Virus record (IMG/VR): IMGVR_UViG_3300038696_000641
Coordinates: 1 to 54,629 of that record
Length of the DNA: 54,629 nt
DNA from: a virus
Strand: one strand, 5' to 3'
Shown here: piece after piece, positions 1 to 54,629 of the stretch
How positions within the stretch are numbered: position 1 is the first letter of the stretch
Layout: each line of letters begins with the position of its first letter
Position numbers and translations under genes: made by a program
Notes under the pieces: generated by a model
The model's input: only the letters and a program-made list of their open reading frames with translations
Databases searched by the model: none
Told to the model about the DNA's origin: nothing

Positions 1-126
1 GTGAGCGGCACGGAAAGTCGGAATGTAGCGCATTCGGTAGCACGTCCGGCTGATCACAACCGTGCATGTTTCATTCAGGCGCCGCTCACCCTGCCCAAGT
101 ACCGCAGCCGATTCGACGTTGCAATG

Positions 127-351
127 CTACCGAGGACAGATCGCATTAAAAACGTCGATGAAGTTCGCGCCGCTTTCCAGCGTCTCGATGGTGTCATTGG
201 GTGAATAGGTCGGCAGATCGCGCCGCAGCTCACGGCACATTGTGCGTTCGGTTTCAGTCGTCTCGGAGGTGCCCAGCCCGAGACAGCCGCTCAAGAGGAT
301 CACCATCAGCACGGCGGGCCAGATCCGCGACTTCCTCGATGTTGCGCGCAT
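127..351 (-). CDS. Rz1-like outer-membrane spanin lipoprotein (putative)
   Basis: This 74-residue protein has a basic N-terminus, a hydrophobic stretch and a lipobox ending LLSGC near residue 22, so it should be a lipoprotein. It starts inside the 254-484 gene in another frame. A short lipoprotein nested in a gene for a membrane-anchored helix protein, next to an endolysin, is the usual Rz/Rz1 arrangement. In those systems the outer-membrane partner joins the inner-membrane partner to fuse the membranes at lysis. Assignment rests on topology and position, not on sequence similarity. It could be another small lipoprotein. Confidence 0.6.
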   Translation of the reverse strand: MRATSRKSRIWPAVLMVILLSGCLGLGTSETTETERTMCRELRRDLPTYSPNDTIETLESGANFIDVFNAICPR

Positions 352-484
352 TGCCTTGATCCCTTCGCGTCACTTTGGCCTGATTGCTCGCAGCACCCTT
401 CGCAAAGATGGATGCCGCCCAAACTGCCATACTGACCAAGGCCAAACCGATCACAGCCGCCCAAGCCTTGGTCTTGATCCACAT
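254..484 (-). CDS. Rz-like inner-membrane spanin (putative)
   Basis: This 76-residue protein has one N-terminal membrane helix (about residues 8-28) followed by a charged, probably helical tail, as expected of an i-spanin. Its start codon overlaps the stop of the endolysin gene (TAATG), so the two are translationally coupled. Its 3' part (254-351) also encodes the start of the lipoprotein gene in another frame. It is short for an Rz protein, which usually exceeds 100 residues, so the assignment depends on the nested-gene arrangement and the lysis neighbourhood. Confidence 0.55.
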   Translation of the reverse strand: MWIKTKAWAAVIGLALVSMAVWAASIFAKGAASNQAKVTRRDQGNARNIEEVADLARRADGDPLERLSRAGHLRDD

Positions 485-1113
485 TAGCGCGCTCGCTTCA
501 AAAGCAGATACCCGATGAACACCGCAGCAACGCCTACGGCGACCAGCTGGGCCGCAGGGGCCAAGTTGCCAAGCAGGCTAGATGCGGCGGGCAGATGCTC
601 GGCAGCGACCGCAGCCACGCCCGCAACGCCCGCACCAGCAGCGGCTTGCGCCTCACGGTCATCCTTGACGCTCTCTGGCTGACGGGGCGGCTCTGTGGGC
701 CAGCTTGTTGCAGTGACCGGCCAATGCGTGCCCCATGTCCGCGCGGGGCCTGTGTCGATGTGCATAAAGCCAGACTTTGGGTAGTATCCGAAGCCGGTGA
801 AGCCGCACGCGCGGGCCGCAGCCTCGAACTTGTGCGGATCATGGTTATCCATGCGCACATCGAAGGCGATACCTTCCATGTGCTTTGACCGCTTGGCACC
901 ACCAACACGCCGGTTGTGTTCCGGGCTGCGGTACGCCGATGTCAGGATCAGGGGCTTGCCCAGATAGTTCCGCAGTGCTTGCAGCTTATCCATGGCCTCA
1001 GTGTCGATCAGCAGGGAGCCGGTGCCCTTGCATGCAATCTCGCGCGGCGAAAAAGACGTCCAGTGCCAGTCCTTCGGATCGACATTCGTATAATGCGCGT
1101 AAACCTTGCTCAT
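484..1113 (-). CDS. M15-family peptidase endolysin with C-terminal membrane segment
   Basis: This 209-residue protein should cleave peptide bonds in peptidoglycan. The M15 zinc signature is visible: SKHMEGIAFD around residues 76-85 supplies His78 and Asp85, and HID around 118-120 supplies the third ligand His118. An Ala/Gly-rich linker follows, ending in a hydrophobic helix and a basic tail (LLLKRAR), so the enzyme may be membrane-anchored. The chosen ATG at 1113 overlaps the holin-like gene's stop as ATGA; a longer reading from 1167 would intrude into that gene. Position between holin-like and spanin-like genes fits lysis. Confidence 0.85.
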   Translation of the reverse strand: MSKVYAHYTNVDPKDWHWTSFSPREIACKGTGSLLIDTEAMDKLQALRNYLGKPLILTSAYRSPEHNRRVGGAKRSKHMEGIAFDVRMDNHDPHKFEAAARACGFTGFGYYPKSGFMHIDTGPARTWGTHWPVTATSWPTEPPRQPESVKDDREAQAAAGAGVAGVAAVAAEHLPAASSLLGNLAPAAQLVAVGVAAVFIGYLLLKRAR

Positions 1114-1385
1114 GTCACACCCCCTTGAGTGAATGCGTAAGCGACGCCAGCAGTAACAACGATCCAAAACACGCGCTCTGCGAACCGAAGCATCTGGCCA
1201 TTGCTGCCAACCTTGTTCTCAATCAGCGTGATGCGCCGGTTATGCTGAACCTGCTCTTGATCCAAGCTGTCCATGCGCTTGAAGAGCGTAATCATCCGCT
1301 CTTCCATTCGCGCCAATGCAACAATTGCCTGTCCAACTTCATCCAATTTCTTCTCTATCCGCTCAAGGCGCGTGTCGTCTGCCAT
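1110..1385 (-). CDS. XhlA-like holin or membrane-bound lysis protein
   Basis: This 91-residue protein begins with a long amphipathic helix rich in Glu, Arg and Leu (about residues 5-60, coiled-coil character) and ends in one membrane segment (about 68-88). That order matches haemolysin XhlA-type proteins, which sit beside phage endolysins. It is the first gene of the lysis cluster and overlaps the endolysin start by four bases. The family match is by pattern only; it could be a holin accessory protein rather than the pore former. Confidence 0.6.
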   Translation of the reverse strand: MADDTRLERIEKKLDEVGQAIVALARMEERMITLFKRMDSLDQEQVQHNRRITLIENKVGSNGQMLRFAERVFWIVVTAGVAYAFTQGGVT

Positions 1386-1624
1386 TCGGTCGTCCTCTAG
1401 TGCCTTGGCGAATGCCGTGTATCACCTACAAACTACATTATGTTGTGGTAATTGTGAACCAAAACACAACATGTGGTATTTTTGGGATCAAACTACGCTT
1501 GATCGACTTTTCTAAGCAGCGCCTGCGCATCCTTGACGTCCGAAAGATGACTGCGCTCGCAGTGGCGTGGGTTGCGTTGCTATTCGGCCATCCTAGAGTG
1601 CTTTTGTGGCCACGTTGCCCTAAA
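1386..1624. other. Intergenic gap between lysis genes and reverse transcriptase
   Basis: No convincing gene was found in this 239-base gap. It is more AT-rich than its surroundings in the middle (about 1425-1510). It holds a copy of the recurring near-palindrome at 1464-1479 and a related TGTTGTGGTA at 1441-1450. It probably carries the promoter of the leftward lysis operon. Confidence 0.6.
1464..1479 (+). promoter_or_regulatory. Recurring 16-bp near-palindrome (copy upstream of lysis operon)
   Basis: The plus strand reads ACACAACATGTGGTAT, which matches 14 of 16 bases of the site on the minus strand at 32002-32017 and 38418-38433. It lies 79 bases upstream of the holin-like start. An operator or phage-specific promoter element is inferred from repetition and intergenic placement. 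Confidence 0.5.
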
Positions 1625-2710
1625 TCACCTTTCACCCCTGATCCTCTTTCGATCTTTGATGAGGGGCGGCGGCACAAACCCGACTCCGCCCAGCACCTTG
1701 CCCCTGAGATTGTAGGTGTCCGCATGGCGCGCGTGCCCGACCCACGACATGATCACCGGGTCGATCTCATCCCAAGTTATCAATCCGCGATGGTACTGCG
1801 CCGCCATGCGCCTCATCTTCCGCTTCATCCTGTTGATGCTGTCTTTTCGAAGCGCCCTGTGCGTCGGCCAAATCCGATAGCCAAGGAAGTCCAAGGCGCG
1901 CCCACCGTCACCTATGGGGAAAACCTGCGTTTTGGAGTTGGTGCGGAGGCCAAGCTCGGCCCAGAGGAAGTCCTCGATCGTGCGGCGGATTTGATGCAGG
2001 TGGAACTTGTCGTGGTGAATGATCACAAAATCATCCATGTATCGCGCATACCGCGTCTCACGCAGCGTGTGTTTAACGAAGTGGTCCAGCTCGTGCAGGT
2101 AGATGTTGGCAAACATCTGGGAAGACAGATTGCCAATTGGGATGCCACGCGGGGTCAGTGCGTCGTGGTCCGCCGAGCTGTCAATTATGCTGTCGATCAG
2201 CCAGAGGGTTTCCTTGCATGCGATCTTTTTCCGGATCATGCGCTTGAGCGCATCGTGACAGATCGAGGGAAAATATTTAGAAATGTCAGCCTTGAGCGCA
2301 TAGACCGCACCATGCTTGCGCTTTACCTCGCGGATGTACCTCTGGACCGTATCGACACCCTTGTGGGCACCCTTGCCTTTCCTGCAGGCGAAGCTCTGGT
2401 CGATGAACTGCGCCTCGAATATCGGCTCAATTACGATCGTTAGCGCGTGCTGAACGACACGATCCTTAAGCGGGAGTGATGCAATCTCGCGGCGCTTTGG
2501 CTCGAATATAAAGAACCGATGATACGGGCCTGTCCGATATGTTTTATGGATCAAGCTCTGGTGTATCTCGATCAGGTTGGGCTCAAGGTTGGCGCGAAAG
2601 GCGATAACGTCACGCTGGCGCGTCCGGCCCTTGGCGGTCTTCGCCCAAGCATCGATCAGCGTCTGCCATTCGATGATCTGGGGCCAAAGCGTGTTGAAGG
2701 TCTTAGCCAT
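1625..2710 (-). CDS. DGR-type reverse transcriptase
   Basis: This 361-residue protein is a retroelement reverse transcriptase. The catalytic motif YMDD is at residues 224-227. The preceding motif reads IGNLSSQ (192-198), the (I/V/L)GxxxSQ form typical of diversity-generating retroelements, not the QGxxxSP form of group II introns. No maturase or endonuclease domain is present, as usual for this family. It should copy RNA from the template repeat at 2873-2992 with errors at adenines, and the cDNA replaces the variable repeat at 3419-3538. Gene order (target, Avd, TR, RT) matches Bordetella phage BPP-1. The ATG at 2710 has a GGAA-type ribosome site. Confidence 0.97.
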   Translation of the reverse strand: MAKTFNTLWPQIIEWQTLIDAWAKTAKGRTRQRDVIAFRANLEPNLIEIHQSLIHKTYRTGPYHRFFIFEPKRREIASLPLKDRVVQHALTIVIEPIFEAQFIDQSFACRKGKGAHKGVDTVQRYIREVKRKHGAVYALKADISKYFPSICHDALKRMIRKKIACKETLWLIDSIIDSSADHDALTPRGIPIGNLSSQMFANIYLHELDHFVKHTLRETRYARYMDDFVIIHHDKFHLHQIRRTIEDFLWAELGLRTNSKTQVFPIGDGGRALDFLGYRIWPTHRALRKDSINRMKRKMRRMAAQYHRGLITWDEIDPVIMSWVGHARHADTYNLRGKVLGGVGFVPPPLIKDRKRIRGER

Positions 2711-2872
2711 AATTCCGCACCGGAGTGGCGGCCGGAGTGAGGGGTCGCTGCAAGCAGCTACTGCGACACCCCGGCCTGTTCATGTTTTTCGGCACATGGC
2801 CGAGGATTGCAGGTCCTTTCGAGGGAGCTCTGGACCCGGCCCCATAGGGCTTGGCCTTCTGGCGTTCCCCGG

Positions 2873-2992
2873 AAGCGGGGCGAAAGCCGATGTTCGTGTT
2901 CGCGTTCGACTGGGCATTGTTCAAGTTCAGGGCGAAGACCCCGGCCCTCGAGCCATTGTTCCAGTTGCCACCGCGGATCGGCAGACGCTCAT
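2873..2992 (-). repeat. DGR template repeat (TR)
   Basis: These 120 bases match the variable repeat at 3419-3538 except at 17 positions. At every one the plus strand of TR has T, which is A on the functional minus strand. TR has 25 such adenines; 17 differ and 8 are unchanged. Many are in AAC or AAT codons, the usual design that lets mutation reach many amino acids without making stops. The frame is open through TR but it probably acts as RNA. Its upper edge overlaps the last bases of the Avd gene. Confidence 0.97.
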
Positions 2993-3339
2993 GCATGGCC
3001 CGCATCCCTTACCAGCGACTTGAACCAGCCGCCGATCATGCGCCCCACCTCATCCATGTGGCGGGACCAAATTTCATACTTCTTCAGGTCAATGTAGCGA
3101 AGGGCGAATGCCGTCCTGACTTGGCTGCGCAGCAGGTCAAGTTCTGCGTCCAGATCCTGCATTGTGGTTTTCTTGTGGTATCGCTTGTTCGTGATGATAA
3201 TCAGTCGAAGCACCCCCCACATCGCGTTGCGGATTTCAGCAGCAAGAACATGCCGCTCGAATTTAGGAAACTGCCGCAGCGCAACGTAGCCGTAGGCGAT
3301 CATCTCCTCGCACTTCTGCCTGATCTTCAAGTCTTCCAC
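2989..3339 (-). CDS. avd: Avd-like DGR accessory protein
   Basis: This 116-residue, mostly helical basic protein lies between the target gene and the template repeat, where Avd is encoded in BPP-1-type retroelements. Avd forms a barrel of four-helix bundles that binds the reverse transcriptase and template RNA. The FPKFERHVLAAEIR segment (about residues 24-37) is typical of this family. The start is GTG at 3339 with AAGAGG about seven bases upstream. The stop codon falls at the edge of TR. Confidence 0.88.
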   Translation of the reverse strand: MEDLKIRQKCEEMIAYGYVALRQFPKFERHVLAAEIRNAMWGVLRLIIITNKRYHKKTTMQDLDAELDLLRSQVRTAFALRYIDLKKYEIWSRHMDEVGRMIGGWFKSLVRDAGHA

Positions 3340-3361
3340 GCGCTGCCTCTTTTGGAGTTGT

Positions 3362-3386
3362 AGGGCCCGCGCTATCGCGCGGACCT
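3362..3386. other. Hairpin or cruciform just downstream of the DGR variable repeat
   Basis: A perfect 6-bp inverted repeat (CCGCGC, loop TATC, GCGCGG) at 3367-3382 is extended by further pairs after one mismatch. It lies about 33 bases past the 3' end of VR and 22 past the target stop codon. In BPP-1 and other DGR phages a short hairpin downstream of VR promotes retrohoming. No T-run follows on the minus strand, so a simple terminator is less likely. Confidence 0.6.
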
Positions 3387-3407
3387 CAGATTACAGGTGG
3401 TCAGATG

Positions 3408-4445
3408 TCAGATTACGAAAGCGGGGCGAAAGCCGAAGAACGAGCGCGCGCTCGACTGGGCATTGAACAAGGACAGGGCGAAGACCCCGGCCCTCGAGCC
3501 ATAGGACCAGCGGCCACCGCGGACCGGCAGACGCTCATCACTTAGGTTGATGTAGAAGCCATCACTCTCAATCGGTGCGCCGGGCTGCATCAGGCCGAGG
3601 GCCTTGAGCCGATGGATCGCCGTCTCCGAGGTCCCGTGCGCAACCATGCTGGAGAGCGACGCGCCCGACCCGCACACCAGCGTTCCGTCCGCCGTGCCCG
3701 AGGTGGCATATTTGACGGCCCCCACGGTGCCGGGATCAACCAATGTGCCATCCGAAGCGAGGATGGCCTGCCACGGCCCTGCCGCACTCAGGTCAGTTGC
3801 AGAAAGAGCCGCGTCGTTATTTGGGATGATCTGGATTTCGCCATCAACGATCCGCATCCCCGGCGACCATTCCCAGACGTTTCCGTTCAAGTTCTGGATG
3901 CCAAAGGGTGTGGCTGGGTGGTTCCATGATACCGGGCCTGAGCCTGCACGAATTGTCGTGTGGCCCGATCCGCCCGAGGATGGGTTGCCGCTATCGTTGA
4001 CCCCAAATTCATCGAATGCGTTGTATGCACGGCCGTTGTTGTTGTTGCCGCGAGGGAAGCGGAAGGCGGCGCGGCATTGAAGGGCGATGGCCGCGTACAT
4101 GGCGTTGGTGGCTACGCAGAAGCCGGGGCCGGTGTTGCGCGCCAGCGTGATCGCCTGATCGTGATTGATGGTTGCGCGAGGCACGAGGCCTGCTTGGCTG
4201 ACCATTTCGCCATTGACCTCGGCGGCTTGGTGCACGCCTATCAGGATTTCATCCTTTTCCACGCCACCAACAATGAAGGCGGGGTGCGCCCCTGTGCCGA
4301 AGCCCGCTCCGAGGCTATCGAGCGTGAACTTGCGCAGGCGGTAAAAATAGCTTGGCTGACCCTTGGCGGTGAAGCGCACAGTCAACTGGCCGTTGGACAT
4401 GGTCTCGATCTGATTGCGCAGGGCGGTTTGTATTGCAATGCTCAT
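3408..4445 (-). CDS. DGR-diversified tail-tip protein with C-type-lectin (FGE-like) fold
   Basis: This 345-residue protein is the retroelement's target. Its C-terminal half has the formylglycine-generating-enzyme-like C-type-lectin signature GNVWEW (residues 188-193) and ends GFRPAFVI. The variable repeat encodes roughly residues 303-342. Eleven codons differ from the template: 308, 312, 314, 315, 325, 327, 332 and 334-337, mostly from Asn. The invariant core GSRAGVFAL lies between them. The N-terminal part probably attaches it to the tail fibre, because the gene overlaps the 109-residue gene upstream by four bases (ATGA) in the fibre operon. By analogy with Mtd of BPP-1 it should bind host receptors. 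Confidence 0.93.
   Translation of the reverse strand: MSIAIQTALRNQIETMSNGQLTVRFTAKGQPSYFYRLRKFTLDSLGAGFGTGAHPAFIVGGVEKDEILIGVHQAAEVNGEMVSQAGLVPRATINHDQAITLARNTGPGFCVATNAMYAAIALQCRAAFRFPRGNNNNGRAYNAFDEFGVNDSGNPSSGGSGHTTIRAGSGPVSWNHPATPFGIQNLNGNVWEWSPGMRIVDGEIQIIPNNDAALSATDLSAAGPWQAILASDGTLVDPGTVGAVKYATSGTADGTLVCGSGASLSSMVAHGTSETAIHRLKALGLMQPGAPIESDGFYINLSDERLPVRGGRWSYGSRAGVFALSLFNAQSSARSFFGFRPAFVI
3419..3538 (-). repeat. DGR variable repeat (VR)
   Basis: This is the partner of the template repeat, offset by 546 bases, at the extreme 3' end of the target gene. It has 17 substitutions, all opposite A in TR, all changing amino acids and none creating a stop. The A-free segment at its 3' end (3419-3436) is identical to TR and then diverges, as expected where retrohoming starts (IMH versus IMH*). 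Confidence 0.96.
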
Positions 4446-4771
4446 GCTGTGGGCTCCTCTGCATCCGTCGTCGCAGTCTCTGCTGCAATGAAGAAGCTGT
4501 AGATCAGGGCGTAAATATCACCCTGTGTGACGGTCTGGCCAGTAGCCTCTCCGGTCTCTGGATTTAGGACGGGGACGGCTGCGGCCTGATCAAATGCAAG
4601 CTCGCGTGGCGAGATGGGTTGCGCGAACGCCGCCCCATCGGCAAGGCCGATGACCTGCTCACGATGGAAGGCGACGTTAGGGGGGTGCCCTAGGCGGTTG
4701 TCGATCACCACCTGTGAGCATCGGATATAGGCCTCGCCCGCAACGGGCTTCTGGTCGAGCTTGTAGGTCAT
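4442..4771 (-). CDS. Small tail-fibre accessory protein
   Basis: I do not recognise a family for this 109-residue acidic protein. It lies between the long Ala/Ser-rich fibre gene and the DGR target, four bases after the former and overlapping the latter by ATGA, so it should be made with them. A connector or chaperone between fibre and tip is plausible. An internal segment ALIYSFFIAAE (about residues 87-97) is hydrophobic, but no signal peptide is visible. Confidence 0.6.
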   Translation of the reverse strand: MTYKLDQKPVAGEAYIRCSQVVIDNRLGHPPNVAFHREQVIGLADGAAFAQPISPRELAFDQAAAVPVLNPETGEATGQTVTQGDIYALIYSFFIAAETATTDAEEPTA

Positions 4772-4775
4772 AGCG

Positions 4776-6191
4776 TCATGCCTCCTTGATTGTGCCGTAA
4801 ACAGTGATCCCGCTGGCGGTAATGCGTAGCCGTTCCGATCCAGCGATGGCCACAGACAGGGTGTCTGCCGCCGATGAATAGATGCCAGCCGACCCGATGC
4901 GCAGGGCGGGGTCGGCCAATGTGCCGCCCTTGAGCGCGATTTGACCGCCGTTGATCTGGTCGGAAAGCTGGCCGATCAGCGAAAGCGCTTCGAGTAGCGT
5001 GCGAAGGGTGTAGACGTCGCCCTCTCGGGCAAGACTGAGGCGCTCGACCTCCCTATAGACCTGCCCTAAAGTGGCAGCTAGTTGGCCGATGTTGTTAATC
5101 GCGCCCCCAAGGGACGATTCGGCTTGAACTGCGCTTGCAAGGGCGGCTGCTTCACTCGACCCCGCATTGCTGGCAGATGTGGCGGAAGCAGTTTCGCTTG
5201 CTGCCGCCGCAGACGCACTGGCTGCCGCCGCCGTTTCCGCCGCTTCCGCCGCAGTCGCGCTCGATGCCGCCTCGGTCGCGCTGGACGCTGCATCAGATGC
5301 GCTTCCGGCTGACTGGCTGGCACTGGCCGCAGATGATGTAGCGGATGTAGCAGCGGACGATTCACTGGCACTGGCCGCCGTTGCCGCCTCTTGGGCCGCT
5401 GTTTTGGAGGCTTCCACGGTCGCTGTGCTGGCCGCTGCGTTGCTGGCGGAGGTTGCCGCTGCCGTTGCATCAGAAGCCGCAGCCGTTGCTGACGTTGCCG
5501 CCGCTGTTTGCGCCGTAGATGCTGCCGACGCCGCTGTCTGCGCGGTCCCTGCGTGTGTCGATGCCGTATCCCGCGCTGCTTGCGCCGCGCTGGCCGCGCC
5601 TTGGGCCAAGCCACGATCTGCCGCCGCCTGTGTGCTTGCCGCCTGAGCTTGTGTGAGCGCTGACGACGCACCGGTTTCACTCTGTGCCGCTGATACCTGA
5701 CTGTCAGATGCCGCGTCACGGCTTGCAAGCGCCGCCGCCGCCGATGCCGCAGCACTGGCCGCAGATGTGCTTGCGCCTGATTGAGACGCCGCCGCAGCGG
5801 TTGCACTTGTCGCAGAGGCCGCCGCCGCCGTGTTCGCCCCGTTGCGGGCCGTCTGGGCGTCGACGACCGCCTGTTGCGCCGCGTCAAGCGATGCAGGTGC
5901 AGGTAGATCGATCAGTTGGGCCAGAAATGCCGTGGAAGCGTCCGGCACTGTAACCGTGAACTTCCCAGATCCTTCGCCAGAGTAAGCCGCAACCTTGTAG
6001 GCGCCGGGGATCAACTCAACAGAGAATGTCCCATCCGCGCCCGTGACAACCTCGAAGGGCTCCGGCAAAACAAGCGTGTTGCTTGATCGCGTCACCAAAT
6101 TGGGCTGTAAATAAAAAGTGAGAGTTGCGCCCGCAGATGGGGTGAGCCCCACATCAGCAACGCTACCAGACACATTGCAAACATCTACCAT
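4776..6191 (-). CDS. Ala/Ser-rich coiled-coil tail fibre protein
   Basis: This 471-residue protein has three parts. The N-terminus (about 1-95) is beta-rich and may be the virion-attachment domain. A long stretch (about 100-370) consists almost entirely of Ala, Ser and Thr with periodic charged residues, as in trimeric fibre shafts. A C-terminal domain contains ALRIGSAGIYSSAADTLSVA, typical of fibre tips. The underlying DNA is GC-rich and repetitive, giving long false frames on the other strand. It heads the operon ending in the DGR target and probably carries it. A GAGGGG ribosome site precedes the ATG at 6191. Confidence 0.85.
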   Translation of the reverse strand: MVDVCNVSGSVADVGLTPSAGATLTFYLQPNLVTRSSNTLVLPEPFEVVTGADGTFSVELIPGAYKVAAYSGEGSGKFTVTVPDASTAFLAQLIDLPAPASLDAAQQAVVDAQTARNGANTAAAASATSATAAAASQSGASTSAASAAASAAAALASRDAASDSQVSAAQSETGASSALTQAQAASTQAAADRGLAQGAASAAQAARDTASTHAGTAQTAASAASTAQTAAATSATAAASDATAAATSASNAAASTATVEASKTAAQEAATAASASESSAATSATSSAASASQSAGSASDAASSATEAASSATAAEAAETAAAASASAAAASETASATSASNAGSSEAAALASAVQAESSLGGAINNIGQLAATLGQVYREVERLSLAREGDVYTLRTLLEALSLIGQLSDQINGGQIALKGGTLADPALRIGSAGIYSSAADTLSVAIAGSERLRITASGITVYGTIKEA

Positions 6192-6214
6192 GAGACACGA
6201 CCCCTCAAGAAAAT

Positions 6215-6243
6215 AGGCACAACATATTGTGCATGTTGCGCCT
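6215..6243 (-). terminator. Hairpin before tail-fibre gene (terminator or attenuator)
   Basis: An 11-bp inverted repeat with one mismatch (AGGCACAACAT / ATGTTGCGCCT) and a 7-base loop is followed on the minus strand by ATTTTCTT. It lies between the giant gene's stop (6299) and the fibre start (6191), about 24 bases from the start codon. It could end the giant transcript, or regulate or process fibre mRNA. Confidence 0.5.
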
Positions 6244-6248
6244 ATTTA

Positions 6249-6264
6249 ACACATTATGTGGTGT
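6249..6264 (+). promoter_or_regulatory. Recurring near-palindrome (copy before tail-fibre gene)
   Basis: ACACATTATGTGGTGT matches 12 of 16 bases of the repeated intergenic site. CACAT-T-ATGTG inside it is a perfect palindrome. It is about 60 bases upstream of the fibre start. Weaker than the copies at 32002 and 38418. Confidence 0.35.
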
Positions 6265-6298
6265 CGTGATAGCCCGCCCGCGCGGGATTGGCCCCCAC

Positions 6299-9200
6299 TT
6301 ATTGCGAGATCATCGGCGCCATATTCCCGCGAATGTAGTCCTCTAGGTTTGTATTGAGCAGCACACCACCCGTCATTCGCTGGCTGGTTCGCAACCGCGC
6401 CCTGTAGGATCGCATGATCGTATCATCATCAATTCTGTAGGTTGGCGGGTACTTGGCATTGAACTCCTGCATCCGGCGCAAGGCGCGCTTGCTGATAGGC
6501 TCGCCTTCGCGCATGTATCGCGTGATATCTGAGAGGATTGCTCTGCGCTCGTCCTGAATGGCAGTTTGCATGTTCATCATGCGCCGGTTGGTCTCGTACC
6601 GCTCACTGACGCGGGCCGGTGAGAAGCCAATGGCCTGCACGACTGCATCATGCGCCGAAACGTCATCGAGCAGCGGATCGCCTTTGTAGGTCGTCACGCC
6701 TTCATTGACATACCGGACAGATCGCATTTGGTCGCGGATCGCTTTGGGCACCATCAATTCTGCGCCACGCCAAACCTCGCCGTCGGCCACCAAACTGACG
6801 CCGCGCAGCATATTCAAGCCGATTGCGGGCACAGCACCGAGAAGCTGGTCAACCATGTAGTAATAGGCGTCCCTGCCCTCCAACTGCCGATTTGGGCTGC
6901 GGAACCAAAGCTCGGGCATACCAATCCGCGCGGTCATATCTGTGCCGGTAAGGGTGCCGGGTACACCTTTGAGGATCATGCCGCCTGCGCCGGTCCCGAA
7001 CAGGCCAACAATCGCGCCTTTAAGCTCTTCTTCGGCCTCGTCGGAACCGCCGTCAAAGAACATACCCGCCAAGAGCATCGTTAGGGCATAGCCCCATGTG
7101 CCGGTGATCCCCGCGTGCAGCATCATCGAGCTTGTGATACCAATCAACTGCGTACGCGCCTGCTTGCGCACCTCTGGGCTTTCCCCCTTAAATGCTTGGT
7201 GCGTATCGCGGAAAAGGCGATAGAGCATGTTCACCTGAAACTGGCGAAAGACGAAGGCCACGCGGGTCCAGTCGTCCTGCATGAAGCGCGGACGGGACCA
7301 GTTTTCATAGTTAAAGTGCGTATCCCACGTCAGATCACCAGCTTTCTTCACGGCGGCTTCCTGATCCATTCCCGAATTTTTCGCCATCCGGTAAGCGGCA
7401 AGGAATGTCACCTCACGGTTCAGGCGCTCGGCATGGTGGAACAGGAAAGAAATTGGCCGCATGACTTTTTCGCGCACGGGTGAGTATTGCACGCCGCCGT
7501 CTTGTATTCCGGCAAGATCGTGCGACTCGCTTTTGTCCAGCGCGCCAGACAAATAGGCTTGCTGCAATGCTGCCCGTTCATCGTCTTTCAATCGGCCACT
7601 TGTCAGCGCGCCTCGGCTCCACTCTGCGTCCCCTTTGGAAAGACCCGCTGTGAAGTCTGCCAGCGCACCAGTCAGTGCCTTTGATGCCTTGGCGACCGTC
7701 GCACCTTTGATGCCGGCAACCAAGATCGGGATGCCGACAACGGTTGTCTGGGTCAGGTTTACCACCGCCGCCGCCGGTGTCAGGCCGAGATACCAGACAA
7801 ACGCGCCAGACGTCGCCCAGGCGCTCCACTGCGCGCCGGTGGGGTTCATCGACCAATCATGGCGTTTTTGCATTTCATTGGCGATTGCACCGGCCCGCGT
7901 TGGGTCAGGCGCGTTCTTCGCCTCACGCCGCGCATTTTCAACGTGCTTTGTCAGGTCCATGGCATGCCGCAAGCGTGTCAACTGGTGCGCGCCGTGGAAC
8001 ATGCGGCTACCAAACGCTTTGATCGCGTCCCTGTCGAAGCCGGGTACGCCCTTGCGGTGGATATTGGCCTTGCGGACCGAGAATGAAGGCAGGGTTTCCA
8101 GATACCTCTGGTAGATTGCATCGAGGATCTGGCCGTCCATAGCGACTTCGCCCAGTGCCTCTGCAATATCGGCCACAAAGTTGGGATCAACGAACCGGCT
8201 GACGTCATCTTCGGGCTTCATCACGCCCTTTTCGACCACAAGCCCCTGATCCTGCATCTCCGACGCAATGCGCTGCTGTGCGCCCGCCGTGGATGCCCGC
8301 TCAAAGTGAACCAGCTTGCCCTTGGCGTCCCGCGCCGCGACAAAGAATTGCCCAAAGCGCATCAGCGGGAAGTAGGGCCCGTCGATCCGGTTGCTTTCAT
8401 AGGTCAGGCGCATCTTGCGAATACGCGCGTTCCGGCTGAACTCAAGCATCTTGATATCTTGGTTGTACCGCGACCGCGCCTTCTTGCGCGCCTGCGTTGC
8501 CTCAGCGCCCGTCAGGCCGTCTTCAATGATCTGCTGCAACTCGCCTTCATACCGCGCCTTGAGGCGTGAGGATTGCAATTCCATGGCCTTGGCCACCGCA
8601 TCAACCATCGCGTTGATCAGATCTTCATCGAAAGCCCGATAGCTATCGCGCGCCTTGCGGTAGATATCCTGCATGGCCTCTGGCAACGCATTGAACTTCT
8701 GCTGCATAGACGCATGGCTGCTGCGCTTTTCTTCCACGAAATTCATATATTTGCCGGTGGTCATGTCGGCGGGCCGCTTGGGCCGCTTAAACTTCTCCGA
8801 TGGGTCCATTCCCTCAATCGTGGATTCGTGCATCAGATCGTGCAGCTTTCTGCCGTTCTCTTTGTCCTTGGCGTAGTGACCCTGCCACTCCCGCGCCAAC
8901 ACATCGGCCTCAGCGTGCATTTCCTGCCGCTCCGCCGTCATTTGCCGCATGCTCTGAACCCACTTGGCCGCAGACGGCAGGGCCTTGCCCAGATCACGGA
9001 ACAGCACTTCGCCCGGCACAAGCGCAAGCGAGTTGTTCTTATCGCTGGAAGCCATGGCGTTGGTAAGAAGGTTGCTGACGAAACTGGCCTCTTTCTTGTC
9101 CAATGCCGCATCGGTCTTTGCAGCCTTGGGCGACCACATCTTTGAGATAGACGCCATCAAGGCTGGGTTGTCTGCCGGATCAGCGTTGACCGTATCGAAC

Positions 9201-12200
9201 GTGCCCGATGGGTCTGGATCACGCCCGCCGACTTCGCCTGACCGCACCCGCTCAAAGACTGACGCCGCAGTGTTCATGCCGTTACCTGTCAGGACATTGA
9301 TGATTGCATCCAGAATGTCCTTGAGCTTCTGCATGGCACCGCGCTCCGCTGCCGTCAGGCCGGTATCACGCCCGTCCGCCCACTCGCGGTACATCTCCGC
9401 CACGATTTCCTCGATCTTTGTGGCCTCGGACTTGCCTGCATAGAACTTTTCGACCTGTGCGCGCAGCCGCTTGTTCTTGCGCGCCGCCGCAACAAGTGTG
9501 CGCCATTCCTGTTTGGTGAATGCCCCGTTTTCGCCACCAAACACGTCTTTGCTTCTCAGCGCATGAATGACCTCATGGCGCGCAATGCCCAATGGTCCAT
9601 CCGGTGCCGCCATGGACACGCCGATCACACCGTCAAGGAAGTACCCATCAAGGCTCTCATAGCCTTTCCCGAAGTTGTAGGCTTCATCGTTGAGCGTCAG
9701 CGCAATGCGGCCGCCGGTGGCTTTGCCCACTTCGCGCTCGATCTGGCGCACCGTCTTGTTGATATCGCGCTTTGCTTGTGTCGCGTCTTGGAATGAAGCG
9801 GTCGACGGCTTGGACTGTGATGCACGGAAGTTAGCGCCGCCATCATCATCGAGACGCATTTCCATTGCGTCTTTCGGTGCTGGCGCGCGATCTGGCGCGA
9901 CGGCCTGAGCAACAGCTTCAGCATCATAGATGTTCAGCACGCTCCAATTTGACGTCTGATTGCCTTCATCATCCTTTGTGGCGTTCTCTTGCGCCTCAAT
10001 GATGACAGCCTCACCGGTATCCATGTTTTCTGCTTCAAAGATAGCAATCCGGCCTGTTTTATCAGTCCCTTCAATGCGTCGCGTGCCATTAGGCGCACCC
10101 CAGTCAGATACATACGTCTGGCCAGCGTTCTTGAACTGGATGTTCTCAGTAATTGGTTGGGCTGTATCGTCAGCAATAAGATCGCGCCCTTTGTCATCGC
10201 GTGCAGCAAAGTAGTTTTCGCCAAGCGCGGCATTCTCAGACGCAAACTTGACTTCCTCGACACGCACCAGCGCAGACAGGCGGGCAAGGCGTTCTTCAGC
10301 GTCAATTACCTTTGAACGGTCTACGCCAACATCGAGCAGGCTTTGCATCTGTGGTTTCAGCTCGGCGTGCCGGTTTTGCTCCTTGCTAAAGCGATTTGCT
10401 GCGGCTTCGGCCCGCATAGCAATGTTTTCCGGCGACAGCGCGCGCAACAGCTTGTCCGACTTTCTGAAGTCTTTGGCGGTTATGGAGAAATCATCAGAAA
10501 TGGAAATTTCGTAATCTGCGTTGGGCGGCATCAGGAACGAACGATATCTTACCGCGCCAGTTTGTTGTTTGTCAGCCATCATCGCCACAGACCATCCACC
10601 GCCCATGGCGATGTTGAACCGCTTTGGTTCGGAGTATGTGTTTTCTTGAGCGTCCTTCAGAACATCGTATACTTTGCGCTCCCACCCGCCACTAGGACGG
10701 TCGGTCCAACGTGTCGGGGCAGTTGGCATTTCCGGCAGTTTTTCTTGCTCTTTGCGTGGCTTGCCCTTGTTTCGCTCTCGGATTTCGTCGGCCAGCGCCT
10801 CAAGGCGGGCCTTCTCTTCCCGATACGCGCCTGCTTGAGCGTCCCAGTCGGCCAGGTAGCTGTCAGCGCCATCACCGATCTTATCAACGGAAAAACCTGC
10901 ATAATCATCTGCACGCTCTTTCAGCACACGCTGCCTGCCATCATAGGACTTCATGAAATCCTTGGCTTCGGACAGGTTCCGCAGCTTTGAAGCAATTTCG
11001 GCGCGGGCATTATCCCGGTCTTTCTCGGCCTGCATTTTTTGGAGGAAGATTTCCTTGCCCGTCGATTGCGCCATGAACTCTGCGTATTGGTCGGCGTCAC
11101 CACCTTCTTCAACAATGGAATCGGTAGCCGCATTCATAAACGTCTCGATTGCGGATGCCTTCCGTTCGAGCACCTGCCACTGAACAACGTCAGCGGTTTG
11201 CTCAGTCGAATAGGCGATGATTTCCACTTCAAAATTGTCGGGATCGGCCTGATAGAACTCATTGCCTTGCCGAATAATGCGGCCTTCACGCTGCTCCATA
11301 TCTGATGGACGCCATGGCGCATCGATGTGGTGCAACGCCACCAGCTTCTTTTGCGCGTTTGTACCGGCCCCCATCTTCTGCGTTGATCCAAGAAGCACGC
11401 GGACACGACCTTCATTGACGGCCTCAAAGAGTGCGTTTTTCTGAATGGTGGTGTTGTAATCATGGATGAAGGCAATCTCGTCTTCTGGAACACCCTTTTC
11501 GATCAGCGCTGCGCGCATGTCGTCATAGAACGAAAAGCCGGTGTCTGCCGTGAACATGGATGCCGCGGCATCTTGTGCTGCTTCGCTTTCCATAAATTCA
11601 GTCAGGCTGTCACGCTTCCGTGTCGTCGTGTCGAGGTCATCAATTGCATTTTCGATTTCACCGAGAAGATCGCCCCATATTTCAGCGTAGGTTTTGCCTT
11701 CGCTTTGCTTCAAGCGTGCAGTCAAGTCCGAACCTTTGACGCCAAGCTTCTCATATGCGGACTTTATCACGCGCTTTGCGTCACGTTCCGCAGCCTTGGA
11801 TGGCGCGCTCATGTCGCAGAATACCATCTGCGCGCCTTTGCGCTCTTTGTTCTCTTCCCAAATGCGGAACACTTCTGCTGACGATCGGTCGACCTTCGAT
11901 CCTTCTTCGCGGCCCAGTGTTGGATCGATTGTACGGATATCAACGGACGCCTTGCGCGCGTCTGTGAGTACCCACAAGGCGTTATCGACGGACATATAAT
12001 CCTTGTTGCTCTTGTTTGCCTTGATACCGGCCATGCGCATCACAAGGTATCTGACAAACTCTGTCATTTTCGGCGTCGGTGGCGCCAGACTGATCCTGCG
12101 TGCGCCACCCTTGATTTTGGGTGTCGGGAACCGCGTTGAAACCTGCTTTGCTGGGTCTGGCTGGGCCGCGTTACGCGCCTCCATTTGCTCGGTATACATG

Positions 12201-15200
12201 CGCTCCACGTCAGGCCGCATGACGATATCGCTGAATGAGCGGTAAAGCTGGGACAGCGGGCCAAGGTTGATCATGCCGGACATGATGTTGCGCTCTTTGA
12301 GCTGCATCGATGCCGTGTATTCAAACCGGCTTTCATCCTGAATGAAGCCCGCCTTCCAAGCGTCAAAGCTGCCAATGCCCATAGACTTCAAGGATTCTGG
12401 TATCAGGTACTTCATCATCGAGTAGATTTCGACCAGTGAGTTAGAGATTGGTGTGCCTGTCAGGAAAGCGACACCGGACCCCTGTTGTTCCTGCAATGTG
12501 CGAACCTTCATCAGCATGTCAAACGCGCGCTGGCTGCCGCCAGGGGGGTTCATGCCGACAAGCCGCGAGGCAGTGGTCGTGTATTCAAGGTTCTTGAACA
12601 GGTGCGCCTCGTCAACGGCGAGATAATCAACACCCAAGTCCTTCCATCCAATGATGGAACTGTCCGCCTTTTCGGCCAGCTTGTCATTGAGCTCTTTCAG
12701 CTTGTCGGTCAGTTTATTGAGGCGTGACCCCATCTGGCCTACGCTTCTCCTGCTTTGTCCGCTGGCTCTTGCTTCCTGCATGGCGGCATTGAGCTCTTCA
12801 ATTTGCTCATTGAGATACTTGCGCGATGTGTCTGCATCATTTTCGATCTTTGTGAGCTGCGAGTGACCAATGATCACGGCATCATAGTCGCCTGTCGCGA
12901 TACGGTTGATCAGCTTCGAGCGATTGGCCGGCGCAAAGTCTTTCTCGGTTGGCACAAGAATGTTGGCCGCTGGGTAAAGCTCAAGCCATTCACGGCCCCA
13001 CTGGCCAGTCAGGTGGTTTGGAACCGCGACAACAGCTTTGCGTGTCAGGCCCATACGCTTGCGCTCCATGATCCCTGCAATAGCCGTGAACGTTTTGCCT
13101 GCGCCGACAACGTGATGAAGCAACGTCACCTTGTCTTGGATCATGCGCCATGCGCCATTCTTTTGACTGTTGCGAAGATCAATCTCTGGCGAGTTTCCGA
13201 CCATGCGCAGATAGCGCACCCCTTCATACTTGCGCTCCGTGACCACGTTCATTTTTGCATTGAAGGCATCGATAACCATGCCTGCCCGCTCAGGATTGGC
13301 ATAAGCCCATTCGGGAAACTCTTTTGACATGCGCTCGTATGCGGCGACGGCCTCTTTCGTGGCTTCTTCGTTTTTTACCCGCCTATCACCTTCGGGCGTT
13401 CTGATTGTGTCATATACGACCGGTATCTTGCCTTTGATCGCGTGCTCAAAAATACGACCTGCATCCATGCGCTCGGTCGCAAACTGCTGCCCGAACTCTG
13501 TAAGAGCACCGATCGACCCTGTTTCGACCGAAGCCATGCCAACGGTTTCCTGAATGCTCACTTTCGCGCTGGGGTAGCCCAAGGCTTGCAAGAATGATGA
13601 GAACACCTCTTTTGGTATCCACAACGACCGGATCGATGGTGTGATTTGGTCCTGTCTTTTTGCGGGCGGCATTGCTTTGTTAAGGTGTGGCACATTCTGA
13701 TACATGCCCGCGCTTTCCGCGTCCTTAATCCGCTCCGCCAAGTTTCCAGACAGATAGACCTCTGCAAGCTCATATCGCCCTGTTTTGGGGTTCTTGAAGG
13801 CCATCGGGTCTTGCCCTGCCGTCATTTCCTTTACAACGTCTTCGGTCGATTTCCCTGACAACTCTCCGATTAGGATAGGATCAACATGCCCGCGCTCTGC
13901 CATGGACACATGCAGGCCATCTGCGACGCTTTCCACGCTGTCCGGCATCTTGTGCGGGTAAATCACGCGCTTGCTCAGGATCGGCGCATCTTTGGCCGTT
14001 TCATCATTGACGCCCTTCTTTGCGGGCTTGTAGCCAATCTCCAATGCAAGCTCTGTTCCCACATCGCCCCGCAGAACAGCCTCGTTCTTTGAATTGTTGA
14101 GGTATCCATGCGCCTTTTTGAATTTGCGATACGTTTCACGCAGGGTCCGTCGTTTGCCTTCGAGGATCTGCGGCTCGGCGTCGGCGCGCTCAAGTCCGAT
14201 CAGCTCTTTGGTCTTTTGGCGTAGATCAAGCATAGCGGACAGACGTTGGAAACCATCTGAACCCAGGCGCTTCCGATTCACCTGCTTCTCATAAGTCTCA
14301 AGAGAAGACATAGCCTCCTTGGTGGGCTTTTCCGCAAAGAGAAGGTTGGACAGGTTGTCAGCCATTGCTGCTTCATACTTGGCCTTCTGGGGCATCGGCT
14401 CACTGGCCAGATCGATCAAGCCTGCATCTACGGCGGCATTCTTGGCGCGCTGTTCGATGTTGATCCGGTCCTCAAGCGAAACCTTGGAACGTGCTTTCTT
14501 GGCCGAAATTAACGCGCGGACCTCTTGCACAAGGCGGCCCTTTGCCTCGGCTTCATCCTGCCAGAACGTGTCTTGTGTGACTTCCTCAACGAATGATCCG
14601 TCTCCATCGTTCCGACCGCGTAACACCTTGCCTTTGGCGTCGAGCATCATCTTACCATCGGCAAGCGTCGATGACGTGTCCTGCGCAGTGGTTGCCGCCT
14701 CAAGCGCTTCTTCACGGCTAGGAAGGGTGGCAGTGATACTATCAATCGCCTGATCCAGCGATGCCTGCATATCGCGGCCATCATCATGCAGGGTAAATTC
14801 ACCCTTGCCATTCGGATCGCGCCCACCGGCATACATGGTCCCATCCATGGCCGGACGGCCCAGCATCATATCTGGGTTTGCCGCAAAGTAGCTGTTGATG
14901 CGCGTCCCGTTCGGGCCTTCGACGCCGGTATCGAGCCAGCTTGTGTCGCCCTCGCCTTCGCCTGCTTTGCGTTTCTGAAAAAACACAATGTCGGTTGTGA
15001 CTTGCGTGTTGGCGTTTGCCTCAAACGCTGTGTTCGGAAGGCGGATTGCGCCTAGGAAGTTAAAATCAGGCGCAATGCCGCGACGTGCATCACTGTTGGG
15101 TGTGTCGAGGAAGCGGCTTGTGACCACCATGCTCATGATCCCGCCTTCGCGCAAAAGCTGGCCAGTCTTTGCAATGATGAAGTTGTGAACCTTCATCTTG

Positions 15201-18200
15201 CCCAGATCGGGGTGCATCTTCTTGTTGCCTATTTGCTCCGCGCCAAATGGCGGGTTGCCGATAGCCACATCAAAGGTTGCGCTGCGGAATGGCGCATCCT
15301 GAAAGCCAGTACCGTCAAAGACATTGGCTTGCGGGTACAGGTTCTTTGCGATCATGCCGGTGATCGGGTCGAGCTCGGACGCATACCATTCGGTTTTGGC
15401 TGACAGGTCCGCCGGTTGCAGGCCCAAGAAATTGCCCGATCCGATTGTGGGCTCCAATGCGCGACCACCATCAAAGCCGAAGTTGCGCATGGCGCGCCAC
15501 ATCGCCTTAACCACGACACGCGACGTATAGTGCGCGTCATTGGTGGAACGCATGGCAGCAACGTACTGCTCGCCGCTCAATAGCTGTTTCAGCTCGGCCT
15601 GTGCCTTGCCCCACTGGGTGTTGGTTCCCTTGTGCTTTTCGTCAAAGAGGGTTTTCAGGCCACCCCAGCCGACCCAACGGGCAAGAACGTCTTGTTCTTC
15701 GCGCGTGGCGTAGCGGTTTTCACTTTCGAGTTGAAATACAAGGCGCAACGCCGCCATGTTGGCGGCCAGCTTTTGACCGTCAGTCCCTTCGCCCAGGGCG
15801 AAGTCGTCGGAAATTACATAGTTCGGTTGAGGCGTGCCATTGGGGGCTGATCCGGTGCTGTCAGCACTTGATCCCGGACCGTCGCCCACGCTTCCGCCCT
15901 CGTCATCGACGGCAGGCTCTCCCGCGCCGTCTTCATCATCTTCTCGGCGTCCATCGTTATCCGATCCACTGTCAGGCTGTCCGTCTCCGTCCATTCCTTG
16001 TTCGGTGACTTCGCCTGTAGGTTCTCTTTGACCGCCATCTTGATTTGTAGATTGTTCATCTGGGCCCTCATTTGCGGCCTGATCGGCCTCGCCTGCCTCT
16101 GGTGTATCCGATTCCGTGTCATTTTGCGAGATGGTTTGCTCTTCGGCCAGTGCTGCGCGCACCTCGGCCATAACAGCGGACGCATCATCCATGCCTGAGA
16201 TGTCTTCACCGGCTAGGTCCATGTTGTCGCGCACATGGTTGTAGGCCGCGCGCATGGGCTCTTGTGCCTCACGCATGGAAAGGCCGGTTGTTTCTGCGAA
16301 GTCACGCAGCATTTGGCCGAATTTCTTTGCGCCGCCTTCGATGTAAAGGGCGACAAGCTCACCGCCAAGGATGATGTATTCAGGATCAAGGCCGCTGCTG
16401 GCCTGATTGCGTACCTTTGCGGCAAGTCGTGCTTTCAACTCGGCCGCACGATCCTGCTTTTCCTGTGAAAGACCGGATAGAAGGCCGCTGGTTGCGGGTG
16501 CTGTATCCGCGATAACTGGGCTGTTTGAGGTGTTTTCTGTTTGCGTTGCCGCAGGTGCTTCCGCCCCCTGATCCGTAGCTTTCTCGCGGTCTTGCAAGAT
16601 ATCTGCACGAGCAGAATAGATCCAACCCAGCAAGTCAGGACGTGCCGTTTCGATGTAATCTGTCAGTCCGTCGAGCATGTCGGCGGGCGCGGCCTCAAGC
16701 ACGCGATACACGTCTTGAGAGCGCAGCTTATCAACGCTGTCGGCCGCAACGTTGATCAAGGTTTCATTGGTCGGCTTCGGCTCTGGCGCGGCCTTCTTCT
16801 TAAACGGGAAGTCCAGATTGCCAGAAACCGGCTTGGTGCTGTCGAAGTTGCTGTCAGACGTGCTTTCCAGCCATGCCTTGAGCTGGGCAACGCTGCCCTC
16901 GAAGAATGCGCCAATACGCTCGTCAGCGCGACCATCATTGAAAGCGCCACGATAGGCTGTCAGTGCGGCCCCGCGCGAAGGGAAGCCAACCATGATCTTG
17001 TGTTCATCAAACTTGCCGCTGTCCGCGTCCGCCTGGTCGATCCACATGACGTAATCAGCATCGGGTGCCTCGCCCATGTAGAAATCAACATGCTCGCCGT
17101 CTGCACCTTCGGTCTGCTTGAAATAGCCATAGTGCGCGGGCATGGTCACGGACCACGTTTCGCCGTCCTGATCGGTCCCGCTGCGCTCACTGCCCTTGGC
17201 GTTCTCGATAGTCAGGTTCATGCCATTCCAGATGATATGGCCCTTTTGATAGTTTCCGGCTTCTTTCTGCCCGTCCGTTGGGTTCGGGTCGGCATCAGCC
17301 GCCGCTGCATCGACATCTTCTTTGGCGGGTGGCGTGAGGGGCTGCCCAATACGCTTGCGACCGCCCCGCTCACCACGATTGGCCTGCTCTGCGGGATCAT
17401 CAAAGAGCATCGGCACACCGTCGCGGTATGTCAGGGTAGGATCGCGCTCGATCATGTCTATGAGGCTGCCAAGTTGCTCGTCACGCAGGTTTGCCGACGA
17501 TGCAATCAATGCGCCCATATCGCGCGCCAGTGTTTCCAGCTTTGCGCTGTTGATTGAGAGACGCGCTATTGCGCCATCCAGCTTGGTCACTTGCAGCTGC
17601 TTTGGTGTGACCTTCAGGACCGTCCCATACCCGGGCAACACGTCGCCTTCTTTGGCGTTGGCAAGCGCGATATTGCCAAGGCTCAAGTCGCTGCTGTCAC
17701 CAATGCCGTTTACCGGCGCATCGACGCGGGCTTTGCTTATGCCCAGCTTGCGGTTGGGGTAATCAACAGAACCAGAACTGTCCTTTACTTGATTTTTGCC
17801 AGTATCGTTATTATCTCTCTTTGTGCCGCGCCCGGGCAGCGGAGCCATGCTGCCCCATAATTCACTGAGAGTGCCTGTAAACTTTTCAGCGAGACGCGGC
17901 GCTCCTTTATCGTATGAACCAATTAACCACGCGCCTGATTGCCCATCCCAGTCAAGGCGAACACCGGCACGATCTGAGTCGCTTTCAAGCTGAATGCGAT
18001 TTTCGGTTTTGCTTGTAACTGTCATGCGTGAAATACGCCCTTGCAGGTCATCCAGAACCTCTGGGTGCCACGCAATCAACTTAGATAGCCCGTATCCATC
18101 ACTACGGCGCGTTCCGGCCTTGCCCCAAACGAGCGATATATCCCCTACATCGCGGTGATTAAGCGCGCCTGTTGCCTCACCAGTCTGCCTGCGCTCCAGC

Positions 18201-21046
18201 TCTAGTGCAGCCCCCTTCCAGTCCCCTTTATAACCAGAAATAACAGGTCCGAATGGGCCTGTTGCGTTGTCTGACGCATTAGATGCACTTGGCGTTTCTG
18301 CCGCAAATTTGTCTGCGCGGTCCTTGCGAATGAACGTCCCGCCCTGAAACGCAAAGCCGCCGGTATCGAACCCGGTAATATCGGCAGGCTTGAACCCTTT
18401 GAGGACATAGCCTTTCAGCTTCTTGCCCTTGCGGGTGGTGTATTCGACCTCGCCTGCTGCAATGGCATCGGCCACCGCCTTGCGCAGCGGGCTGGTTTCT
18501 TGATCAGCGGGAGCGGTTTCGGGCTGATCCGGCGCAACGTCTTGTTCTGGCGGCGTCTCGTTCTTGATCGGTTCTTGATCCGGCGCGGTGTCCGGCTCAA
18601 ATTGTTCATCAAGAGCCTGGCGGATTGCTGCATCAAACGATCCAAACTCCGAGTGCCCGTTCGGGGTTCCGTTTTCGTCAAGGTAAGTCAGGCGGAAGCC
18701 ACCCGGCTTTGACATATCCGGACCCGCGATTGCCCGCTGGCCTGTGCTTGAAGTAAGCCGCACCGGCTTTCCGCTGGCCGATAGTGTTTTTGCAATTTCT
18801 TCCTTACGGGCAATGCTTTCCCTCGCCTTGGCCCGCAAGTCTTGCAATTCACTTGTCGGTGTTTGTTCTTGATCCGGCGCGGCTTCTGCGACCGGTTCGG
18901 GGCTTGGCGGGGTTTGCCCGCCAGTCAGTGTCTCTTCTGGTGCTGCGGCCTCTGGATCGCCTGTAAATGCGTCTTGGGGTCTGCTGGCCTCTAGTGCGGC
19001 TACGTCAACGTCAGGCGCGTCCTGTGCCTGTTGACGGACGCCAATAAACCCGCCGCCAAAGGGCTCGACGGAATAGCCTTCGCCAAGACGGCTTTCAGCA
19101 ACCCGTTGCGTTGGGAAAATGACTGGATCGCCATTATCGTCAGTGAACATGGCTTCATCAATGCGGCTGGCTTCTTCGCTGCGCTGGCGCTCTTGTTCGC
19201 GCGCATTTTCGGCAAGCTCGGCCACGTCATCGCGCGTCTGCGAAAGCGTGCGCTGCAACGTCGCCATATAGGCGTCGTCCGGCGTCATGCCTTCGTCACG
19301 CACCATTGCGTCCACGGTATCCATGAACTCGTCAGGATCAACGCCTTGCGGGATTGGTGGCAGGTTTTCGACTGGCGCTTCTGGCGCTGGCTGTGCGTCT
19401 GGTGTTTCTGGCGCGGCCACATCTGGCTGCTTGGCAAGTGCTGGTGTGACGATCACAACGCCATTGGCAATGTCTGCCAATTCAACGTCGGCATCTGTGC
19501 CGTCCGCCCCGCGGAACTGCGCAAAGCCTGACGCTGGGTCTTCACCCAAAAATGTCGCGTCCATCGGGTCGCTGATTTCGCCCGTCTCTTGGTCAACGAG
19601 CTGGATCTGCACCGGCTGGTCTGCCCGAAACCCACCCAAAAGGGCATCAGGCGCGTCTGCGGCCACATCTGACAGCGGTGAGGGTGTTGCCGGTTGCGTT
19701 GCGTCGCCGGACGGTCCCTGCGGTGACAGCGCGTCACCGGTTGGCGTTGGTGCCCCCTGCGCCCGCTGGGAGGAGGTAGCAGGCATTGGGGGCACCGCAC
19801 CAGAACCCGACGCCGTGCCGGGAGGAACACCAACGTCGCCGGTGCCTGGTTCGTTAAGAAGGTCGATGTTTGTTTCTTGGTCATTACTGTCATCGTCGCC
19901 GTTGCGGTCATTACTGTCATCGTCGCCGTTGCGGTCATTACTGTCATCGTCGCCGTTGCGGTCACGGTATGCCTTGGCACCACCGCCGACACCGCCCAAA
20001 GCACCGCCAAGAAGGCCCGCGGCAACGCCAACTTCAATATACTCTTTCACGGCATCTTCAGTATCGAGCGGAAGGCCAGCCTGCATACGTTCGAGCATTG
20101 ACTGCCCGATTTCAGTTGGCACCTCCATCAAGACGCCTGCCCCAGCGCCCTTTCCAGCCCCAACCAGAACGCGCTTTGTAAGTATACCGCCACCTTCAGC
20201 TGCTATCTTGGCGCCGACCCCCAGGCCTGAAACGGTAATTAAGTCAGTCACAACATCTAAGGCCGCTTGAGGGACAGCGGTAAGCAGGGCGGCTCCTTCA
20301 TTGACTTGAACAGGAGTGCCGGCTTCTTCGGCCACGTCTTTCTGTCGCTCTCGGTTTTGCCCATAAAAGAACGGAAGGTTTACAGCCAGACCGCCAATGG
20401 CTGCGCCTACAGCCGTCCCGACAACTGGGACAACCGAACCAATAGCGCCACCAGCTGCTGCGCCAGCCAACGTCGAACCCATTTGTGGTACTTGCTGACC
20501 GGCCACCTCAGATGCATACCTGCCGAAAGAGCCAAGGCCATCGACGTCATCAAGTCGTGTGAACCCTCGTGACTTCTCTTGTGCTTCGGCTTCGTTTCTA
20601 TCGGCTACCTCGCGACCGTATTCCTCGACCCCATCAAGGCCAAGCATGCCGCCAACGCCCTCCACGGCAGAGCCGTAGCTTTGCTGGATCGTATCGGCCC
20701 CAACGCCAATCGCCTTGCGAAAACCACCTTCCGGCTGCGGTTCTTCTCTTGGCGTGCCATAAATCTGCGCACGAAGGTTTGTGGCATAGTCCCCGAATGC
20801 CCGCCCCTCGTCTTCCCCGAACAACTCTGAGACAATCGCATTTGGGTCTTCACCGGCTTTGAACCGTGGGCCGACTTGCTGTCCGCGCTGGCGAGCAATT
20901 GCCAAAAGCTCTTGTGGCGTCTGCGCCCCTTCAAGCTCGGCGGATGCGTAAAGCACCTCAATCGGCGTCCCTGTTTCAATGGCAATGTCTTCAAGTGCGG
21001 TTTTTGTTGAAACGGGATCAGTACCGAAGATGGGCATATCGCTCAT
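6299..21046 (-). CDS. Giant polyvalent protein: N6-adenine methyltransferase, SNF2 helicase, zincin and LPD domains
   Basis: One uninterrupted frame encodes 4,915 residues. Gly/Ala-rich helices near residues 180-360 look membrane-active. An Asp-rich repeat (about 363-390) and a long Pro/Glu/Asp linker follow. Residues about 1262-1400 resemble the pyrophosphatase-like domain of phage polyvalent proteins. A methyltransferase has ALEPTIGSGNF (1863-1873) and NPPF (1931-1934). The SNF2-type helicase has GAGKT (2648-2652), DEAH (2812-2815) and QREGRIIRQG (3252-3261). A zinc peptidase motif HEVIH is at 3824-3828, with a Glu-rich helix after it. Near 4400 a hydrophobic stretch resembles LPD38. Similar giants in Bcep22-like phages and P1 DarB are virion proteins; injection with the DNA and protection against host restriction are inferred. 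The gene fills 27% of the window. Confidence 0.92.
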   Translation of the reverse strand: MSDMPIFGTDPVSTKTALEDIAIETGTPIEVLYASAELEGAQTPQELLAIARQRGQQVGPRFKAGEDPNAIVSELFGEDEGRAFGDYATNLRAQIYGTPREEPQPEGGFRKAIGVGADTIQQSYGSAVEGVGGMLGLDGVEEYGREVADRNEAEAQEKSRGFTRLDDVDGLGSFGRYASEVAGQQVPQMGSTLAGAAAGGAIGSVVPVVGTAVGAAIGGLAVNLPFFYGQNRERQKDVAEEAGTPVQVNEGAALLTAVPQAALDVVTDLITVSGLGVGAKIAAEGGGILTKRVLVGAGKGAGAGVLMEVPTEIGQSMLERMQAGLPLDTEDAVKEYIEVGVAAGLLGGALGGVGGGAKAYRDRNGDDDSNDRNGDDDSNDRNGDDDSNDQETNIDLLNEPGTGDVGVPPGTASGSGAVPPMPATSSQRAQGAPTPTGDALSPQGPSGDATQPATPSPLSDVAADAPDALLGGFRADQPVQIQLVDQETGEISDPMDATFLGEDPASGFAQFRGADGTDADVELADIANGVVIVTPALAKQPDVAAPETPDAQPAPEAPVENLPPIPQGVDPDEFMDTVDAMVRDEGMTPDDAYMATLQRTLSQTRDDVAELAENAREQERQRSEEASRIDEAMFTDDNGDPVIFPTQRVAESRLGEGYSVEPFGGGFIGVRQQAQDAPDVDVAALEASRPQDAFTGDPEAAAPEETLTGGQTPPSPEPVAEAAPDQEQTPTSELQDLRAKARESIARKEEIAKTLSASGKPVRLTSSTGQRAIAGPDMSKPGGFRLTYLDENGTPNGHSEFGSFDAAIRQALDEQFEPDTAPDQEPIKNETPPEQDVAPDQPETAPADQETSPLRKAVADAIAAGEVEYTTRKGKKLKGYVLKGFKPADITGFDTGGFAFQGGTFIRKDRADKFAAETPSASNASDNATGPFGPVISGYKGDWKGAALELERRQTGEATGALNHRDVGDISLVWGKAGTRRSDGYGLSKLIAWHPEVLDDLQGRISRMTVTSKTENRIQLESDSDRAGVRLDWDGQSGAWLIGSYDKGAPRLAEKFTGTLSELWGSMAPLPGRGTKRDNNDTGKNQVKDSSGSVDYPNRKLGISKARVDAPVNGIGDSSDLSLGNIALANAKEGDVLPGYGTVLKVTPKQLQVTKLDGAIARLSINSAKLETLARDMGALIASSANLRDEQLGSLIDMIERDPTLTYRDGVPMLFDDPAEQANRGERGGRKRIGQPLTPPAKEDVDAAAADADPNPTDGQKEAGNYQKGHIIWNGMNLTIENAKGSERSGTDQDGETWSVTMPAHYGYFKQTEGADGEHVDFYMGEAPDADYVMWIDQADADSGKFDEHKIMVGFPSRGAALTAYRGAFNDGRADERIGAFFEGSVAQLKAWLESTSDSNFDSTKPVSGNLDFPFKKKAAPEPKPTNETLINVAADSVDKLRSQDVYRVLEAAPADMLDGLTDYIETARPDLLGWIYSARADILQDREKATDQGAEAPAATQTENTSNSPVIADTAPATSGLLSGLSQEKQDRAAELKARLAAKVRNQASSGLDPEYIILGGELVALYIEGGAKKFGQMLRDFAETTGLSMREAQEPMRAAYNHVRDNMDLAGEDISGMDDASAVMAEVRAALAEEQTISQNDTESDTPEAGEADQAANEGPDEQSTNQDGGQREPTGEVTEQGMDGDGQPDSGSDNDGRREDDEDGAGEPAVDDEGGSVGDGPGSSADSTGSAPNGTPQPNYVISDDFALGEGTDGQKLAANMAALRLVFQLESENRYATREEQDVLARWVGWGGLKTLFDEKHKGTNTQWGKAQAELKQLLSGEQYVAAMRSTNDAHYTSRVVVKAMWRAMRNFGFDGGRALEPTIGSGNFLGLQPADLSAKTEWYASELDPITGMIAKNLYPQANVFDGTGFQDAPFRSATFDVAIGNPPFGAEQIGNKKMHPDLGKMKVHNFIIAKTGQLLREGGIMSMVVTSRFLDTPNSDARRGIAPDFNFLGAIRLPNTAFEANANTQVTTDIVFFQKRKAGEGEGDTSWLDTGVEGPNGTRINSYFAANPDMMLGRPAMDGTMYAGGRDPNGKGEFTLHDDGRDMQASLDQAIDSITATLPSREEALEAATTAQDTSSTLADGKMMLDAKGKVLRGRNDGDGSFVEEVTQDTFWQDEAEAKGRLVQEVRALISAKKARSKVSLEDRINIEQRAKNAAVDAGLIDLASEPMPQKAKYEAAMADNLSNLLFAEKPTKEAMSSLETYEKQVNRKRLGSDGFQRLSAMLDLRQKTKELIGLERADAEPQILEGKRRTLRETYRKFKKAHGYLNNSKNEAVLRGDVGTELALEIGYKPAKKGVNDETAKDAPILSKRVIYPHKMPDSVESVADGLHVSMAERGHVDPILIGELSGKSTEDVVKEMTAGQDPMAFKNPKTGRYELAEVYLSGNLAERIKDAESAGMYQNVPHLNKAMPPAKRQDQITPSIRSLWIPKEVFSSFLQALGYPSAKVSIQETVGMASVETGSIGALTEFGQQFATERMDAGRIFEHAIKGKIPVVYDTIRTPEGDRRVKNEEATKEAVAAYERMSKEFPEWAYANPERAGMVIDAFNAKMNVVTERKYEGVRYLRMVGNSPEIDLRNSQKNGAWRMIQDKVTLLHHVVGAGKTFTAIAGIMERKRMGLTRKAVVAVPNHLTGQWGREWLELYPAANILVPTEKDFAPANRSKLINRIATGDYDAVIIGHSQLTKIENDADTSRKYLNEQIEELNAAMQEARASGQSRRSVGQMGSRLNKLTDKLKELNDKLAEKADSSIIGWKDLGVDYLAVDEAHLFKNLEYTTTASRLVGMNPPGGSQRAFDMLMKVRTLQEQQGSGVAFLTGTPISNSLVEIYSMMKYLIPESLKSMGIGSFDAWKAGFIQDESRFEYTASMQLKERNIMSGMINLGPLSQLYRSFSDIVMRPDVERMYTEQMEARNAAQPDPAKQVSTRFPTPKIKGGARRISLAPPTPKMTEFVRYLVMRMAGIKANKSNKDYMSVDNALWVLTDARKASVDIRTIDPTLGREEGSKVDRSSAEVFRIWEENKERKGAQMVFCDMSAPSKAAERDAKRVIKSAYEKLGVKGSDLTARLKQSEGKTYAEIWGDLLGEIENAIDDLDTTTRKRDSLTEFMESEAAQDAAASMFTADTGFSFYDDMRAALIEKGVPEDEIAFIHDYNTTIQKNALFEAVNEGRVRVLLGSTQKMGAGTNAQKKLVALHHIDAPWRPSDMEQREGRIIRQGNEFYQADPDNFEVEIIAYSTEQTADVVQWQVLERKASAIETFMNAATDSIVEEGGDADQYAEFMAQSTGKEIFLQKMQAEKDRDNARAEIASKLRNLSEAKDFMKSYDGRQRVLKERADDYAGFSVDKIGDGADSYLADWDAQAGAYREEKARLEALADEIRERNKGKPRKEQEKLPEMPTAPTRWTDRPSGGWERKVYDVLKDAQENTYSEPKRFNIAMGGGWSVAMMADKQQTGAVRYRSFLMPPNADYEISISDDFSITAKDFRKSDKLLRALSPENIAMRAEAAANRFSKEQNRHAELKPQMQSLLDVGVDRSKVIDAEERLARLSALVRVEEVKFASENAALGENYFAARDDKGRDLIADDTAQPITENIQFKNAGQTYVSDWGAPNGTRRIEGTDKTGRIAIFEAENMDTGEAVIIEAQENATKDDEGNQTSNWSVLNIYDAEAVAQAVAPDRAPAPKDAMEMRLDDDGGANFRASQSKPSTASFQDATQAKRDINKTVRQIEREVGKATGGRIALTLNDEAYNFGKGYESLDGYFLDGVIGVSMAAPDGPLGIARHEVIHALRSKDVFGGENGAFTKQEWRTLVAAARKNKRLRAQVEKFYAGKSEATKIEEIVAEMYREWADGRDTGLTAAERGAMQKLKDILDAIINVLTGNGMNTAASVFERVRSGEVGGRDPDPSGTFDTVNADPADNPALMASISKMWSPKAAKTDAALDKKEASFVSNLLTNAMASSDKNNSLALVPGEVLFRDLGKALPSAAKWVQSMRQMTAERQEMHAEADVLAREWQGHYAKDKENGRKLHDLMHESTIEGMDPSEKFKRPKRPADMTTGKYMNFVEEKRSSHASMQQKFNALPEAMQDIYRKARDSYRAFDEDLINAMVDAVAKAMELQSSRLKARYEGELQQIIEDGLTGAEATQARKKARSRYNQDIKMLEFSRNARIRKMRLTYESNRIDGPYFPLMRFGQFFVAARDAKGKLVHFERASTAGAQQRIASEMQDQGLVVEKGVMKPEDDVSRFVDPNFVADIAEALGEVAMDGQILDAIYQRYLETLPSFSVRKANIHRKGVPGFDRDAIKAFGSRMFHGAHQLTRLRHAMDLTKHVENARREAKNAPDPTRAGAIANEMQKRHDWSMNPTGAQWSAWATSGAFVWYLGLTPAAAVVNLTQTTVVGIPILVAGIKGATVAKASKALTGALADFTAGLSKGDAEWSRGALTSGRLKDDERAALQQAYLSGALDKSESHDLAGIQDGGVQYSPVREKVMRPISFLFHHAERLNREVTFLAAYRMAKNSGMDQEAAVKKAGDLTWDTHFNYENWSRPRFMQDDWTRVAFVFRQFQVNMLYRLFRDTHQAFKGESPEVRKQARTQLIGITSSMMLHAGITGTWGYALTMLLAGMFFDGGSDEAEEELKGAIVGLFGTGAGGMILKGVPGTLTGTDMTARIGMPELWFRSPNRQLEGRDAYYYMVDQLLGAVPAIGLNMLRGVSLVADGEVWRGAELMVPKAIRDQMRSVRYVNEGVTTYKGDPLLDDVSAHDAVVQAIGFSPARVSERYETNRRMMNMQTAIQDERRAILSDITRYMREGEPISKRALRRMQEFNAKYPPTYRIDDDTIMRSYRARLRTSQRMTGGVLLNTNLEDYIRGNMAPMISQ
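19879..19959 (-). repeat. Three tandem 27-bp repeats inside the giant gene
   Basis: A 27-base unit is present three times without change and then breaks off. It encodes the nine-residue unit DDDSNDRNG. The D-x-N-x-D spacing resembles calcium-binding loops of dockerin or thrombospondin type-3 repeats. Perfect identity at DNA level suggests recent expansion, so copy number may vary between isolates. Confidence 0.85.
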
Positions 21047-21065
21047 GTGGGGGCCTCATAGCAAA

Positions 21066-21094
21066 AGGGACCGACGCTATTTGCGTCAGCCCCT
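21066..21094 (-). terminator. Strong hairpin in the leader of the giant gene
   Basis: In the minus-strand RNA a 12-bp stem forms (AGGGGCUGACGC with GCGUCGGUCCCU, two G-U pairs), with a 5-base loop AAAUA and UUUU at its base. It ends only about 20 bases before the ATG at 21046 and leaves GAGG free as ribosome site. It looks like an intrinsic terminator with no room for a promoter after it, so attenuation, read-through or mRNA processing is likely. Confidence 0.6.
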
Positions 21095-21128
21095 CATATA
21101 CCACATTTAGTCTCTCTTGAAACTACGG

Positions 21129-21144
21129 ACACCACATCTTGTGT
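21129..21144 (-). promoter_or_regulatory. Recurring 16-bp near-palindrome (copy before giant gene)
   Basis: The minus strand reads ACACAAGATGTGGTGT, 14 of 16 bases identical to the sites at 32002-32017 and 38418-38433. It lies directly after the 672-residue gene's stop and about 83 bases before the giant gene, upstream of its leader hairpin. It may mark that gene's promoter. Confidence 0.5.
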
Positions 21145-21146
21145 AT

Positions 21147-23165
21147 TTACCCGCCAAACGTCGGGACTGGCTGCCCGTTTGATCCGCCCTGCACAACGCC
21201 GACACCACTTGCAGCACCCGGCTGTGGCTGTGGCAGGTCGGGCCGTGATGATCCGATGTACTGGCGGACGGCTCTGTCTGCTTCTTGCCGCTGTTCCGGC
21301 GTGAATTGCTGCATCGTGGCACGGTCAAAAAACCCATCTGGGAACAGCAGCTCCATTGCCGCATCATAAGCTGAGGTAAACTCCTCGGCATCGGAGACTT
21401 TCTGGGCGAGTGCTGCATTAACACGCTCTCTCTGGCGCTGGTATGCGGCAAGCGGCGACCCCCAGTCGGAAATCCCATTGAGGACGTTTTGCATCCCCAT
21501 GTATTCCTGCTCGATGGTTTCGCCCGACTCCTTGTTGGTCATGGACAAAACAGCACCAACCGGTTGGCCGTTGGCGCCTTCGATCAAGCGCGTACCGGCG
21601 CGGTCCACTTGCCACAAGCCATCTGGCTCGTAGGCTCGCACCATTGCATCCAATGAGGCACTGAATGCCGTAGTATCTCCCGCATTCGCGGCGACGGTCG
21701 CGCGCCCCATGTGCGTGGCACCCTGGCTCGCTTGTTCGCCGTCCAGAAACTCGCGATATTCCCTTGCTTCGGTCAACATCCCCTTTGACACCAAGGCTGC
21801 GACCACTTCGTCACCGCGCGACAAGATATAATCAAGGCTGCGCTTTCCACCCTCATTCAGTGATCGCTGTGTGGCGCGCCCACTTTGAACAGCGCTACCA
21901 TCTGACATTGCGTAGGAGCGCGTGCCTTGCGTGACGGCATCCGTGACAGACATGCTGGCTGGATATTGCAGGCGCGGCTTTCCGTCATTGCTTTGCCCGG
22001 GCTTGGTGCGAAGCTCTGGGGTTTGGGGGTCAGGGTTTTGCTCGCTGGCTGTGGCGTTGCGGGCCTGCTGGGCTTGCGCAGCCGCGCCTGCTGTATCACC
22101 GGCGGTAATCTTTGCTCCCATGCTGTCACGGGCATCAGTGATCCCGTTTTGGCGGCGCAGGTTTGCCGCTTCAATCGCGGACTCCATTGCGGCGCGTTCT
22201 GCGGCGTCACCACCGGCGTTCGGGTCTGTGTAGGCTTTGCTTCCACCGCGAAACGCGCGGTTTACGGGGGCTCCTGCATCTGGGGAAAAGAGCGAGATAC
22301 CTTTGGCAAAACCTTGACCAAGATAGTCTGTGGCAGCGCCAAGCGCATTGCCCGCCCCACGCACGCGCTCGTCAAAATACTCAGCGATCCCTAGCGCGCG
22401 GCCAACTGCATTCCGCTGTATGGTCAGCGCCTCGCGCATGGCGTCATCGATATCGGGATCGAGGAGGCGCTGTGTCAGCTCTTCGTACTTGGATACCTGT
22501 TCCGGGTCTGCATCGGCTGGGATTTGCGGCTCTTGCGCACTACCCTGCCCGCGCGTGCGCTGGTTGGACTGCTGCATTTCCTGATCTGGGCTAACGCGCG
22601 ACGAACCTGTGCCGCGGCGGCGCTGATCTGTGCCTGTCTCCGATGATTGTTGACCATCTGGCCGTTGATCTTGCTCCATCGCATTGCGCACGGCTGGCGT
22701 ATTGAGCTCGGTTGCGCCCATAGTTGGAGGCTGATAGCCGTTACTGGCTGCGCGCCGTGCCTCTTGATCTGACTGCGCCCGTTCACGCGCCGCTACACGC
22801 TGCGCCTGATTTTCAAAGGCCTCTCTTGGGTCAGTCATGCCAAGAGGATCGTCAAAACGATCAACGCGACGTGTGGTGCCATCAACGACTTCTGGCGCGG
22901 CATCTGGCGCGGCAGGCTGTGATACCCGCATTGGTGCCGCCGTTGGTGGCCGCATATCGGTCGCACCGCCACCGCGCTGGCCTTGCTGTAAGCGAGAAGG
23001 CACATCGAGGCGCGACGTTTCACCCGTTGGGTCAGGATTGCGGCGCGGATCAGCACCCGGCCCTGTAGCGAGAACCTTTTGGATTGCGGCCTTCATGACC
23101 TCTTGCGGCGTGCCTTGCGGAAAAGACGCAGTTGAGCCATCTGGCAGTCGGACTTGAATTGTCAT
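21147..23165 (-). CDS. Putative internal virion (ejection) protein, 672 residues
   Basis: No catalytic motif is visible. The N-terminus (IQVRLPDGSTASFPQGT, then a helix) resembles a short head seen on other phage structural proteins. Residues about 40-220 are low-complexity, rich in Gln, Arg, Pro and Asp. The C-terminal part is mostly helical and ends with a Gly/Pro-rich tail. It lies between the giant gene and two other probable internal proteins, in the place where short-tailed phages encode ejection proteins. Function is inferred from position only. Confidence 0.6.
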   Translation of the reverse strand: MTIQVRLPDGSTASFPQGTPQEVMKAAIQKVLATGPGADPRRNPDPTGETSRLDVPSRLQQGQRGGGATDMRPPTAAPMRVSQPAAPDAAPEVVDGTTRRVDRFDDPLGMTDPREAFENQAQRVAARERAQSDQEARRAASNGYQPPTMGATELNTPAVRNAMEQDQRPDGQQSSETGTDQRRRGTGSSRVSPDQEMQQSNQRTRGQGSAQEPQIPADADPEQVSKYEELTQRLLDPDIDDAMREALTIQRNAVGRALGIAEYFDERVRGAGNALGAATDYLGQGFAKGISLFSPDAGAPVNRAFRGGSKAYTDPNAGGDAAERAAMESAIEAANLRRQNGITDARDSMGAKITAGDTAGAAAQAQQARNATASEQNPDPQTPELRTKPGQSNDGKPRLQYPASMSVTDAVTQGTRSYAMSDGSAVQSGRATQRSLNEGGKRSLDYILSRGDEVVAALVSKGMLTEAREYREFLDGEQASQGATHMGRATVAANAGDTTAFSASLDAMVRAYEPDGLWQVDRAGTRLIEGANGQPVGAVLSMTNKESGETIEQEYMGMQNVLNGISDWGSPLAAYQRQRERVNAALAQKVSDAEEFTSAYDAAMELLFPDGFFDRATMQQFTPEQRQEADRAVRQYIGSSRPDLPQPQPGAASGVGVVQGGSNGQPVPTFGG

Positions 23166-23169
23166 GCGT

Positions 23170-23604
23170 TTACTCCGGGATTAGACCGCGTTGCGGATCA
23201 TAGACGTAGTTTGTGACGGCCCCATCCGCATTGGGCAGAGACATGCCTGCTGCGGGTGTGGTGTTGCGCCCGAAGCTCAATTGTGTAGAGCCTGTTTCCA
23301 GTGGTTGCGGATTGCCCGTTGCATTTTGCACTGACATAGACGCTGCGACCGGCGGGCTGTTGTGAACCTCAGCTTGCACGTCAGCGATCGTTGGGCGATT
23401 GCCCCGCGCTGCCGCCCTGCGCATCTGCGCCAGCCGTGCTTCATGCATTTCCTGCGCACGATCTTCGCCCGCACCCGCCCAGTCATGGCGCTCGCCGGAC
23501 CGCTCGAAGTCTTTGTCTTCCATGGCGCGCAGACGCTTGTTGTTGTCCATGGTGTCGCGGAAAGTCGCGCCCCGCATTGCGCCGTCTACAAATGCACCCA
23601 ACAT
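23170..23604 (-). CDS. Hypothetical virion-associated protein, 144 residues
   Basis: I do not recognise this protein. The N-terminal half is charged and helical (KRLRAMEDKDFERSGERHDW, about residues 24-43) and the C-terminal half is polar and less ordered. It is packed between the S74-domain protein and the 672-residue protein with gaps of 12 and 4 bases, so it belongs to the same late operon. A small internal or ejection protein is plausible. Confidence 0.5.
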   Translation of the reverse strand: MLGAFVDGAMRGATFRDTMDNNKRLRAMEDKDFERSGERHDWAGAGEDRAQEMHEARLAQMRRAAARGNRPTIADVQAEVHNSPPVAASMSVQNATGNPQPLETGSTQLSFGRNTTPAAGMSLPNADGAVTNYVYDPQRGLIPE

Positions 23605-23616
23605 GTCTGTGCTTCC

Positions 23617-24669
23617 TTATGCTGTGGCGCGCTGCTTTGGCGCGTCCATTTTGTCTACTTTTGCGGCCAATTCCTGCACCGCGCCCATGGTGATCCCGAC
23701 GGCATCGATCACGTTGATCTCTTTGCCGTTGCCAAGGCCGGTCGCCTTCTGGAAGTCTTCAGCGTAAGGCCCGACGTGTTTTTTGCCGCCACCGTCACCC
23801 ATGCCGCGCTTATACTCCCACTCTTCAACCGGCATATCGCGCACGGCATCGAGGACCGACATGGGCTTGCGCTTGTTGGTCTTGTATTCCTTGGATGACA
23901 TCATCTTGAAGCCAACCGCCGTACCTGCGGCCCCTGCGATATCGCCCCAGAAAGCGTTATTGGCCTCATACCCTGCCATCTGTTGATTGAACTGGGTGTT
24001 GAGGCCATTGATCATGCCTTGCTGGCCGGACATGGCTGCGCTTGCGCCGCCTGCTGTCATGGCGTTTGCACCGCTAATACCGTTCATGGCCGCTGACATG
24101 CCGGTGCCGCCCGCTGACGTGCCCATGCCCATGCTGGTTGCCGGATTGACGGCAAGACCTGCACCGAGATTGATTGCCTGCGCGCGAAGCCCGCGCCCCT
24201 CGCTCTCGATCCGGCGCCGGGCACCATTGGCGGCCCCCGCAGATGCAAGCGCTTCAGTGGTCTGCGCGCGGTTGGATTGGGATTGCGACCGGCCAGAATT
24301 GGGGTTCACGCCCATTGCGGCGTTCTGACGGGTGCGCTGCTGTCGGCCAAGGGCAAACTGCTGGCGCACATCGGCAACCGCCTCGGTAGATGCAGCCTCC
24401 TTGCGCTCGTCACTGGCGTAGTTTTGCGCTTCATCAATGAACCGGTCTTGCAGTGGGACAAACGTGTCCTCGTAGCGCCCGCGATCATCCGCAGCCCAGC
24501 CGTCAGTGACCGCCGCCCTGCCCTGCATCCAGTCCAGATACTCTTGGCTTTGATCTAGTTGCAGCTGCGAGAACCGTTCAGACGCTTCTTGTGCGCGCAT
24601 CCCGATTTCGGCCTGCATGACTGCGGCTTCACCGATCCGCGCGTCCGGCTTTGGTGGCTTTCTTCCCAT
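23617..24669 (-). CDS. Virion protein with C-terminal S74 intramolecular-chaperone-like domain
   Basis: The first 250 residues of this 350-residue protein are helical, then Gly/Ala/Met-rich (glycine-zipper-like, about 165-250), as in membrane-interacting ejection proteins. The C-terminus resembles the peptidase S74 chaperone domain of endosialidases and tail fibres: Ser258-x4-Lys263 could be the Ser/Lys dyad, followed by EEWEYK, HVGPYAEDFQKATG and an INVIDAVGITMGAVQEL helix. S74 domains help trimers fold and then cut themselves off. Finding one on a protein of this type, and not on an obvious spike, is unusual. Confidence 0.7.
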   Translation of the reverse strand: MGRKPPKPDARIGEAAVMQAEIGMRAQEASERFSQLQLDQSQEYLDWMQGRAAVTDGWAADDRGRYEDTFVPLQDRFIDEAQNYASDERKEAASTEAVADVRQQFALGRQQRTRQNAAMGVNPNSGRSQSQSNRAQTTEALASAGAANGARRRIESEGRGLRAQAINLGAGLAVNPATSMGMGTSAGGTGMSAAMNGISGANAMTAGGASAAMSGQQGMINGLNTQFNQQMAGYEANNAFWGDIAGAAGTAVGFKMMSSKEYKTNKRKPMSVLDAVRDMPVEEWEYKRGMGDGGGKKHVGPYAEDFQKATGLGNGKEINVIDAVGITMGAVQELAAKVDKMDAPKQRATA

Positions 24670-24673
24670 CGTA

Positions 24674-25096
24674 TCAGTCCTTTTCGAGCCAGCGGCATTC
24701 GTCCCGGGTCATGCCAAAGCATACACCATCCGTGCCGTCATGGGCACCACATTTTGTGGCTCCCTCAATTCTCCACCCAATATGTAGGCATGCCGTCAGT
24801 GCGCGGATGTTCCAATGCGGGACAACGGTTTTGATCTTCGTCACCCCAAGGTGGTCAAAGGCATAGGCCCCGAGAACCCTCAAGACACCCCGCGTTGCCC
24901 ACCGGCGCCCGCCATTGCTGGCAATGTGGAAGTCGCATGAGTGCGCACACTGGTTGTCAATCGTCACCACGGCCTGCAACCTGCCTTCGACGTCCACAAC
25001 GCCCAATGCGATGCTATCAGCCCGCATGGCGTCCTGACCGTGCCAGATCGCCGCTTGCTGCAAAAGCCCGGCTTGGTGTTCCATCGTTACGCGCAT
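24674..25096 (-). CDS. GNAT-family acetyltransferase
   Basis: The ATG at 25096, two bases after the preceding stop, gives 140 residues. The middle and C-terminal parts fit a GNAT fold: a strand DVEGRLQAVVTID, GGRRWATRGVLRVLGAYAF (near the acetyl-CoA pyrophosphate loop) and VPHWNIRALTACLHIGWRIEG, the usual late helix and strand. Phage GNAT proteins of this type are often encoded among tail genes and the substrate is unknown. It sits between the tail assembly chaperone-like gene and the ejection genes. Modification of a virion or host protein is possible but not shown. Confidence 0.65.
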   Translation of the reverse strand: MRVTMEHQAGLLQQAAIWHGQDAMRADSIALGVVDVEGRLQAVVTIDNQCAHSCDFHIASNGGRRWATRGVLRVLGAYAFDHLGVTKIKTVVPHWNIRALTACLHIGWRIEGATKCGAHDGTDGVCFGMTRDECRWLEKD

Positions 25097-25098
25097 GA

Positions 25099-25467
25099 TT
25101 ACTCCGGCGGCGTGGGCCAAACCACACTTGCGGGGAAGCCCTCTTGTGCCGGAATGTCCCGCAACGCTTGGCGGTAGATTGCCCATGCGGCTTGATCGAC
25201 GGGCGCATCTGCAACCTGCGTCCAGTCGGATGCGGTGAGGAGGTTGTCACGTTTCGCGCGGGTTTCGGCGGCCAGAACTTCAGCTGGGTCTGGCGTTGGT
25301 GGCGCAATGAATGGCTCGGCTGAGTGTTCGAGGTTAGCAAAGAGCTCGCGACCCAATGGTTCCACATCATTGGGTGACGCCGTGAACGGTATCCATCCGT
25401 AGGAGGGATGATTGATTTCGCAGTCAATAGTGGCCTGCGAGGTATAGATCGGGTTGCGCGTTTCCAT
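25099..25467 (-). CDS. Tail fibre assembly chaperone-like protein
   Basis: The C-terminal half of this 122-residue protein carries the pattern RDNLLTASDWTQVADAPVD, then AWAIYRQALRDIPAQEGFP and VVWPTPP. This is characteristic of small proteins encoded after phage tail fibres and grouped as tail assembly chaperones. The start at 25467 is preferred because it overlaps the fibre gene's stop (TAATG) and has AAGGAT eight bases upstream; a TTG at 25485 would lengthen it by six residues. It should help fold or mount the fibre from 25467-26348. Confidence 0.75.
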   Translation of the reverse strand: METRNPIYTSQATIDCEINHPSYGWIPFTASPNDVEPLGRELFANLEHSAEPFIAPPTPDPAEVLAAETRAKRDNLLTASDWTQVADAPVDQAAWAIYRQALRDIPAQEGFPASVVWPTPPE

Positions 25468-26348
25468 TATGAAATCCTTAGCCAAAGCGTTGCACTGGTA
25501 TACACTGTGTCGGGCCCTGAATCCTCATCTCTTACGGTAGTGTCTGCAAACCCAAGGCAACGCCACGTTCCAGCGGGACTTGACCCGTTGAATGTACCTC
25601 TTGAGTTTGAAGGCTCTAGGCTTGATCCTGCCCTTGTTGTCCCAAATGGGATGTCGCCTACAACTTGGAAAAACCCATACGTCCCAAATGGGATGTCGCC
25701 TACAACTTGGAAAAACCCATACGTCCCAACTGCGCCCGCTGTAGCGCCAGCAATAGCTGACAACACATCAGGCGTGGTTGGTGGTATCTGGGCTGGACTT
25801 AGAGCCTCAACAGCAGCCTTCACCTTAGCCGGACTCAGAACGCCCTCTTGTGTGCCCGTGCCCGCTTCCCATGCGGCTATGTCCTGGGTCGCGCCGCTGA
25901 TCCGCAAAGAGCCATCTACAAAATCAACGCTCAGGCCGGTCCCTGTAAGAATGCTACCTGTTTTGCTATCCAGTTGCGCTTGAATAGGGCTGGTCACGCC
26001 ATCGAGGTGGTTCACTTCTTCTGTCGAGACTGTCGCGCCGTCCAAGATGTTCAATTCATCAGTGGTTGCCGTCAGGCCAAGGTTTTCCAGCGCGGCATCG
26101 CTATCAGCCAAGTCGGACAGGTTTGCGGACTTGGCGGCGGCACCATTGGCGGCGGCTGCAATTGCCGTAAAAGACTGTTCGAGCGGATAGGCTGGCAAGC
26201 TGGTGAAAGCCGTTGTGCCATCCCCAATGCGCAAATTGCCGGTGTCGGTTTCCCATGCGGGTTCTCCATCCAGCAACACAGGGTTTGCTGCCGTCCATTC
26301 GGCGGCTGTGCCACGCCGCAAAAGGATGCGTGCTTTAATGTCGGCCAT
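25467..26348 (-). CDS. Second tail fibre/tail spike protein
   Basis: The N-terminus has the common phage fibre motif ILLRRGTAAEWTAANPVL...DGEPAWETDT...RIGDGTTAF (about residues 8-49). Repeats of ELNILDGATVSTEEVNHLDG type (about 97-117) follow, as found in fibre shafts. The C-terminus is beta-rich and ends WLRIS. A tandem duplication of 14 residues occurs at about 206-233. The gene is independent of the DGR fibre module at 3408-6191, so this phage may display two kinds of fibre. The following gene encodes a probable assembly chaperone. Confidence 0.8.
   Translation of the reverse strand: MADIKARILLRRGTAAEWTAANPVLLDGEPAWETDTGNLRIGDGTTAFTSLPAYPLEQSFTAIAAAANGAAAKSANLSDLADSDAALENLGLTATTDELNILDGATVSTEEVNHLDGVTSPIQAQLDSKTGSILTGTGLSVDFVDGSLRISGATQDIAAWEAGTGTQEGVLSPAKVKAAVEALSPAQIPPTTPDVLSAIAGATAGAVGTYGFFQVVGDIPFGTYGFFQVVGDIPFGTTRAGSSLEPSNSRGTFNGSSPAGTWRCLGFADTTVRDEDSGPDTVYTSATLWLRIS
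25639..25722 (-). repeat. 42-bp perfect tandem duplication in tail fibre gene
   Basis: A 42-base unit (25639-25680) is repeated exactly at 25681-25722, followed by the first seven bases of a third copy. It encodes GTYGFFQVVGDIPF twice and keeps the frame. Exact identity implies a recent event. Confidence 0.9.
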
Positions 26349-26363
26349 GTTCTTCTTCCTCGT

Positions 26364-26717
26364 TTATCTGCGGATCGCCCATGTGAGCGTCGGGTGTGTT
26401 TCGTTTGGCACGTTGAATGTGGTGGACCCGTCACCTGCGCCGTAAGTTGTGCCGATTGCTCTGAACAGGATCACGTATGCTGACCGAGACACGGCGCGAC
26501 CATCTGCGGGCACCCAGCCCTTCGGGACTGTACCTGCAAAGAGCTGCATTGCGCCGACGGCAGGCGTCAACTCCGCCACAACGGACAGGATCGTGTCGTT
26601 CAATCGCTGCTCGTCGGACTTGCGCATAGCGGCTTGCAGGGCGGCTTTAGGCCGTTCCCCGAGCAGCACACTCAGCTTTTCCAACATGCCAGGCGGAAGT
26701 CGTTCCATGTCGGGCAT
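26364..26717 (-). CDS. Phage tail collar domain protein
   Basis: This 117-residue protein contains the tail-collar signature: VPKGWVPADGRAVSRSAYVI, then LFRAIGTTYGAGDGSTTFNV and a Pro-Asn turn (about residues 64-105). Such domains form the distal part of fibres or a short-tail collar. The N-terminal 50 residues are helical. Its start overlaps the stop of the 571-residue gene by one base, and the fibre gene follows after 15 bases. It is short, so it may work as a separate subunit. Confidence 0.85.
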   Translation of the reverse strand: MPDMERLPPGMLEKLSVLLGERPKAALQAAMRKSDEQRLNDTILSVVAELTPAVGAMQLFAGTVPKGWVPADGRAVSRSAYVILFRAIGTTYGAGDGSTTFNVPNETHPTLTWAIRR

Positions 26718-28432
26718 CAGGCCACCGCCAATTCTTCGAGCGTCTGCCCGATCGATATGGATGTAACCTCGGCGCTGCCTTCGATTTCAATCTGCCATTC
26801 CTTTGAACGGAAGCCGGAGGGCAATCGTTGCGGTGTGTTGAATTTGTCCGTTTGATGCACAAGCTTGCCGTCTGCGAATATTCGCGTCGTAAGAACGGTT
26901 TGGGCAGGCGTCGTGTCGGCCTCGACCATGATCGCGGCAAATGAAACCGGCGAAGGGGTGTAGAATGCCTTGGACCGCCATCTGTATGTCGTTGTCGGGC
27001 GCGAGCGATTGTCGAATTGCCGGACTTCTGTGGTGTTGGACAAGAAGTACAGATTGCCATCGGCAGGATTGAGGAAGAATGCGTCTGGTGAACCTGCAAA
27101 TTCGGGATCAGTGCGCAAGAAGTATGGCTGCTCTCCGGTCAGGTCGATAAACCCAATGGCGTTGATTGCCGCTTTGGTGAGAGGCGAGCCACCATCGTAA
27201 TTGACGAAGCCAAGCAATGATGAACTCGGGCCGCCGCCGTTGTAGCTGTCGGGGTTTGCGGGATCGAGGACAGCTTCACCCCCGTTGAGGCTATCAATGG
27301 CACCATCGGAATATCCAAAGGCGTAGCGGCCGTCATAGCTGGCCGCGAACATGGTGCTGGGGGATAGCTCGCGCCAGTCGTCACGGGTAAAGAGGTTGCG
27401 TGATGCGAGCTGCGTCCCACTTGCCGAGATGACAATGAGCCCGTCTGCGGACGGATACGCCGCGGCATAGCCCAGATCCACGACGCCACGACGGGACACA
27501 CACGGCAGGTTGGCTTCCATGCGCTGCATGATCATGTTTTCGGGTGCTGTGCCTTGAATGATATAGGGGGTGGCTGTGGTCAGCACGGCCAGCGTTGATC
27601 CAAAGGCAGACAGCGCCACAATGTCGTGGTCGACCGTCAGGCTGTACTTTTGCGGCCATGCATGCGGAATGTAGGGCTCGCAAAAGAACACTTCACGCCC
27701 AGAAAAGCCTGCCATCATGCCGTTTGACATGGCAGTTAGCCCGTCGAGGGTGTCAACCGGCGGGTCAAAGTCGGCAGACGGCAGCACTTCTTGCAGCGGG
27801 TTGGCCTCAAGATCATGCGTGTAGGTGGTGTTTGCGACCGGTATCTCTGCTACGAAATACAAATCTGTGATGCCGGAAGCGCTGGTCTGCGAGCGATAGA
27901 TGCGGCGACGGTCGATTCCTCTGCCAGTCGGCGCGGCGTCCATGTCTGACAATGATACTGTGTTGCCCGGGCTCCATAGGATTGCGTCCGAGGCGGGCGA
28001 CGGGGCGCTTTCTTCGTCAAACTCGGTGACGAATGTGTATGCGTAGACGAAACTCTCTGCCAATTCGGTATCGAGGGTTCCCACCATGGCTGCTGTTGGT
28101 GCGTTGGCAGGTGCCGCAAGGGCCAAGGGATAGTCGGCATCATTGGCGATCACACGCGGGGCACCTGTCAGGGTCGTGTAGTAGAGGCGATCTTGCGCGA
28201 CGGGGCCCGTGGCGATATCGGCCTGCGCCGCAAATGATAGCCATGTGTCATTGTGAAGGTAGATCGTGGACGCTGCGCTTTGCAGGGTTTCAATCAAGGC
28301 GCTTTCGCGAAACGGTGTTACATTGCCATCATCAAGACGTGCATTGCTCGATACCATGGCGACATTGCCACCCAGAAGGCGGTCTGCGCGCCTTGGGATT
28401 TCGCCTTTGAAGTCTGCAATGCGTATCTTCAT
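26717..28432 (-). CDS. Tail or head-stabilisation protein (beta-propeller-like), 571 residues
   Basis: The protein is rich in short beta-strands and aromatic turns throughout. The start MKIRIADFKGEIPRRADRLL is of a type found in structural proteins of short-tailed phages. The sequence YAYTFVTEFDEESAPSPASD (about 130-149) resembles a fibronectin-like strand pair. Position after two small adaptor genes and before tail collar and fibre genes suggests a role like P22 gp10 or T7 gp12, closing the tail hub. Similarity to either is not demonstrated. Confidence 0.6.
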   Translation of the reverse strand: MKIRIADFKGEIPRRADRLLGGNVAMVSSNARLDDGNVTPFRESALIETLQSAASTIYLHNDTWLSFAAQADIATGPVAQDRLYYTTLTGAPRVIANDADYPLALAAPANAPTAAMVGTLDTELAESFVYAYTFVTEFDEESAPSPASDAILWSPGNTVSLSDMDAAPTGRGIDRRRIYRSQTSASGITDLYFVAEIPVANTTYTHDLEANPLQEVLPSADFDPPVDTLDGLTAMSNGMMAGFSGREVFFCEPYIPHAWPQKYSLTVDHDIVALSAFGSTLAVLTTATPYIIQGTAPENMIMQRMEANLPCVSRRGVVDLGYAAAYPSADGLIVISASGTQLASRNLFTRDDWRELSPSTMFAASYDGRYAFGYSDGAIDSLNGGEAVLDPANPDSYNGGGPSSSLLGFVNYDGGSPLTKAAINAIGFIDLTGEQPYFLRTDPEFAGSPDAFFLNPADGNLYFLSNTTEVRQFDNRSRPTTTYRWRSKAFYTPSPVSFAAIMVEADTTPAQTVLTTRIFADGKLVHQTDKFNTPQRLPSGFRSKEWQIEIEGSAEVTSISIGQTLEELAVA

Positions 28433-28440
28433 GGCCTACC

Positions 28441-29103
28441 TCAAAAATCAACGTAGCGGGTGCGGCGCTTGGCGCGCTGCTGGCCGGTGAGACTGACCGA
28501 GAAATGATCATTCATGGCCCGCTCGAACCGCTGGCCGTGCATCATTGCCAAGTCTGGATTGGTCCAAGGCTTGTTCGGCTGCATGGCAAGGCGCGCAATG
28601 GCCCCGCAGGCGATGTGTTCGGCGTGCATGGTGTAGAGGAAGTCAGGCACGGCGTCATACTCGTCTGCCACGACGCCATCGGCCCCCAGCGTCATATCCA
28701 TGCCATTGACCGGCTTGAGAAAGAGCGAAAGGGTCAGCTTGCCTTCTTTAAACGGTAGCACGCGGATGCTGTTGTAGGCTTGCTGTGTGATGTGGCGCGG
28801 GTCTTGGCCCAGTTGCTCGGCAAAGTTGGCCTCATCCACGTCTGAGAACTGGATCGGTTCCAGCGTGGTTTCATCATCAAACACGGCCTTTTCGATCTGG
28901 TGGATCGCGGCGTAGTAGGGCGCGGCAAGGTTCTGGCCGTCACGGGTGACATTGAGCGTGGTCATGTGACGCCAGCATTTCGTGCGCTCACAAAACTCGA
29001 TAGCAGCCAGCCGCAGATTGAATGTGGCAATGGTGTGCGGGCACTCTTTGACGTGCGGCAACACCAGCGGCAAGAACTTGGTCAGGGCGATTGTGGGTGT
29101 CAT
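28441..29103 (-). CDS. Putative tail tubular/adaptor protein, 220 residues
   Basis: The protein is mixed alpha/beta without catalytic motifs. Conserved-looking features include FCERTKCW near residues 37-44 and a C-terminal stretch rich in Arg (RAKRRTRYVDF). A gene of this size directly after the 227-residue adaptor candidate and before the large propeller-like gene fits the head-to-tail connector order of short-tailed phages. Function is inferred from gene order. It has no visible membrane segment or signal. Confidence 0.5.
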   Translation of the reverse strand: MTPTIALTKFLPLVLPHVKECPHTIATFNLRLAAIEFCERTKCWRHMTTLNVTRDGQNLAAPYYAAIHQIEKAVFDDETTLEPIQFSDVDEANFAEQLGQDPRHITQQAYNSIRVLPFKEGKLTLSLFLKPVNGMDMTLGADGVVADEYDAVPDFLYTMHAEHIACGAIARLAMQPNKPWTNPDLAMMHGQRFERAMNDHFSVSLTGQQRAKRRTRYVDF

Positions 29104-29109
29104 GTCTGC

Positions 29110-29793
29110 TTATCCCTGATTGGTCGTGTTGACGTTTTGCGCGCCCTCAATGTCTTGCCGGATGCCCAGTGCGCTCTGGAACAGGCTGTAGTGTGCCTGC
29201 GCCCGCTGCGTGGTGCCGCTCAGGATCGCGTCTTCGGCATAGCAGCGGTAACAGACGTAATCGGCCAGCGCGTTGGCGTAGGACCGGTCAAGCGGTGCCT
29301 GTGTGCTGGCTGTGATGGTTCCGGTGATCGGGTCAGGGATCTGCGCCATGATGGCTTCAACAATCCCGCTGCCGGTGTTGCCCGGGAACACATAGAACTG
29401 GCGCGGCTCGAACTCGTCGGCAATGACGTGTTGGACGTCTTTCGAGAATGGAATGGTGGCCGGATCGTGCCAGTCGATGAACTGTGCATCGAGTATCTCA
29501 CGATCTGTCGGGGTGATTGAACGGCCACCTGTGCGTGCTGTGGCCCCTGCGGCGCTTGTGACGTTGCGCACCATGCGCAAGAGGCCTGAATAGGCGTCAG
29601 GGACGGTTTGCAGCGTGCCGGCAGCCAGTGCGAGCTCAACGGTGCGGGAAAAGGCGGTGGGCTTCTGGACAGAGATTTCCAAAAGCCCATCGTTGAAATA
29701 ATCCAGCTTGGTATCCGCAGTCCAGCGGACCTCATCAACGTCGCTGAGGGCCTTGGCTGCGCGTGTCAGAACCTCGGTGACGTTGACTGGCAT
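29110..29793 (-). CDS. Head-tail adaptor-like protein, 227 residues
   Basis: The N-terminus is helical and starts MPVNVTEVLTRAAKALSDVD, followed by a WTADTKLDYFNDGLLEI segment typical of phage adaptor proteins that cap the portal (gp11/gp4-like, DUF6682-type). A C-terminal helix contains YVCYRCYAEDAIL and a Gln-rich tail. It lies four bases downstream of the 147-residue gene and six upstream of the next adaptor candidate. I consider the adaptor role likely; the family name is from memory of the pattern. Confidence 0.6.
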   Translation of the reverse strand: MPVNVTEVLTRAAKALSDVDEVRWTADTKLDYFNDGLLEISVQKPTAFSRTVELALAAGTLQTVPDAYSGLLRMVRNVTSAAGATARTGGRSITPTDREILDAQFIDWHDPATIPFSKDVQHVIADEFEPRQFYVFPGNTGSGIVEAIMAQIPDPITGTITASTQAPLDRSYANALADYVCYRCYAEDAILSGTTQRAQAHYSLFQSALGIRQDIEGAQNVNTTNQG

Positions 29794-29796
29794 GGG

Positions 29797-30240
29797 TTAT
29801 TCCTCTGGTGCTTGCTCGGACGCCTCGCGGATGCGCTCGATGATGGTTTCGGGGCTGGCGCGGTGATGTGGCTTTGAGCCGATCACGTCCTGATAAAGCT
29901 CTTTAAGCTCGTCGATGGGCAGCTCTTCCAGCGGCGTGATAGAAGCCTGTGCGGGCTCTGGCTCCGGTGTGGGCCCAGCTTGCGGTTCTGGCGCTGGCTG
30001 TGGCTCTGGTGCGGGCTCTGGCGCGGGGGCCGGTGCGGGAGCAGGCTCTGGTGCGGGCTCTGGCTTCGCATCGGGATCGTAAATCTCAAACCCGTCGATG
30101 CTCAAGAACCGCTTGATATGTGTGGGATCATCAACGGTGCAGACGTGATGGCCTGCGTTGTTGGGGGCGAAGTGGTAGTTCATACCTGCGATTTCGTGGT
30201 GCGAACCGCCTTCGCGGATAAGTGTGGTTGCGATCTTCAT
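29797..30240 (-). CDS. Small protein with Pro/Glu-rich linker and HeH/SAP-like C-terminus
   Basis: This 147-residue protein has a compact N-terminal domain (about 1-55), a linker of repeated PAPEPAPEP units (about 60-100) and a C-terminal helix-extended-helix-like segment LPIDELKELYQDVIGSKPHH followed by RASPETIIERI. HeH/SAP folds often bind nucleic acid, and similar small proteins are found beside phage capsid genes. Its place directly after capsid-decoration and capsid genes suggests a minor head component. No experimental function is known to me. Confidence 0.55.
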   Translation of the reverse strand: MKIATTLIREGGSHHEIAGMNYHFAPNNAGHHVCTVDDPTHIKRFLSIDGFEIYDPDAKPEPAPEPAPAPAPAPEPAPEPQPAPEPQAGPTPEPEPAQASITPLEELPIDELKELYQDVIGSKPHHRASPETIIERIREASEQAPEE

Positions 30241-30267
30241 TCCAGTGTTCCTCTGTGAAATGGGTGA

Positions 30268-30294
30268 AGGGGCGAGACGTACTGCCTCACCCCT
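30268..30294 (-). other. Hairpin between head genes
   Basis: In minus-strand RNA AGGGGUGAG pairs with CUCGCCCCU (one G-U) around a 9-base loop, 18 bases after the 30312-30752 gene's stop and 28 before the next start. No T-run follows, so partial termination or RNA processing between highly and weakly expressed head genes is the likeliest role. Confidence 0.45.
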
Positions 30295-30311
30295 AGTTTG
30301 TGTTTCGTCGC

Positions 30312-30752
30312 TTACGCGATGAAGTCGATCTTGACGGTCAGCTTTTTGGCGGCACCGGCTGAGACGTTTGCCGCGATGGTCGCACCAATGGCGCGGTGCG
30401 CTTGGTACGGTGCAACGGCAAGGCAGTCAGCCAGATCGGCATTGGCTTCGTTGTTGTTGACCGAGATGGCGTCAAACAGCTCGTCACCAACGGTGCGCTC
30501 GCTTGTTGCGTCGGACGGCTCGCCGGTCATGATGCCAATGTCAGCGGTGGTAGCGCCAAGGCCTGCACCAATAACGGTGGCACCAACAACCTGCGTACCG
30601 GCAGGCAGCAAGCCCAGCTCGATGACGTCTGTTGCGGCGGTGTAATCGGCATCGAATGTGTATTCGAACACCGCGCTTGTCACGATACCGGCTTGGTAAG
30701 CGGTTGGTGTCGCTTTCCGGCCAGTCGCGTTTTGCGTTTGGAAGGTAGTCAT
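30312..30752 (-). CDS. Putative capsid decoration/head protein
   Basis: This 146-residue protein is rich in Ala, Thr and Val with alternating strands, ends in KKLTVKIDFIA, and has no catalytic motif. It directly follows the major capsid gene and is flanked by hairpins, a frequent arrangement for an abundant decoration or cement protein. The pattern GLLPAGTQVVGATVIGAG (about residues 47-64) recalls small head proteins of N4-like and T7-like phages. The assignment is by context. Confidence 0.55.
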   Translation of the reverse strand: MTTFQTQNATGRKATPTAYQAGIVTSAVFEYTFDADYTAATDVIELGLLPAGTQVVGATVIGAGLGATTADIGIMTGEPSDATSERTVGDELFDAISVNNNEANADLADCLAVAPYQAHRAIGATIAANVSAGAAKKLTVKIDFIA

Positions 30753-30794
30753 GGTCGTGTCCCTCTCTCATGAATAGGGGTTTTGGGAGTAGCT

Positions 30795-30813
30795 GGGCCG
30801 CCTCACGCGGCCC
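30795..30813 (-). other. Hairpin after the major capsid gene
   Basis: GGGCCGC and GCGGCCC form a perfect 7-bp stem with a 5-base loop, 18 bases downstream of the capsid stop codon and 43 bases before the next start. No T-run follows. It could stabilise the capsid mRNA 3' end or be a partial terminator. Confidence 0.5.
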
Positions 30814-30830
30814 TGCCTATTCAGTCGGGG

Positions 30831-31922
30831 TTAGACTGGCAGTGCGTATGTATCCAACGCCATCACGCCGAAGTCGCGGTTGTTGAAGCGTGTCTTTTTG
30901 ACACCCATGATGACACCTGCAACAACGGTTGGCTCGTTGTCGTAGTCTTCCATCTCTTCTTTCCACATGTAGCGCATGCCGCCCGGCGTACCGAACGCAA
31001 CCACACCGGCCTGACGGCCAAGGAAGAGCGCGCGTGCTGCGGGCAGGTTTGCACCCGAACCGTAGTCGTTGAAGCGGATCACATGCTCATGCTCGTGCAG
31101 CACGACATTGTTGATCATGCCCATTGTGCCTTTGAAGATAGGCGACTTGCGGCCCTCTGCGGCTGCGGCGGCCTTTTGGAAGTCCAGCCACTTGGAACCG
31201 GCACCGGTACGCATGGTGTGCGCTTGGTACGGCGACATCACGGTGACGAAGTGCTTTTCACCTTCAACGTCGACCGGCATCATGTCGGTGGCGTCTGGGT
31301 CATTGGCACGCATCATCTTAGCGCGTGTGGCGGTCTTTTCGATCAGGTCTGTCGACATGACGTCGGCAGTCGTGACGTTGGCCTTGGCTGTTGCTGTGCC
31401 ACCAAAGATCAGGTGTGCAGCATCAGGTGCTTGCAGCGCGTTGGAAGCAAAGCCCGAGTAATCGGCGGTTTCGATAAACTCTTCGTTGATGCCGCGCGCA
31501 CCGGACAGGTAGATGAAATACATCTCGTCGATGTACTGCGTCCAGTATTCGGCAAGGCGATCCTTGGCGATCTTGCGCATGTCATGCAGCGTGCGCTTGC
31601 GGCTCATGCGGCCACCGGCAGATACAGGGTGACGCATCTGGTCGATCACAACTTCATCAGAGAAGAAGCGCAGGTTTTCTTCCTTGCCCTTCACGCGGGA
31701 ATCGCCAAACGTCGGGCGCTGGCGAAGCTTTACGGACAGGTCGAAGGAAATCCGGTCGCCAGCATCGCTGGCAAGGTCCATCTTTTCTTCGATGATGTTG
31801 TTTTCGCCTTTGCCAACAAACTTCTTGTTGAAGTAGCTGTTGCGGTTGACTTGCGTGGCGAGAGTTGCGCCCCAGCGCTTAACAGCGCGCGGATCACCCC
31901 AGTTCAGGATGGTTTGTGTCAT
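30831..31922 (-). CDS. Major capsid protein, N4 gp56 family
   Basis: This 363-residue protein fits the N4-gp56-type major capsid family in length and sequence: early FVGKGENNIIEEKMDLASDA (about residues 35-54), the loop FFSDEVVIDQMRHPV, and the late GVVAFGTPGGMRYMWKEE. It forms the icosahedral shell. The ATG at 31922 is preferred to one at 31934 because GAGGA lies seven bases upstream of it. The scaffold gene is upstream, with the CsrA-like gene in between. The ribosome site contains GGA, the core of CsrA targets. Confidence 0.88.
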   Translation of the reverse strand: MTQTILNWGDPRAVKRWGATLATQVNRNSYFNKKFVGKGENNIIEEKMDLASDAGDRISFDLSVKLRQRPTFGDSRVKGKEENLRFFSDEVVIDQMRHPVSAGGRMSRKRTLHDMRKIAKDRLAEYWTQYIDEMYFIYLSGARGINEEFIETADYSGFASNALQAPDAAHLIFGGTATAKANVTTADVMSTDLIEKTATRAKMMRANDPDATDMMPVDVEGEKHFVTVMSPYQAHTMRTGAGSKWLDFQKAAAAAEGRKSPIFKGTMGMINNVVLHEHEHVIRFNDYGSGANLPAARALFLGRQAGVVAFGTPGGMRYMWKEEMEDYDNEPTVVAGVIMGVKKTRFNNRDFGVMALDTYALPV

Positions 31923-32001
31923 GGTAGTCCTCATCGACTAAAGAAAACGAGGCGGACTTCCATGCCCTAAGTATCCGGCATCCTGCCGTTAATGCTTATA
32001 T

Positions 32002-32017
32002 ATACCATATCTTGTGT
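32002..32017 (-). promoter_or_regulatory. Recurring 16-bp near-palindrome (copy before capsid gene)
   Basis: The minus strand reads ACACAAGATATGGTAT, identical in all 16 bases to the copy at 38418-38433. It lies 80 bases upstream of the capsid start, between the CsrA-like gene and the capsid gene, in an AT-rich stretch. A late promoter element or operator is inferred. Confidence 0.6.
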
Positions 32018-32048
32018 TGGTTTGCCAATATGATCTATATGTTGTGGT

Positions 32049-32213
32049 TTATTTGTCGGGCGCTGCGCTTGGCAGGCGCTCGATGTTCAGGTTGCGCGGC
32101 GCATCGATCGCAATCTTTATGGCGCGACTGTTGCTTGGTTCATCACGAACGATCAGCTTTATGCTGTCGCCAATCATCAAGCTATCGCCTGCTTTCAATT
32201 TGAGTGTCAGCAC
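32049..32213 (-). CDS. csrA: CsrA-like RNA-binding translational regulator
   Basis: This 54-residue frame starts at GTG 32213 with AAGGAT about ten bases upstream and stops at 32049. It follows the CsrA/RsmA plan: MLTLKLKAGDSLMIGDSIKL, a short turn, then AIKIAIDAPRNLNIERL. The GDSLMIGD segment, IDAP and the late Arg46 match the dimeric RNA-binding fold. Leu4 is kept, but Arg6 and Arg7 of E. coli CsrA are Leu and Lys. CsrA binds GGA in mRNA leaders and blocks ribosomes. The gene lies between scaffold and capsid genes, so control of late head translation or of host mRNAs is possible. Partners are unknown. Confidence 0.8.
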   Translation of the reverse strand: MLTLKLKAGDSLMIGDSIKLIVRDEPSNSRAIKIAIDAPRNLNIERLPSAAPDK

Positions 32214-32228
32214 CGCGCAGTATCCTTT

Positions 32229-33236
32229 TTAAACGTCCATGGAAGCGAAGGCTTCGGCTTCTTCTGGTGGCATCTGATCTATGATCCGCTCGTATTCGAA
32301 CGCATCAGCGCTTTTGAGACGCTGGGCCAGTGCCGAGTATTTGCCATCGGACACCGAGGTTTGCTGCGCGGCTGGCACGTTTGCCAATGTGCGCGGCGCT
32401 TTGTCCCCTGCCCGCTTTTTGGGTGCGGGCTTGGGTGCTGGCTTCAGGTCTGCCTTGGCCTCTGCTTTGGGTGCTGTTGCCTTGCTCTTGAGGGCTGGCA
32501 CCTCGATGCCATCGTCCAGTGCATCGGCGGCATAGAGGCGATGGGCCTTTTCCAGCATTTGCTGGTGCGTCTTGTTGGCCATGCGCGGATCTGCGGTCAC
32601 TTCCTCCACAAAGAGGTTGAAGTTGTCCTTGTGCGTTGCGTCTGCAAGCTCTGGATAGGCTTTGAAGTATTCTCCGGCAGTGTTCATGAACGCGGACAGG
32701 ACTTGATCGTTCTGGCGTTCCAGCACGGCTTTTTCGGCAATCAGGTCTTTGCTTTGGTTATCGACCTCTTTGACCTTCGCCATGTATTCCTCACGGGTCA
32801 GGTTGCCTTCTTCCCAGTCATCGAATGCGGCTTCTTTTGCCTTTTCGAGCGTGTCCATTTCAGTATCGAACACCGAAAGGTCCATGATCTGCGTGGATGA
32901 TGCAGGCGCGGCTTTGTCCTGGTCATCTTCGGCTATATCACCGGCACCTTCTTGGGCTTCTTCGGCTCCCTGTGCTTCTTGGGATTGAACTTCACCGGCT
33001 TCATCGGCATCTGGATCATCCCCTTCACCGTTTTCGTCTTCACCGAGCAGGGCTGCGCGCTCTTCATCGCTGAGAAGGCGCATGTCTTCTTCGGTAAATC
33101 CGTCATCGTCATCGGCTCCGTCTTCTGCATTCAGATCAAGCGTGTCCTCGCTTTCGGTTTCTTCACCGTCAGTCTGGTCTTCTGCTTTCACCTGATCGTC
33201 AGTTGTCAGGTCGTCCTTGGTGTCTTCTTCGGCCAT
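32229..33236 (-). CDS. Capsid scaffolding protein
   Basis: This 335-residue, very acidic protein starts with about 120 residues rich in Asp and Glu, continues with long predicted helices (about 125-230) and ends in a Lys/Ala/Pro region and a short helical tail. It lies between portal and capsid genes. That composition and position are typical of scaffolding proteins, which guide capsid assembly and then leave. No protease motif is visible, so it is unlikely to be the maturation protease. Confidence 0.78.
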   Translation of the reverse strand: MAEEDTKDDLTTDDQVKAEDQTDGEETESEDTLDLNAEDGADDDDGFTEEDMRLLSDEERAALLGEDENGEGDDPDADEAGEVQSQEAQGAEEAQEGAGDIAEDDQDKAAPASSTQIMDLSVFDTEMDTLEKAKEAAFDDWEEGNLTREEYMAKVKEVDNQSKDLIAEKAVLERQNDQVLSAFMNTAGEYFKAYPELADATHKDNFNLFVEEVTADPRMANKTHQQMLEKAHRLYAADALDDGIEVPALKSKATAPKAEAKADLKPAPKPAPKKRAGDKAPRTLANVPAAQQTSVSDGKYSALAQRLKSADAFEYERIIDQMPPEEAEAFASMDV

Positions 33237-33245
33237 GGTGTCCTC

Positions 33246-33440
33246 CTATGGCGTGGGTTGGTGTTTTTGGGTGAACTGGTCGACTGCTTGCGCATGCACC
33301 CATCCGTCGCGCCAGTTGGCGTGATCGCCCGGCCAGTCGTCGGCGTGGAAAGGCGCTGTGCGCTCATGGGGATTGGCAGACGCATCGAGATTGTCCCGAT
33401 ACGCCTGCTGTCCTGCGTGGAATGGCGTCAGGTTATCCAA
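33246..33440 (-). CDS. Small Rmf/CrpP-like protein
   Basis: This 64-residue protein has the pattern GQQAYRDNLDASANPH followed by WRDGWVHAQ. A Gly/Ala helix, an NP turn and a W-x2-GW-x2-A helix are the hallmark of ribosome-modulation-factor/CrpP-like small proteins. The start is TTG at 33440 with AGGAAGG eight bases upstream, overlapping the portal gene's stop by eight bases. Rmf dimerises ribosomes; phage members are uncharacterised. The similarity is short and needs profile testing. Confidence 0.5.
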   Translation of the reverse strand: MDNLTPFHAGQQAYRDNLDASANPHERTAPFHADDWPGDHANWRDGWVHAQAVDQFTQKHQPTP

Positions 33441-35769
33441 TCGGCATGCCTTCCTGTGGCATTGGCTGCTGTGGTTGGTCCTGTGCCTGCATGGCCTGCT
33501 GTTCCGCTATAGCCTGCTCTTGTGCGGCTATGGCTTGCTCCTCGATCGCCTGCTGTTCTGCGGCTGCGGCTTGTGCGGCTTCGTCCTGCGGTGACAGATA
33601 CCCTGAGCGATTCAGCACGTTGTCCACGACTGGGATCGCGGGCTTGGCGTTGATAATGCTGAGAGCCAGCTCCAAAGCGTCCTTTTGCGTCTTGATGTTG
33701 TCTTGCGGCATGCCTTTGAGAAGCTTTTGCGCCTCGGCCATGGTCTTTTCGGCGCGTGCCTGCTTTTCGGCGGCCTCGCCTTCGACCTTTGCCAGATTTG
33801 CCATGGCTGCACGCTGTTCCATCTCGCCTTGCGCCTGCTTGGCCTGTTCGCGGGCCTCGCGCTCTGGGTCTGGCGTATCGGGATCGGCGTCGGGGTCTTC
33901 CATGCCGGTCATCTGGCGAATGCGGTTTACGACTTCCTCGCCTGCGGGCAGGTCCATCATTTCAACAATGAGGTCGAGCAACACCATGACGATCTGCGGT
34001 GCGACTGGGCCGACCTGCGTGAGAAGCTGCATAAACTGGTCGACGGCTGCTTGGCGCAGGCTGGCGCTCCATGCGTCCTCTGAAATGATGTAGTCTGCCT
34101 TGCTGCGCACAATGTCGTTTTCTGGCAGGCCGTCGTTGACAGTCACGTAGTCAGGCGAACCGCGGCGGTTTGTGATCCGGAAGGTCTTTTCCTCGGTCAT
34201 AAACTGTTCAATGAGGCTGAGGGTCTTTTCGCCGTGTATCTGGCGGGCCAGACGCAAGTTGTCGAACATCTTGGCTGTGGACATGGCACCTTGGCTCTGG
34301 CGCGCCTCGATGGCCTTGCCGCTGGTGGCGTTGGTGGTGCGCCCCATGGCTTCGTCTGTGATGCCTGACAGGGTTTGCACCATCGACATGGACAGGTTCA
34401 TGATATCAAGATGCGCCGATGCTAGTTCGCGGTCGCTGTTGATTTCCAGATGCTTGCCCGGGTTCTTTACGATGATCGCGTCAGCGCGGCCGATTTCTTC
34501 CTCAAACTCGTCCAGATCATCCACGGCGCCCTTGTCCATGATCACCTTGTTGGAGTTGATGATGGATAGAGCCTTGGACAATCGCTTGTTGAGGTCTTTC
34601 TGGGCGCTGATCATGCCGCGAATGATGCCGTATGGCGTGCCGTCTGATGACTTCCGGTATCCCCATAGCGGCGTGAACGGGTATCTGTTGTGGCGGTATG
34701 GGCTGGGTGACAGCCAAAGCACGCCCTTAAGGGTCATGATCATCACGTACATGCGCTGCGTCAGGCGCTTTCGGACTTCGCCAAAGCCGGATGCAACCGA
34801 GGCTTGGTGGCCGATGCTTTCAGGATCAAAGATTTCGCCTGCAAACTCGCCGCCTGCCATGCGGTCTTCCATGACGGGTATCTTGAACCATGCCTCTATC
34901 AACCGCACGCGGTCGCGTGAGAACGATGGGTTATCGATGGTGTGGTATTGCCCGCCAGCAAGGTCGCCAAGCTCTTCAATGCTATCCATGGGATCATCGC
35001 CGTGACGATCACCGAATGCGCCCCACTCAAGGTGGCTTGATGTGCTGGCCTCAACGATGCCTGACCGCTCGGGGAACATGGCGCAGGCAGTATCGACGTC
35101 TACCCACTTTGTGCGAAAGATGAACCGCGCGTCTGACAGGTCCAGTTCCTTGGCTGATGTATCGTAGATGACATTGCGCCAGCTTTCATACCGCTCATAG
35201 ATCGGCTCGCCTTCGCTATCGTCCTGCAATCCGCTTTCAATCCAGCCCAGTCCGACCTTTGCCTGTTCTTCAAACGACCGGCTGATATGAAACTCGGTGC
35301 GGTTGACGTCGGACAGGTACTTGAGAAGCTGGCTCTTGCGTTCGGCACTCTGGCGGGAATCCTTGCTGCGTGGCAGGATTTTGTAATCAACGCGGGTCCG
35401 GCGCTCGGTTCCAAGCACCCAGTTGATGCTTTGCGCGATGACGTTGTAGGTCAACGGCTCTTGCCCGCGCGCTTGCAGGACCGCCATGTCCTCTTGTGAC
35501 CACTGCTCATGGTCGTAGTAGGCTTCATCCTGCTCCATGAGGCGGCGTGACTGGCCCTGTGCGTCCAGCTCGCGCAGATAGTGGCTGATCATGCGCTGGT
35601 GCAGCTCTGTGGCGCGCACGCTGTCCATATCGGACTTCACGGCCTTTTCGACGTCACCCATCAACAACAGGTTTGCCGATGGCACCTTGAAACGGTCTTC
35701 GGGGCGCTGGTTTGGCTTGGTATAGCTGTCAATCTGGCTTGGGATTGCGTCGTTGTATTGATCAGGCAT
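33433..35769 (-). CDS. Portal protein, P22-like
   Basis: The ATG at 35769 gives 778 residues, near the size of P22 gp1. Matching features are AYYDHEQWSQEDMAVLQARG, then QEPLTYNVIAQSINWVLGTE (N-terminal wing), YRHNRYPFTPLWGYR in the middle and GITDEAMGR before a long helical barrel. The C-terminus is a Gln/Ala-rich coiled coil ending GMPIG. The portal is the dodecameric ring through which DNA enters and leaves and to which the tail attaches. It starts just before the stop of the preceding small gene. Confidence 0.9.
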   Translation of the reverse strand: MPDQYNDAIPSQIDSYTKPNQRPEDRFKVPSANLLLMGDVEKAVKSDMDSVRATELHQRMISHYLRELDAQGQSRRLMEQDEAYYDHEQWSQEDMAVLQARGQEPLTYNVIAQSINWVLGTERRTRVDYKILPRSKDSRQSAERKSQLLKYLSDVNRTEFHISRSFEEQAKVGLGWIESGLQDDSEGEPIYERYESWRNVIYDTSAKELDLSDARFIFRTKWVDVDTACAMFPERSGIVEASTSSHLEWGAFGDRHGDDPMDSIEELGDLAGGQYHTIDNPSFSRDRVRLIEAWFKIPVMEDRMAGGEFAGEIFDPESIGHQASVASGFGEVRKRLTQRMYVMIMTLKGVLWLSPSPYRHNRYPFTPLWGYRKSSDGTPYGIIRGMISAQKDLNKRLSKALSIINSNKVIMDKGAVDDLDEFEEEIGRADAIIVKNPGKHLEINSDRELASAHLDIMNLSMSMVQTLSGITDEAMGRTTNATSGKAIEARQSQGAMSTAKMFDNLRLARQIHGEKTLSLIEQFMTEEKTFRITNRRGSPDYVTVNDGLPENDIVRSKADYIISEDAWSASLRQAAVDQFMQLLTQVGPVAPQIVMVLLDLIVEMMDLPAGEEVVNRIRQMTGMEDPDADPDTPDPEREAREQAKQAQGEMEQRAAMANLAKVEGEAAEKQARAEKTMAEAQKLLKGMPQDNIKTQKDALELALSIINAKPAIPVVDNVLNRSGYLSPQDEAAQAAAAEQQAIEEQAIAAQEQAIAEQQAMQAQDQPQQPMPQEGMPIG

Positions 35770-36238
35770 GGTCTTTGACCTCACGGTGGACTTCTTGTCC
35801 GGTGTCATTGTTGGTGATGATCAGGTCGGCTGCGACTTCCATGCCTTCGCGTGGCATTGGCGGCAGGGCCAGCAATTCGCCCATCAGGTCGCGCACGATG
35901 CTGACGATCTTGATCACGTTCTTGATGTTGTTGGGGTTGAACCCGAGATTGGCGCAGAAGATCGCGGCTGTGATGGCAACGTCACCTTCGTCGCCTGTCT
36001 CTTCGGCCCACCGCCAAGCGTCGTCTTGCAGGATCACGCAAGGCGTGATGCGCTCATGGTTGATCCGGTCCACACGCGGGGTCAGCACCATGCAACGCTG
36101 GCCGGTGAGAAAGTTCCACGTCAGCCAGATCAACACGTCGCCACGCGAATAGACGGCATGGTTCTTGGTCAGGTCGTATGGGGCTCTGTATTCGCTGCCA
36201 CCCGCGTTTGAATGGCCGATTGATTGGTGCTGTGTCAT
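35762..36238 (-). CDS. Hypothetical protein between terminase and portal
   Basis: The ATG at 36238 overlaps the terminase stop (ATGA) and gives 158 residues; an upstream in-frame start would lie inside the terminase gene. I do not recognise a family. The middle has two hydrophobic strands (DVLIWLTWNFLTGQRCMVL) and the C-terminal part is acidic and helical. Strict coupling to terminase and portal suggests a packaging accessory. Its last codons overlap the portal start by eight bases. Confidence 0.6.
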   Translation of the reverse strand: MTQHQSIGHSNAGGSEYRAPYDLTKNHAVYSRGDVLIWLTWNFLTGQRCMVLTPRVDRINHERITPCVILQDDAWRWAEETGDEGDVAITAAIFCANLGFNPNNIKNVIKIVSIVRDLMGELLALPPMPREGMEVAADLIITNNDTGQEVHREVKDHA

Positions 36239-37839
36239 ACCCACATGCCTCCCTTTGGTCTGTTTCTGCGGCGCGGACGTGTCGGGCCTGAGATGATGGT
36301 TGGGTCGTAGCCTTGGGCCCACTGGCGGAATGCGTCAGCGGCCTCTGAATGGCCTGTCAGTTTCTCTGGCTCGTTTGTGAAAACGCCGAGTGTCGAGTTC
36401 CATTTTTTGCGGTAAAGGCGCAGGTGTTCGAGCCCATCTTTGCAGCCTTCGGCGTCGAACCATGCTTCATTGAATTTTGCGCGCGTCTGGTTGATGCCGT
36501 GCAGAAGCTCGTGGACCCGCGGAACAACATTGAAATGCCAGTCGGGTGCGAGCTGCCGCAGGTCATCGATAGGGGCCCGGACACCATCCATGGTCTGACG
36601 TTTGTTTTCGGCATCGTGCGGCAGGTAATGCGCGCCGAAGAGAAAGCCTGTCTCGCGCAGTTCCTTGATGAAATGAGCGTAACCGAGCGACCAACCCTCG
36701 ATGTACCGCAAGAACCGGTGCTGTGCGCCGACATGCTGCATGATCCAGACGCCAGTGCCATCCGATGCGCCGATGTCCCAAAAGGTATGACAAAGAATGC
36801 CTTCGATGTGGGGTATTGTCGTGATGCGGCGCTCTTTTCGCAGCATGACGAACTGTCTGGCAAAGAACGTGCCTTCGGTGGACTTCTGCCAGCACTCTTT
36901 GCTGGTCGACGGCATTTCCCGCCACATCTGCTCTTGATCGCCCGCGAAGTCGTTCTCGCGGCGCAGGACATACCATGCGCGCTGTCGTAGGCTGATCTTT
37001 GCGCCCGTTTCCGCCTCGACCTCGGCAAAGTATTCGTGATCAGCGTCCGTGAATGTCACGCCTTCAGGATTGGACTCGTATTCGCCTGCCTTCCACCAGG
37101 GGAAGAAGTGGAAGGCCCACTCTTCCCCCTTGAGCTTTTCACCTGAATCGAACAATTCCTCGGCGCGGGTTGTCATTTCATAGAAGGCACCCTCGCTGCC
37201 CTCTGCGGTGCTTTCGATCACTGCGACGCCTTTACTGGGGACAGATGGCAGTGAGCCTGTGACGATCTCTGCGGCTTTCTGGGGTTGCTTGGCGGCAACC
37301 TTGCCCATCTCGGACACGTGCAGCCTGTGAAACGTGCCGGATCGCGCTGATACGGTCACTTCGATCGCGCTGTTGTTATGCTCGAACACCAGCTCTTCGG
37401 CTGACTGGCGCAATAGGCCCATAGCGCCATCTCGCGCCCATTCCGGCATCCGGTTGTAGGCAAACAAAACCTTGTCACGCAGGATGCGCTCTGCGGCGTT
37501 CTTGGTGTGGGCGATGATGCAGCAACGCTGGTCTGCATTGAATAGCGCATGATCGAGCCAAAGGATCGCTATGAGCGTTGTGAACCCGAGCTGTCGAGCT
37601 TTAAGGATGATGTTGCGATAGTGCAGCTTCTTGAGGAAAGCGCGTTGTGACTGGTTGGGGATGAATGGCATGACGTATGCTGTGCTGTCGTCGTCGCCTT
37701 CGTCCTCTTTGGCCATGATGCAGTAGAGCTGGCCTGAGAAAATTCGCCACTCCCAGCAATTAAGGCACGCAACGATTTCATCATGCGTCTTGGGAATGAA
37801 TGACGGATCAATCTTTGGAGGCGAAGCGAGCGCGTTCAT
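36235..37839 (-). CDS. Terminase large subunit
   Basis: This 534-residue DNA-packaging motor has a Walker A-like KARQLGFTT (80-88), a Walker B with catalytic Glu in HVSE (174-177), and the coupling segment VAVIESTAEGSEGAFYE (206-221). The C-terminal nuclease domain begins near FWDIGASDGTG, with Asp355 and Asp360 as likely metal ligands. It cuts concatemers and drives DNA into the prohead through the portal. The small subunit precedes it with a one-base overlap (TGATG). Confidence 0.94.
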   Translation of the reverse strand: MNALASPPKIDPSFIPKTHDEIVACLNCWEWRIFSGQLYCIMAKEDEGDDDSTAYVMPFIPNQSQRAFLKKLHYRNIILKARQLGFTTLIAILWLDHALFNADQRCCIIAHTKNAAERILRDKVLFAYNRMPEWARDGAMGLLRQSAEELVFEHNNSAIEVTVSARSGTFHRLHVSEMGKVAAKQPQKAAEIVTGSLPSVPSKGVAVIESTAEGSEGAFYEMTTRAEELFDSGEKLKGEEWAFHFFPWWKAGEYESNPEGVTFTDADHEYFAEVEAETGAKISLRQRAWYVLRRENDFAGDQEQMWREMPSTSKECWQKSTEGTFFARQFVMLRKERRITTIPHIEGILCHTFWDIGASDGTGVWIMQHVGAQHRFLRYIEGWSLGYAHFIKELRETGFLFGAHYLPHDAENKRQTMDGVRAPIDDLRQLAPDWHFNVVPRVHELLHGINQTRAKFNEAWFDAEGCKDGLEHLRLYRKKWNSTLGVFTNEPEKLTGHSEAADAFRQWAQGYDPTIISGPTRPRRRNRPKGGMWV

Positions 37840-38414
37840 CAGTCGTCGTCTTCCGCCGTCGCAATCGGGGCTGCGCTGCCGCGCTTGGATATCTCCTGAA
37901 TTGCGAGAGCAAGGCGATCAACGACTTCGTTCTTAGACGTGTCGCTCATGCCAAGATATGTGCCCAGCTTCTCAAGTGCCTTGAGCCGGTCCATTGGCTT
38001 GACCTTGACGGTAATGATTTCCTTGTCGGGCTGATTTTGGTCGCCTTTCCCTTTGCCGGGTTCGCGTCGGATGACTGCTGTTGTGTCTTCAAGCAGGTCC
38101 AGTTCTTCCTCGGTGCAGTCGGACAGGTCGATTACAGGAAGACCTTCATCATCCACGCGGATGAATTTGCTCATGCCTGTGAAGGCGATTCGCTCATACT
38201 CCGCAATGACGTCATCGAGTGTCTTAGCCGCTCGCTTCGCCCCTTCTTCGGAAAGCTGCTTAACGCGGGCTATGACCTTTTCATTTCCTTTCAGGCGGGA
38301 TGCGTTGCCATCGTTCTTCTTAAAGCCTGCTTCAACGTATGCGGCGCTGGCAGATAAGCCCAAAGCCATGCCCTGTGCGAACTTTTCATGCTTTGGATTG
38401 GATAGAACGCCCAT
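37839..38414 (-). CDS. Terminase small subunit
   Basis: This 191-residue protein has an N-terminal helix-turn-helix region (NPKHEKFAQGMALGLSASAA, then YVEAGFKKNDGNASRLKGNE) matching the Terminase_2 family, then a helical oligomerisation region and an acidic tail (AEDDD). It recognises the packaging site and presents DNA to the large subunit. It is the first gene of the late leftward block. The recurring near-palindrome starts four bases before its ATG, so control should be direct. Confidence 0.9.
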   Translation of the reverse strand: MGVLSNPKHEKFAQGMALGLSASAAYVEAGFKKNDGNASRLKGNEKVIARVKQLSEEGAKRAAKTLDDVIAEYERIAFTGMSKFIRVDDEGLPVIDLSDCTEEELDLLEDTTAVIRREPGKGKGDQNQPDKEIITVKVKPMDRLKALEKLGTYLGMSDTSKNEVVDRLALAIQEISKRGSAAPIATAEDDD

Positions 38415-38417
38415 TTT

Positions 38418-38433
38418 ATACCATATCTTGTGT
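38418..38433 (-). promoter_or_regulatory. Recurring 16-bp near-palindrome (copy abutting terminase start)
   Basis: ACACAAGATATGGTAT on the minus strand, identical to the copy at 32002-32017, ends four bases before the terminase small-subunit ATG. A bound protein or the transcript start here would directly affect initiation. Confidence 0.6.
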
Positions 38434-38458
38434 CTGATGCCCGCTTATGGGGTCACAT

Positions 38459-38474
38459 ATACAACATATAGTAT
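38459..38474 (+). promoter_or_regulatory. Second near-palindrome in the terminase upstream gap
   Basis: ATACAACATATAGTAT matches 13 of 16 bases of the repeated site but in the opposite orientation. It lies 26 bases from the first copy, in an AT-rich stretch that probably contains the late promoter. Confidence 0.4.
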
Positions 38475-38506
38475 CTTCAATAAAGCATTACCGTTTGAAT
38501 GAAAAA

Positions 38507-38531
38507 ACCCGCCTCACATAAGTGGGCGGGT
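38507..38531 (-). terminator. Rho-independent terminator of the early leftward operon
   Basis: ACCCGCC and GGCGGGT form a 7-bp stem, extended by CAC/GTG around an ATAA loop, and six T follow on the minus strand. It separates the early genes (38598-47744) from the late genes starting at 38414. Confidence 0.85.
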
Positions 38532-38597
38532 CTTGATGTATTCCGCACTCAATACGACTGCGGCGGATAACTGCTGTTAGGCTATGGCTTCATGCAA

Positions 38598-38840
38598 TCA
38601 GTATTGCTCCCAAGCATCACGGTCGCAGTGAAGGTTTTGAGCCAGTCCTTCCGCGCAGATGCGGGCGGCGTCATAGGTTTCATGATCAGCTTCATTGTTT
38701 ATATCAAATGATTGCTCTGGGTCGTCTGGCGTATCGACGCGAATATACGTTGACCACCCATCAGCCTGCTTATGGTTATCTGTGTATTCGGTTGAACCAT
38801 CAGGCAGTGCTTTGAAGGCGTGCATATGAACGGTAATCAT
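38598..38840 (-). CDS. Hypothetical early protein, 80 residues
   Basis: This small acidic protein has no recognised domain. It contains GWSTYIRVDTPDDPEQSFDI (about residues 28-47) and a C-terminal Cys pair (ARICAEGLAQNLHCDRD). It is the last gene of the early leftward operon, directly before its terminator, and overlaps the preceding gene's stop (ATGA). Expression early in infection or from the prophage is expected. Confidence 0.55.
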   Translation of the reverse strand: MITVHMHAFKALPDGSTEYTDNHKQADGWSTYIRVDTPDDPEQSFDINNEADHETYDAARICAEGLAQNLHCDRDAWEQY

Positions 38841-39349
38841 TCCGATACCTCCATATCCAAAGCCAGCAAATTTGCGGTTTCTAAGGCCTTCTCAAGCGCC
38901 TCTGCTTCTGCTTGCTTTTGCGCGTACCGCAAACGATCTGCAATTTGGGCTTCTTCCCACTGTGCAACGGTCATGTATTCATGGCCTTTGTCGCCGTAGT
39001 ATGCCCGCAGCTCTTCACCAGTCTCAATGTCATAAGGTAATGCGCTGTCTTCGGCTCCACAATTTCCGCAGAAGCTATCGCCCGACGGATCGCCGTCGCT
39101 TTCATATGATTGCGTTTCATCGTCAAATTGGGTTGTGGAGTCCCAATACACCCAGCCTTCCGCCTCGTCGCAGTTGCGACATTTGTATGTGATCTTGCGA
39201 CTGTCCGAGCTTGGTGTAAGCCGGTCGATCTGGGCGATGATATCCGCGAGGCTTTTATCCTCCGCATCAGTCGTCATGTCTGTGCGCTCTGCATTCCAGT
39301 GAAGGGCACGCAAGAGATTGGCTTGTTCAAGTGTGATGCGAATGTTCAT
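38837..39349 (-). CDS. Hypothetical early protein with zinc-ribbon-like cysteines
   Basis: This 170-residue protein carries CRNCDEAEGW (about residues 57-66) and CGNCGAE (about 94-100), two Cys-x2-Cys knuckles that should bind zinc together. The N-terminus is helical (EQANLLRALHWNAERTDM), and the C-terminal third is a long helix rich in Ala, Glu and Gln. It overlaps both neighbours by four bases. Nucleic-acid or protein binding is plausible; no enzyme motif is seen. Confidence 0.6.
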   Translation of the reverse strand: MNIRITLEQANLLRALHWNAERTDMTTDAEDKSLADIIAQIDRLTPSSDSRKITYKCRNCDEAEGWVYWDSTTQFDDETQSYESDGDPSGDSFCGNCGAEDSALPYDIETGEELRAYYGDKGHEYMTVAQWEEAQIADRLRYAQKQAEAEALEKALETANLLALDMEVSE

Positions 39350-39810
39350 GATGCCACCTCGACCATTCCTGCCAGTGGCGAGAAGATCATCTGGGGCTCA
39401 TGTGGCGTTTCGCAATGATCGGGATTGTCCCATGCCTCAATGAAGTCCGCCAGCCAGTTTACAATGCCGAAATCGGCAAGCTCATGGTGCGTTGTCGCAT
39501 AGTATTCCGCAAGAACCTCGTCTGCGCTGATGCACGGCAGGCCATGCAGGTTGCAGAAGGCATTGAGCATGTCGGACATTTGATCCAGAACAAGATCACC
39601 GGCGGCGTTGTGCGGCGCATCACAGTGATCGAGAGATACCATGGTTACATCGGCCTCGTCGGGGTTCTTGAAGTGCGCTTGAACACCCAGTGACATGTGG
39701 TGCTTTGCCATCATCTTCTGAACGGGCGTGAAGCCGCTAACCTCAAGGAATGCTTCCAGCGTTGATACCTGCGGGTCACATCCATCAATGAAAAGTGCGA
39801 TATTTGTCAT
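39346..39810 (-). CDS. Hypothetical early protein, 155 residues
   Basis: The ATG at 39810 lies two bases after the preceding stop (TAA), so it is preferred to an upstream start. The protein is acidic with several His and Cys residues and a helix near HHELADFGIVNWLADFIEAW. I do not recognise the family. It overlaps the zinc-ribbon gene (ATGA) and belongs to the same operon. Confidence 0.55.
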   Translation of the reverse strand: MTNIALFIDGCDPQVSTLEAFLEVSGFTPVQKMMAKHHMSLGVQAHFKNPDEADVTMVSLDHCDAPHNAAGDLVLDQMSDMLNAFCNLHGLPCISADEVLAEYYATTHHELADFGIVNWLADFIEAWDNPDHCETPHEPQMIFSPLAGMVEVAS

Positions 39811-39812
39811 GA

Positions 39813-40160
39813 TTACAGGCCCTTTTCTTCGAGTTTCGCTGCCACCATCTCGGCACCAACGATGATGCTGCGGGCCCATGGTGTGTCGGTCATATCGCTG
39901 ATGACTTCGGACGGCAGGTTGCCATGCACCAAGAAGATCGCCGCATGCAGATCGCCGTCACGGACACGCAGGGTGGTTTCATCTGTTGCGGCGACTTCGG
40001 CGGTGATGGCTGCATAGTCATCGGAGCTGCGGATCGCGAACTCTTCCCCGTCATGCACGCTGATCGTGCAGCCAATAGCCAGTGCGTCTTTGATCAGGCG
40101 GTCGATAACCTTGCGCTCATTGCGGTCAAGGTGATCGGGATATGCGGCGTTTTTGGTCAT
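39813..40160 (-). CDS. Hypothetical early protein, 115 residues
   Basis: The protein has an N-terminal helix (ERKVIDRLIKDALAIGCTIS) followed by strands around VHDGEEFAIRSSDDYAAITA, an alpha/beta pattern seen in small phage and plasmid proteins of alphaproteobacteria. No function is known to me. It is the first gene after the AT-rich operator region at 40191-40267 and so probably starts a leftward transcript diverging from the ribbon-helix-helix gene. Confidence 0.55.
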   Translation of the reverse strand: MTKNAAYPDHLDRNERKVIDRLIKDALAIGCTISVHDGEEFAIRSSDDYAAITAEVAATDETTLRVRDGDLHAAIFLVHGNLPSEVISDMTDTPWARSIIVGAEMVAAKLEEKGL

Positions 40161-40190
40161 TCTTTAATCTCCGGCGTTGCGGTTGTTGCG

Positions 40191-40267
40191 TTGTCGTGTG
40201 ATAGGGCATATGCGATATATGTTATACACGTCAATACCGCATATGTGAAATATGTTAAATATGTTAG
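40191..40267 (+). promoter_or_regulatory. AT-rich operator/promoter region with four ATATGTKA repeats
   Basis: Direct copies of ATATGTTA or ATATGTGA start at 40217, 40241, 40250 and 40259, so the last three are spaced nine bases. Two CATATG palindromes also lie here. Ribbon-helix-helix proteins usually bind such tandem short sites in their own promoters, and the gene at 40277 encodes one. Autoregulation is inferred. Confidence 0.5.
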
Positions 40268-40276
40268 GAACCATCC

Positions 40277-40435
40277 ATGGGACGAAAGCCGACGCACCCT
40301 ATCAAGAGGCAAATTTCCTTTGATCAGGACATGATTGACCGCATCGATGATTGGCGCAGGACGCAAACGCCAATCCCGAACTTCTCCGAGGCGCTGCGCG
40401 CACTGGTGGATATGCAACTGGCGTCAAACCCCTGA
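40277..40435 (+). CDS. Ribbon-helix-helix (Arc/CopG-type) DNA-binding protein
   Basis: This 52-residue gene lies opposite to its neighbours. It reads MGRKPTHPIKRQISFDQDMI, followed by two helices, with FSEALRALVDMQL in the second. A short strand (KRQISF), helix, turn and helix with SEALRAL is the standard ribbon-helix-helix plan. The dimer would bind the repeats just upstream. It is shorter than usual gene-finding cut-offs, and a competing minus-strand frame (40157-40417) is poor in comparison. It could repress the early leftward genes that start at 40160. Confidence 0.75.
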   Translation: MGRKPTHPIKRQISFDQDMIDRIDDWRRTQTPIPNFSEALRALVDMQLASNP

Positions 40436-40438
40436 GCA

Positions 40439-40648
40439 TCACAGCCGCCAGTCCAGTTGGCGATCTTCAATCTCGCGCATGAGGTCATCGGCCTTTGGAT
40501 TGCCGTGCCTCTCTGCCGTCTTGTAGCAGTTGAGCAGGTATTCGTCGGACATGTCCTCGATCCAGACAATGCCGTCATGTGACATCCACCTGTCGCGCGG
40601 CAGGCCCTCTTGGGGGTCGTATTCGGGCGTTGACGCAGGCTTACCCAT
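40439..40648 (-). CDS. Hypothetical protein, 69 residues
   Basis: The ATG at 40648 gives MGKPASTPEYDPQEGLPRDR and a C-terminal helix DEYLLNCYKTAERHGNPKAD. No family is recognised. It overlaps the end of the small HTH gene by eight bases, so the two are coupled. Its stop lies three bases from the stop of the convergent ribbon-helix-helix gene, leaving no room for a terminator between. Confidence 0.5.
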   Translation of the reverse strand: MGKPASTPEYDPQEGLPRDRWMSHDGIVWIEDMSDEYLLNCYKTAERHGNPKADDLMREIEDRQLDWRL

Positions 40649-40814
40649 CGTCCTGCTCCATAGCCCTGTAAACACGGTTGGTCATTGCGCTGATGCCCGA
40701 TCTGGACAGCCCAAAGGTCTTGGCAAGCTGTTGCGTTGAAATACCCAGCGCGCGACCTTCCAAAAGGCGAAGAAGGCGCTCGTCTTCCTCTCTGGTTTTG
40801 GGCTGGATGCTCAT
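40641..40814 (-). CDS. Small helix-turn-helix DNA-binding protein
   Basis: This 57-residue protein starts MSIQPKTREEDERLLRLLEG and continues with ISTQQLAKTFGLSRSGISAM, a clear helix-turn-helix (QLAKTFGLSRSGI). It resembles sigma-factor-like or GcrA-like short DNA-binding domains. Its ATG overlaps the methyltransferase stop (ATGA). A regulator made together with a DNA methyltransferase could respond to or control methylation of the phage genome, but that is speculation. Confidence 0.7.
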   Translation of the reverse strand: MSIQPKTREEDERLLRLLEGRALGISTQQLAKTFGLSRSGISAMTNRVYRAMEQDDG

Positions 40815-41983
40815 GCCATGTCCTCAATCATTTGAATGCGCGTTCCGATCCAGCGCATGCAGTTGACGGCCATTGAGTTGCCTAGTGCCTTGTAACGCGG
40901 CCCGCCTGGGCATTGATCCGCAGGCTTGCCGCACCAAGGTATCTGTGTGTGGTGGTCTGGAAAGCCCTGGAGGCGCTCGCACTCCACGGGCGTCAGGCGG
41001 CGCACAGCCCATGCAAAATCCGCAGCGAAAGCAATGGCCTGCGTTTGCGGGGATGATGCCCCCAGCGGGCCAGTGCGATCACCAGTCACTTCAGGGTCTT
41101 CTCTGCTGTTGAACGCGATCAGGTCCGTTGCGTCCTTGTGGTCGCGGGCCTTTACCGTTGATGCCGTGCCATCATCAGAATATTCGCCAAAGGCGGTCAT
41201 GCGAGCGGCAATCACAGGGTCTTGCCCTCTTGTGTCTCCGGCGCGTTCAACACCTCGGCCACTTGCTGTAAGGCTTGGCGCAATGTTGGCGGCAAGTCCT
41301 TTCCCCGCTTTTCGGCACGGTTGAGTATCCCAGCGCAGGCTTTCTGGCTCAAATAGTACCGCTGCGGAACGGCGCCAGTCACCAAGATATCCGACAACGA
41401 ACACACGCCGGCGTCTTTGAGGGACAGCCCGTCCAATCCCGTCCACTCGCACGTATTGAGCGTCAAGCACGCGGTAGGCAAGGCCGTAGGCGTCACCGAT
41501 ACCTGCAACGATTCCGCTGTTCTTCCATCCTTCGGCTGGGACTGCGACTTTCGTCCCGCTGAGGTCGCCCAGAAATCGCGCAAAGTCTCGTCCTTCGTTA
41601 CTGGACAAAACGCCGGGGACGTTTTCCCAAACGATCCAGTTGGGGCGGTATCGAGCAGCAGTCTCGATATAGGTAAGGGTGAGGCTTCCTCGATCGCCAG
41701 CCATGCCCGCGCGAAGTCCTGCCACGGAGTAATCTTGGCAAGGGGTTCCTCCAACAAGAACGTCGATTGCATGGTCGGGCCACTCCTTAAAATTTGTCAT
41801 ATCACCGTAATTCGGGACACCGTTTCCGGTCACAGGTTCATCCGGCATGTTGCTGCCGTAGTGATGCGCCAGAACAGCCGATGGAAACTTTTCGATTTCG
41901 CTGAAAAACGTGGGAGTCCACCCCAGTGGGGACCATGCTTGAGAAGCAGCCTCAATCCCCGAGCATACAGATCCATACCTCAT
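40811..41983 (-). CDS. C5-cytosine DNA methyltransferase
   Basis: This 390-residue enzyme shows the standard motifs: SVCSGIEAASQA (I, residues 5-16), GGTPCQDYSVAG with catalytic Cys82 (IV), ENV at 120-122 (VI), QRRRR at 189-193 (VIII), a target-recognition region (about 200-320), RLTPVECERLQGFPD (IX) and ALGNSMAV (X). It should transfer methyl to C5 of cytosine and may protect phage DNA from host restriction. No cognate nuclease is adjacent, so it is an orphan. Confidence 0.93.
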   Translation of the reverse strand: MRYGSVCSGIEAASQAWSPLGWTPTFFSEIEKFPSAVLAHHYGSNMPDEPVTGNGVPNYGDMTNFKEWPDHAIDVLVGGTPCQDYSVAGLRAGMAGDRGSLTLTYIETAARYRPNWIVWENVPGVLSSNEGRDFARFLGDLSGTKVAVPAEGWKNSGIVAGIGDAYGLAYRVLDAQYVRVDGIGRAVPQRRRRVFVVGYLGDWRRSAAVLFEPESLRWDTQPCRKAGKGLAANIAPSLTASGRGVERAGDTRGQDPVIAARMTAFGEYSDDGTASTVKARDHKDATDLIAFNSREDPEVTGDRTGPLGASSPQTQAIAFAADFAWAVRRLTPVECERLQGFPDHHTQIPWCGKPADQCPGGPRYKALGNSMAVNCMRWIGTRIQMIEDMA

Positions 41984-42693
41984 GCGCGCGCCGCCTTCGG
42001 CCCCACGGCTTCAATGATAGCCACCTGACGCTTCTCGAATGCGGCGACTTGTTCGATTGCCTTGTCGATATCGCGCAGGACGCCCTCAGCCTGCTCAAGG
42101 TGAATGCGGGCATTGTGGGCATCTTTCTCTCTTGACACCCGCCATTCACGCATTTCGGCCAAAAGCGTTTCCATTTCGTCGTTTGATCCATCCGGCCCGA
42201 ACAGATCCTCACGGATTGCCGCGACCCAGCCGGGCATGACGTTGATGCCGATGGTTTCTGCCACGGTCTTGTCGGTCTCTTGGCCGCGATACCGCTTGCG
42301 ATCATCGTCGTAGACGTCTTCAAGGATGCCGATGATCTGGCGTTTCTGAACCGGTGTTGGCTGGCGCAAGTCTGTAACGCTGGCTGACTGGGCTGGTTTT
42401 GCTTTCAGTGTTGGTTTTTGCATTGGTGTCTCCGGCTTCAATGTCACGTTGTTGGTGTTTTTGCGTTCGTTCTCGCATGTCGGGCAGCGCAGTTTTTTCT
42501 TAACCAGCGCCCATCCAGCGGCTTCAATTTTGCGGATAGCCTGACCTTCCTTGGCCAAGCTCATTATCGGCCTGCCGCTGCCACCCGAGTTGCCGCCATG
42601 CGCGGCCCGCACCTCCTCGGTGGTGCCGCAGTCGGCGCAGGTGCAGCGTGCAAGCTCTTGGCCGCGTGGGCCCTTCATCGGTTTGATGCTCAT
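41980..42693 (-). CDS. Hypothetical protein with N-terminal zinc finger
   Basis: The ATG at 42693 lies four bases after the stop of the loader-like gene and gives 237 residues. CTCADCG (about 18-24) and CPTCENE (about 69-75) form two Cys-x2-Cys knuckles. Residues 90-237 include a helical region with DVYDDDRKRYRGQETDKTVA and a long C-terminal coiled coil. It overlaps the methyltransferase start by ATGA. A DNA-associated role in early replication is plausible; no family is recognised. Confidence 0.6.
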   Translation of the reverse strand: MSIKPMKGPRGQELARCTCADCGTTEEVRAAHGGNSGGSGRPIMSLAKEGQAIRKIEAAGWALVKKKLRCPTCENERKNTNNVTLKPETPMQKPTLKAKPAQSASVTDLRQPTPVQKRQIIGILEDVYDDDRKRYRGQETDKTVAETIGINVMPGWVAAIREDLFGPDGSNDEMETLLAEMREWRVSREKDAHNARIHLEQAEGVLRDIDKAIEQVAAFEKRQVAIIEAVGPKAARA

Positions 42694-42697
42694 GCTG

Positions 42698-43219
42698 TTA
42701 TCCAGCCTCCCCAATGGCCGGAAACTTCTTTGCACTAACGCTTGGCAGGTGGCCGTATCCCTTCTCGGCAAGGATCGCCTCACGTTGCTCCTTGGTCGCA
42801 CGGGGCTCCGCCGCGACCTGCTGCTTGTCCGGCTGCTCACCCATCTGGGCTCGGCGCAACGCCAGTGCTTTCTGCCGTGTTGCCAGAATCACGCTTTTGA
42901 TCGAGCCTTCGTGGGGCATGCTTTTGGCGTTTGGATTGTCCATGAGCCATTGGCGACACGCCGATTGCACCTCGGACAGCGGATAATCCTGCAATGCGTC
43001 CATCCAGTCCGTGATCACGCGGTCGTGCGCGGCACTGCCACGGTCGCGGTCCCAGCCGAACCGGTCCAGCTTCTTAGCCATGACCTCAAGCTCGACCGAT
43101 ACCATCGCCCGATGCCGCACCAACTCCTGCGAGCCTAAGAATGTTCTCAAGGGCAGGGTCAGGCCGGTCTTTTCGTCCTTGGGGTGTTCCGCTGCTCTGG
43201 TTTCCAGTTGATTGGTCAT
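42698..43219 (-). CDS. Putative helicase loader-like replication protein
   Basis: This 173-residue protein contains DRVITDWMDALQDYPLSEVQ followed by SACRQWLMDNPNAKSMPHEG. The pattern L-x2-YP-L-x2-V-x2-A-x3-W with a following Pro is often seen in lambda P-type or other small phage replication proteins encoded after an initiator. The GGAGGG ribosome site before the ATG at 43219 is strong. It overlaps the initiator-like gene by 134 bases in another frame. The assignment rests on pattern and context. Confidence 0.5.
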   Translation of the reverse strand: MTNQLETRAAEHPKDEKTGLTLPLRTFLGSQELVRHRAMVSVELEVMAKKLDRFGWDRDRGSAAHDRVITDWMDALQDYPLSEVQSACRQWLMDNPNAKSMPHEGSIKSVILATRQKALALRRAQMGEQPDKQQVAAEPRATKEQREAILAEKGYGHLPSVSAKKFPAIGEAG

Positions 43220-43961
43220 AGTTTCCCTCCATGATTTTTGTGAAATTTGCGGGCTTGATCAGCCAATCGAAGCCAAAGCCCTGCCATGGGCGTTCAGTCC
43301 GGCCGCATAGAAAATCCGATCGTTCCGCTTTTTGAATTGCCGTGCGCCAGCCATCGATGCCACCTGCATCGGCCAGCCTTGCCTTGAGGCTTTTGGTTCT
43401 GGTCGGATTCATTTTCTGAACCGCTGGCCACTGGGCCCCGATAGCCGCCTGATTGAAAATCTGGACGGCGGCGGCCACGTCGCTCGTCGGTGAAGCCGAC
43501 AAGGATACGCTAGTATCCTCTTTCTCCTGAATTACATCTTGTATTAAACCCTTATTAGGTTTGTCCCGCTGCTGTCCCGCTGCTGTCCCGCTGCTGTCCC
43601 GCTTTTTGGATTTCGCTGTCCCGATTTGGTTCGGCGCGTTCTGATATTCGTCATATTTACAAATGGTTATGACGTTTATACCTGTCCCGCTTTCTGTCCC
43701 GATCATGTCCCGATTTTCGAGACGTTTAATAAACCTATCTACTTTGGATTTTGACCATCCCCATGCCTCCGCCATAAACCGGACAGACGAAGCGAGCTGG
43801 CCACGCTCGGTGTCAACCCACAGATTACCGACCGGCTTTGACCGCGCCTTGTATGACGCCTCCATGATCATCCACAGCCAAGCCTCGCGCTCTGTGAACG
43901 GCTCAGGCTTGAACGCGGTATCGTCAAACAGGTTACGAGATACATTGATCGTGCCCGTCAC
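43086..43961 (-). CDS. Replication initiator-like protein (lambda O type)
   Basis: This 291-residue protein has a winged-helix N-terminus: FTEREAWLWMIMEASYKARS, a beta turn GNLWVDTERGQLASSVRFMA and recognition helix EAWGWSKSKVDRFIKRLENR. It is typical of phage O-like or primosomal DNA-binding proteins. A charged linker (about 115-165) and a C-terminal domain ending in a disordered tail follow. The start is GTG, overlapping the RusA stop as GTGA. With the loader-like gene it probably starts theta replication with the host's enzymes, as the window lacks a phage polymerase. Confidence 0.75.
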   Translation of the reverse strand: MTGTINVSRNLFDDTAFKPEPFTEREAWLWMIMEASYKARSKPVGNLWVDTERGQLASSVRFMAEAWGWSKSKVDRFIKRLENRDMIGTESGTGINVITICKYDEYQNAPNQIGTAKSKKRDSSGTAAGQQRDKPNKGLIQDVIQEKEDTSVSLSASPTSDVAAAVQIFNQAAIGAQWPAVQKMNPTRTKSLKARLADAGGIDGWRTAIQKAERSDFLCGRTERPWQGFGFDWLIKPANFTKIMEGNYDQSTGNQSSGTPQGRKDRPDPALENILRLAGVGAASGDGIGRA

Positions 43962-44323
43962 AATATCACCTCAATTGTTGCGACGACTGCGCCGCCTTTG
44001 ATTACGTCGCCCTTCTTGAGCGAGAGTCGGAAGTTGCTGTCATCCACCCCCAGCACATCAGACAGAGAATCTAGGCCAGCCTTGAATGCGCCCAGCATGC
44101 CGTCCAGATCCCTGCGGCGCCTGTCAGGCGGCATGAACGTCAGGGCCACATCCATGGCCGCTGACGGGTCGTTGTGACGCCGGACGCCCTGCACCTTGGC
44201 CTCCCAGCCGCAAAGCGTGCGATAGGCCTTTGTGGGCCCCGCATACTTGCGCCAATGCGACCGACGCTTTGCGTTGGGCGATAGGCAGGCTGGGGGCCAA
44301 GGGAAGGTGACAGTGTGGGGCAT
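43958..44323 (-). CDS. rusA: RusA-family Holliday-junction resolvase
   Basis: This 121-residue protein starts TFPWPPACLSPNAKRRSHW, the substrate-binding N-terminus of RusA. RRRDLDGMLGAFKAGLDSLS followed by DVLGVDDSNF has the acidic residues (DLDG, LD, VDD) that bind metal. RusA cuts four-way junctions symmetrically and resolves replication or recombination intermediates before packaging. It overlaps SSB (TAATG) and the initiator, so the replication genes form one translational unit. Confidence 0.88.
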   Translation of the reverse strand: MPHTVTFPWPPACLSPNAKRRSHWRKYAGPTKAYRTLCGWEAKVQGVRRHNDPSAAMDVALTFMPPDRRRRDLDGMLGAFKAGLDSLSDVLGVDDSNFRLSLKKGDVIKGGAVVATIEVIL

Positions 44324-44820
44324 TAAAATGGAATTTCGTCGTCTGGCCCGTCGCCGCCGCCATAGCCGCCCTGCCCACCGCTATTTGGGTTCTGGTGTCC
44401 GGGATCGTAGTGCCCACTGCCCTGCCCGCCGCCTTGGTCGCCGCCATAACCACCGCCGCCGCCTTGACCGCCGCCCTGACCAGACGATGGTAGCATGACA
44501 AGTTTTCCATCATATCCTTGCAGCACGACCTCGGTGCTATAGCGATCCGCACCAGACTGGTCCTGCCATTTACGGGTTCTGAATTTGCCGCTTACAAAAA
44601 CCTTACTGCCCTTTTTGAGATATTGCTCAGCAACTCTCACAAGTCCGTCCTGAAAAATTGAAACAGGAATCCATTCGGTTTTTTCTTGTTGTTCGCCTGA
44701 TTGATTTTTCCACTTTTCACTGCATGCAATCCGCAGGTTGCAGACCTTGTTGCCGTTAGTGAACGTGCGGATTTCAGGGTCAGCCCCCAAATTCCCAATA
44801 AATTGACATTGATTAAGCAT
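44323..44820 (-). CDS. ssb: Single-stranded DNA-binding protein
   Basis: This 165-residue protein has the OB-fold start NQCQFIGNLGADPEIRTFTN and the core KTEWIPVSIFQDGLVRVAEQ, followed by YLKKGSKVFVSGKF. A Gly/Gln-rich tail ends in DDEIPF (160-165), the conserved acidic tip that recruits replication and repair proteins. It should coat single-stranded phage DNA. It overlaps its neighbours on both sides. Confidence 0.95.
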   Translation of the reverse strand: MLNQCQFIGNLGADPEIRTFTNGNKVCNLRIACSEKWKNQSGEQQEKTEWIPVSIFQDGLVRVAEQYLKKGSKVFVSGKFRTRKWQDQSGADRYSTEVVLQGYDGKLVMLPSSGQGGGQGGGGGYGGDQGGGQGSGHYDPGHQNPNSGGQGGYGGGDGPDDEIPF

Positions 44821-45310
44821 TTTTCGCCCCTTTAGAAATAAGTCGCGCTTTGGAAGACCCTGTTTTTATCCAGTACCCAACTGTGCCTGAGCCAAGCCCC
44901 AGTGTGCGCTCGGCCTCGTTCTGGCTTTCAAAATACTGACCCAAGACTAGGACCTGGTTCGACTGGCTCGGGCGCTTGAAGGTCTTTCCGTAATTTGCGT
45001 GATTTTCACCCGACGGCATCCTCCCGCGCTCTTTGGCTTCGGCCATATTCTCGGCGTGGGTGCCGGCGCGAAGGTGATCTGGGTTGACGCAGTGCCTAAC
45101 GTCGCAAGAATGAAGGACTTCCATACCGTCTGGGATTGGGCCCTTGTGCAGCTCGTAAGACAGTCGGTGTGCGGATACCGCCTTGCCGAAAACCTTCAAC
45201 CAGCCATACCCATTTGGGTATTTGGCTCCTTCCCAAACCCAACAGCCTGTGTCGGGGCATTCAGTATAGCCCCTCATGAAACGTAAATATGGAGCCTCTC
45301 TTGCAGCCAT
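44813..45310 (-). CDS. HNH homing-type endonuclease
   Basis: The ATG at 45310 gives 165 residues and overlaps the preceding stop (TAATG). The HNH_3 pattern is complete: CWVWEGAKYPNGYGWLKV, SAHRLSYELHKGPIP (His48), and VLHSCDVRHCVNPDHLRAG with HSC, HCVNPDHL as the metal site. A C-terminal DNA-binding helix containing SQNEAERTLGLGSG resembles NUMOD-type motifs. Such genes are often selfish insertions. It overlaps SSB by eight bases, so it is well integrated. Confidence 0.88.
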   Translation of the reverse strand: MAAREAPYLRFMRGYTECPDTGCWVWEGAKYPNGYGWLKVFGKAVSAHRLSYELHKGPIPDGMEVLHSCDVRHCVNPDHLRAGTHAENMAEAKERGRMPSGENHANYGKTFKRPSQSNQVLVLGQYFESQNEAERTLGLGSGTVGYWIKTGSSKARLISKGAKNA

Positions 45311-45795
45311 TACGCCCGCCCCTCTGCATTCATTGCGGCGCAAGCGCGGTCCCAAATGTCATCGCCCAGCTCTTTGACGAAGCCTTTCAGCGCATTGAAT
45401 TGCTGGAGGTCGCGGTTTGCGCTGATTTCAATGCGCTTGGTCTTTTCGCGCTCTTTGATATCAATGACGGCCTGCTCATGCGCGTGCTGCTCGGCTTGGC
45501 GCTGCCGCTTTTCCTCGCGGTTTTCTTTATCCTTCGTTTGCTGCGGGGCCAGCTCTTTTGGCAAGCTTTTCAAAAGCACGTTGATCGCATTGCAGCGCCC
45601 TTGCAGGAGGCGGCGATAGGTCGTTGCCTCAAATGCCCATGTGTCGCTTGGGGGCGTTGCATCGCCATTTGATACCGCGTCGAGCTGGTCGCGGATCATG
45701 ATGATTTCCGCAATCAGCTCTTGTTGATGCGCGGTCGCTTCTGCCTTGTTGTCGGGCAGCGGAAAATCCAAGTCTGTGAATGTCCAATCATACAT
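45310..45795 (-). CDS. Hypothetical coiled-coil protein, 161 residues
   Basis: The protein has a compact N-terminus and a long, highly charged helix (KDKENREEKRQRQAEQHAHE, about residues 88-107) continuing to the C-terminus. It is probably an elongated dimer. No family is recognised. It lies in the early operon just upstream of the HNH gene, to which it is coupled by TAATG. Confidence 0.55.
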   Translation of the reverse strand: MYDWTFTDLDFPLPDNKAEATAHQQELIAEIIMIRDQLDAVSNGDATPPSDTWAFEATTYRRLLQGRCNAINVLLKSLPKELAPQQTKDKENREEKRQRQAEQHAHEQAVIDIKEREKTKRIEISANRDLQQFNALKGFVKELGDDIWDRACAAMNAEGRA

Positions 45796-45840
45796 ATTGG
45801 CTCGCTTTCTCTTTGATGTTGTGGGTTGATATTGCGGCCT

Positions 45841-46047
45841 TTAACGCGGCCATTGCATTTGTGATCGGGCCGCCAGCAATGCGCCCTCGATCCGGTCTTT
45901 GACTTGCTTGTGCGCTTTTGCGTTGTCGCTGCCACGCGGCTCCGACCTGGCAACGATCCGCGCGAGTAGGTCAAAACCCGCGCGGTCCATTTCAAAGGCG
46001 ATCAATTCGCCCTTGGGCATTGCTTTGAGGTGTTCGCGTTCCGCCAT
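45841..46047 (-). CDS. Hypothetical protein, 68 residues
   Basis: The ATG at 46047, four bases after the preceding stop, gives MAEREHLKAMPKGELIAFEM, then a helix with LLARIVARSEPRGSD. It is mainly helical and without recognised motifs. A longer reading from 46083 would overlap the HTH gene and is less likely. Early operon member. Confidence 0.5.
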   Translation of the reverse strand: MAEREHLKAMPKGELIAFEMDRAGFDLLARIVARSEPRGSDNAKAHKQVKDRIEGALLAARSQMQWPR

Positions 46048-46051
46048 GATA

Positions 46052-46288
46052 TCAGCCGGAAGCCGCTGGCTGTGCATCAGCACATTGCGACAAGTCCATG
46101 GAATAGCGTGCGAAGCGTTTGCCGCTCACGCGGTCATGGACCGTTTCCTTGTCGATCTTGTGACCTTCACTCTTGAGGTCATGGACACGCGCACCGAGGC
46201 GGAAGCACCCGTATTTGTTCAGTGCCTCAATGGGTGTGATGCTTTTGCCCGAAAGAAGGTGAGATAGAATTGCAGCGTTTTGAGACAT
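46052..46288 (-). CDS. Small winged-helix/HTH protein
   Basis: This 78-residue protein has AAILSHLLSGKSITPIEALN and KYGCFRLGARVHDLKSEGHK, the helix-turn-helix and wing pattern of a common small phage protein that reads as a DNA-binding domain. The ATG at 46288 has GGGGA seven bases upstream; a GTG at 46294 is the alternative. It follows the GapR-like gene directly. A DNA-binding role is likely, the target unknown. Confidence 0.65.
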   Translation of the reverse strand: MSQNAAILSHLLSGKSITPIEALNKYGCFRLGARVHDLKSEGHKIDKETVHDRVSGKRFARYSMDLSQCADAQPAASG

Positions 46289-46290
46289 GA

Positions 46291-46581
46291 TCACATCCCC
46301 AACGCTGACATATACATGTCCATGACGGCTTCTTCCTCGGCCAGATCATTGGCGTCACGCTTGCGGATGGCGACAATCTTGCGCAGCACCTTGGTGTCGT
46401 AGTCGCGCCCCTTGGCCTCGGCCATGACTTCCTTCTGGGCGTCTGCGGCGTCTTTCTTTTCCGCCTCAAGACGCTCGTAGCGCTCGATGAACTGGCGCAA
46501 TTCTTGGGCGGCTGCTGTCATGACTTGATCTTTGACGGCGGCATCCTCTGCCGTCTGCTTCATGGGCGTGTGTGCGTTCAT
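46291..46581 (-). CDS. GapR-like (DUF2312) chromatin protein
   Basis: This 96-residue protein aligns well with GapR of Caulobacter: a long helix LRQFIERYERLEAEKKDAAD, then AEAKGRDYDTKVLRKIVAIR and a last helix EEAVMDMYMSALGM. GapR forms a tetramer clamp on overtwisted DNA ahead of replication and transcription and is nearly confined to alphaproteobacteria. A phage copy in the replication operon may help or rewire these processes, and it supports the host assignment. Its ATG overlaps the preceding stop (ATGA). Confidence 0.85.
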   Translation of the reverse strand: MNAHTPMKQTAEDAAVKDQVMTAAAQELRQFIERYERLEAEKKDAADAQKEVMAEAKGRDYDTKVLRKIVAIRKRDANDLAEEEAVMDMYMSALGM

Positions 46582-46706
46582 TGCAGGCCATCCATTTTGA
46601 GGTATTGATTGTAGGCTTTATCCGCGAGCTTGCGGTAACGACGGAATGCGCGGTGAGACCGCGCTTGGTAAAAGCGAGCCGAAAGGTGAATGAAGAGACG
46701 CTTCAT
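46578..46706 (-). CDS. Short basic protein, 42 residues
   Basis: The frame reads MKRLFIHLSARFYQARSHRA and ends in KLADKAYNQYLKMDGLQ. It starts in the stop of the upstream gene (TAATG) and stops in the start of the GapR-like gene (ATGA), so overlaps on both sides support a real gene. The N-terminus is very basic and helical. No family is recognised. Confidence 0.6.
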   Translation of the reverse strand: MKRLFIHLSARFYQARSHRAFRRYRKLADKAYNQYLKMDGLQ

Positions 46707-47038
46707 TATTCGCGGCCCTCGATCTGCTTGAAGACGATTTCAGCACCGGCGACGGCAAGGACGGCAGCGACATACTTGAGGCTGGCGTCGTTCTCCTCAC
46801 GCAACCAGTTGCGCACCTGACGCGCACTTACGCCAAGGACAGGCGCAGCCTTGTTGGCCAAGTCGTTTTCGGATTGCGAAGGGAAAGCACGCCACAGGAG
46901 GTCACAAAACCAGCGGCGCGATTTAGAACCAGAGATCGAATTGGAAATACTTTTCCGATCCGGTCGGATACTTTCGACACATGAATCATATCTTTCGATA
47001 CGCGACAGGTGAATGCGGGGAACGTGTTGGTAGCTCAT
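46706..47038 (-). CDS. Probable HTH regulator, 110 residues
   Basis: The N-terminal 45 residues are Ser/Arg-rich and probably flexible. The C-terminal part contains NDLANKAAPVLGVSARQVRN followed by WLREENDASLKYVAAVLAVA, which reads as a helix-turn-helix (APVLGVSARQVRNWL). It overlaps the GIY-YIG gene by four bases, just downstream of the Cro-like gene, where lambdoid phages encode CII-like activators. A regulatory role is inferred. Confidence 0.6.
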   Translation of the reverse strand: MSYQHVPRIHLSRIERYDSCVESIRPDRKSISNSISGSKSRRWFCDLLWRAFPSQSENDLANKAAPVLGVSARQVRNWLREENDASLKYVAAVLAVAGAEIVFKQIEGRE

Positions 47039-47520
47039 GCGGCATCTCCGGTGGGCTTTGGTTTTTCAGTGCTTTCACCAACAAGGTCGCGCATCTTGCT
47101 GCGGACCTTTTCGACGGTTTCAGGCCAGACACGCTTGCCAGAGCGAAGGCGTTCATAAAACTTACCGCCCTGTCCCACACGGGCTCCCATAGTCGTAATG
47201 GAGATACCGAGGCCGCTAGCTGCCGCCTGCATTTCATCAGCCAAAATGGCGGACACCGCGTTCGGTTCGGCTGGATCGACGTTTCGAATGGCGCGATGCT
47301 GGATATTGTAGCGAGGTTTTTCGGTCTTAATCGCCAACGCCTCCGCGGCGAGCGCAGCATTACGGCAATCGAACCATGTGATTTCAGACCGGCAAACCAA
47401 TGCGTGCCAATCGACCCGCGCTTGATGCTCTTCTTGGCGCTGCTGCAACCTGCAAGTCATACCGATGTAAAGAAGCGCGCCATCTTTATCGAAGTGGCGA
47501 TAGAGGGAGACTCTGGTCAT
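47035..47520 (-). CDS. GIY-YIG nuclease with C-terminal HTH-like domain
   Basis: The ATG at 47520 overlaps the Cro-like gene's stop (ATGA) and gives 161 residues. The N-terminus SLYRHFDKDGALLYIGMTCR (5-24) is a GIY-YIG nuclease fold with LYR as GIY and LYIG as YIG, followed by RLQQRQEEHQ and W/H residues. The C-terminal half contains GLGISITTMGARVGQGGKFY, an HTH-like region as in phage repressors. A nuclease fused to a repressor-like domain and coupled to the switch gene is unusual. Confidence 0.75.
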   Translation of the reverse strand: MTRVSLYRHFDKDGALLYIGMTCRLQQRQEEHQARVDWHALVCRSEITWFDCRNAALAAEALAIKTEKPRYNIQHRAIRNVDPAEPNAVSAILADEMQAAASGLGISITTMGARVGQGGKFYERLRSGKRVWPETVEKVRSKMRDLVGESTEKPKPTGDAA

Positions 47521-47744
47521 GCCGCGCCCTCTTTTTTTAGCCATGCGGCGGGCGGAACACTACCGCCCGTCGCGTCATTAATCTTGGTGATGGTTTTCCA
47601 ACCCGGAGTAGCCGCGCCACTCAAAATCTCAGACAGATAGCTGCGAGAGATACCAAAGACCTCCGCCCACTCTTCTTGAGTGCGCTTGATTTTGGAGTTT
47701 GTGATGTATTGGTTCAATGTCTGCATGACGGCTTTGTCGAACAT
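47517..47744 (-). CDS. Cro-like XRE-family regulator
   Basis: This 75-residue protein is a helix-turn-helix domain with QEEWAEVFGISRSYLSEILS (about 23-42) as the DNA-binding unit. It is the first gene of the leftward early operon and diverges from the CI-like gene, with an operator at 47735-47751 covering its own start codon. By analogy with lambda Cro it should act when the lytic programme begins, possibly repressing the rightward repressor gene. Confidence 0.8.
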   Translation of the reverse strand: MFDKAVMQTLNQYITNSKIKRTQEEWAEVFGISRSYLSEILSGAATPGWKTITKINDATGGSVPPAAWLKKEGAA

Positions 47745-47751
47745 AACGACA
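47735..47751. promoter_or_regulatory. Switch operator O1 (TGTCG-N7-CGACA)
   Basis: The sequence is a perfect 5-bp inverted repeat, TGTCG and CGACA, with a 7-base spacer, covering the start codon of the Cro-like gene (47742-47744). The same pattern recurs at 48306 and 48339. A bound repressor would block leftward early expression. Confidence 0.7.
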
Positions 47752-47767
47752 ACTCTGTCAAGACGAG

Positions 47768-47784
47768 TGTCGCTATTAGCGAAG
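47768..47784. promoter_or_regulatory. Switch operator O2 (half-conserved)
   Basis: TGTCGCTATTAGCGAAG keeps the left arm and the first three bases of the right arm, and resembles O3 (TGTCGTTATTTGCGACA). It lies within a larger perfect palindrome, GTGTCGCT-N8-AGCGACAC, at 47767-47790. Its centre is 33 bp from that of O1. Confidence 0.6.
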
Positions 47785-47819
47785 CGACACGGGGTGAAAG
47801 TCGGAGTAACTATTAGAAC

Positions 47820-48116
47820 ATGGGATTAAGAATCAAAGAACTCCGCAAAGCAGCCGGACTGAGCCAGCAGATGCTAGCTGAGAAGTCAGGGATATCGCGA
47901 TCGCAGCTTTCGGAAATCGAAACCGAAACAAAACCGGCGAACACTTACCGGCTCAACGCGCTTGCAAAGGCGCTCAACGTAGAAGTTGACGAGCTATTTG
48001 TGAGAAATGCGCAAGAAATATTCATTTCCGAACTGCGGGACATCCTTGAGGATGTGAACGATGCGGATCGTGCCGCGATCCTTCAGCTGGCGCAGTCACT
48101 CGCTCGGCGCGGATAG
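47820..48116 (+). CDS. CI-like XRE-family repressor
   Basis: This 98-residue protein starts with a helix-turn-helix: IKELRKAAGLSQQMLAEKSG (5-24) and ISRSQLSEIETE (25-36). A helical C-terminal part (about 60-98) probably dimerises it. It lacks a LexA/CI autocleavage domain, so induction must differ from lambda. It diverges from the Cro-like gene and is the likely lysogeny repressor that binds the TGTCG-N7-CGACA sites on both sides. GGAG lies about eight bases before the start. Confidence 0.85.
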   Translation: MGLRIKELRKAAGLSQQMLAEKSGISRSQLSEIETETKPANTYRLNALAKALNVEVDELFVRNAQEIFISELRDILEDVNDADRAAILQLAQSLARRG

Positions 48117-48258
48117 CGCGAGCATATGCCACAACCTGATACAGATCAGCAACGCTAAGTACGTCAAGGCAATCGGGCATCGACTGCGCTCCATCAACTG
48201 TTTCCAGTTTCACCCCCAATACTCCTTTTGTTCCCGAATTGTTCCGTATTATGGACAT
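48022..48258 (-). CDS. Doubtful small gene converging on the repressor
   Basis: This 78-codon frame runs against the CI-like gene and overlaps its last 95 bases. Residues about 17-50 (VKLETVDGAQSMPDCLDVLS, then ADLYQVVAYARAI) look protein-like, and AAAAGGAG precedes an internal GTG at about 48210. The C-terminal part is the antisense of the repressor gene. It could be a small antagonist of the switch or a chance frame. Confidence 0.3.
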   Translation of the reverse strand: MSIIRNNSGTKGVLGVKLETVDGAQSMPDCLDVLSVADLYQVVAYARAIRAERVTAPAEGSRHDPHRSHPQGCPAVRK

Positions 48259-48305
48259 TTAAACCCACCCTGCAAGCGTGAGTTGCTAAAGTGACGCAGT
48301 TTATT

Positions 48306-48322
48306 TGTCGTTATTTGCGACA
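48306..48322. promoter_or_regulatory. Rightward operator O3 (TGTCG-N7-CGACA)
   Basis: A perfect TGTCG/CGACA inverted repeat with spacer TTATTTG lies upstream of the operon beginning at 48393. Its centre is 33 bp from O4, the same distance as O1 to O2. Confidence 0.75.
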
Positions 48323-48328
48323 TTCACC

Positions 48329-48357
48329 TTGACAGATTTGTCGTTATACTCGACATT
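48329..48357 (+). promoter_or_regulatory. Candidate promoter of the rightward operon, overlapped by operator
   Basis: TTGACA at 48329-48334 is a perfect -35 box. A weak -10 (GACATT) would lie at 48352-48357 with 17-bp spacing. Operator O4 covers the spacer and -10, so repressor binding would block RNA polymerase. Confidence 0.5.
48339..48355. promoter_or_regulatory. Rightward operator O4 (TGTCG-N7-CGACA)
   Basis: A perfect TGTCG/CGACA repeat with spacer TTATACT lies inside the candidate promoter, 38 bases before the start of the 48393 gene. Confidence 0.75.
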
Positions 48358-48358
48358 C

Positions 48359-48387
48359 TCTCCCAATAGCAATTTTGCCTTGGGAGA
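48359..48387 (+). promoter_or_regulatory. Hairpin covering the ribosome-binding site of the 48393 gene
   Basis: TCTCCCAA and TTGGGAGA form a perfect 8-bp stem around a 13-base loop. The right arm contains GGGAGA, the only good ribosome site for the ATG at 48393. Translation should need melting of the stem, so an RNA or protein switch is possible. Confidence 0.6.
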
Positions 48388-48392
48388 ATACA

Positions 48393-48626
48393 ATGCACCC
48401 CGACACTTACAACGGACGGCACGACTTGGGCCGGAACGCCGCAAACTTTGAGCGGGTCAATGATGATGCGCCGGTTGGCCTGACGTTGGCCCAGCGGTTT
48501 GCGCTGGTCACACTTTTCGCTGCTATTGGCGTGGCTATCACGCTGATGTTTGGACTGGCTGTCAATGTCTGGCTGGCGAAAGCCGCATACCTTCACGCAA
48601 ACCCTTTGGTCGGTCAGCCATGGTAG
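48393..48626 (+). CDS. Small single-pass membrane protein
   Basis: This 77-residue protein has a polar N-terminus and one membrane helix, FALVTLFAAIGVAITLMFGL (about residues 43-62). It is the first gene of the rightward operon under operators O3 and O4, so it is repressed in the lysogen or controlled by the switch. No family is recognised. Superinfection exclusion or host membrane effects are possible. The ATG at 48393 follows the GGGAGA in the hairpin. Confidence 0.65.
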   Translation: MHPDTYNGRHDLGRNAANFERVNDDAPVGLTLAQRFALVTLFAAIGVAITLMFGLAVNVWLAKAAYLHANPLVGQPW

Positions 48627-48787
48627 TCCGCGCCGACACGGATACATGTGCCGCCCTGCGATTGGCGAACAACGCGATCTACAATGCTGCGCGCCTTGCC
48701 CGCAAAGCGGGCGATCCCCGCGCTGATGAACTCAAGGCCTTGGCTTTGAAGTCTGACGATCTTGTTGATCGGGGGGCGCAGTCATGA
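48620..48787 (+). CDS. Hypothetical helical protein, 55 residues
   Basis: The frame reads MVVRADTDTCAALRLANNAI, then helices rich in Ala, Arg and Leu. It starts seven bases before the end of the membrane-protein gene and overlaps the Rad52-like start (ATGA), so it is translationally coupled on both sides. No function is recognised. Confidence 0.6.
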   Translation: MVVRADTDTCAALRLANNAIYNAARLARKAGDPRADELKALALKSDDLVDRGAQS

Positions 48788-49593
48788 GCGATATAGAGGC
48801 AGCACCAAGTCAGGAAGCTGAAAAGCCCGCTCAGACGGGGCTTGATCTTCTGCGCGCGCCGTTCCCTGCTTCCGCTATTTCAAGGCTTCCAAAACCTACG
48901 AAGAAGCAGACGGATGACCTTCGGGCAAATCGAAGCCTCGGCATTCGATGTGATCTATGTAAAGGCTGGCATCACCGAGACGTTGTGCATCTTGACTACG
49001 TTGGCCACGCGGCGATTACAGATCGATTGCTTGAGTGCGACCCAACATGGAATTGGGAGCCGGTTTCGTACAATGCTGATGGCAGCCCCGCCATTGATGG
49101 CAATGGCGGCATGTGGATCAGGTTGACTGTGTGTGGCGTCACGAGGTTGGGCTACGGCGATGCTGACGGCAAGCGCGGTGGCAATGCGGTTAAGGAAATC
49201 ATTGGCGATGCTATCCGCAATGCGGCAATGCGCTTTGGCGCTGCGCTAGATCTCTGGCACAAGGGAGATCTGCATCCGCAAATTAGCTCTGAGCCCCCCG
49301 AACCAAATGGCCAGACTCTTGAGCACGCCCAAGGCACTCAGCAAAAGCCTACCCTCATCAACGGCGACCAATTCATTAAATTGCGCGATATGGCCGATGC
49401 GGCTGGGGTAGACCACGATAAGGTTGCTGAGACCTATGGTGTCTCGTCTTTAAACGAATTGCGCGCCACTGATTTCGCCCGTGCGATGAAAAAGTTGGCT
49501 GCGACAATCACCAAAAACACACAGCCGCCCCCGAATGCTGGGGAGAACCCATACATCAACAATCAATACCAAGGAGCAGACAATCATGCTTGA
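48784..49593 (+). CDS. Rad52-like single-strand annealing protein
   Basis: This 269-residue protein has the Rad52/Sak-type core: HLDYVGHAAITDRLLECDPT, WIRLTVCGVTRLGYGDADGK and VKEIIGDAIRNAAMRFGAAL, followed by DLWHKGDL. Such phage recombinases anneal complementary single strands during replication or recombination-dependent packaging. A Cys-x2-Cys near residues 55-58 is extra. The C-terminal third is linker-like with a helical bundle. It precedes a coiled-coil protein by an eight-base overlap; SSB is encoded in the other arm. Confidence 0.85.
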   Translation: MSDIEAAPSQEAEKPAQTGLDLLRAPFPASAISRLPKPTKKQTDDLRANRSLGIRCDLCKGWHHRDVVHLDYVGHAAITDRLLECDPTWNWEPVSYNADGSPAIDGNGGMWIRLTVCGVTRLGYGDADGKRGGNAVKEIIGDAIRNAAMRFGAALDLWHKGDLHPQISSEPPEPNGQTLEHAQGTQQKPTLINGDQFIKLRDMADAAGVDHDKVAETYGVSSLNELRATDFARAMKKLAATITKNTQPPPNAGENPYINNQYQGADNHA

Positions 49594-50284
49594 TGAAAAC
49601 CCGCGCGCGGCGATTGGCGACAACAACCCGCCAACGCCGATTGAGGCCGTTTCAGAGGAATGGTCGGACGTTATCCAAGAGGCCCAGAATTGGACCGATG
49701 GAGAGCTGGTGCAAGACACCGGGCAGATGGAAGCCGTCGACCTCATTATCAGGGACTTCACAAAGTATTTGACCGCACTTCGGGCTGCGGGAGCCGAACA
49801 GACTGGGCCACTGCATAAGGCCTGGAAAGCAGAAGTTGCGAAAGTCAAAGTTTACATTGACGATGCGGAAATGATTAAAGCATCGCTGGTTAAGACAGTG
49901 GGGCCATACAAAAAGAAGCTAGCTGATGAAAAGGCGGAAGCAGAGCGCCTTGAGTGGGAAAAAGTCAATGCAGCAAGGCGCGAGGCAGAAATTGCAGCGT
50001 CTCAATTAAACGAGGCTGACATTGATGCGCAGCGCGATCTTAAGGCCAAGCGCAAGGCGGTGATCGAGGCCGAAAAAGAGGCCAAAACCGTCGCGAAAGA
50101 TAAAGTGAAGCGCATGCGGACGGTGAAAACCTATAAGATCTTCGATCACAGGGCCGCACTGAACTGCATCGCGCGAAGCAACCCCGATGCGATTACCGCA
50201 TTCATCGATGACTACGTGCGTCAGAGATTCAAGTCCGAAGCGATCGATGGCGTCACAGTCAGCGAAAGCAAGGAGCCGTACTGA
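49586..50284 (+). CDS. Coiled-coil protein partner of the Rad52-like gene
   Basis: The ATG at 49586 with AAGGAG upstream gives 232 residues; a longer frame would begin inside the Rad52-like gene. The middle is a long charged coiled coil (KKLADEKAEAERLEWEKVNA, about residues 112-131), and the C-terminus contains KTYKIFDHRAALNCIARSNP, as in small proteins encoded beside phage recombinases. A role in DNA annealing or nuclease control is inferred only from position. Confidence 0.6.
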   Translation: MLDENPRAAIGDNNPPTPIEAVSEEWSDVIQEAQNWTDGELVQDTGQMEAVDLIIRDFTKYLTALRAAGAEQTGPLHKAWKAEVAKVKVYIDDAEMIKASLVKTVGPYKKKLADEKAEAERLEWEKVNAARREAEIAASQLNEADIDAQRDLKAKRKAVIEAEKEAKTVAKDKVKRMRTVKTYKIFDHRAALNCIARSNPDAITAFIDDYVRQRFKSEAIDGVTVSESKEPY

Positions 50285-50487
50285 TGCTGACCGACAAACA
50301 GCGCCGCGTATTGGTCGATCTGTCTGATGGGGACTGGCAACAGCTGGTCCCACATCACAGCCGCTCTGTCGTGGCCTCTCTTAACCGCATGGGCTGCATC
50401 CGACCCGATCACACGCACATTCCATATGAGGAGCGGATCTGGACCATCACCCCTATTGGATTGGAATGCTTGGAGGCAACAGCATGA
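50284..50487 (+). CDS. Small winged-helix-like protein
   Basis: This 67-residue protein reads MLTDKQRRVLVDLSDGDWQQ, then RSVVASLNRMGCIRP and a short strand pair WTITPIGLECLEA. Helix, helix, wing order suggests a DNA-binding fold of the PadR or phage-regulator kind. It is coupled to the coiled-coil gene by TGATG. Confidence 0.55.
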   Translation: MLTDKQRRVLVDLSDGDWQQLVPHHSRSVVASLNRMGCIRPDHTHIPYEERIWTITPIGLECLEATA

Positions 50488-50750
50488 GCGTTTTGGATGA
50501 CATTAAATCGAACCTAGCAACGCAGTCAGAAGGCTATGCAGTCGTCAATGACGGTATATTGGTCACATCATCCGTCGATACATCTCGGTCGGGCGCTGTC
50601 CAGCTTTTTGCAGCTATTACGCATTTGCCAGAAGCCCTGCTTTTTATGGCCTTGTGCGGCAAAGATGAATGCGGTTGCTGCGAGAGGTTTCTCAAAAAAA
50701 TCAAGCCGACGGCGAAAATTGTTTCCGTGAAGGTGCAGGTGCAGCCATGA
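50484..50750 (+). CDS. Hypothetical protein, 88 residues
   Basis: The ATG at 50484 overlaps the preceding stop (ATGA), with GGAGG upstream. The protein contains a cluster CGKDECGCCERF (about residues 59-70) with four Cys that may bind metal, flanked by hydrophobic strands. No family is recognised. Confidence 0.55.
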   Translation: MSVLDDIKSNLATQSEGYAVVNDGILVTSSVDTSRSGAVQLFAAITHLPEALLFMALCGKDECGCCERFLKKIKPTAKIVSVKVQVQP

Positions 50751-50932
50751 AGACCTGCGCCATCCCAGACTGCCGCAAGAAGGCCATCGCAGGCGTGACT
50801 GGCCTTTGCGCCAAGCACCAGCACCGCAAAGGCTACTGCAAGTGCAAGAAGTGCGCAGAGAGCCGCAACCACGTCACGTTGAAGCCCGCCCCTTGGGATG
50901 CTGTTCCAAATTCAATAGGAGGGCATCGCTGA
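50747..50932 (+). CDS. Cys-rich zinc-binding protein, 61 residues
   Basis: It contains MKTCAIPDCRKKAIAGVTGL and CAKHQHRKGYCKCKKCAESR. Seven Cys with His make a compact zinc module similar to small phage DNA-associated proteins. Coupled to both neighbours (ATGA and TGATG). Confidence 0.6.
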   Translation: MKTCAIPDCRKKAIAGVTGLCAKHQHRKGYCKCKKCAESRNHVTLKPAPWDAVPNSIGGHR

Positions 50933-51387
50933 TGCCCACAAAAATTGTTCGCAAGCCGGAACACGTCAAGGCTCTCGCAGATATACTCCGCAAACGTAAG
51001 CTGCCGCTGACAGTAACGTGGACGCAAGGTGCACCGCGCACAAAGTCGCAGAACAGGCTGGCGCAGCGTTGGTTCAGTGACATTGCGATGCAGATGGGCG
51101 ACCGGACGCATGAAAATGTACGCGCAGAGTGCAAGCTCATGTTTGGCGTGCCGATAATGCGCGCAGCAAACACGGCTTATGACCTGTCATACAGCAAGGT
51201 GTTTGACAGCCTGACCTATGAAGAGTCGCTGCAAGCAATCGAGGTGCTACAGCTTCCAGTCACGCGCTTCATGCTCGTTCCACAGATGAATGAATTTATG
51301 ACCAAAATGAGTGAATACTGGACGCGCAATGGCGTTCGTCTGACCGATCCAGAAGCATTCAAGTACGAGCAGGAGTTTCAAGACTGA
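50932..51387 (+). CDS. NinB-like recombination protein (tentative)
   Basis: This 151-residue protein has the pattern TWTQGAPRTKSQNRLAQRWF followed by SDIAMQMG and ends with MNEFMTKMSEYWTRNGVRLT and DPE. A SxxQN...W helix in the first half and a Gly-Val-x-Leu-x-DPE ending are also found in lambda NinB (Orf), which binds single-stranded DNA and SSB to help recombination. Neighbouring Rad52-like and HNH genes support this. The similarity is weak. Confidence 0.5.
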   Translation: MPTKIVRKPEHVKALADILRKRKLPLTVTWTQGAPRTKSQNRLAQRWFSDIAMQMGDRTHENVRAECKLMFGVPIMRAANTAYDLSYSKVFDSLTYEESLQAIEVLQLPVTRFMLVPQMNEFMTKMSEYWTRNGVRLTDPEAFKYEQEFQD

Positions 51388-51752
51388 TGGCGCGTAGAGA
51401 GTTTCCAATATCCGTAAAGCGCTCAGCTTATGACCGCTCAAAAGGTATATGCGAATGTGGCTGCGGCCAACCATTCACAGACCACCCAAAAGAGCGGCCA
51501 GTGTATGACCACATTGTGCCTGATGCCCTTGGGGGGGAGCCGGTGCTGGATAACTGCGCGGCGATCCGCAAGGCTTGCCATGACGTCCGCACATTTCAGA
51601 AGGGCGGCGACATCACCAAAATTGCAAAAGCGAAGCGCGGTGAGCGCGGCAGGTTGGGGCTTGAAGGCAAGAAGTCGACCTTGCCGGGTGGAAGGGGCAG
51701 CCGTCTCAAGATGAAAGTTGACGGAACCGTTGTATTGAGGGACGCAGAATGA
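51387..51752 (+). CDS. HNH nuclease, small
   Basis: This 121-residue protein has CECGCG (22-27) and then YDHIVPDALGGEPVLDNCAA (40-59) with His42 as catalytic residue, Asn56, and KACHDVRT with His65 as metal ligand. That is the classic HNH order. The tail is Gly/Lys-rich. Unlike the homing-type gene at 44813 it lies in the rightward operon beside NinB-like and Rad52-like genes and may act in recombination or packaging. Coupled by TGATG. Confidence 0.85.
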   Translation: MARREFPISVKRSAYDRSKGICECGCGQPFTDHPKERPVYDHIVPDALGGEPVLDNCAAIRKACHDVRTFQKGGDITKIAKAKRGERGRLGLEGKKSTLPGGRGSRLKMKVDGTVVLRDAE

Positions 51753-51961
51753 CCGCCCGCAGCATCATCGAAGCTCGTCTGGGCCGCAAATGGCCCGCCA
51801 CACGCGCTCTTTCACGCGATCAGCGGACAGCAATCAAGAATTTGGCAATCCAGCTTATCAAGAATGCGGCCGCGCGCCGCGCGGGCAACCCCGCCTGCCC
51901 GCCCTGCAATTCAATGTGCAATCAGGGCCGCGATTGCCCCGCACGCCAGCGAAAAGGATAG
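51749..51961 (+). CDS. Small basic Cys-containing protein, 70 residues
   Basis: The N-terminus is a basic helix (RSIIEARLGRKWPATRALSR). The C-terminus has CPPCNSMCNQGRDCPA with four Cys, a possible zinc site. ATGA overlap with the HNH gene. No family is recognised. Confidence 0.55.
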   Translation: MTARSIIEARLGRKWPATRALSRDQRTAIKNLAIQLIKNAAARRAGNPACPPCNSMCNQGRDCPARQRKG

Positions 51962-51965
51962 CGGA

Positions 51966-52301
51966 ATGTTTGAAGGACCAATGCCTGATCATTCGCCGCG
52001 CCACCTCGCCATTACCGCGCGTTTCGCCTGTGAACAGGACGCCCTGACCCAGCTTGCAGAAGCCTGTGAACCCGACGAGCGCACATATCTTCAGGACTGC
52101 GCCAAAGATAGCAGCGATGCCCTGCAATTCGCATGGAACGGATGGTGGTATCGCCATGAAACAGACCGGCCTTGGACGCCCGCGATGACGGAGTACCAAA
52201 AAGCCCTACTGGCACTGCGGTCAAGCGATCAGGGCGGCATCGATTGCGATGCGGCATTCCCGCGGGGGAACAGTGGATACCTTGGAAGGAAGACAAGATG
52301 A
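51966..52301 (+). CDS. Hypothetical protein, 111 residues
   Basis: The ATG at 51966 lies four bases after the preceding stop. The protein has helices around ARFACEQDALTQLAEACEPD and a Trp-rich part (FAWNGWWYRHETDRPW). It is coupled to the next gene by ATGA. Early rightward operon; function unknown. Confidence 0.5.
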   Translation: MFEGPMPDHSPRHLAITARFACEQDALTQLAEACEPDERTYLQDCAKDSSDALQFAWNGWWYRHETDRPWTPAMTEYQKALLALRSSDQGGIDCDAAFPRGNSGYLGRKTR

Positions 52302-52714
52302 CAGACCAATCACAATGGGACTGGTTTTACGCCGCGTCCGAAGAAGGCCCCTATACAGGCCAGTTTGACAGCCGCGACACGGCCATATCAGAGGCCCAAA
52401 GCGATTATGGTGCCGATGGGTTTTGGATTGGCGAAGCAAAGAACCCACCAGTCCGCTTGGCCGACTGGATCGGGGCTGACCGGATACTCGAACTCGCAGG
52501 CGAAAGCCTTTGGGACAATGATCGCATTTCCTCGGAGTTTGACGATGGCGATGTGTTCGTTTGCACCAAGGAGCAGGAAACCGACCTGATCACGCGCATG
52601 AAGGCCGCCTGTGATGAATGGCAGGCCGCGCACGGTCTTATTTTCAGGACATACACGTTTGAGCAGATGCGCAATGTGGAGTTCATCGAGGCGAAAGAGG
52701 GCAGCGACACATGA
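52298..52714 (+). CDS. Hypothetical acidic protein, 138 residues
   Basis: It starts MTDQSQWDWFYAASEEGPYT. The sequence has many acidic and aromatic residues, and CTKEQETDLITRMKAACDEW (about residues 89-108) forms a helix. Small acidic phage proteins of this kind often mimic DNA or inhibit host proteins, but nothing specific supports that. Coupled on both sides. Confidence 0.5.
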   Translation: MTDQSQWDWFYAASEEGPYTGQFDSRDTAISEAQSDYGADGFWIGEAKNPPVRLADWIGADRILELAGESLWDNDRISSEFDDGDVFVCTKEQETDLITRMKAACDEWQAAHGLIFRTYTFEQMRNVEFIEAKEGSDT

Positions 52715-52776
52715 CCGACAAACCAATCACAACAGCGCCATCCCCTGCCTACCGCCCAAGGAGGACTATCCTATGA
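52711..52776 (+). CDS. 21-codon frame, possible remnant or leader peptide
   Basis: The frame MTDKPITTAPSPAYRPRRTI runs from the stop of the upstream gene to the start of the next (ATGA overlaps at both ends). Its first 26 bases match those of the gene at 53399 with one difference. It looks like the truncated head of that gene kept as a translational link. AGGAGG inside it serves the next gene. Confidence 0.5.
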   Translation: MTDKPITTAPSPAYRPRRTIL

Positions 52777-53402
52777 AAACCCTAACACGCAACCACTCAG
52801 AGCTAACGCTTGAGGTCAAATCCCACATTGAAGCCGATGCGCTGATTAAAGGCGAATACTGGAATGGCTCAAAAGGCTGCTTTATTGGATGCCTAACGCA
52901 TTCCAGCAACCCCAAGCCCGCATTTAAGCGGTTCGGATTGCCAGAGCCATTAATGCGGATTGCAGAGAACATCTTTGAGGCGCTTCCAGACGATGAAGGC
53001 CGCGCGTTTTTTGCCGCGCTACCTGCAGCTGTTGCTTGCGACGGTAAAGACCTGTCGCGAGTTCATTGGGCTTTCCTTGCCGCTGAACTGAAAACATTGC
53101 CCGATTTACCGGATAACGTGCAAGCAACAATTGATCCAGTTATAGTTGGTATGGACCTTCTTGCTGATGGCGGTGATTGGCCAAAAGATGCTGCCGCCCG
53201 TGCCGCCTCCGATGCCGCCCGTGCCGCCTCCGATGCCGGCGATGCCGCAGACTATGCCGCCCGTGCCGCCGCCTATGCCGCCCGTGCCGCCTCCGATGCC
53301 GCCGATGATGCCACATACTATGCCGCCGCTGCCCGTATTCGTCAGTGCAATACCTTGCTTCGCCTGATCTCAGAAGCACCTGTATTGGAGGAAACACAAT
53401 GA
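52773..53402 (+). CDS. Hypothetical protein with Ala-rich repeat tract
   Basis: This 209-residue protein has a conserved-looking N-terminus (YWNGSKGCFIGCLTHSSNPK, about residues 29-48) and a tract of AARAASDAA-type units (about 138-178), encoded by a repetitive GC-rich stretch (53200-53330). The tract should form an alanine-rich helix. The unit number may vary. Function unknown. AGGAGG lies upstream of its ATG. Confidence 0.6.
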   Translation: MKTLTRNHSELTLEVKSHIEADALIKGEYWNGSKGCFIGCLTHSSNPKPAFKRFGLPEPLMRIAENIFEALPDDEGRAFFAALPAAVACDGKDLSRVHWAFLAAELKTLPDLPDNVQATIDPVIVGMDLLADGGDWPKDAAARAASDAARAASDAGDAADYAARAAAYAARAASDAADDATYYAAAARIRQCNTLLRLISEAPVLEETQ

Positions 53403-53806
53403 CCGACACACCAATCACAACAGCCGCACAGATGCAGGAAGCGGCGGCGCGTGTCGCAAAAAATCAAGAATGCAAGCGCCGTCCATTTGACGATTGGGAC
53501 AAAGGAAATAACAGCGCAGTAATAGGAATTTGTGCAGCCATCCGCGCCATCCCCGTTACCGAGCCTGACGTTCAGGTGAAGGAATTGGAGTGGGACGCAT
53601 TAGACGAGGACGAGTACGGCCTTGCTGCAATAGCTGATGGAATGGGCATAACATACGAGGCAGGCATCGACGCAGATGGGTTTGCCTCCTGGTGTGAACA
53701 TAAGACAATCGAAGGGCGATATGTTGTTGTTGAAGGTAACGAAATGGATGCTATGGCCGCAGCACAAGCCGACTTTCAGAGCCGCGTCAGGGAGCGCCTG
53801 AAATGA
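53399..53806 (+). CDS. Hypothetical protein, 135 residues
   Basis: It starts MTDTPITTAAQMQEAAARVA with helix, followed by acidic segments (ELEWDALDEDEYGLAAIADG) and a C-terminal helix MAAAQADFQSRVRERLK. GGAGG precedes the ATG. No family is recognised. Its first codons are copied at 52711. Confidence 0.55.
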   Translation: MTDTPITTAAQMQEAAARVAKNQECKRRPFDDWDKGNNSAVIGICAAIRAIPVTEPDVQVKELEWDALDEDEYGLAAIADGMGITYEAGIDADGFASWCEHKTIEGRYVVVEGNEMDAMAAAQADFQSRVRERLK

Positions 53807-54030
53807 GTGATAGAGCAATCGAGCCAAGCGATGTTGAACGCGGCGAGTGGCCTGACACAACGAGAAATTATGTGGAGTGGCTAGAAGCCCAAGCCGCCCG
53901 CATTGAGGAGTTAGAGGGGGCTGCTAAAGCGGTTGAGGACTGGTGGTTGGACACTGGAATGCACAATCAAAAGGGCGCTCCATACTGTATATTTGCCATT
54001 CGCGCAGCCCTGAAAGGCGGTGACACATGA
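53803..54030 (+). CDS. Hypothetical protein, 75 residues
   Basis: It has a central helix YVEWLEAQAARIEELEGAAK, coiled-coil-like, followed by AVEDWWLDTG and IFAIRAALKGGDT. It is coupled to both neighbours by ATGA overlaps. No family is recognised. Confidence 0.5.
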   Translation: MSDRAIEPSDVERGEWPDTTRNYVEWLEAQAARIEELEGAAKAVEDWWLDTGMHNQKGAPYCIFAIRAALKGGDT

Positions 54031-54356
54031 GTGATACGCCACAAATCGAATGGCCACGCGAAATCTGGATGGCAGAGCGCGAAGACCACGACCAAGGTGT
54101 TGTCAGCGCGGTGCTTTCCGAACACGCCACGATTGCCCGCTGGGAAGGCGACAAAGAGCGCGACCGCGACTTTCACAAATACGTCGATGGCGACATTCAT
54201 GACACCGCAGAGCGTTACTACCAAAGCATCATTGAGGCAGAGCGCAACAGCGTCGCCAACCTCAACCGGTGCCTGCGTGAAAAAGACGCCGCCATGACAC
54301 AACTGTTCCGTCTGCTGGACAAGCATGGCGTCGATTACAGCCACCTGATTTCGTGA
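54027..54356 (+). CDS. Hypothetical charged protein, 109 residues
   Basis: It starts MSDTPQIEWPREIWMAERED and ends DAAMTQLFRLLDKHGVDYSH. Highly charged helical middle part with several His. Part of the coupled chain; no function recognised. Confidence 0.5.
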   Translation: MSDTPQIEWPREIWMAEREDHDQGVVSAVLSEHATIARWEGDKERDRDFHKYVDGDIHDTAERYYQSIIEAERNSVANLNRCLREKDAAMTQLFRLLDKHGVDYSHLIS

Positions 54357-54366
54357 GGGAATAAAT

Positions 54367-54483
54367 ATGACTGATCACATTCCAAAAAATCGTTGGGTGA
54401 AGGTTGTTCAAGCCGACACGCTTATGGACCTCTTGGAAGCATACGCCCGTGTGATTGTGCGGACAGAACAGGAGCAGCAATGA
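54367..54483 (+). CDS. Short hypothetical protein, 38 residues
   Basis: The frame reads MTDHIPKNRWVKVVQADTLM, then a helix DLLEAYARVIVRTEQEQQ. GAGGG lies about nine bases upstream of the ATG, and its stop overlaps the next start (ATGA). The coupled architecture supports a real gene. Confidence 0.5.
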   Translation: MTDHIPKNRWVKVVQADTLMDLLEAYARVIVRTEQEQQ

Positions 54484-54629
54484 CCCACCTTTCCTATGAC
54501 ACCGCCCGTTGCCTCAAGACCGACGACAACTGGGATTGCCCGCTTGCGCGTTACTGCCTGCGCCGGACCGACAAGGGACGCGCCGAATATCAGGCGTTTA
54601 CCGCGTTCAAGGGCGGCGCTGACTGCGAT
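54480..54629 (+). CDS. Cys-rich small protein, truncated at the window edge
   Basis: The frame starts MTHLSYDTARCLKTDDNWDC and contains Cys11, Cys20, Cys26 and Cys49 within the 50 codons visible; it continues beyond the window. Cys spacing suggests metal binding. GGAG lies seven bases upstream. No family is recognised. Confidence 0.5.
   Translation, partial: MTHLSYDTARCLKTDDNWDCPLARYCLRRTDKGRAEYQAFTAFKGGADCD

Follow-up and report, generated by a model that had tools for sequence, protein, structure and literature searches.

A BPP-1-type DGR in a tailed phage and a candidate target-site signal of periodic TG units between its VR and hairpin

Homing of the diversity-generating retroelement (DGR) of Bordetella phage BPP-1 depends, downstream of the variable repeat (VR), on an IMH composed of 14 GC bases and a direction-setting 21 bp and on a GRNA-loop hairpin (Guo et al. 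2011, PMC3240598). The consensus for such hairpins is a GC-rich stem of 7-10 bp with a GRNA loop, located 4-34 bases after VR (PMC3240598). The BPP-1 spacer recruits RT-Avd and primes the cDNA (PMC12875486). Among the proteins diversified by DGRs, TaqVP (PDB 5VF4) from a Thermus aquaticus prophage has been crystallised and has an FGE-type C-type-lectin fold (PMC6328139), and activity confined to VR is common among DGRs (Roux et al. 2021, PMC8144416). Here we describe a locus in IMG/VR virus record IMGVR_UViG_3300038696_000641, the whole 54,629-nucleotide stretch of which (positions 1 to 54,629) is referred to as the window. The element is a further instance of already known DGR machinery, and the joint best explanation, which we hold with near certainty, is a complete BPP-1-type DGR in a tailed phage, with VR rewritten by adenine-mutagenic RT-Avd copying and a receiving site probably marked by a hairpin and an array. 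Its features are as follows.

1625 to 2710, minus strand: reverse transcriptase, 361 aa (RVT_1, E 3.7e-20; phrog_1423, E 5e-148; PDB 8UB7, E 3.8e-68)
2711 to 2872, minus strand: spacer between TR and RT, the 3' part of the DGR RNA, aligned in 20 relatives
2873 to 2992, minus strand: template repeat (TR), from a repeat search and alignment to VR, overlapping the avd stop codon with its first four bases
2989 to 3339, minus strand: avd, accessory variability determinant, 116 aa (bAvd PF22296, E 2.9e-31; phrog_3206 'Avd protein of DGR', E 4.5e-45)
3364 to 3385, minus strand: target-site hairpin GGTCCGCGC(GATA)GCGCGGGCC, with a 9-bp stem (one G-T pair) and a GRNA loop, 33 bases from VR
3386 to 3418, minus strand: four TG-centred units in an array (TAATCTGACATCTGACCACCTGTAATCTGA), with their TGs spaced 7-8-7 and the stop codon of the target included
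3408 to 4445, minus strand: target gene, 345 aa, by profile matches a TaqVP-related variable tail protein (predicted FGE-type C-type-lectin fold)
3419 to 3538, minus strand: VR, an ungapped 120-base match to TR with 17 differences, all opposite template adenines

Read on the minus strand, the target (4445-3408) comes first and its end holds VR; next in order are avd (3339-2989), TR (2992-2873), the spacer, and RT (2710-1625). The reverse transcriptase has both the catalytic YMDD and the DGR-type IGNLSSQ motif ([ILV]GxxxSQ), in columns conserved in the alignment, and its match in PDB 8UB7 is to a chain that we take to be the BPP-1 DGR enzyme. The accessory protein expected of a BPP-1-type DGR is present as well, with matches to bAvd PF22296 and phrog_3206. 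A Pfam search of the target assigned no family. The target matched phrog_2889 (E 6e-109) and the tail family phrog_5302 (E 1e-15), and a profile of 34 target relatives matched TaqVP over its whole length (E 2.6e-134). A C-type-lectin fold is accordingly predicted for the target through the profile match to 5VF4. The spacer is conserved among the 20 relatives, where blocks such as AAAGGA and CCTCGGC are near-invariant and compensatory changes preserve a stem (columns 19-41), features that would fit a region for RT-Avd recruitment and cDNA priming.

Virion genes, among them those for portal, terminase, and major head protein, mark the record as a phage. Several further genes of the window were noted. 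A 4,915-aa gene at 6299-21046 (minus strand) carries an LPD39 domain and one resembling inorganic pyrophosphatase, matches an Eco57I-type methylase, and includes SNF2/helicase pieces along with a weak match to the PBECR1 nuclease. At the DNA level this gene is similar to DarB-like antirestriction genes found in Erwinia and Pseudomonas phages. The protein at 40811-41983 (minus strand) matches DNA methyltransferase (phrog_116) and DNA primase (phrog_864) families, and the region 48784-51752 (plus strand) encodes a single-strand annealing protein, an exonuclease, an Orf/NinB recombination mediator, and an HNH endonuclease.

A general repeat finder without adenine preference returned the pair 2870-2992 / 3416-3538 at an offset of 546, and base-by-base comparison of TR (2873-2992) with VR (3419-3538) on the minus strand gave 120 ungapped columns containing 25 template adenines. 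Seventeen of the 25 were changed (9 to T, 4 to G, and 4 to C) and none of the 95 other bases, so that the search and the base-by-base check together reproduced exactly the counts, length, and offset of the original prediction. For all 17 mismatches to fall on 25 adenines by chance among 120 bases has a hypergeometric P of 5.7e-15. The earliest non-adenine mismatch (C to T) lies one base 3' of the 120 columns, where homology stops. With 68% of adenines changed against the 75% expected from a random base at each, we draw nothing from the gap at 25 sites. No third TR/VR copy was found within the 54.6-kb record.

Codon comparison bore out the earlier statement that the 17 changes fall within 11 codons and are non-synonymous in every one. 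It is also true, as had been claimed, that no stop arises, but this is uninformative as evidence because adenine changes cannot turn any in-frame TR codon (mostly AAC and AAT) into TAA, TAG, or TGA; stop avoidance is a design property of TR and says nothing on this particular VR. A rival account without reverse transcription or adenine mutagenesis is plain gene conversion, or else that the end of the gene was recently duplicated and then came under positive selection. Similar copies at a distance of 546 bases could recombine, and each of the 11 changed codons is non-synonymous. However, protein-level selection has no reason to favour template-adenine sites, where 17 of 17 changes lie (P 6e-15), RT and Avd adjoin the repeats, and between records of the close relative described below VR alone changes and TR never does. 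We give this account next to no chance of being right, and the pair is best read as the TR and VR of a DGR.

The original prediction further held that the element has been active, and this is supported by the completeness of its parts, by a VR that tracks its own TR, and by a close relative that varies in VR opposite adenines. RT, Avd, TR, VR, the post-VR hairpin, and the conserved spacer, which are the parts needed for activity, are all present. Tracking was scored at aligned sites where the window TR and the TR of a relative differ and neither base is an adenine. At such sites the window VR carried the base of the window TR in 10/10 cases against the relative's locus L003, 15/15 against L007, and 17/17 against L008, and pooling over related loci, which are not independent, gave 1292/1292. 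Over the 900 bases of the target gene before VR, identity was 69% to L003, 64% to L007, and 53% to L008. As VR tracks its own TR while the adjoining target has diverged, overwriting of VR by TR has taken place since these lineages split, and it has done so repeatedly in the lineage of the window.

Alternatively, the element may be a relic, with a pattern made long ago and a VR that is now frozen. The window phage is represented by a single record, in which no change within its own population is seen, and no near-identical viral contig came up in searches with patterns derived from the TR and target site of the window. Against a relic, all genes are intact and conserved, 0 of 95 non-adenine bases differ between VR and TR though the adjoining target has diverged by about 30% from its nearest relatives, and a relative with the same layout is active. 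We regard a relic as extremely unlikely; for the window copy itself, present-day activity is suggested by the relative, whose RT is 77% identical.

That relative is a single phage species represented by five IMG/VR contigs (L003, L004, L005, L006, and L075). Like the window, it has an offset of 546 and the same array and hairpin, with RT 77% and target 73% identical; it nevertheless belongs to another species, with 69% DNA identity over the target, and five VR alleles are seen in it. The check proposed with the original prediction, namely that variation should be confined to VR positions opposite adenines, was carried out on these contigs in place of window reads and holds almost wholly. Between L003 and L004, 15 differences were found in 7,869 aligned bases, and 15/15 lie in VR and opposite template adenines; over all 11,071 shared bases there are 18 differences, of which 15 are in VR. 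Across the five records, polymorphism affects 18 of the 23 adenine columns in VR compared with 2 of 97 non-adenine columns, the flanking 1,765 bases differ at 0-13 sites, and TR is identical, as transfer in one direction only would leave it in the copies of this relative. In L006 and L005 (VR at 4170-4289), VR and TR have one non-adenine difference each and are otherwise adenine-only; the non-adenine differences in the relative are T to G at column 15 and C to T at column 62. The TR/VR pairs of the relatives came from a scan that tolerates adenine mismatches, and their adenine-only pattern is thus partly by construction, a bias of which both the window's own pair and the comparison between records are free. 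No further VR beside the main pair was found in the fetched relatives. The window and this relative constitute a clean natural case of adenine-limited hypervariation between otherwise near-identical phage genomes.

The sequence after VR bears the marks of a BPP-1-type target site. The window hairpin agrees with the consensus, with a 9-bp stem and a GATA loop 33 bases after VR, and the best hairpin after VR has a GRNA loop in 66 of 85 dereplicated loci, compared with 1 of 85 for the best hairpin after TR. The distinction between IMH and IMH* is likewise visible, in that VR and TR share a GC-rich end, CGGCTTTCGCCCCGCTT, and the array then follows VR only. The interval from VR to the hairpin in the window, TCGTAATCTGACATCTGACCACCTGTAATCTGA, has TG steps of 7, 8, and 7 (P = 0.0036 in dinucleotide shuffles of the interval), and the repeated unit is (A)TCTG, with T/C variation ahead of TG.

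We found the same periodicity in the 78 usable intervals of the dereplicated loci. TG-TG spacings of 7 occurred 150 times versus 35.6 +/- 5.5 in shuffles, and spacings of 8 occurred 65 times versus 34.1 +/- 5.7. Spacings of 14 and 15 were enriched too, and all other short spacings were depleted in these 78 intervals. At least three units in register were present after VR in 60 of 78 intervals, compared with a mean of 10 and a maximum of 18 in shuffles; after TR, 1 of 78 had them. When one locus was taken per RT cluster (<50% identity), the array was present after VR in 9 of 17 and after TR in 0. The array is weak or missing in some relatives, such as L060 and L110, and it was absent from the distant DGRs checked (Bacteroides phages p00 and Versailles, Butyrivibrio phage Arawn, and methanogen virus vir215). 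Pseudomonas phage phPA-G has two VRs and weak repeats only. In this phage (VB_PaD_phPA-G, locus L244), one TR appears to serve both VRs, which end at 2111 and 2823 and sit in neighbouring genes annotated as hypothetical.

The array could instead consist of stop codons in several frames, or of a leader for avd, and have no role as a homing signal. Indeed, the stop codon of the target lies inside the first unit, and avd usually begins shortly past the hairpin. However, an A follows TG in only 48% of units, so about half are not TGA. Nd12-type phages are also relevant to this question. In these loci (L175-L209), VR lies within a tentaclin-like gene downstream of RT, avd is not adjacent, and about 300 codons of the same gene follow VR, with the array still present. 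It is made there of TCT serine codons, which account for 24 of 45 in the array versus 59 of 713 in the remainder of these genes (Fisher P 2e-13 over 13 loci, which are related, hence an optimistic P). Only codon choice counts as evidence in the nd12-type array because the amino acids there are conserved too. Given that the array persists mid-gene through skewed serine codons, with RT upstream and avd elsewhere, an array of stop codons or leader sequence was not supported, and we consider it unlikely.

Base pairing of the array with a conserved CAGA of the DGR RNA directly after TR was another candidate, since ATCTG and CAGAT are reverse complements and CAGA occurs widely after TR. In some lineages, however, the units have been altered together: ATCCG recurs in L061, and all four units of L119 read ATCCG/CCCG. 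The RNA of these loci keeps CAGA with no compensation. The pairing was therefore not supported, and we judge it very unlikely.

A homing signal remains our preferred reading of the array. We see even chances that the target of BPP-1-type DGRs is marked by a previously undescribed signal of three to four (A)TCTG units in steps of 7-8 bases, located from VR to the hairpin and not after TR, which would generalise the 21-bp IMH. No description of the array was found in open-access papers, and its novelty is accordingly provisional. The array would form part of the receiving signal used to choose VR over TR. Because neighbouring units are separated by less than a helical turn and have changed in concert in some lineages, a repeated protein surface may read the array as a single strand. 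The surface of the Avd pentamer is an example, a reader that we offer as a guess from general knowledge. The array provides a direct mutational test of how DGRs pick VR and spare TR, a question that has stood since the work on the BPP-1 21-bp IMH. Moreover, an array present after VR and missing after TR across divergent DGRs would help to locate VRs that lie far from their RT.

A working model for the element is proposed. An RNA covering the end of avd, TR, and the spacer would be reverse-transcribed by the RT-Avd complex, which would insert random bases opposite template adenines, and the resulting cDNA would replace VR in the 3'-terminal part of the tail-protein gene. The exposed surface of a receptor-binding protein would thereby change while TR stays constant. 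By analogy with known systems, from which these steps are carried over, an RNA intermediate, cDNA priming, and a role in host attachment are likely here as well. The GRNA-loop hairpin and the array of TG units 7-8 bases apart probably mark the receiving site; a DGR protein or the cDNA-homing step may read them, and it would be the array that makes VR rather than TR the recipient. The annealing protein of the phage could help the cDNA to enter VR, in line with a replication-fork model (PMC12875486).

In sum, the closest described counterpart of the window element is the BPP-1 DGR (mtd-avd-TR-brt), with which it shares gene order, adenine-specific TR/VR differences, Avd, a GRNA-loop hairpin after VR, and the 3'-terminal placement of VR in a tail-protein gene; BPP-1 brt is 40% identical to the window RT. 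The two differ in the target, which is Mtd in BPP-1 and TaqVP-like in the window, and in the hairpin, which in the window lies 33 bases past the end of TR/VR identity, unlike in BPP-1. They also differ in the array, since the four TG units of the window compare with three weaker NTG units in BPP-1 (GTG, CTG, and TTG), a shorter version that probably lies in the 21-bp element of its IMH. TaqVP resembles the window target in its whole-length profile match (E 2.6e-134) and in having VR at the C terminus (PMC6328139); nine variable amino acids are reported for TaqVP versus 11 changed codons in the window target, a protein known from sequence alone. Finally, the DGRs of Vibrio phage VP58.5 and Pseudoalteromonas phage ACA1 (VHML-type) have RTs 48-51% identical to that of the window, the same order of avd, TR, and antireceptor target, and a hairpin after VR, but they reside in different phages (ACA1 is P2-like) and have a more distant target.

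Follow-up and report, generated by a model that had tools for sequence, protein, structure and literature searches.

The giant minus-strand gene of this viral DNA encodes a DarB-like polyvalent protein which, with a probability of roughly 70%, travels in the virion, enters the host with the DNA and protects that DNA, and we find that a conserved scaffold in this family carries exchangeable DNA-modification cores, which is the main addition of the present analysis. The window, by which we mean the whole stretch of 54,629 bases, is an entire IMG/VR virus record classed as linear. Neither the class which the window protein joins, nor its antirestriction reading, nor the zincin hypothesis is new here: Iyer et al. 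defined the polyvalent proteins in 2017, with the methylase-helicase dyad and with DarB as archetype, and catalogued the InPase, PBECR, zincin and LPD39 domains as well as the methyltransferase-helicase dyad (PMC5512222). With that class the window protein shares its multi-domain build and its setting among phage virion genes, while the particular domain combination, the lineage and the quantified exchange of cores on one scaffold go beyond it. Two points seem worth following, namely that the catalytic residues are kept in nearly all relatives and that sister proteins repeatedly differ in their core but have the ends in common.

Positions 6299–21046 are open and free of stops on the minus strand for 4,915 codons from an ATG at 21046, and the plus-strand reading of the same interval has stops throughout. 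The encoded protein has a mass of 535.6 kDa and its gene takes up 14,748 of the 54,629 bases (27.0%), which bears out the length and share given in an initial annotation of this DNA, to which the strand can now be added. The gene is the longest within a minus-strand block of virion genes that comprises the small (37.8–38.4 kb) and large (36.2–37.8 kb) terminase subunits, the portal (33.4–35.8 kb), the major head protein (30.8–31.9 kb), structural proteins (28.4–30.8 kb), an internal virion protein in the capsid/tail operon upstream of the polyvalent gene (phrog_511, 26717..28432), tail-fibre-like genes (25.5–26.7 kb) and an endosialidase-chaperone protein (23.6–24.7 kb). Directly before the polyvalent gene stand two genes of the same strand without a family match (21.1–23.6 kb); one upstream gene of 672 aa (21147..23165, minus strand, no family match) is in its C-terminal part 29% identical to a counterpart at the same place in the phage that we call L018. 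Past the polyvalent gene lie tail genes and those of a diversity-generating retroelement (DGR). The genes of homologues in PEp14, Parlo and SopranoGao are similarly placed in a virion block. At the DNA level, megablast against 50,697 phage records found no relatives of the gene. That a mis-assembly fused separate genes into one frame might be suspected from a linear record which has no end repeats and is possibly a fragment, but homologues of the same length occur in one frame in independently sequenced isolates and the operon is uniformly on the minus strand, and we regard a chimera as ruled out for practical purposes.

The frame matches PHROG 10089, annotated 'DarB-like antirestriction', in five stretches (E=0, 2261.8 bits), the best of them aligning aa 3882–4905 with positions 3636–4637 of the 4647 in the profile. 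All features that follow lie on the minus strand. The N-terminal region (aa 102–372, 19931..20743) matches phrog_6958 'virion structural protein' and includes a Gly/Ala-rich hydrophobic stretch (aa 199–226, 20369–20452); a linker of three tandem acidic nonapeptides (NGDDDSNDR, aa 364–389, 19880..19957) comes after it. An attempt to read the N-terminus as a degenerate SLT transglycosylase was abandoned, since hhalign put the match with the SLT region of the PEp14 type at a probability of 1.5%. The only other strongly hydrophobic stretch, a weaker one, is at aa 4425–4452, and the label 'membrane-active' in the initial annotation is a guess. A PBECR1-like RNase domain (PF18809, aa 963–1047, 17906..18160), absent from the earlier domain list, scores 24.0 bits against a curated cutoff of 27.6 and is 58% identical across 135 aa with Bbp10 of phage BPP-1. 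Bbp10 (2,052 aa) also occupies an equivalent place beside a tail/DGR cassette, but has neither the methyltransferase-SNF2 motifs nor a PLxRFG module. There follow an InPase domain (Pfam, aa 1259–1394, 16865..17272; 3e-47, 160 bits), an N6-adenine methyltransferase (aa 1750–2104, 14735..15799) with an EPxxGxGNF motif I, an Eco57I-type methylase match at aa 1897–1981 and motif IV NPPF at aa 1931 (15245–15256), and an SNF2-type motor (aa 2573–3349, 11000..13330) with GAGKT at aa 2648 (13091–13105), DEAH at 2812 (12602–12613), QREGRIIR at 3252 (11270–11293) and Pfam SNF2 and helicase-C pieces at aa 2861–3261. Among solved structures the closest sequence relatives are RM.BsaXI for the methylase and, for the InPase region, the last 130 residues of a phage portal protein (9b41, E=1e-15). 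A zincin metallopeptidase domain (aa ~3755–3915, 9302..9784) carries HEVIH at aa 3824 (9563–9577) and a likely third ligand at E3879/E3880 (9407–9412). The C-terminus consists of LPD39 (PF18858, aa 3991–4182, 8501..9076; 4e-48, 164 bits) and the PLxRFG module (NCBIfam NF032893 'tail-700', aa 4223–4901, 6344..8380; 741 bits), the family hallmark, with PLMRFG at aa 4227 (8351–8368). The initial annotation had named the pyrophosphatase-like, methyltransferase, SNF2 and HEVIH zincin domains, all of which are recovered here, and an LPD38-like domain, which is not: PF18857 gives no match at E<=0.1, and among 11 aligned proteins LPD39 is found in nine and LPD38 in two. InPase, methyltransferase, SNF2 motor, zincin, PBECR1-like domain and LPD39 thus stand together in one frame, as in a phage-type polyvalent protein.

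The adenine methyltransferase lies N-terminal to the motor with motifs intact, as in DarB, and the DarB-type pairing proposed in the initial annotation is one of homology: blastp against P1 DarB gives E=8e-18 for the methyltransferase and 2e-13 for the motor, and profiles of the relatives give 6e-46 and 3e-57 respectively. P1 DarB (2,255 aa) has the two homologous parts in the same order, but it is half the length, 23–26% identical, without HExxH and without PLxRFG, and has NVPF in place of NPPF. Nearer kin are found in named phages, where relatives of the C-terminal module at <=44% identity occur in PEp14, Pavtok, Stean, POI1126, Mwe-JY07, Skulduggery, PBC5, Parlo, Atu_ph08 and Lastavirus, and 'DarB-like antirestriction' is the existing annotation of most named-phage homologues. 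The PHROG 10089 proteins of PEp14/Pavtok, Atu_ph08/PBC5, POI1126, Lastavirus and Bcep22-like phages, several of them 4.4–5.0 kaa long like the window protein, share with it the methyltransferase-SNF2 core, the C-terminal LPD39 and PLxRFG (with LPD38 in some) and the placement among virion genes, at ~38–47% identity in the C-terminal module and 30–37% in the core; the window protein differs in that no SLT or cell-wall hydrolase is recognised in it and in that its PBECR1 domain lies N-terminal to the InPase. Homologues reach 4,914 aa in Erwinia phage PEp14, 4,877 in Agrobacterium phage Atu_ph08, 4,841 in POI1126, 4,515 in Burkholderia phage JC1, 4,369 in SopranoGao, 3,867 in ZX1, 3,764 in Parlo and 3,640 in VvAW1. 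The window protein is not the largest of its kind, since those of Microcystis phage Mwe-JY07 (4,985 aa) and of L018 (~5,128 aa) are longer; Iyer et al. cite a polyvalent protein of 12,242 aa in a plasmid (PMC5512222).

A whole-protein pattern search in IMG/VR returned a single locus, and the relatives used below were gathered by alignment of the C-terminal module, with 80 of 134 IMG/VR loci and 80 of 90 GTDB-genome loci taken (some prophages are common to both sets). Among these 160 loci the InPase occurs in 79, the methyltransferase in 78, the SNF2 motor in 82, the window-type zincin in 36, PBECR1 in 25 and LPD39 in 140. A look in these relatives for degenerate catalytic residues, which the initial annotation had named as evidence against its reading, did not refute that reading; the residues are near-invariant in 22–71 non-identical homologues per domain, although searches of this kind select for similarity and so under-count degenerate copies. 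In the methyltransferase, N1931, P1933 and F1934 are kept in 68/68 non-identical sequences, and the column of P1932 holds W (NWPF) in 13 relatives, such as L097, L170 and L020, and V in P1 DarB. The motor keeps K2651 in 70/70, D2812-E2813 in 69/69 and R3256 and R3259 in 71/71 (non-identical sequences, gapped rows excluded). In the InPase, D1316, D1347, E1348 and K1350 are found in 70/71 and D1321 in 69/71, and D1316, D1321, D1347 and E1348 would be the four acidic metal ligands. PBECR1 H964, H994, R1017 and R1030 are present in 22/22 homologues, and zincin H3824, E3825, H3828, E3879 and E3880 in 30/30. Across seven pairs of closely related family members, Nei-Gojobori dN/dS lies at 0.07–0.19 for the sampled frame as a whole and at about 0.01–0.16 for single domains. 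The strong selection earlier claimed for the window protein therefore holds for these relatives, where it is purifying, and cannot be measured for the window protein, because the closest C-terminal module is only 67% identical.

Presence in the virion is likewise an observation on a relative. JC1 gp69 (4,515 aa) was detected in purified virions by mass spectrometry with 51 unique peptides (PMC9144972), which for this relative contradicts an absence from virions, the other finding that the initial annotation had named as adverse. P1 DarB resides in the head and carries its packaging signal in the N-terminal 30 residues (PMC9024508). By analogy, expression of the window protein would come late, alongside that of the capsid genes, and the protein would be packed into the head; the N-terminal region at one end of it and LPD39 and the PLxRFG module at the other may serve packaging and ejection, and it would enter the cell together with the DNA, as P1 DarB suggests. 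The SNF2 motor would then travel along the incoming DNA, which the adenine methyltransferase would mark or guard against restriction enzymes, and the expected outcome, to which the homology to P1 DarB and the catalytic conservation point, would be that host type I-like systems do not cut. Most tentatively of all, the InPase might remove pyrophosphate or a signalling nucleotide, PBECR1 might cleave RNA, and the zincin might process the polyprotein or a host target. The fusion of a structurally solved InPase relative to a portal protein counts in favour of this reading. The dependence of P1 DarB on DarA, DdrB, Ulx and Hdf counts against it, and no homologues of these four turned up here, in searches not aimed at them.

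It could also be argued that the protein is mainly an ejection or trans-envelope channel protein in which the enzymatic domains are passengers. Conservation is highest in the PLxRFG module (which also served as query in the searches), 140 of the 160 loci have LPD39, peptidoglycan hydrolase domains occur in relatives (SLT in 4/11, cell-wall hydrolase in 2/11), and the window protein itself has the N-terminal hydrophobic stretch and the phrog_6958 match. We nevertheless consider a channel role rather improbable, for it leaves the purifying selection on the catalytic domains unexplained, no hydrolase is recognised in the window protein, and the window encodes an internal virion protein separately. 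The model of the PLxRFG module (pLDDT 78.5, pTM 0.71) is mostly helical and found no match at E<=0.001 and no Z >5.1 among PDB structures, from which we do not claim a new fold, and PDB profile searches with both modules returned nothing useful.

The exchange of the core is seen most directly in the L018 phage (IMGVR_UViG_640963029_000003), whose protein is the closest relative by its C-terminal module (67% identical) and whose capsid and portal genes have 70–84% protein identity to those of the window. The two giant proteins are 58% identical at aa 1–106 and 77% at aa 1094–1237 (17336..17767, minus strand; no named domain), a region which lies near the exchanged core and is the part most alike in the whole protein. 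The middle of the L018 frame, in contrast, has no DarB-type methyltransferase-SNF2 pair; Pfam recognises there an N6-methyltransferase and then a Strawberry-notch helicase (AAA_34, Helicase_C_4), plus LPD5 and LPD1. The same pair occurs in L003, and in Parlo, ZX1 and Skulduggery a third layout puts the helicase ahead of the methylase. The frames longer than 3,900 aa number 87, and the core is of the DarB type in 74 of them, of the Strawberry-notch type in nine and neither in four; these four near-full-length relatives carry none of the three core types, which counts against DNA protection as the role of the whole and implies that the scaffold is of some use even when it lacks a core. On a tree of the C-terminal module with 65 thinned rows, at least 11 changes of core type are required, all of them by branches with SH-aLRT >=95; a tree of 103 rows with an added 'none' class gives 23 changes, though that class may include unseen cores. 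Sisters with unlike cores are the window and L018, L037 and L108, L170 and L033, and the Klebsiella phages ZX1 and SopranoGao, whose N-termini are near-identical. Recombination may have moved either the core or the ends, between which the tree cannot tell. PBECR1 also varies in position: it lies N-terminal to the InPase in the window protein, immediately ahead of the methyltransferase in rhizobial relatives and beside the zincin in L024. A literature search, with subscription papers mostly outside its scope, found no paper on this core exchange.

Each exchanged core type again has an adenine-methyltransferase motif and an SF2 motor, and because the pairing recurs we take the exchange as the best indication that the enzymatic dyad itself, and not bulk, is under selection. 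This bears on the proposal that the giant protein is a passive shield, coating or bridging the entering DNA and blocking restriction enzymes without catalysis. P1 Dar works only in cis on packaged DNA and according to two reviews shields it by occlusion and does not methylate it (PMC12707154, PMC12602166), a point that we count against our preferred reading, and the NVPF of P1 DarB fits the same proposal. Against it stand the near-invariance of the methyltransferase and ATPase residues in 68–71 non-identical relatives and the retention of both activities in exchanged cores, with NPPF in 9/9 Strawberry-notch-type frames. Given this conservation, enzymatic protection of the entering DNA is favoured over passive protection, and we judge the shield unlikely.

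Enzymatic protection by exchangeable cores invites a wider proposal, in which the N-terminal region, LPD39 and the PLxRFG ends form a standardised virion-delivery chassis, the core is an exchangeable cassette of at least three types (methyltransferase-SNF2, methyltransferase-Strawberry notch and helicase-methyltransferase) whose swapping would probably track host restriction systems, and the ends would act as a general head-packing signal for large enzymes in podoviruses. This has in our estimation slightly less than an even chance. Sister pairs of the ZX1/SopranoGao type make the question of restriction specificity testable in cultured phages.

The zincin domain was modelled with AlphaFold2 from 22 sequences (pLDDT about 80–93). 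The predicted order has a helix and three strands ahead of the HEVIH-bearing helix, with E3879/E3880 on a helix further on, which gives HExxH with a Glu on a following helix in a zincin topology. Foldseek with the zincin and LPD39 model returned a list swamped by helical proteins, and only a second structural aligner ranked zincins top for this part, with middling values: PPEP-3 (Z 6.6) and the lethal factor catalytic domain (6.5) came first, and the MtfA-like 3khi (5.4), PprI (4.0) and ArdC (3.8) further down, of which we take 3khi and PprI to be zincin family members. The domain may be a processing protease or an effector. The initial annotation had suggested release of domains after injection, and the idea that zincins process polyvalent polypeptides comes from Iyer et al. 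(PMC5512222). Cutting of the polyprotein into separate effectors, at assembly or after injection, would be compatible with DNA protection and agrees with the intact residues in all 30 homologues and with the modelled topology. Among 83 relatives with LPD39, however, the 700 aa before it hold the window-type zincin in 27, another HExxH region in 27 and no HExxH in 29, so that a peptidase at this place is common but dispensable; N4 vRNAP, moreover, is packaged uncut (cited in PMC5512222). With the structural scores middling as well, such processing is possible but doubtful.

A complete DGR occupies positions 1625–3538 of the window, with a reverse transcriptase (1625–2710; phrog_1423, 5e-148), a template repeat (2870–2992), Avd (2989–3339; phrog_3206, 4.5e-45) and a variable repeat (3416–3538) assigned to the 3' end of the ORF at 3408–4445, in the same element order as in Bordetella phage BPP-1. 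Differences between the two repeats fall on template adenines in 17/18 cases, and the L018 phage has no DNA match to this region. Away from the DGR, a second tail gene (25467–26348) has a Major-tropism-determinant N-terminal domain (Mtd_N, 6e-14). The nearest genome-contig relatives by the C-terminal module are mostly Rhodobacterales (Falsirhodobacter, Sediminimonas, Rhodobacter, Thioclava and Paracoccus), and the host of the phage is therefore probably within this order. A separate C5-cytosine methyltransferase gene (40811–41983; PF00145, 1e-34) is also present, so that the phage carries a second DNA-modifying enzyme.
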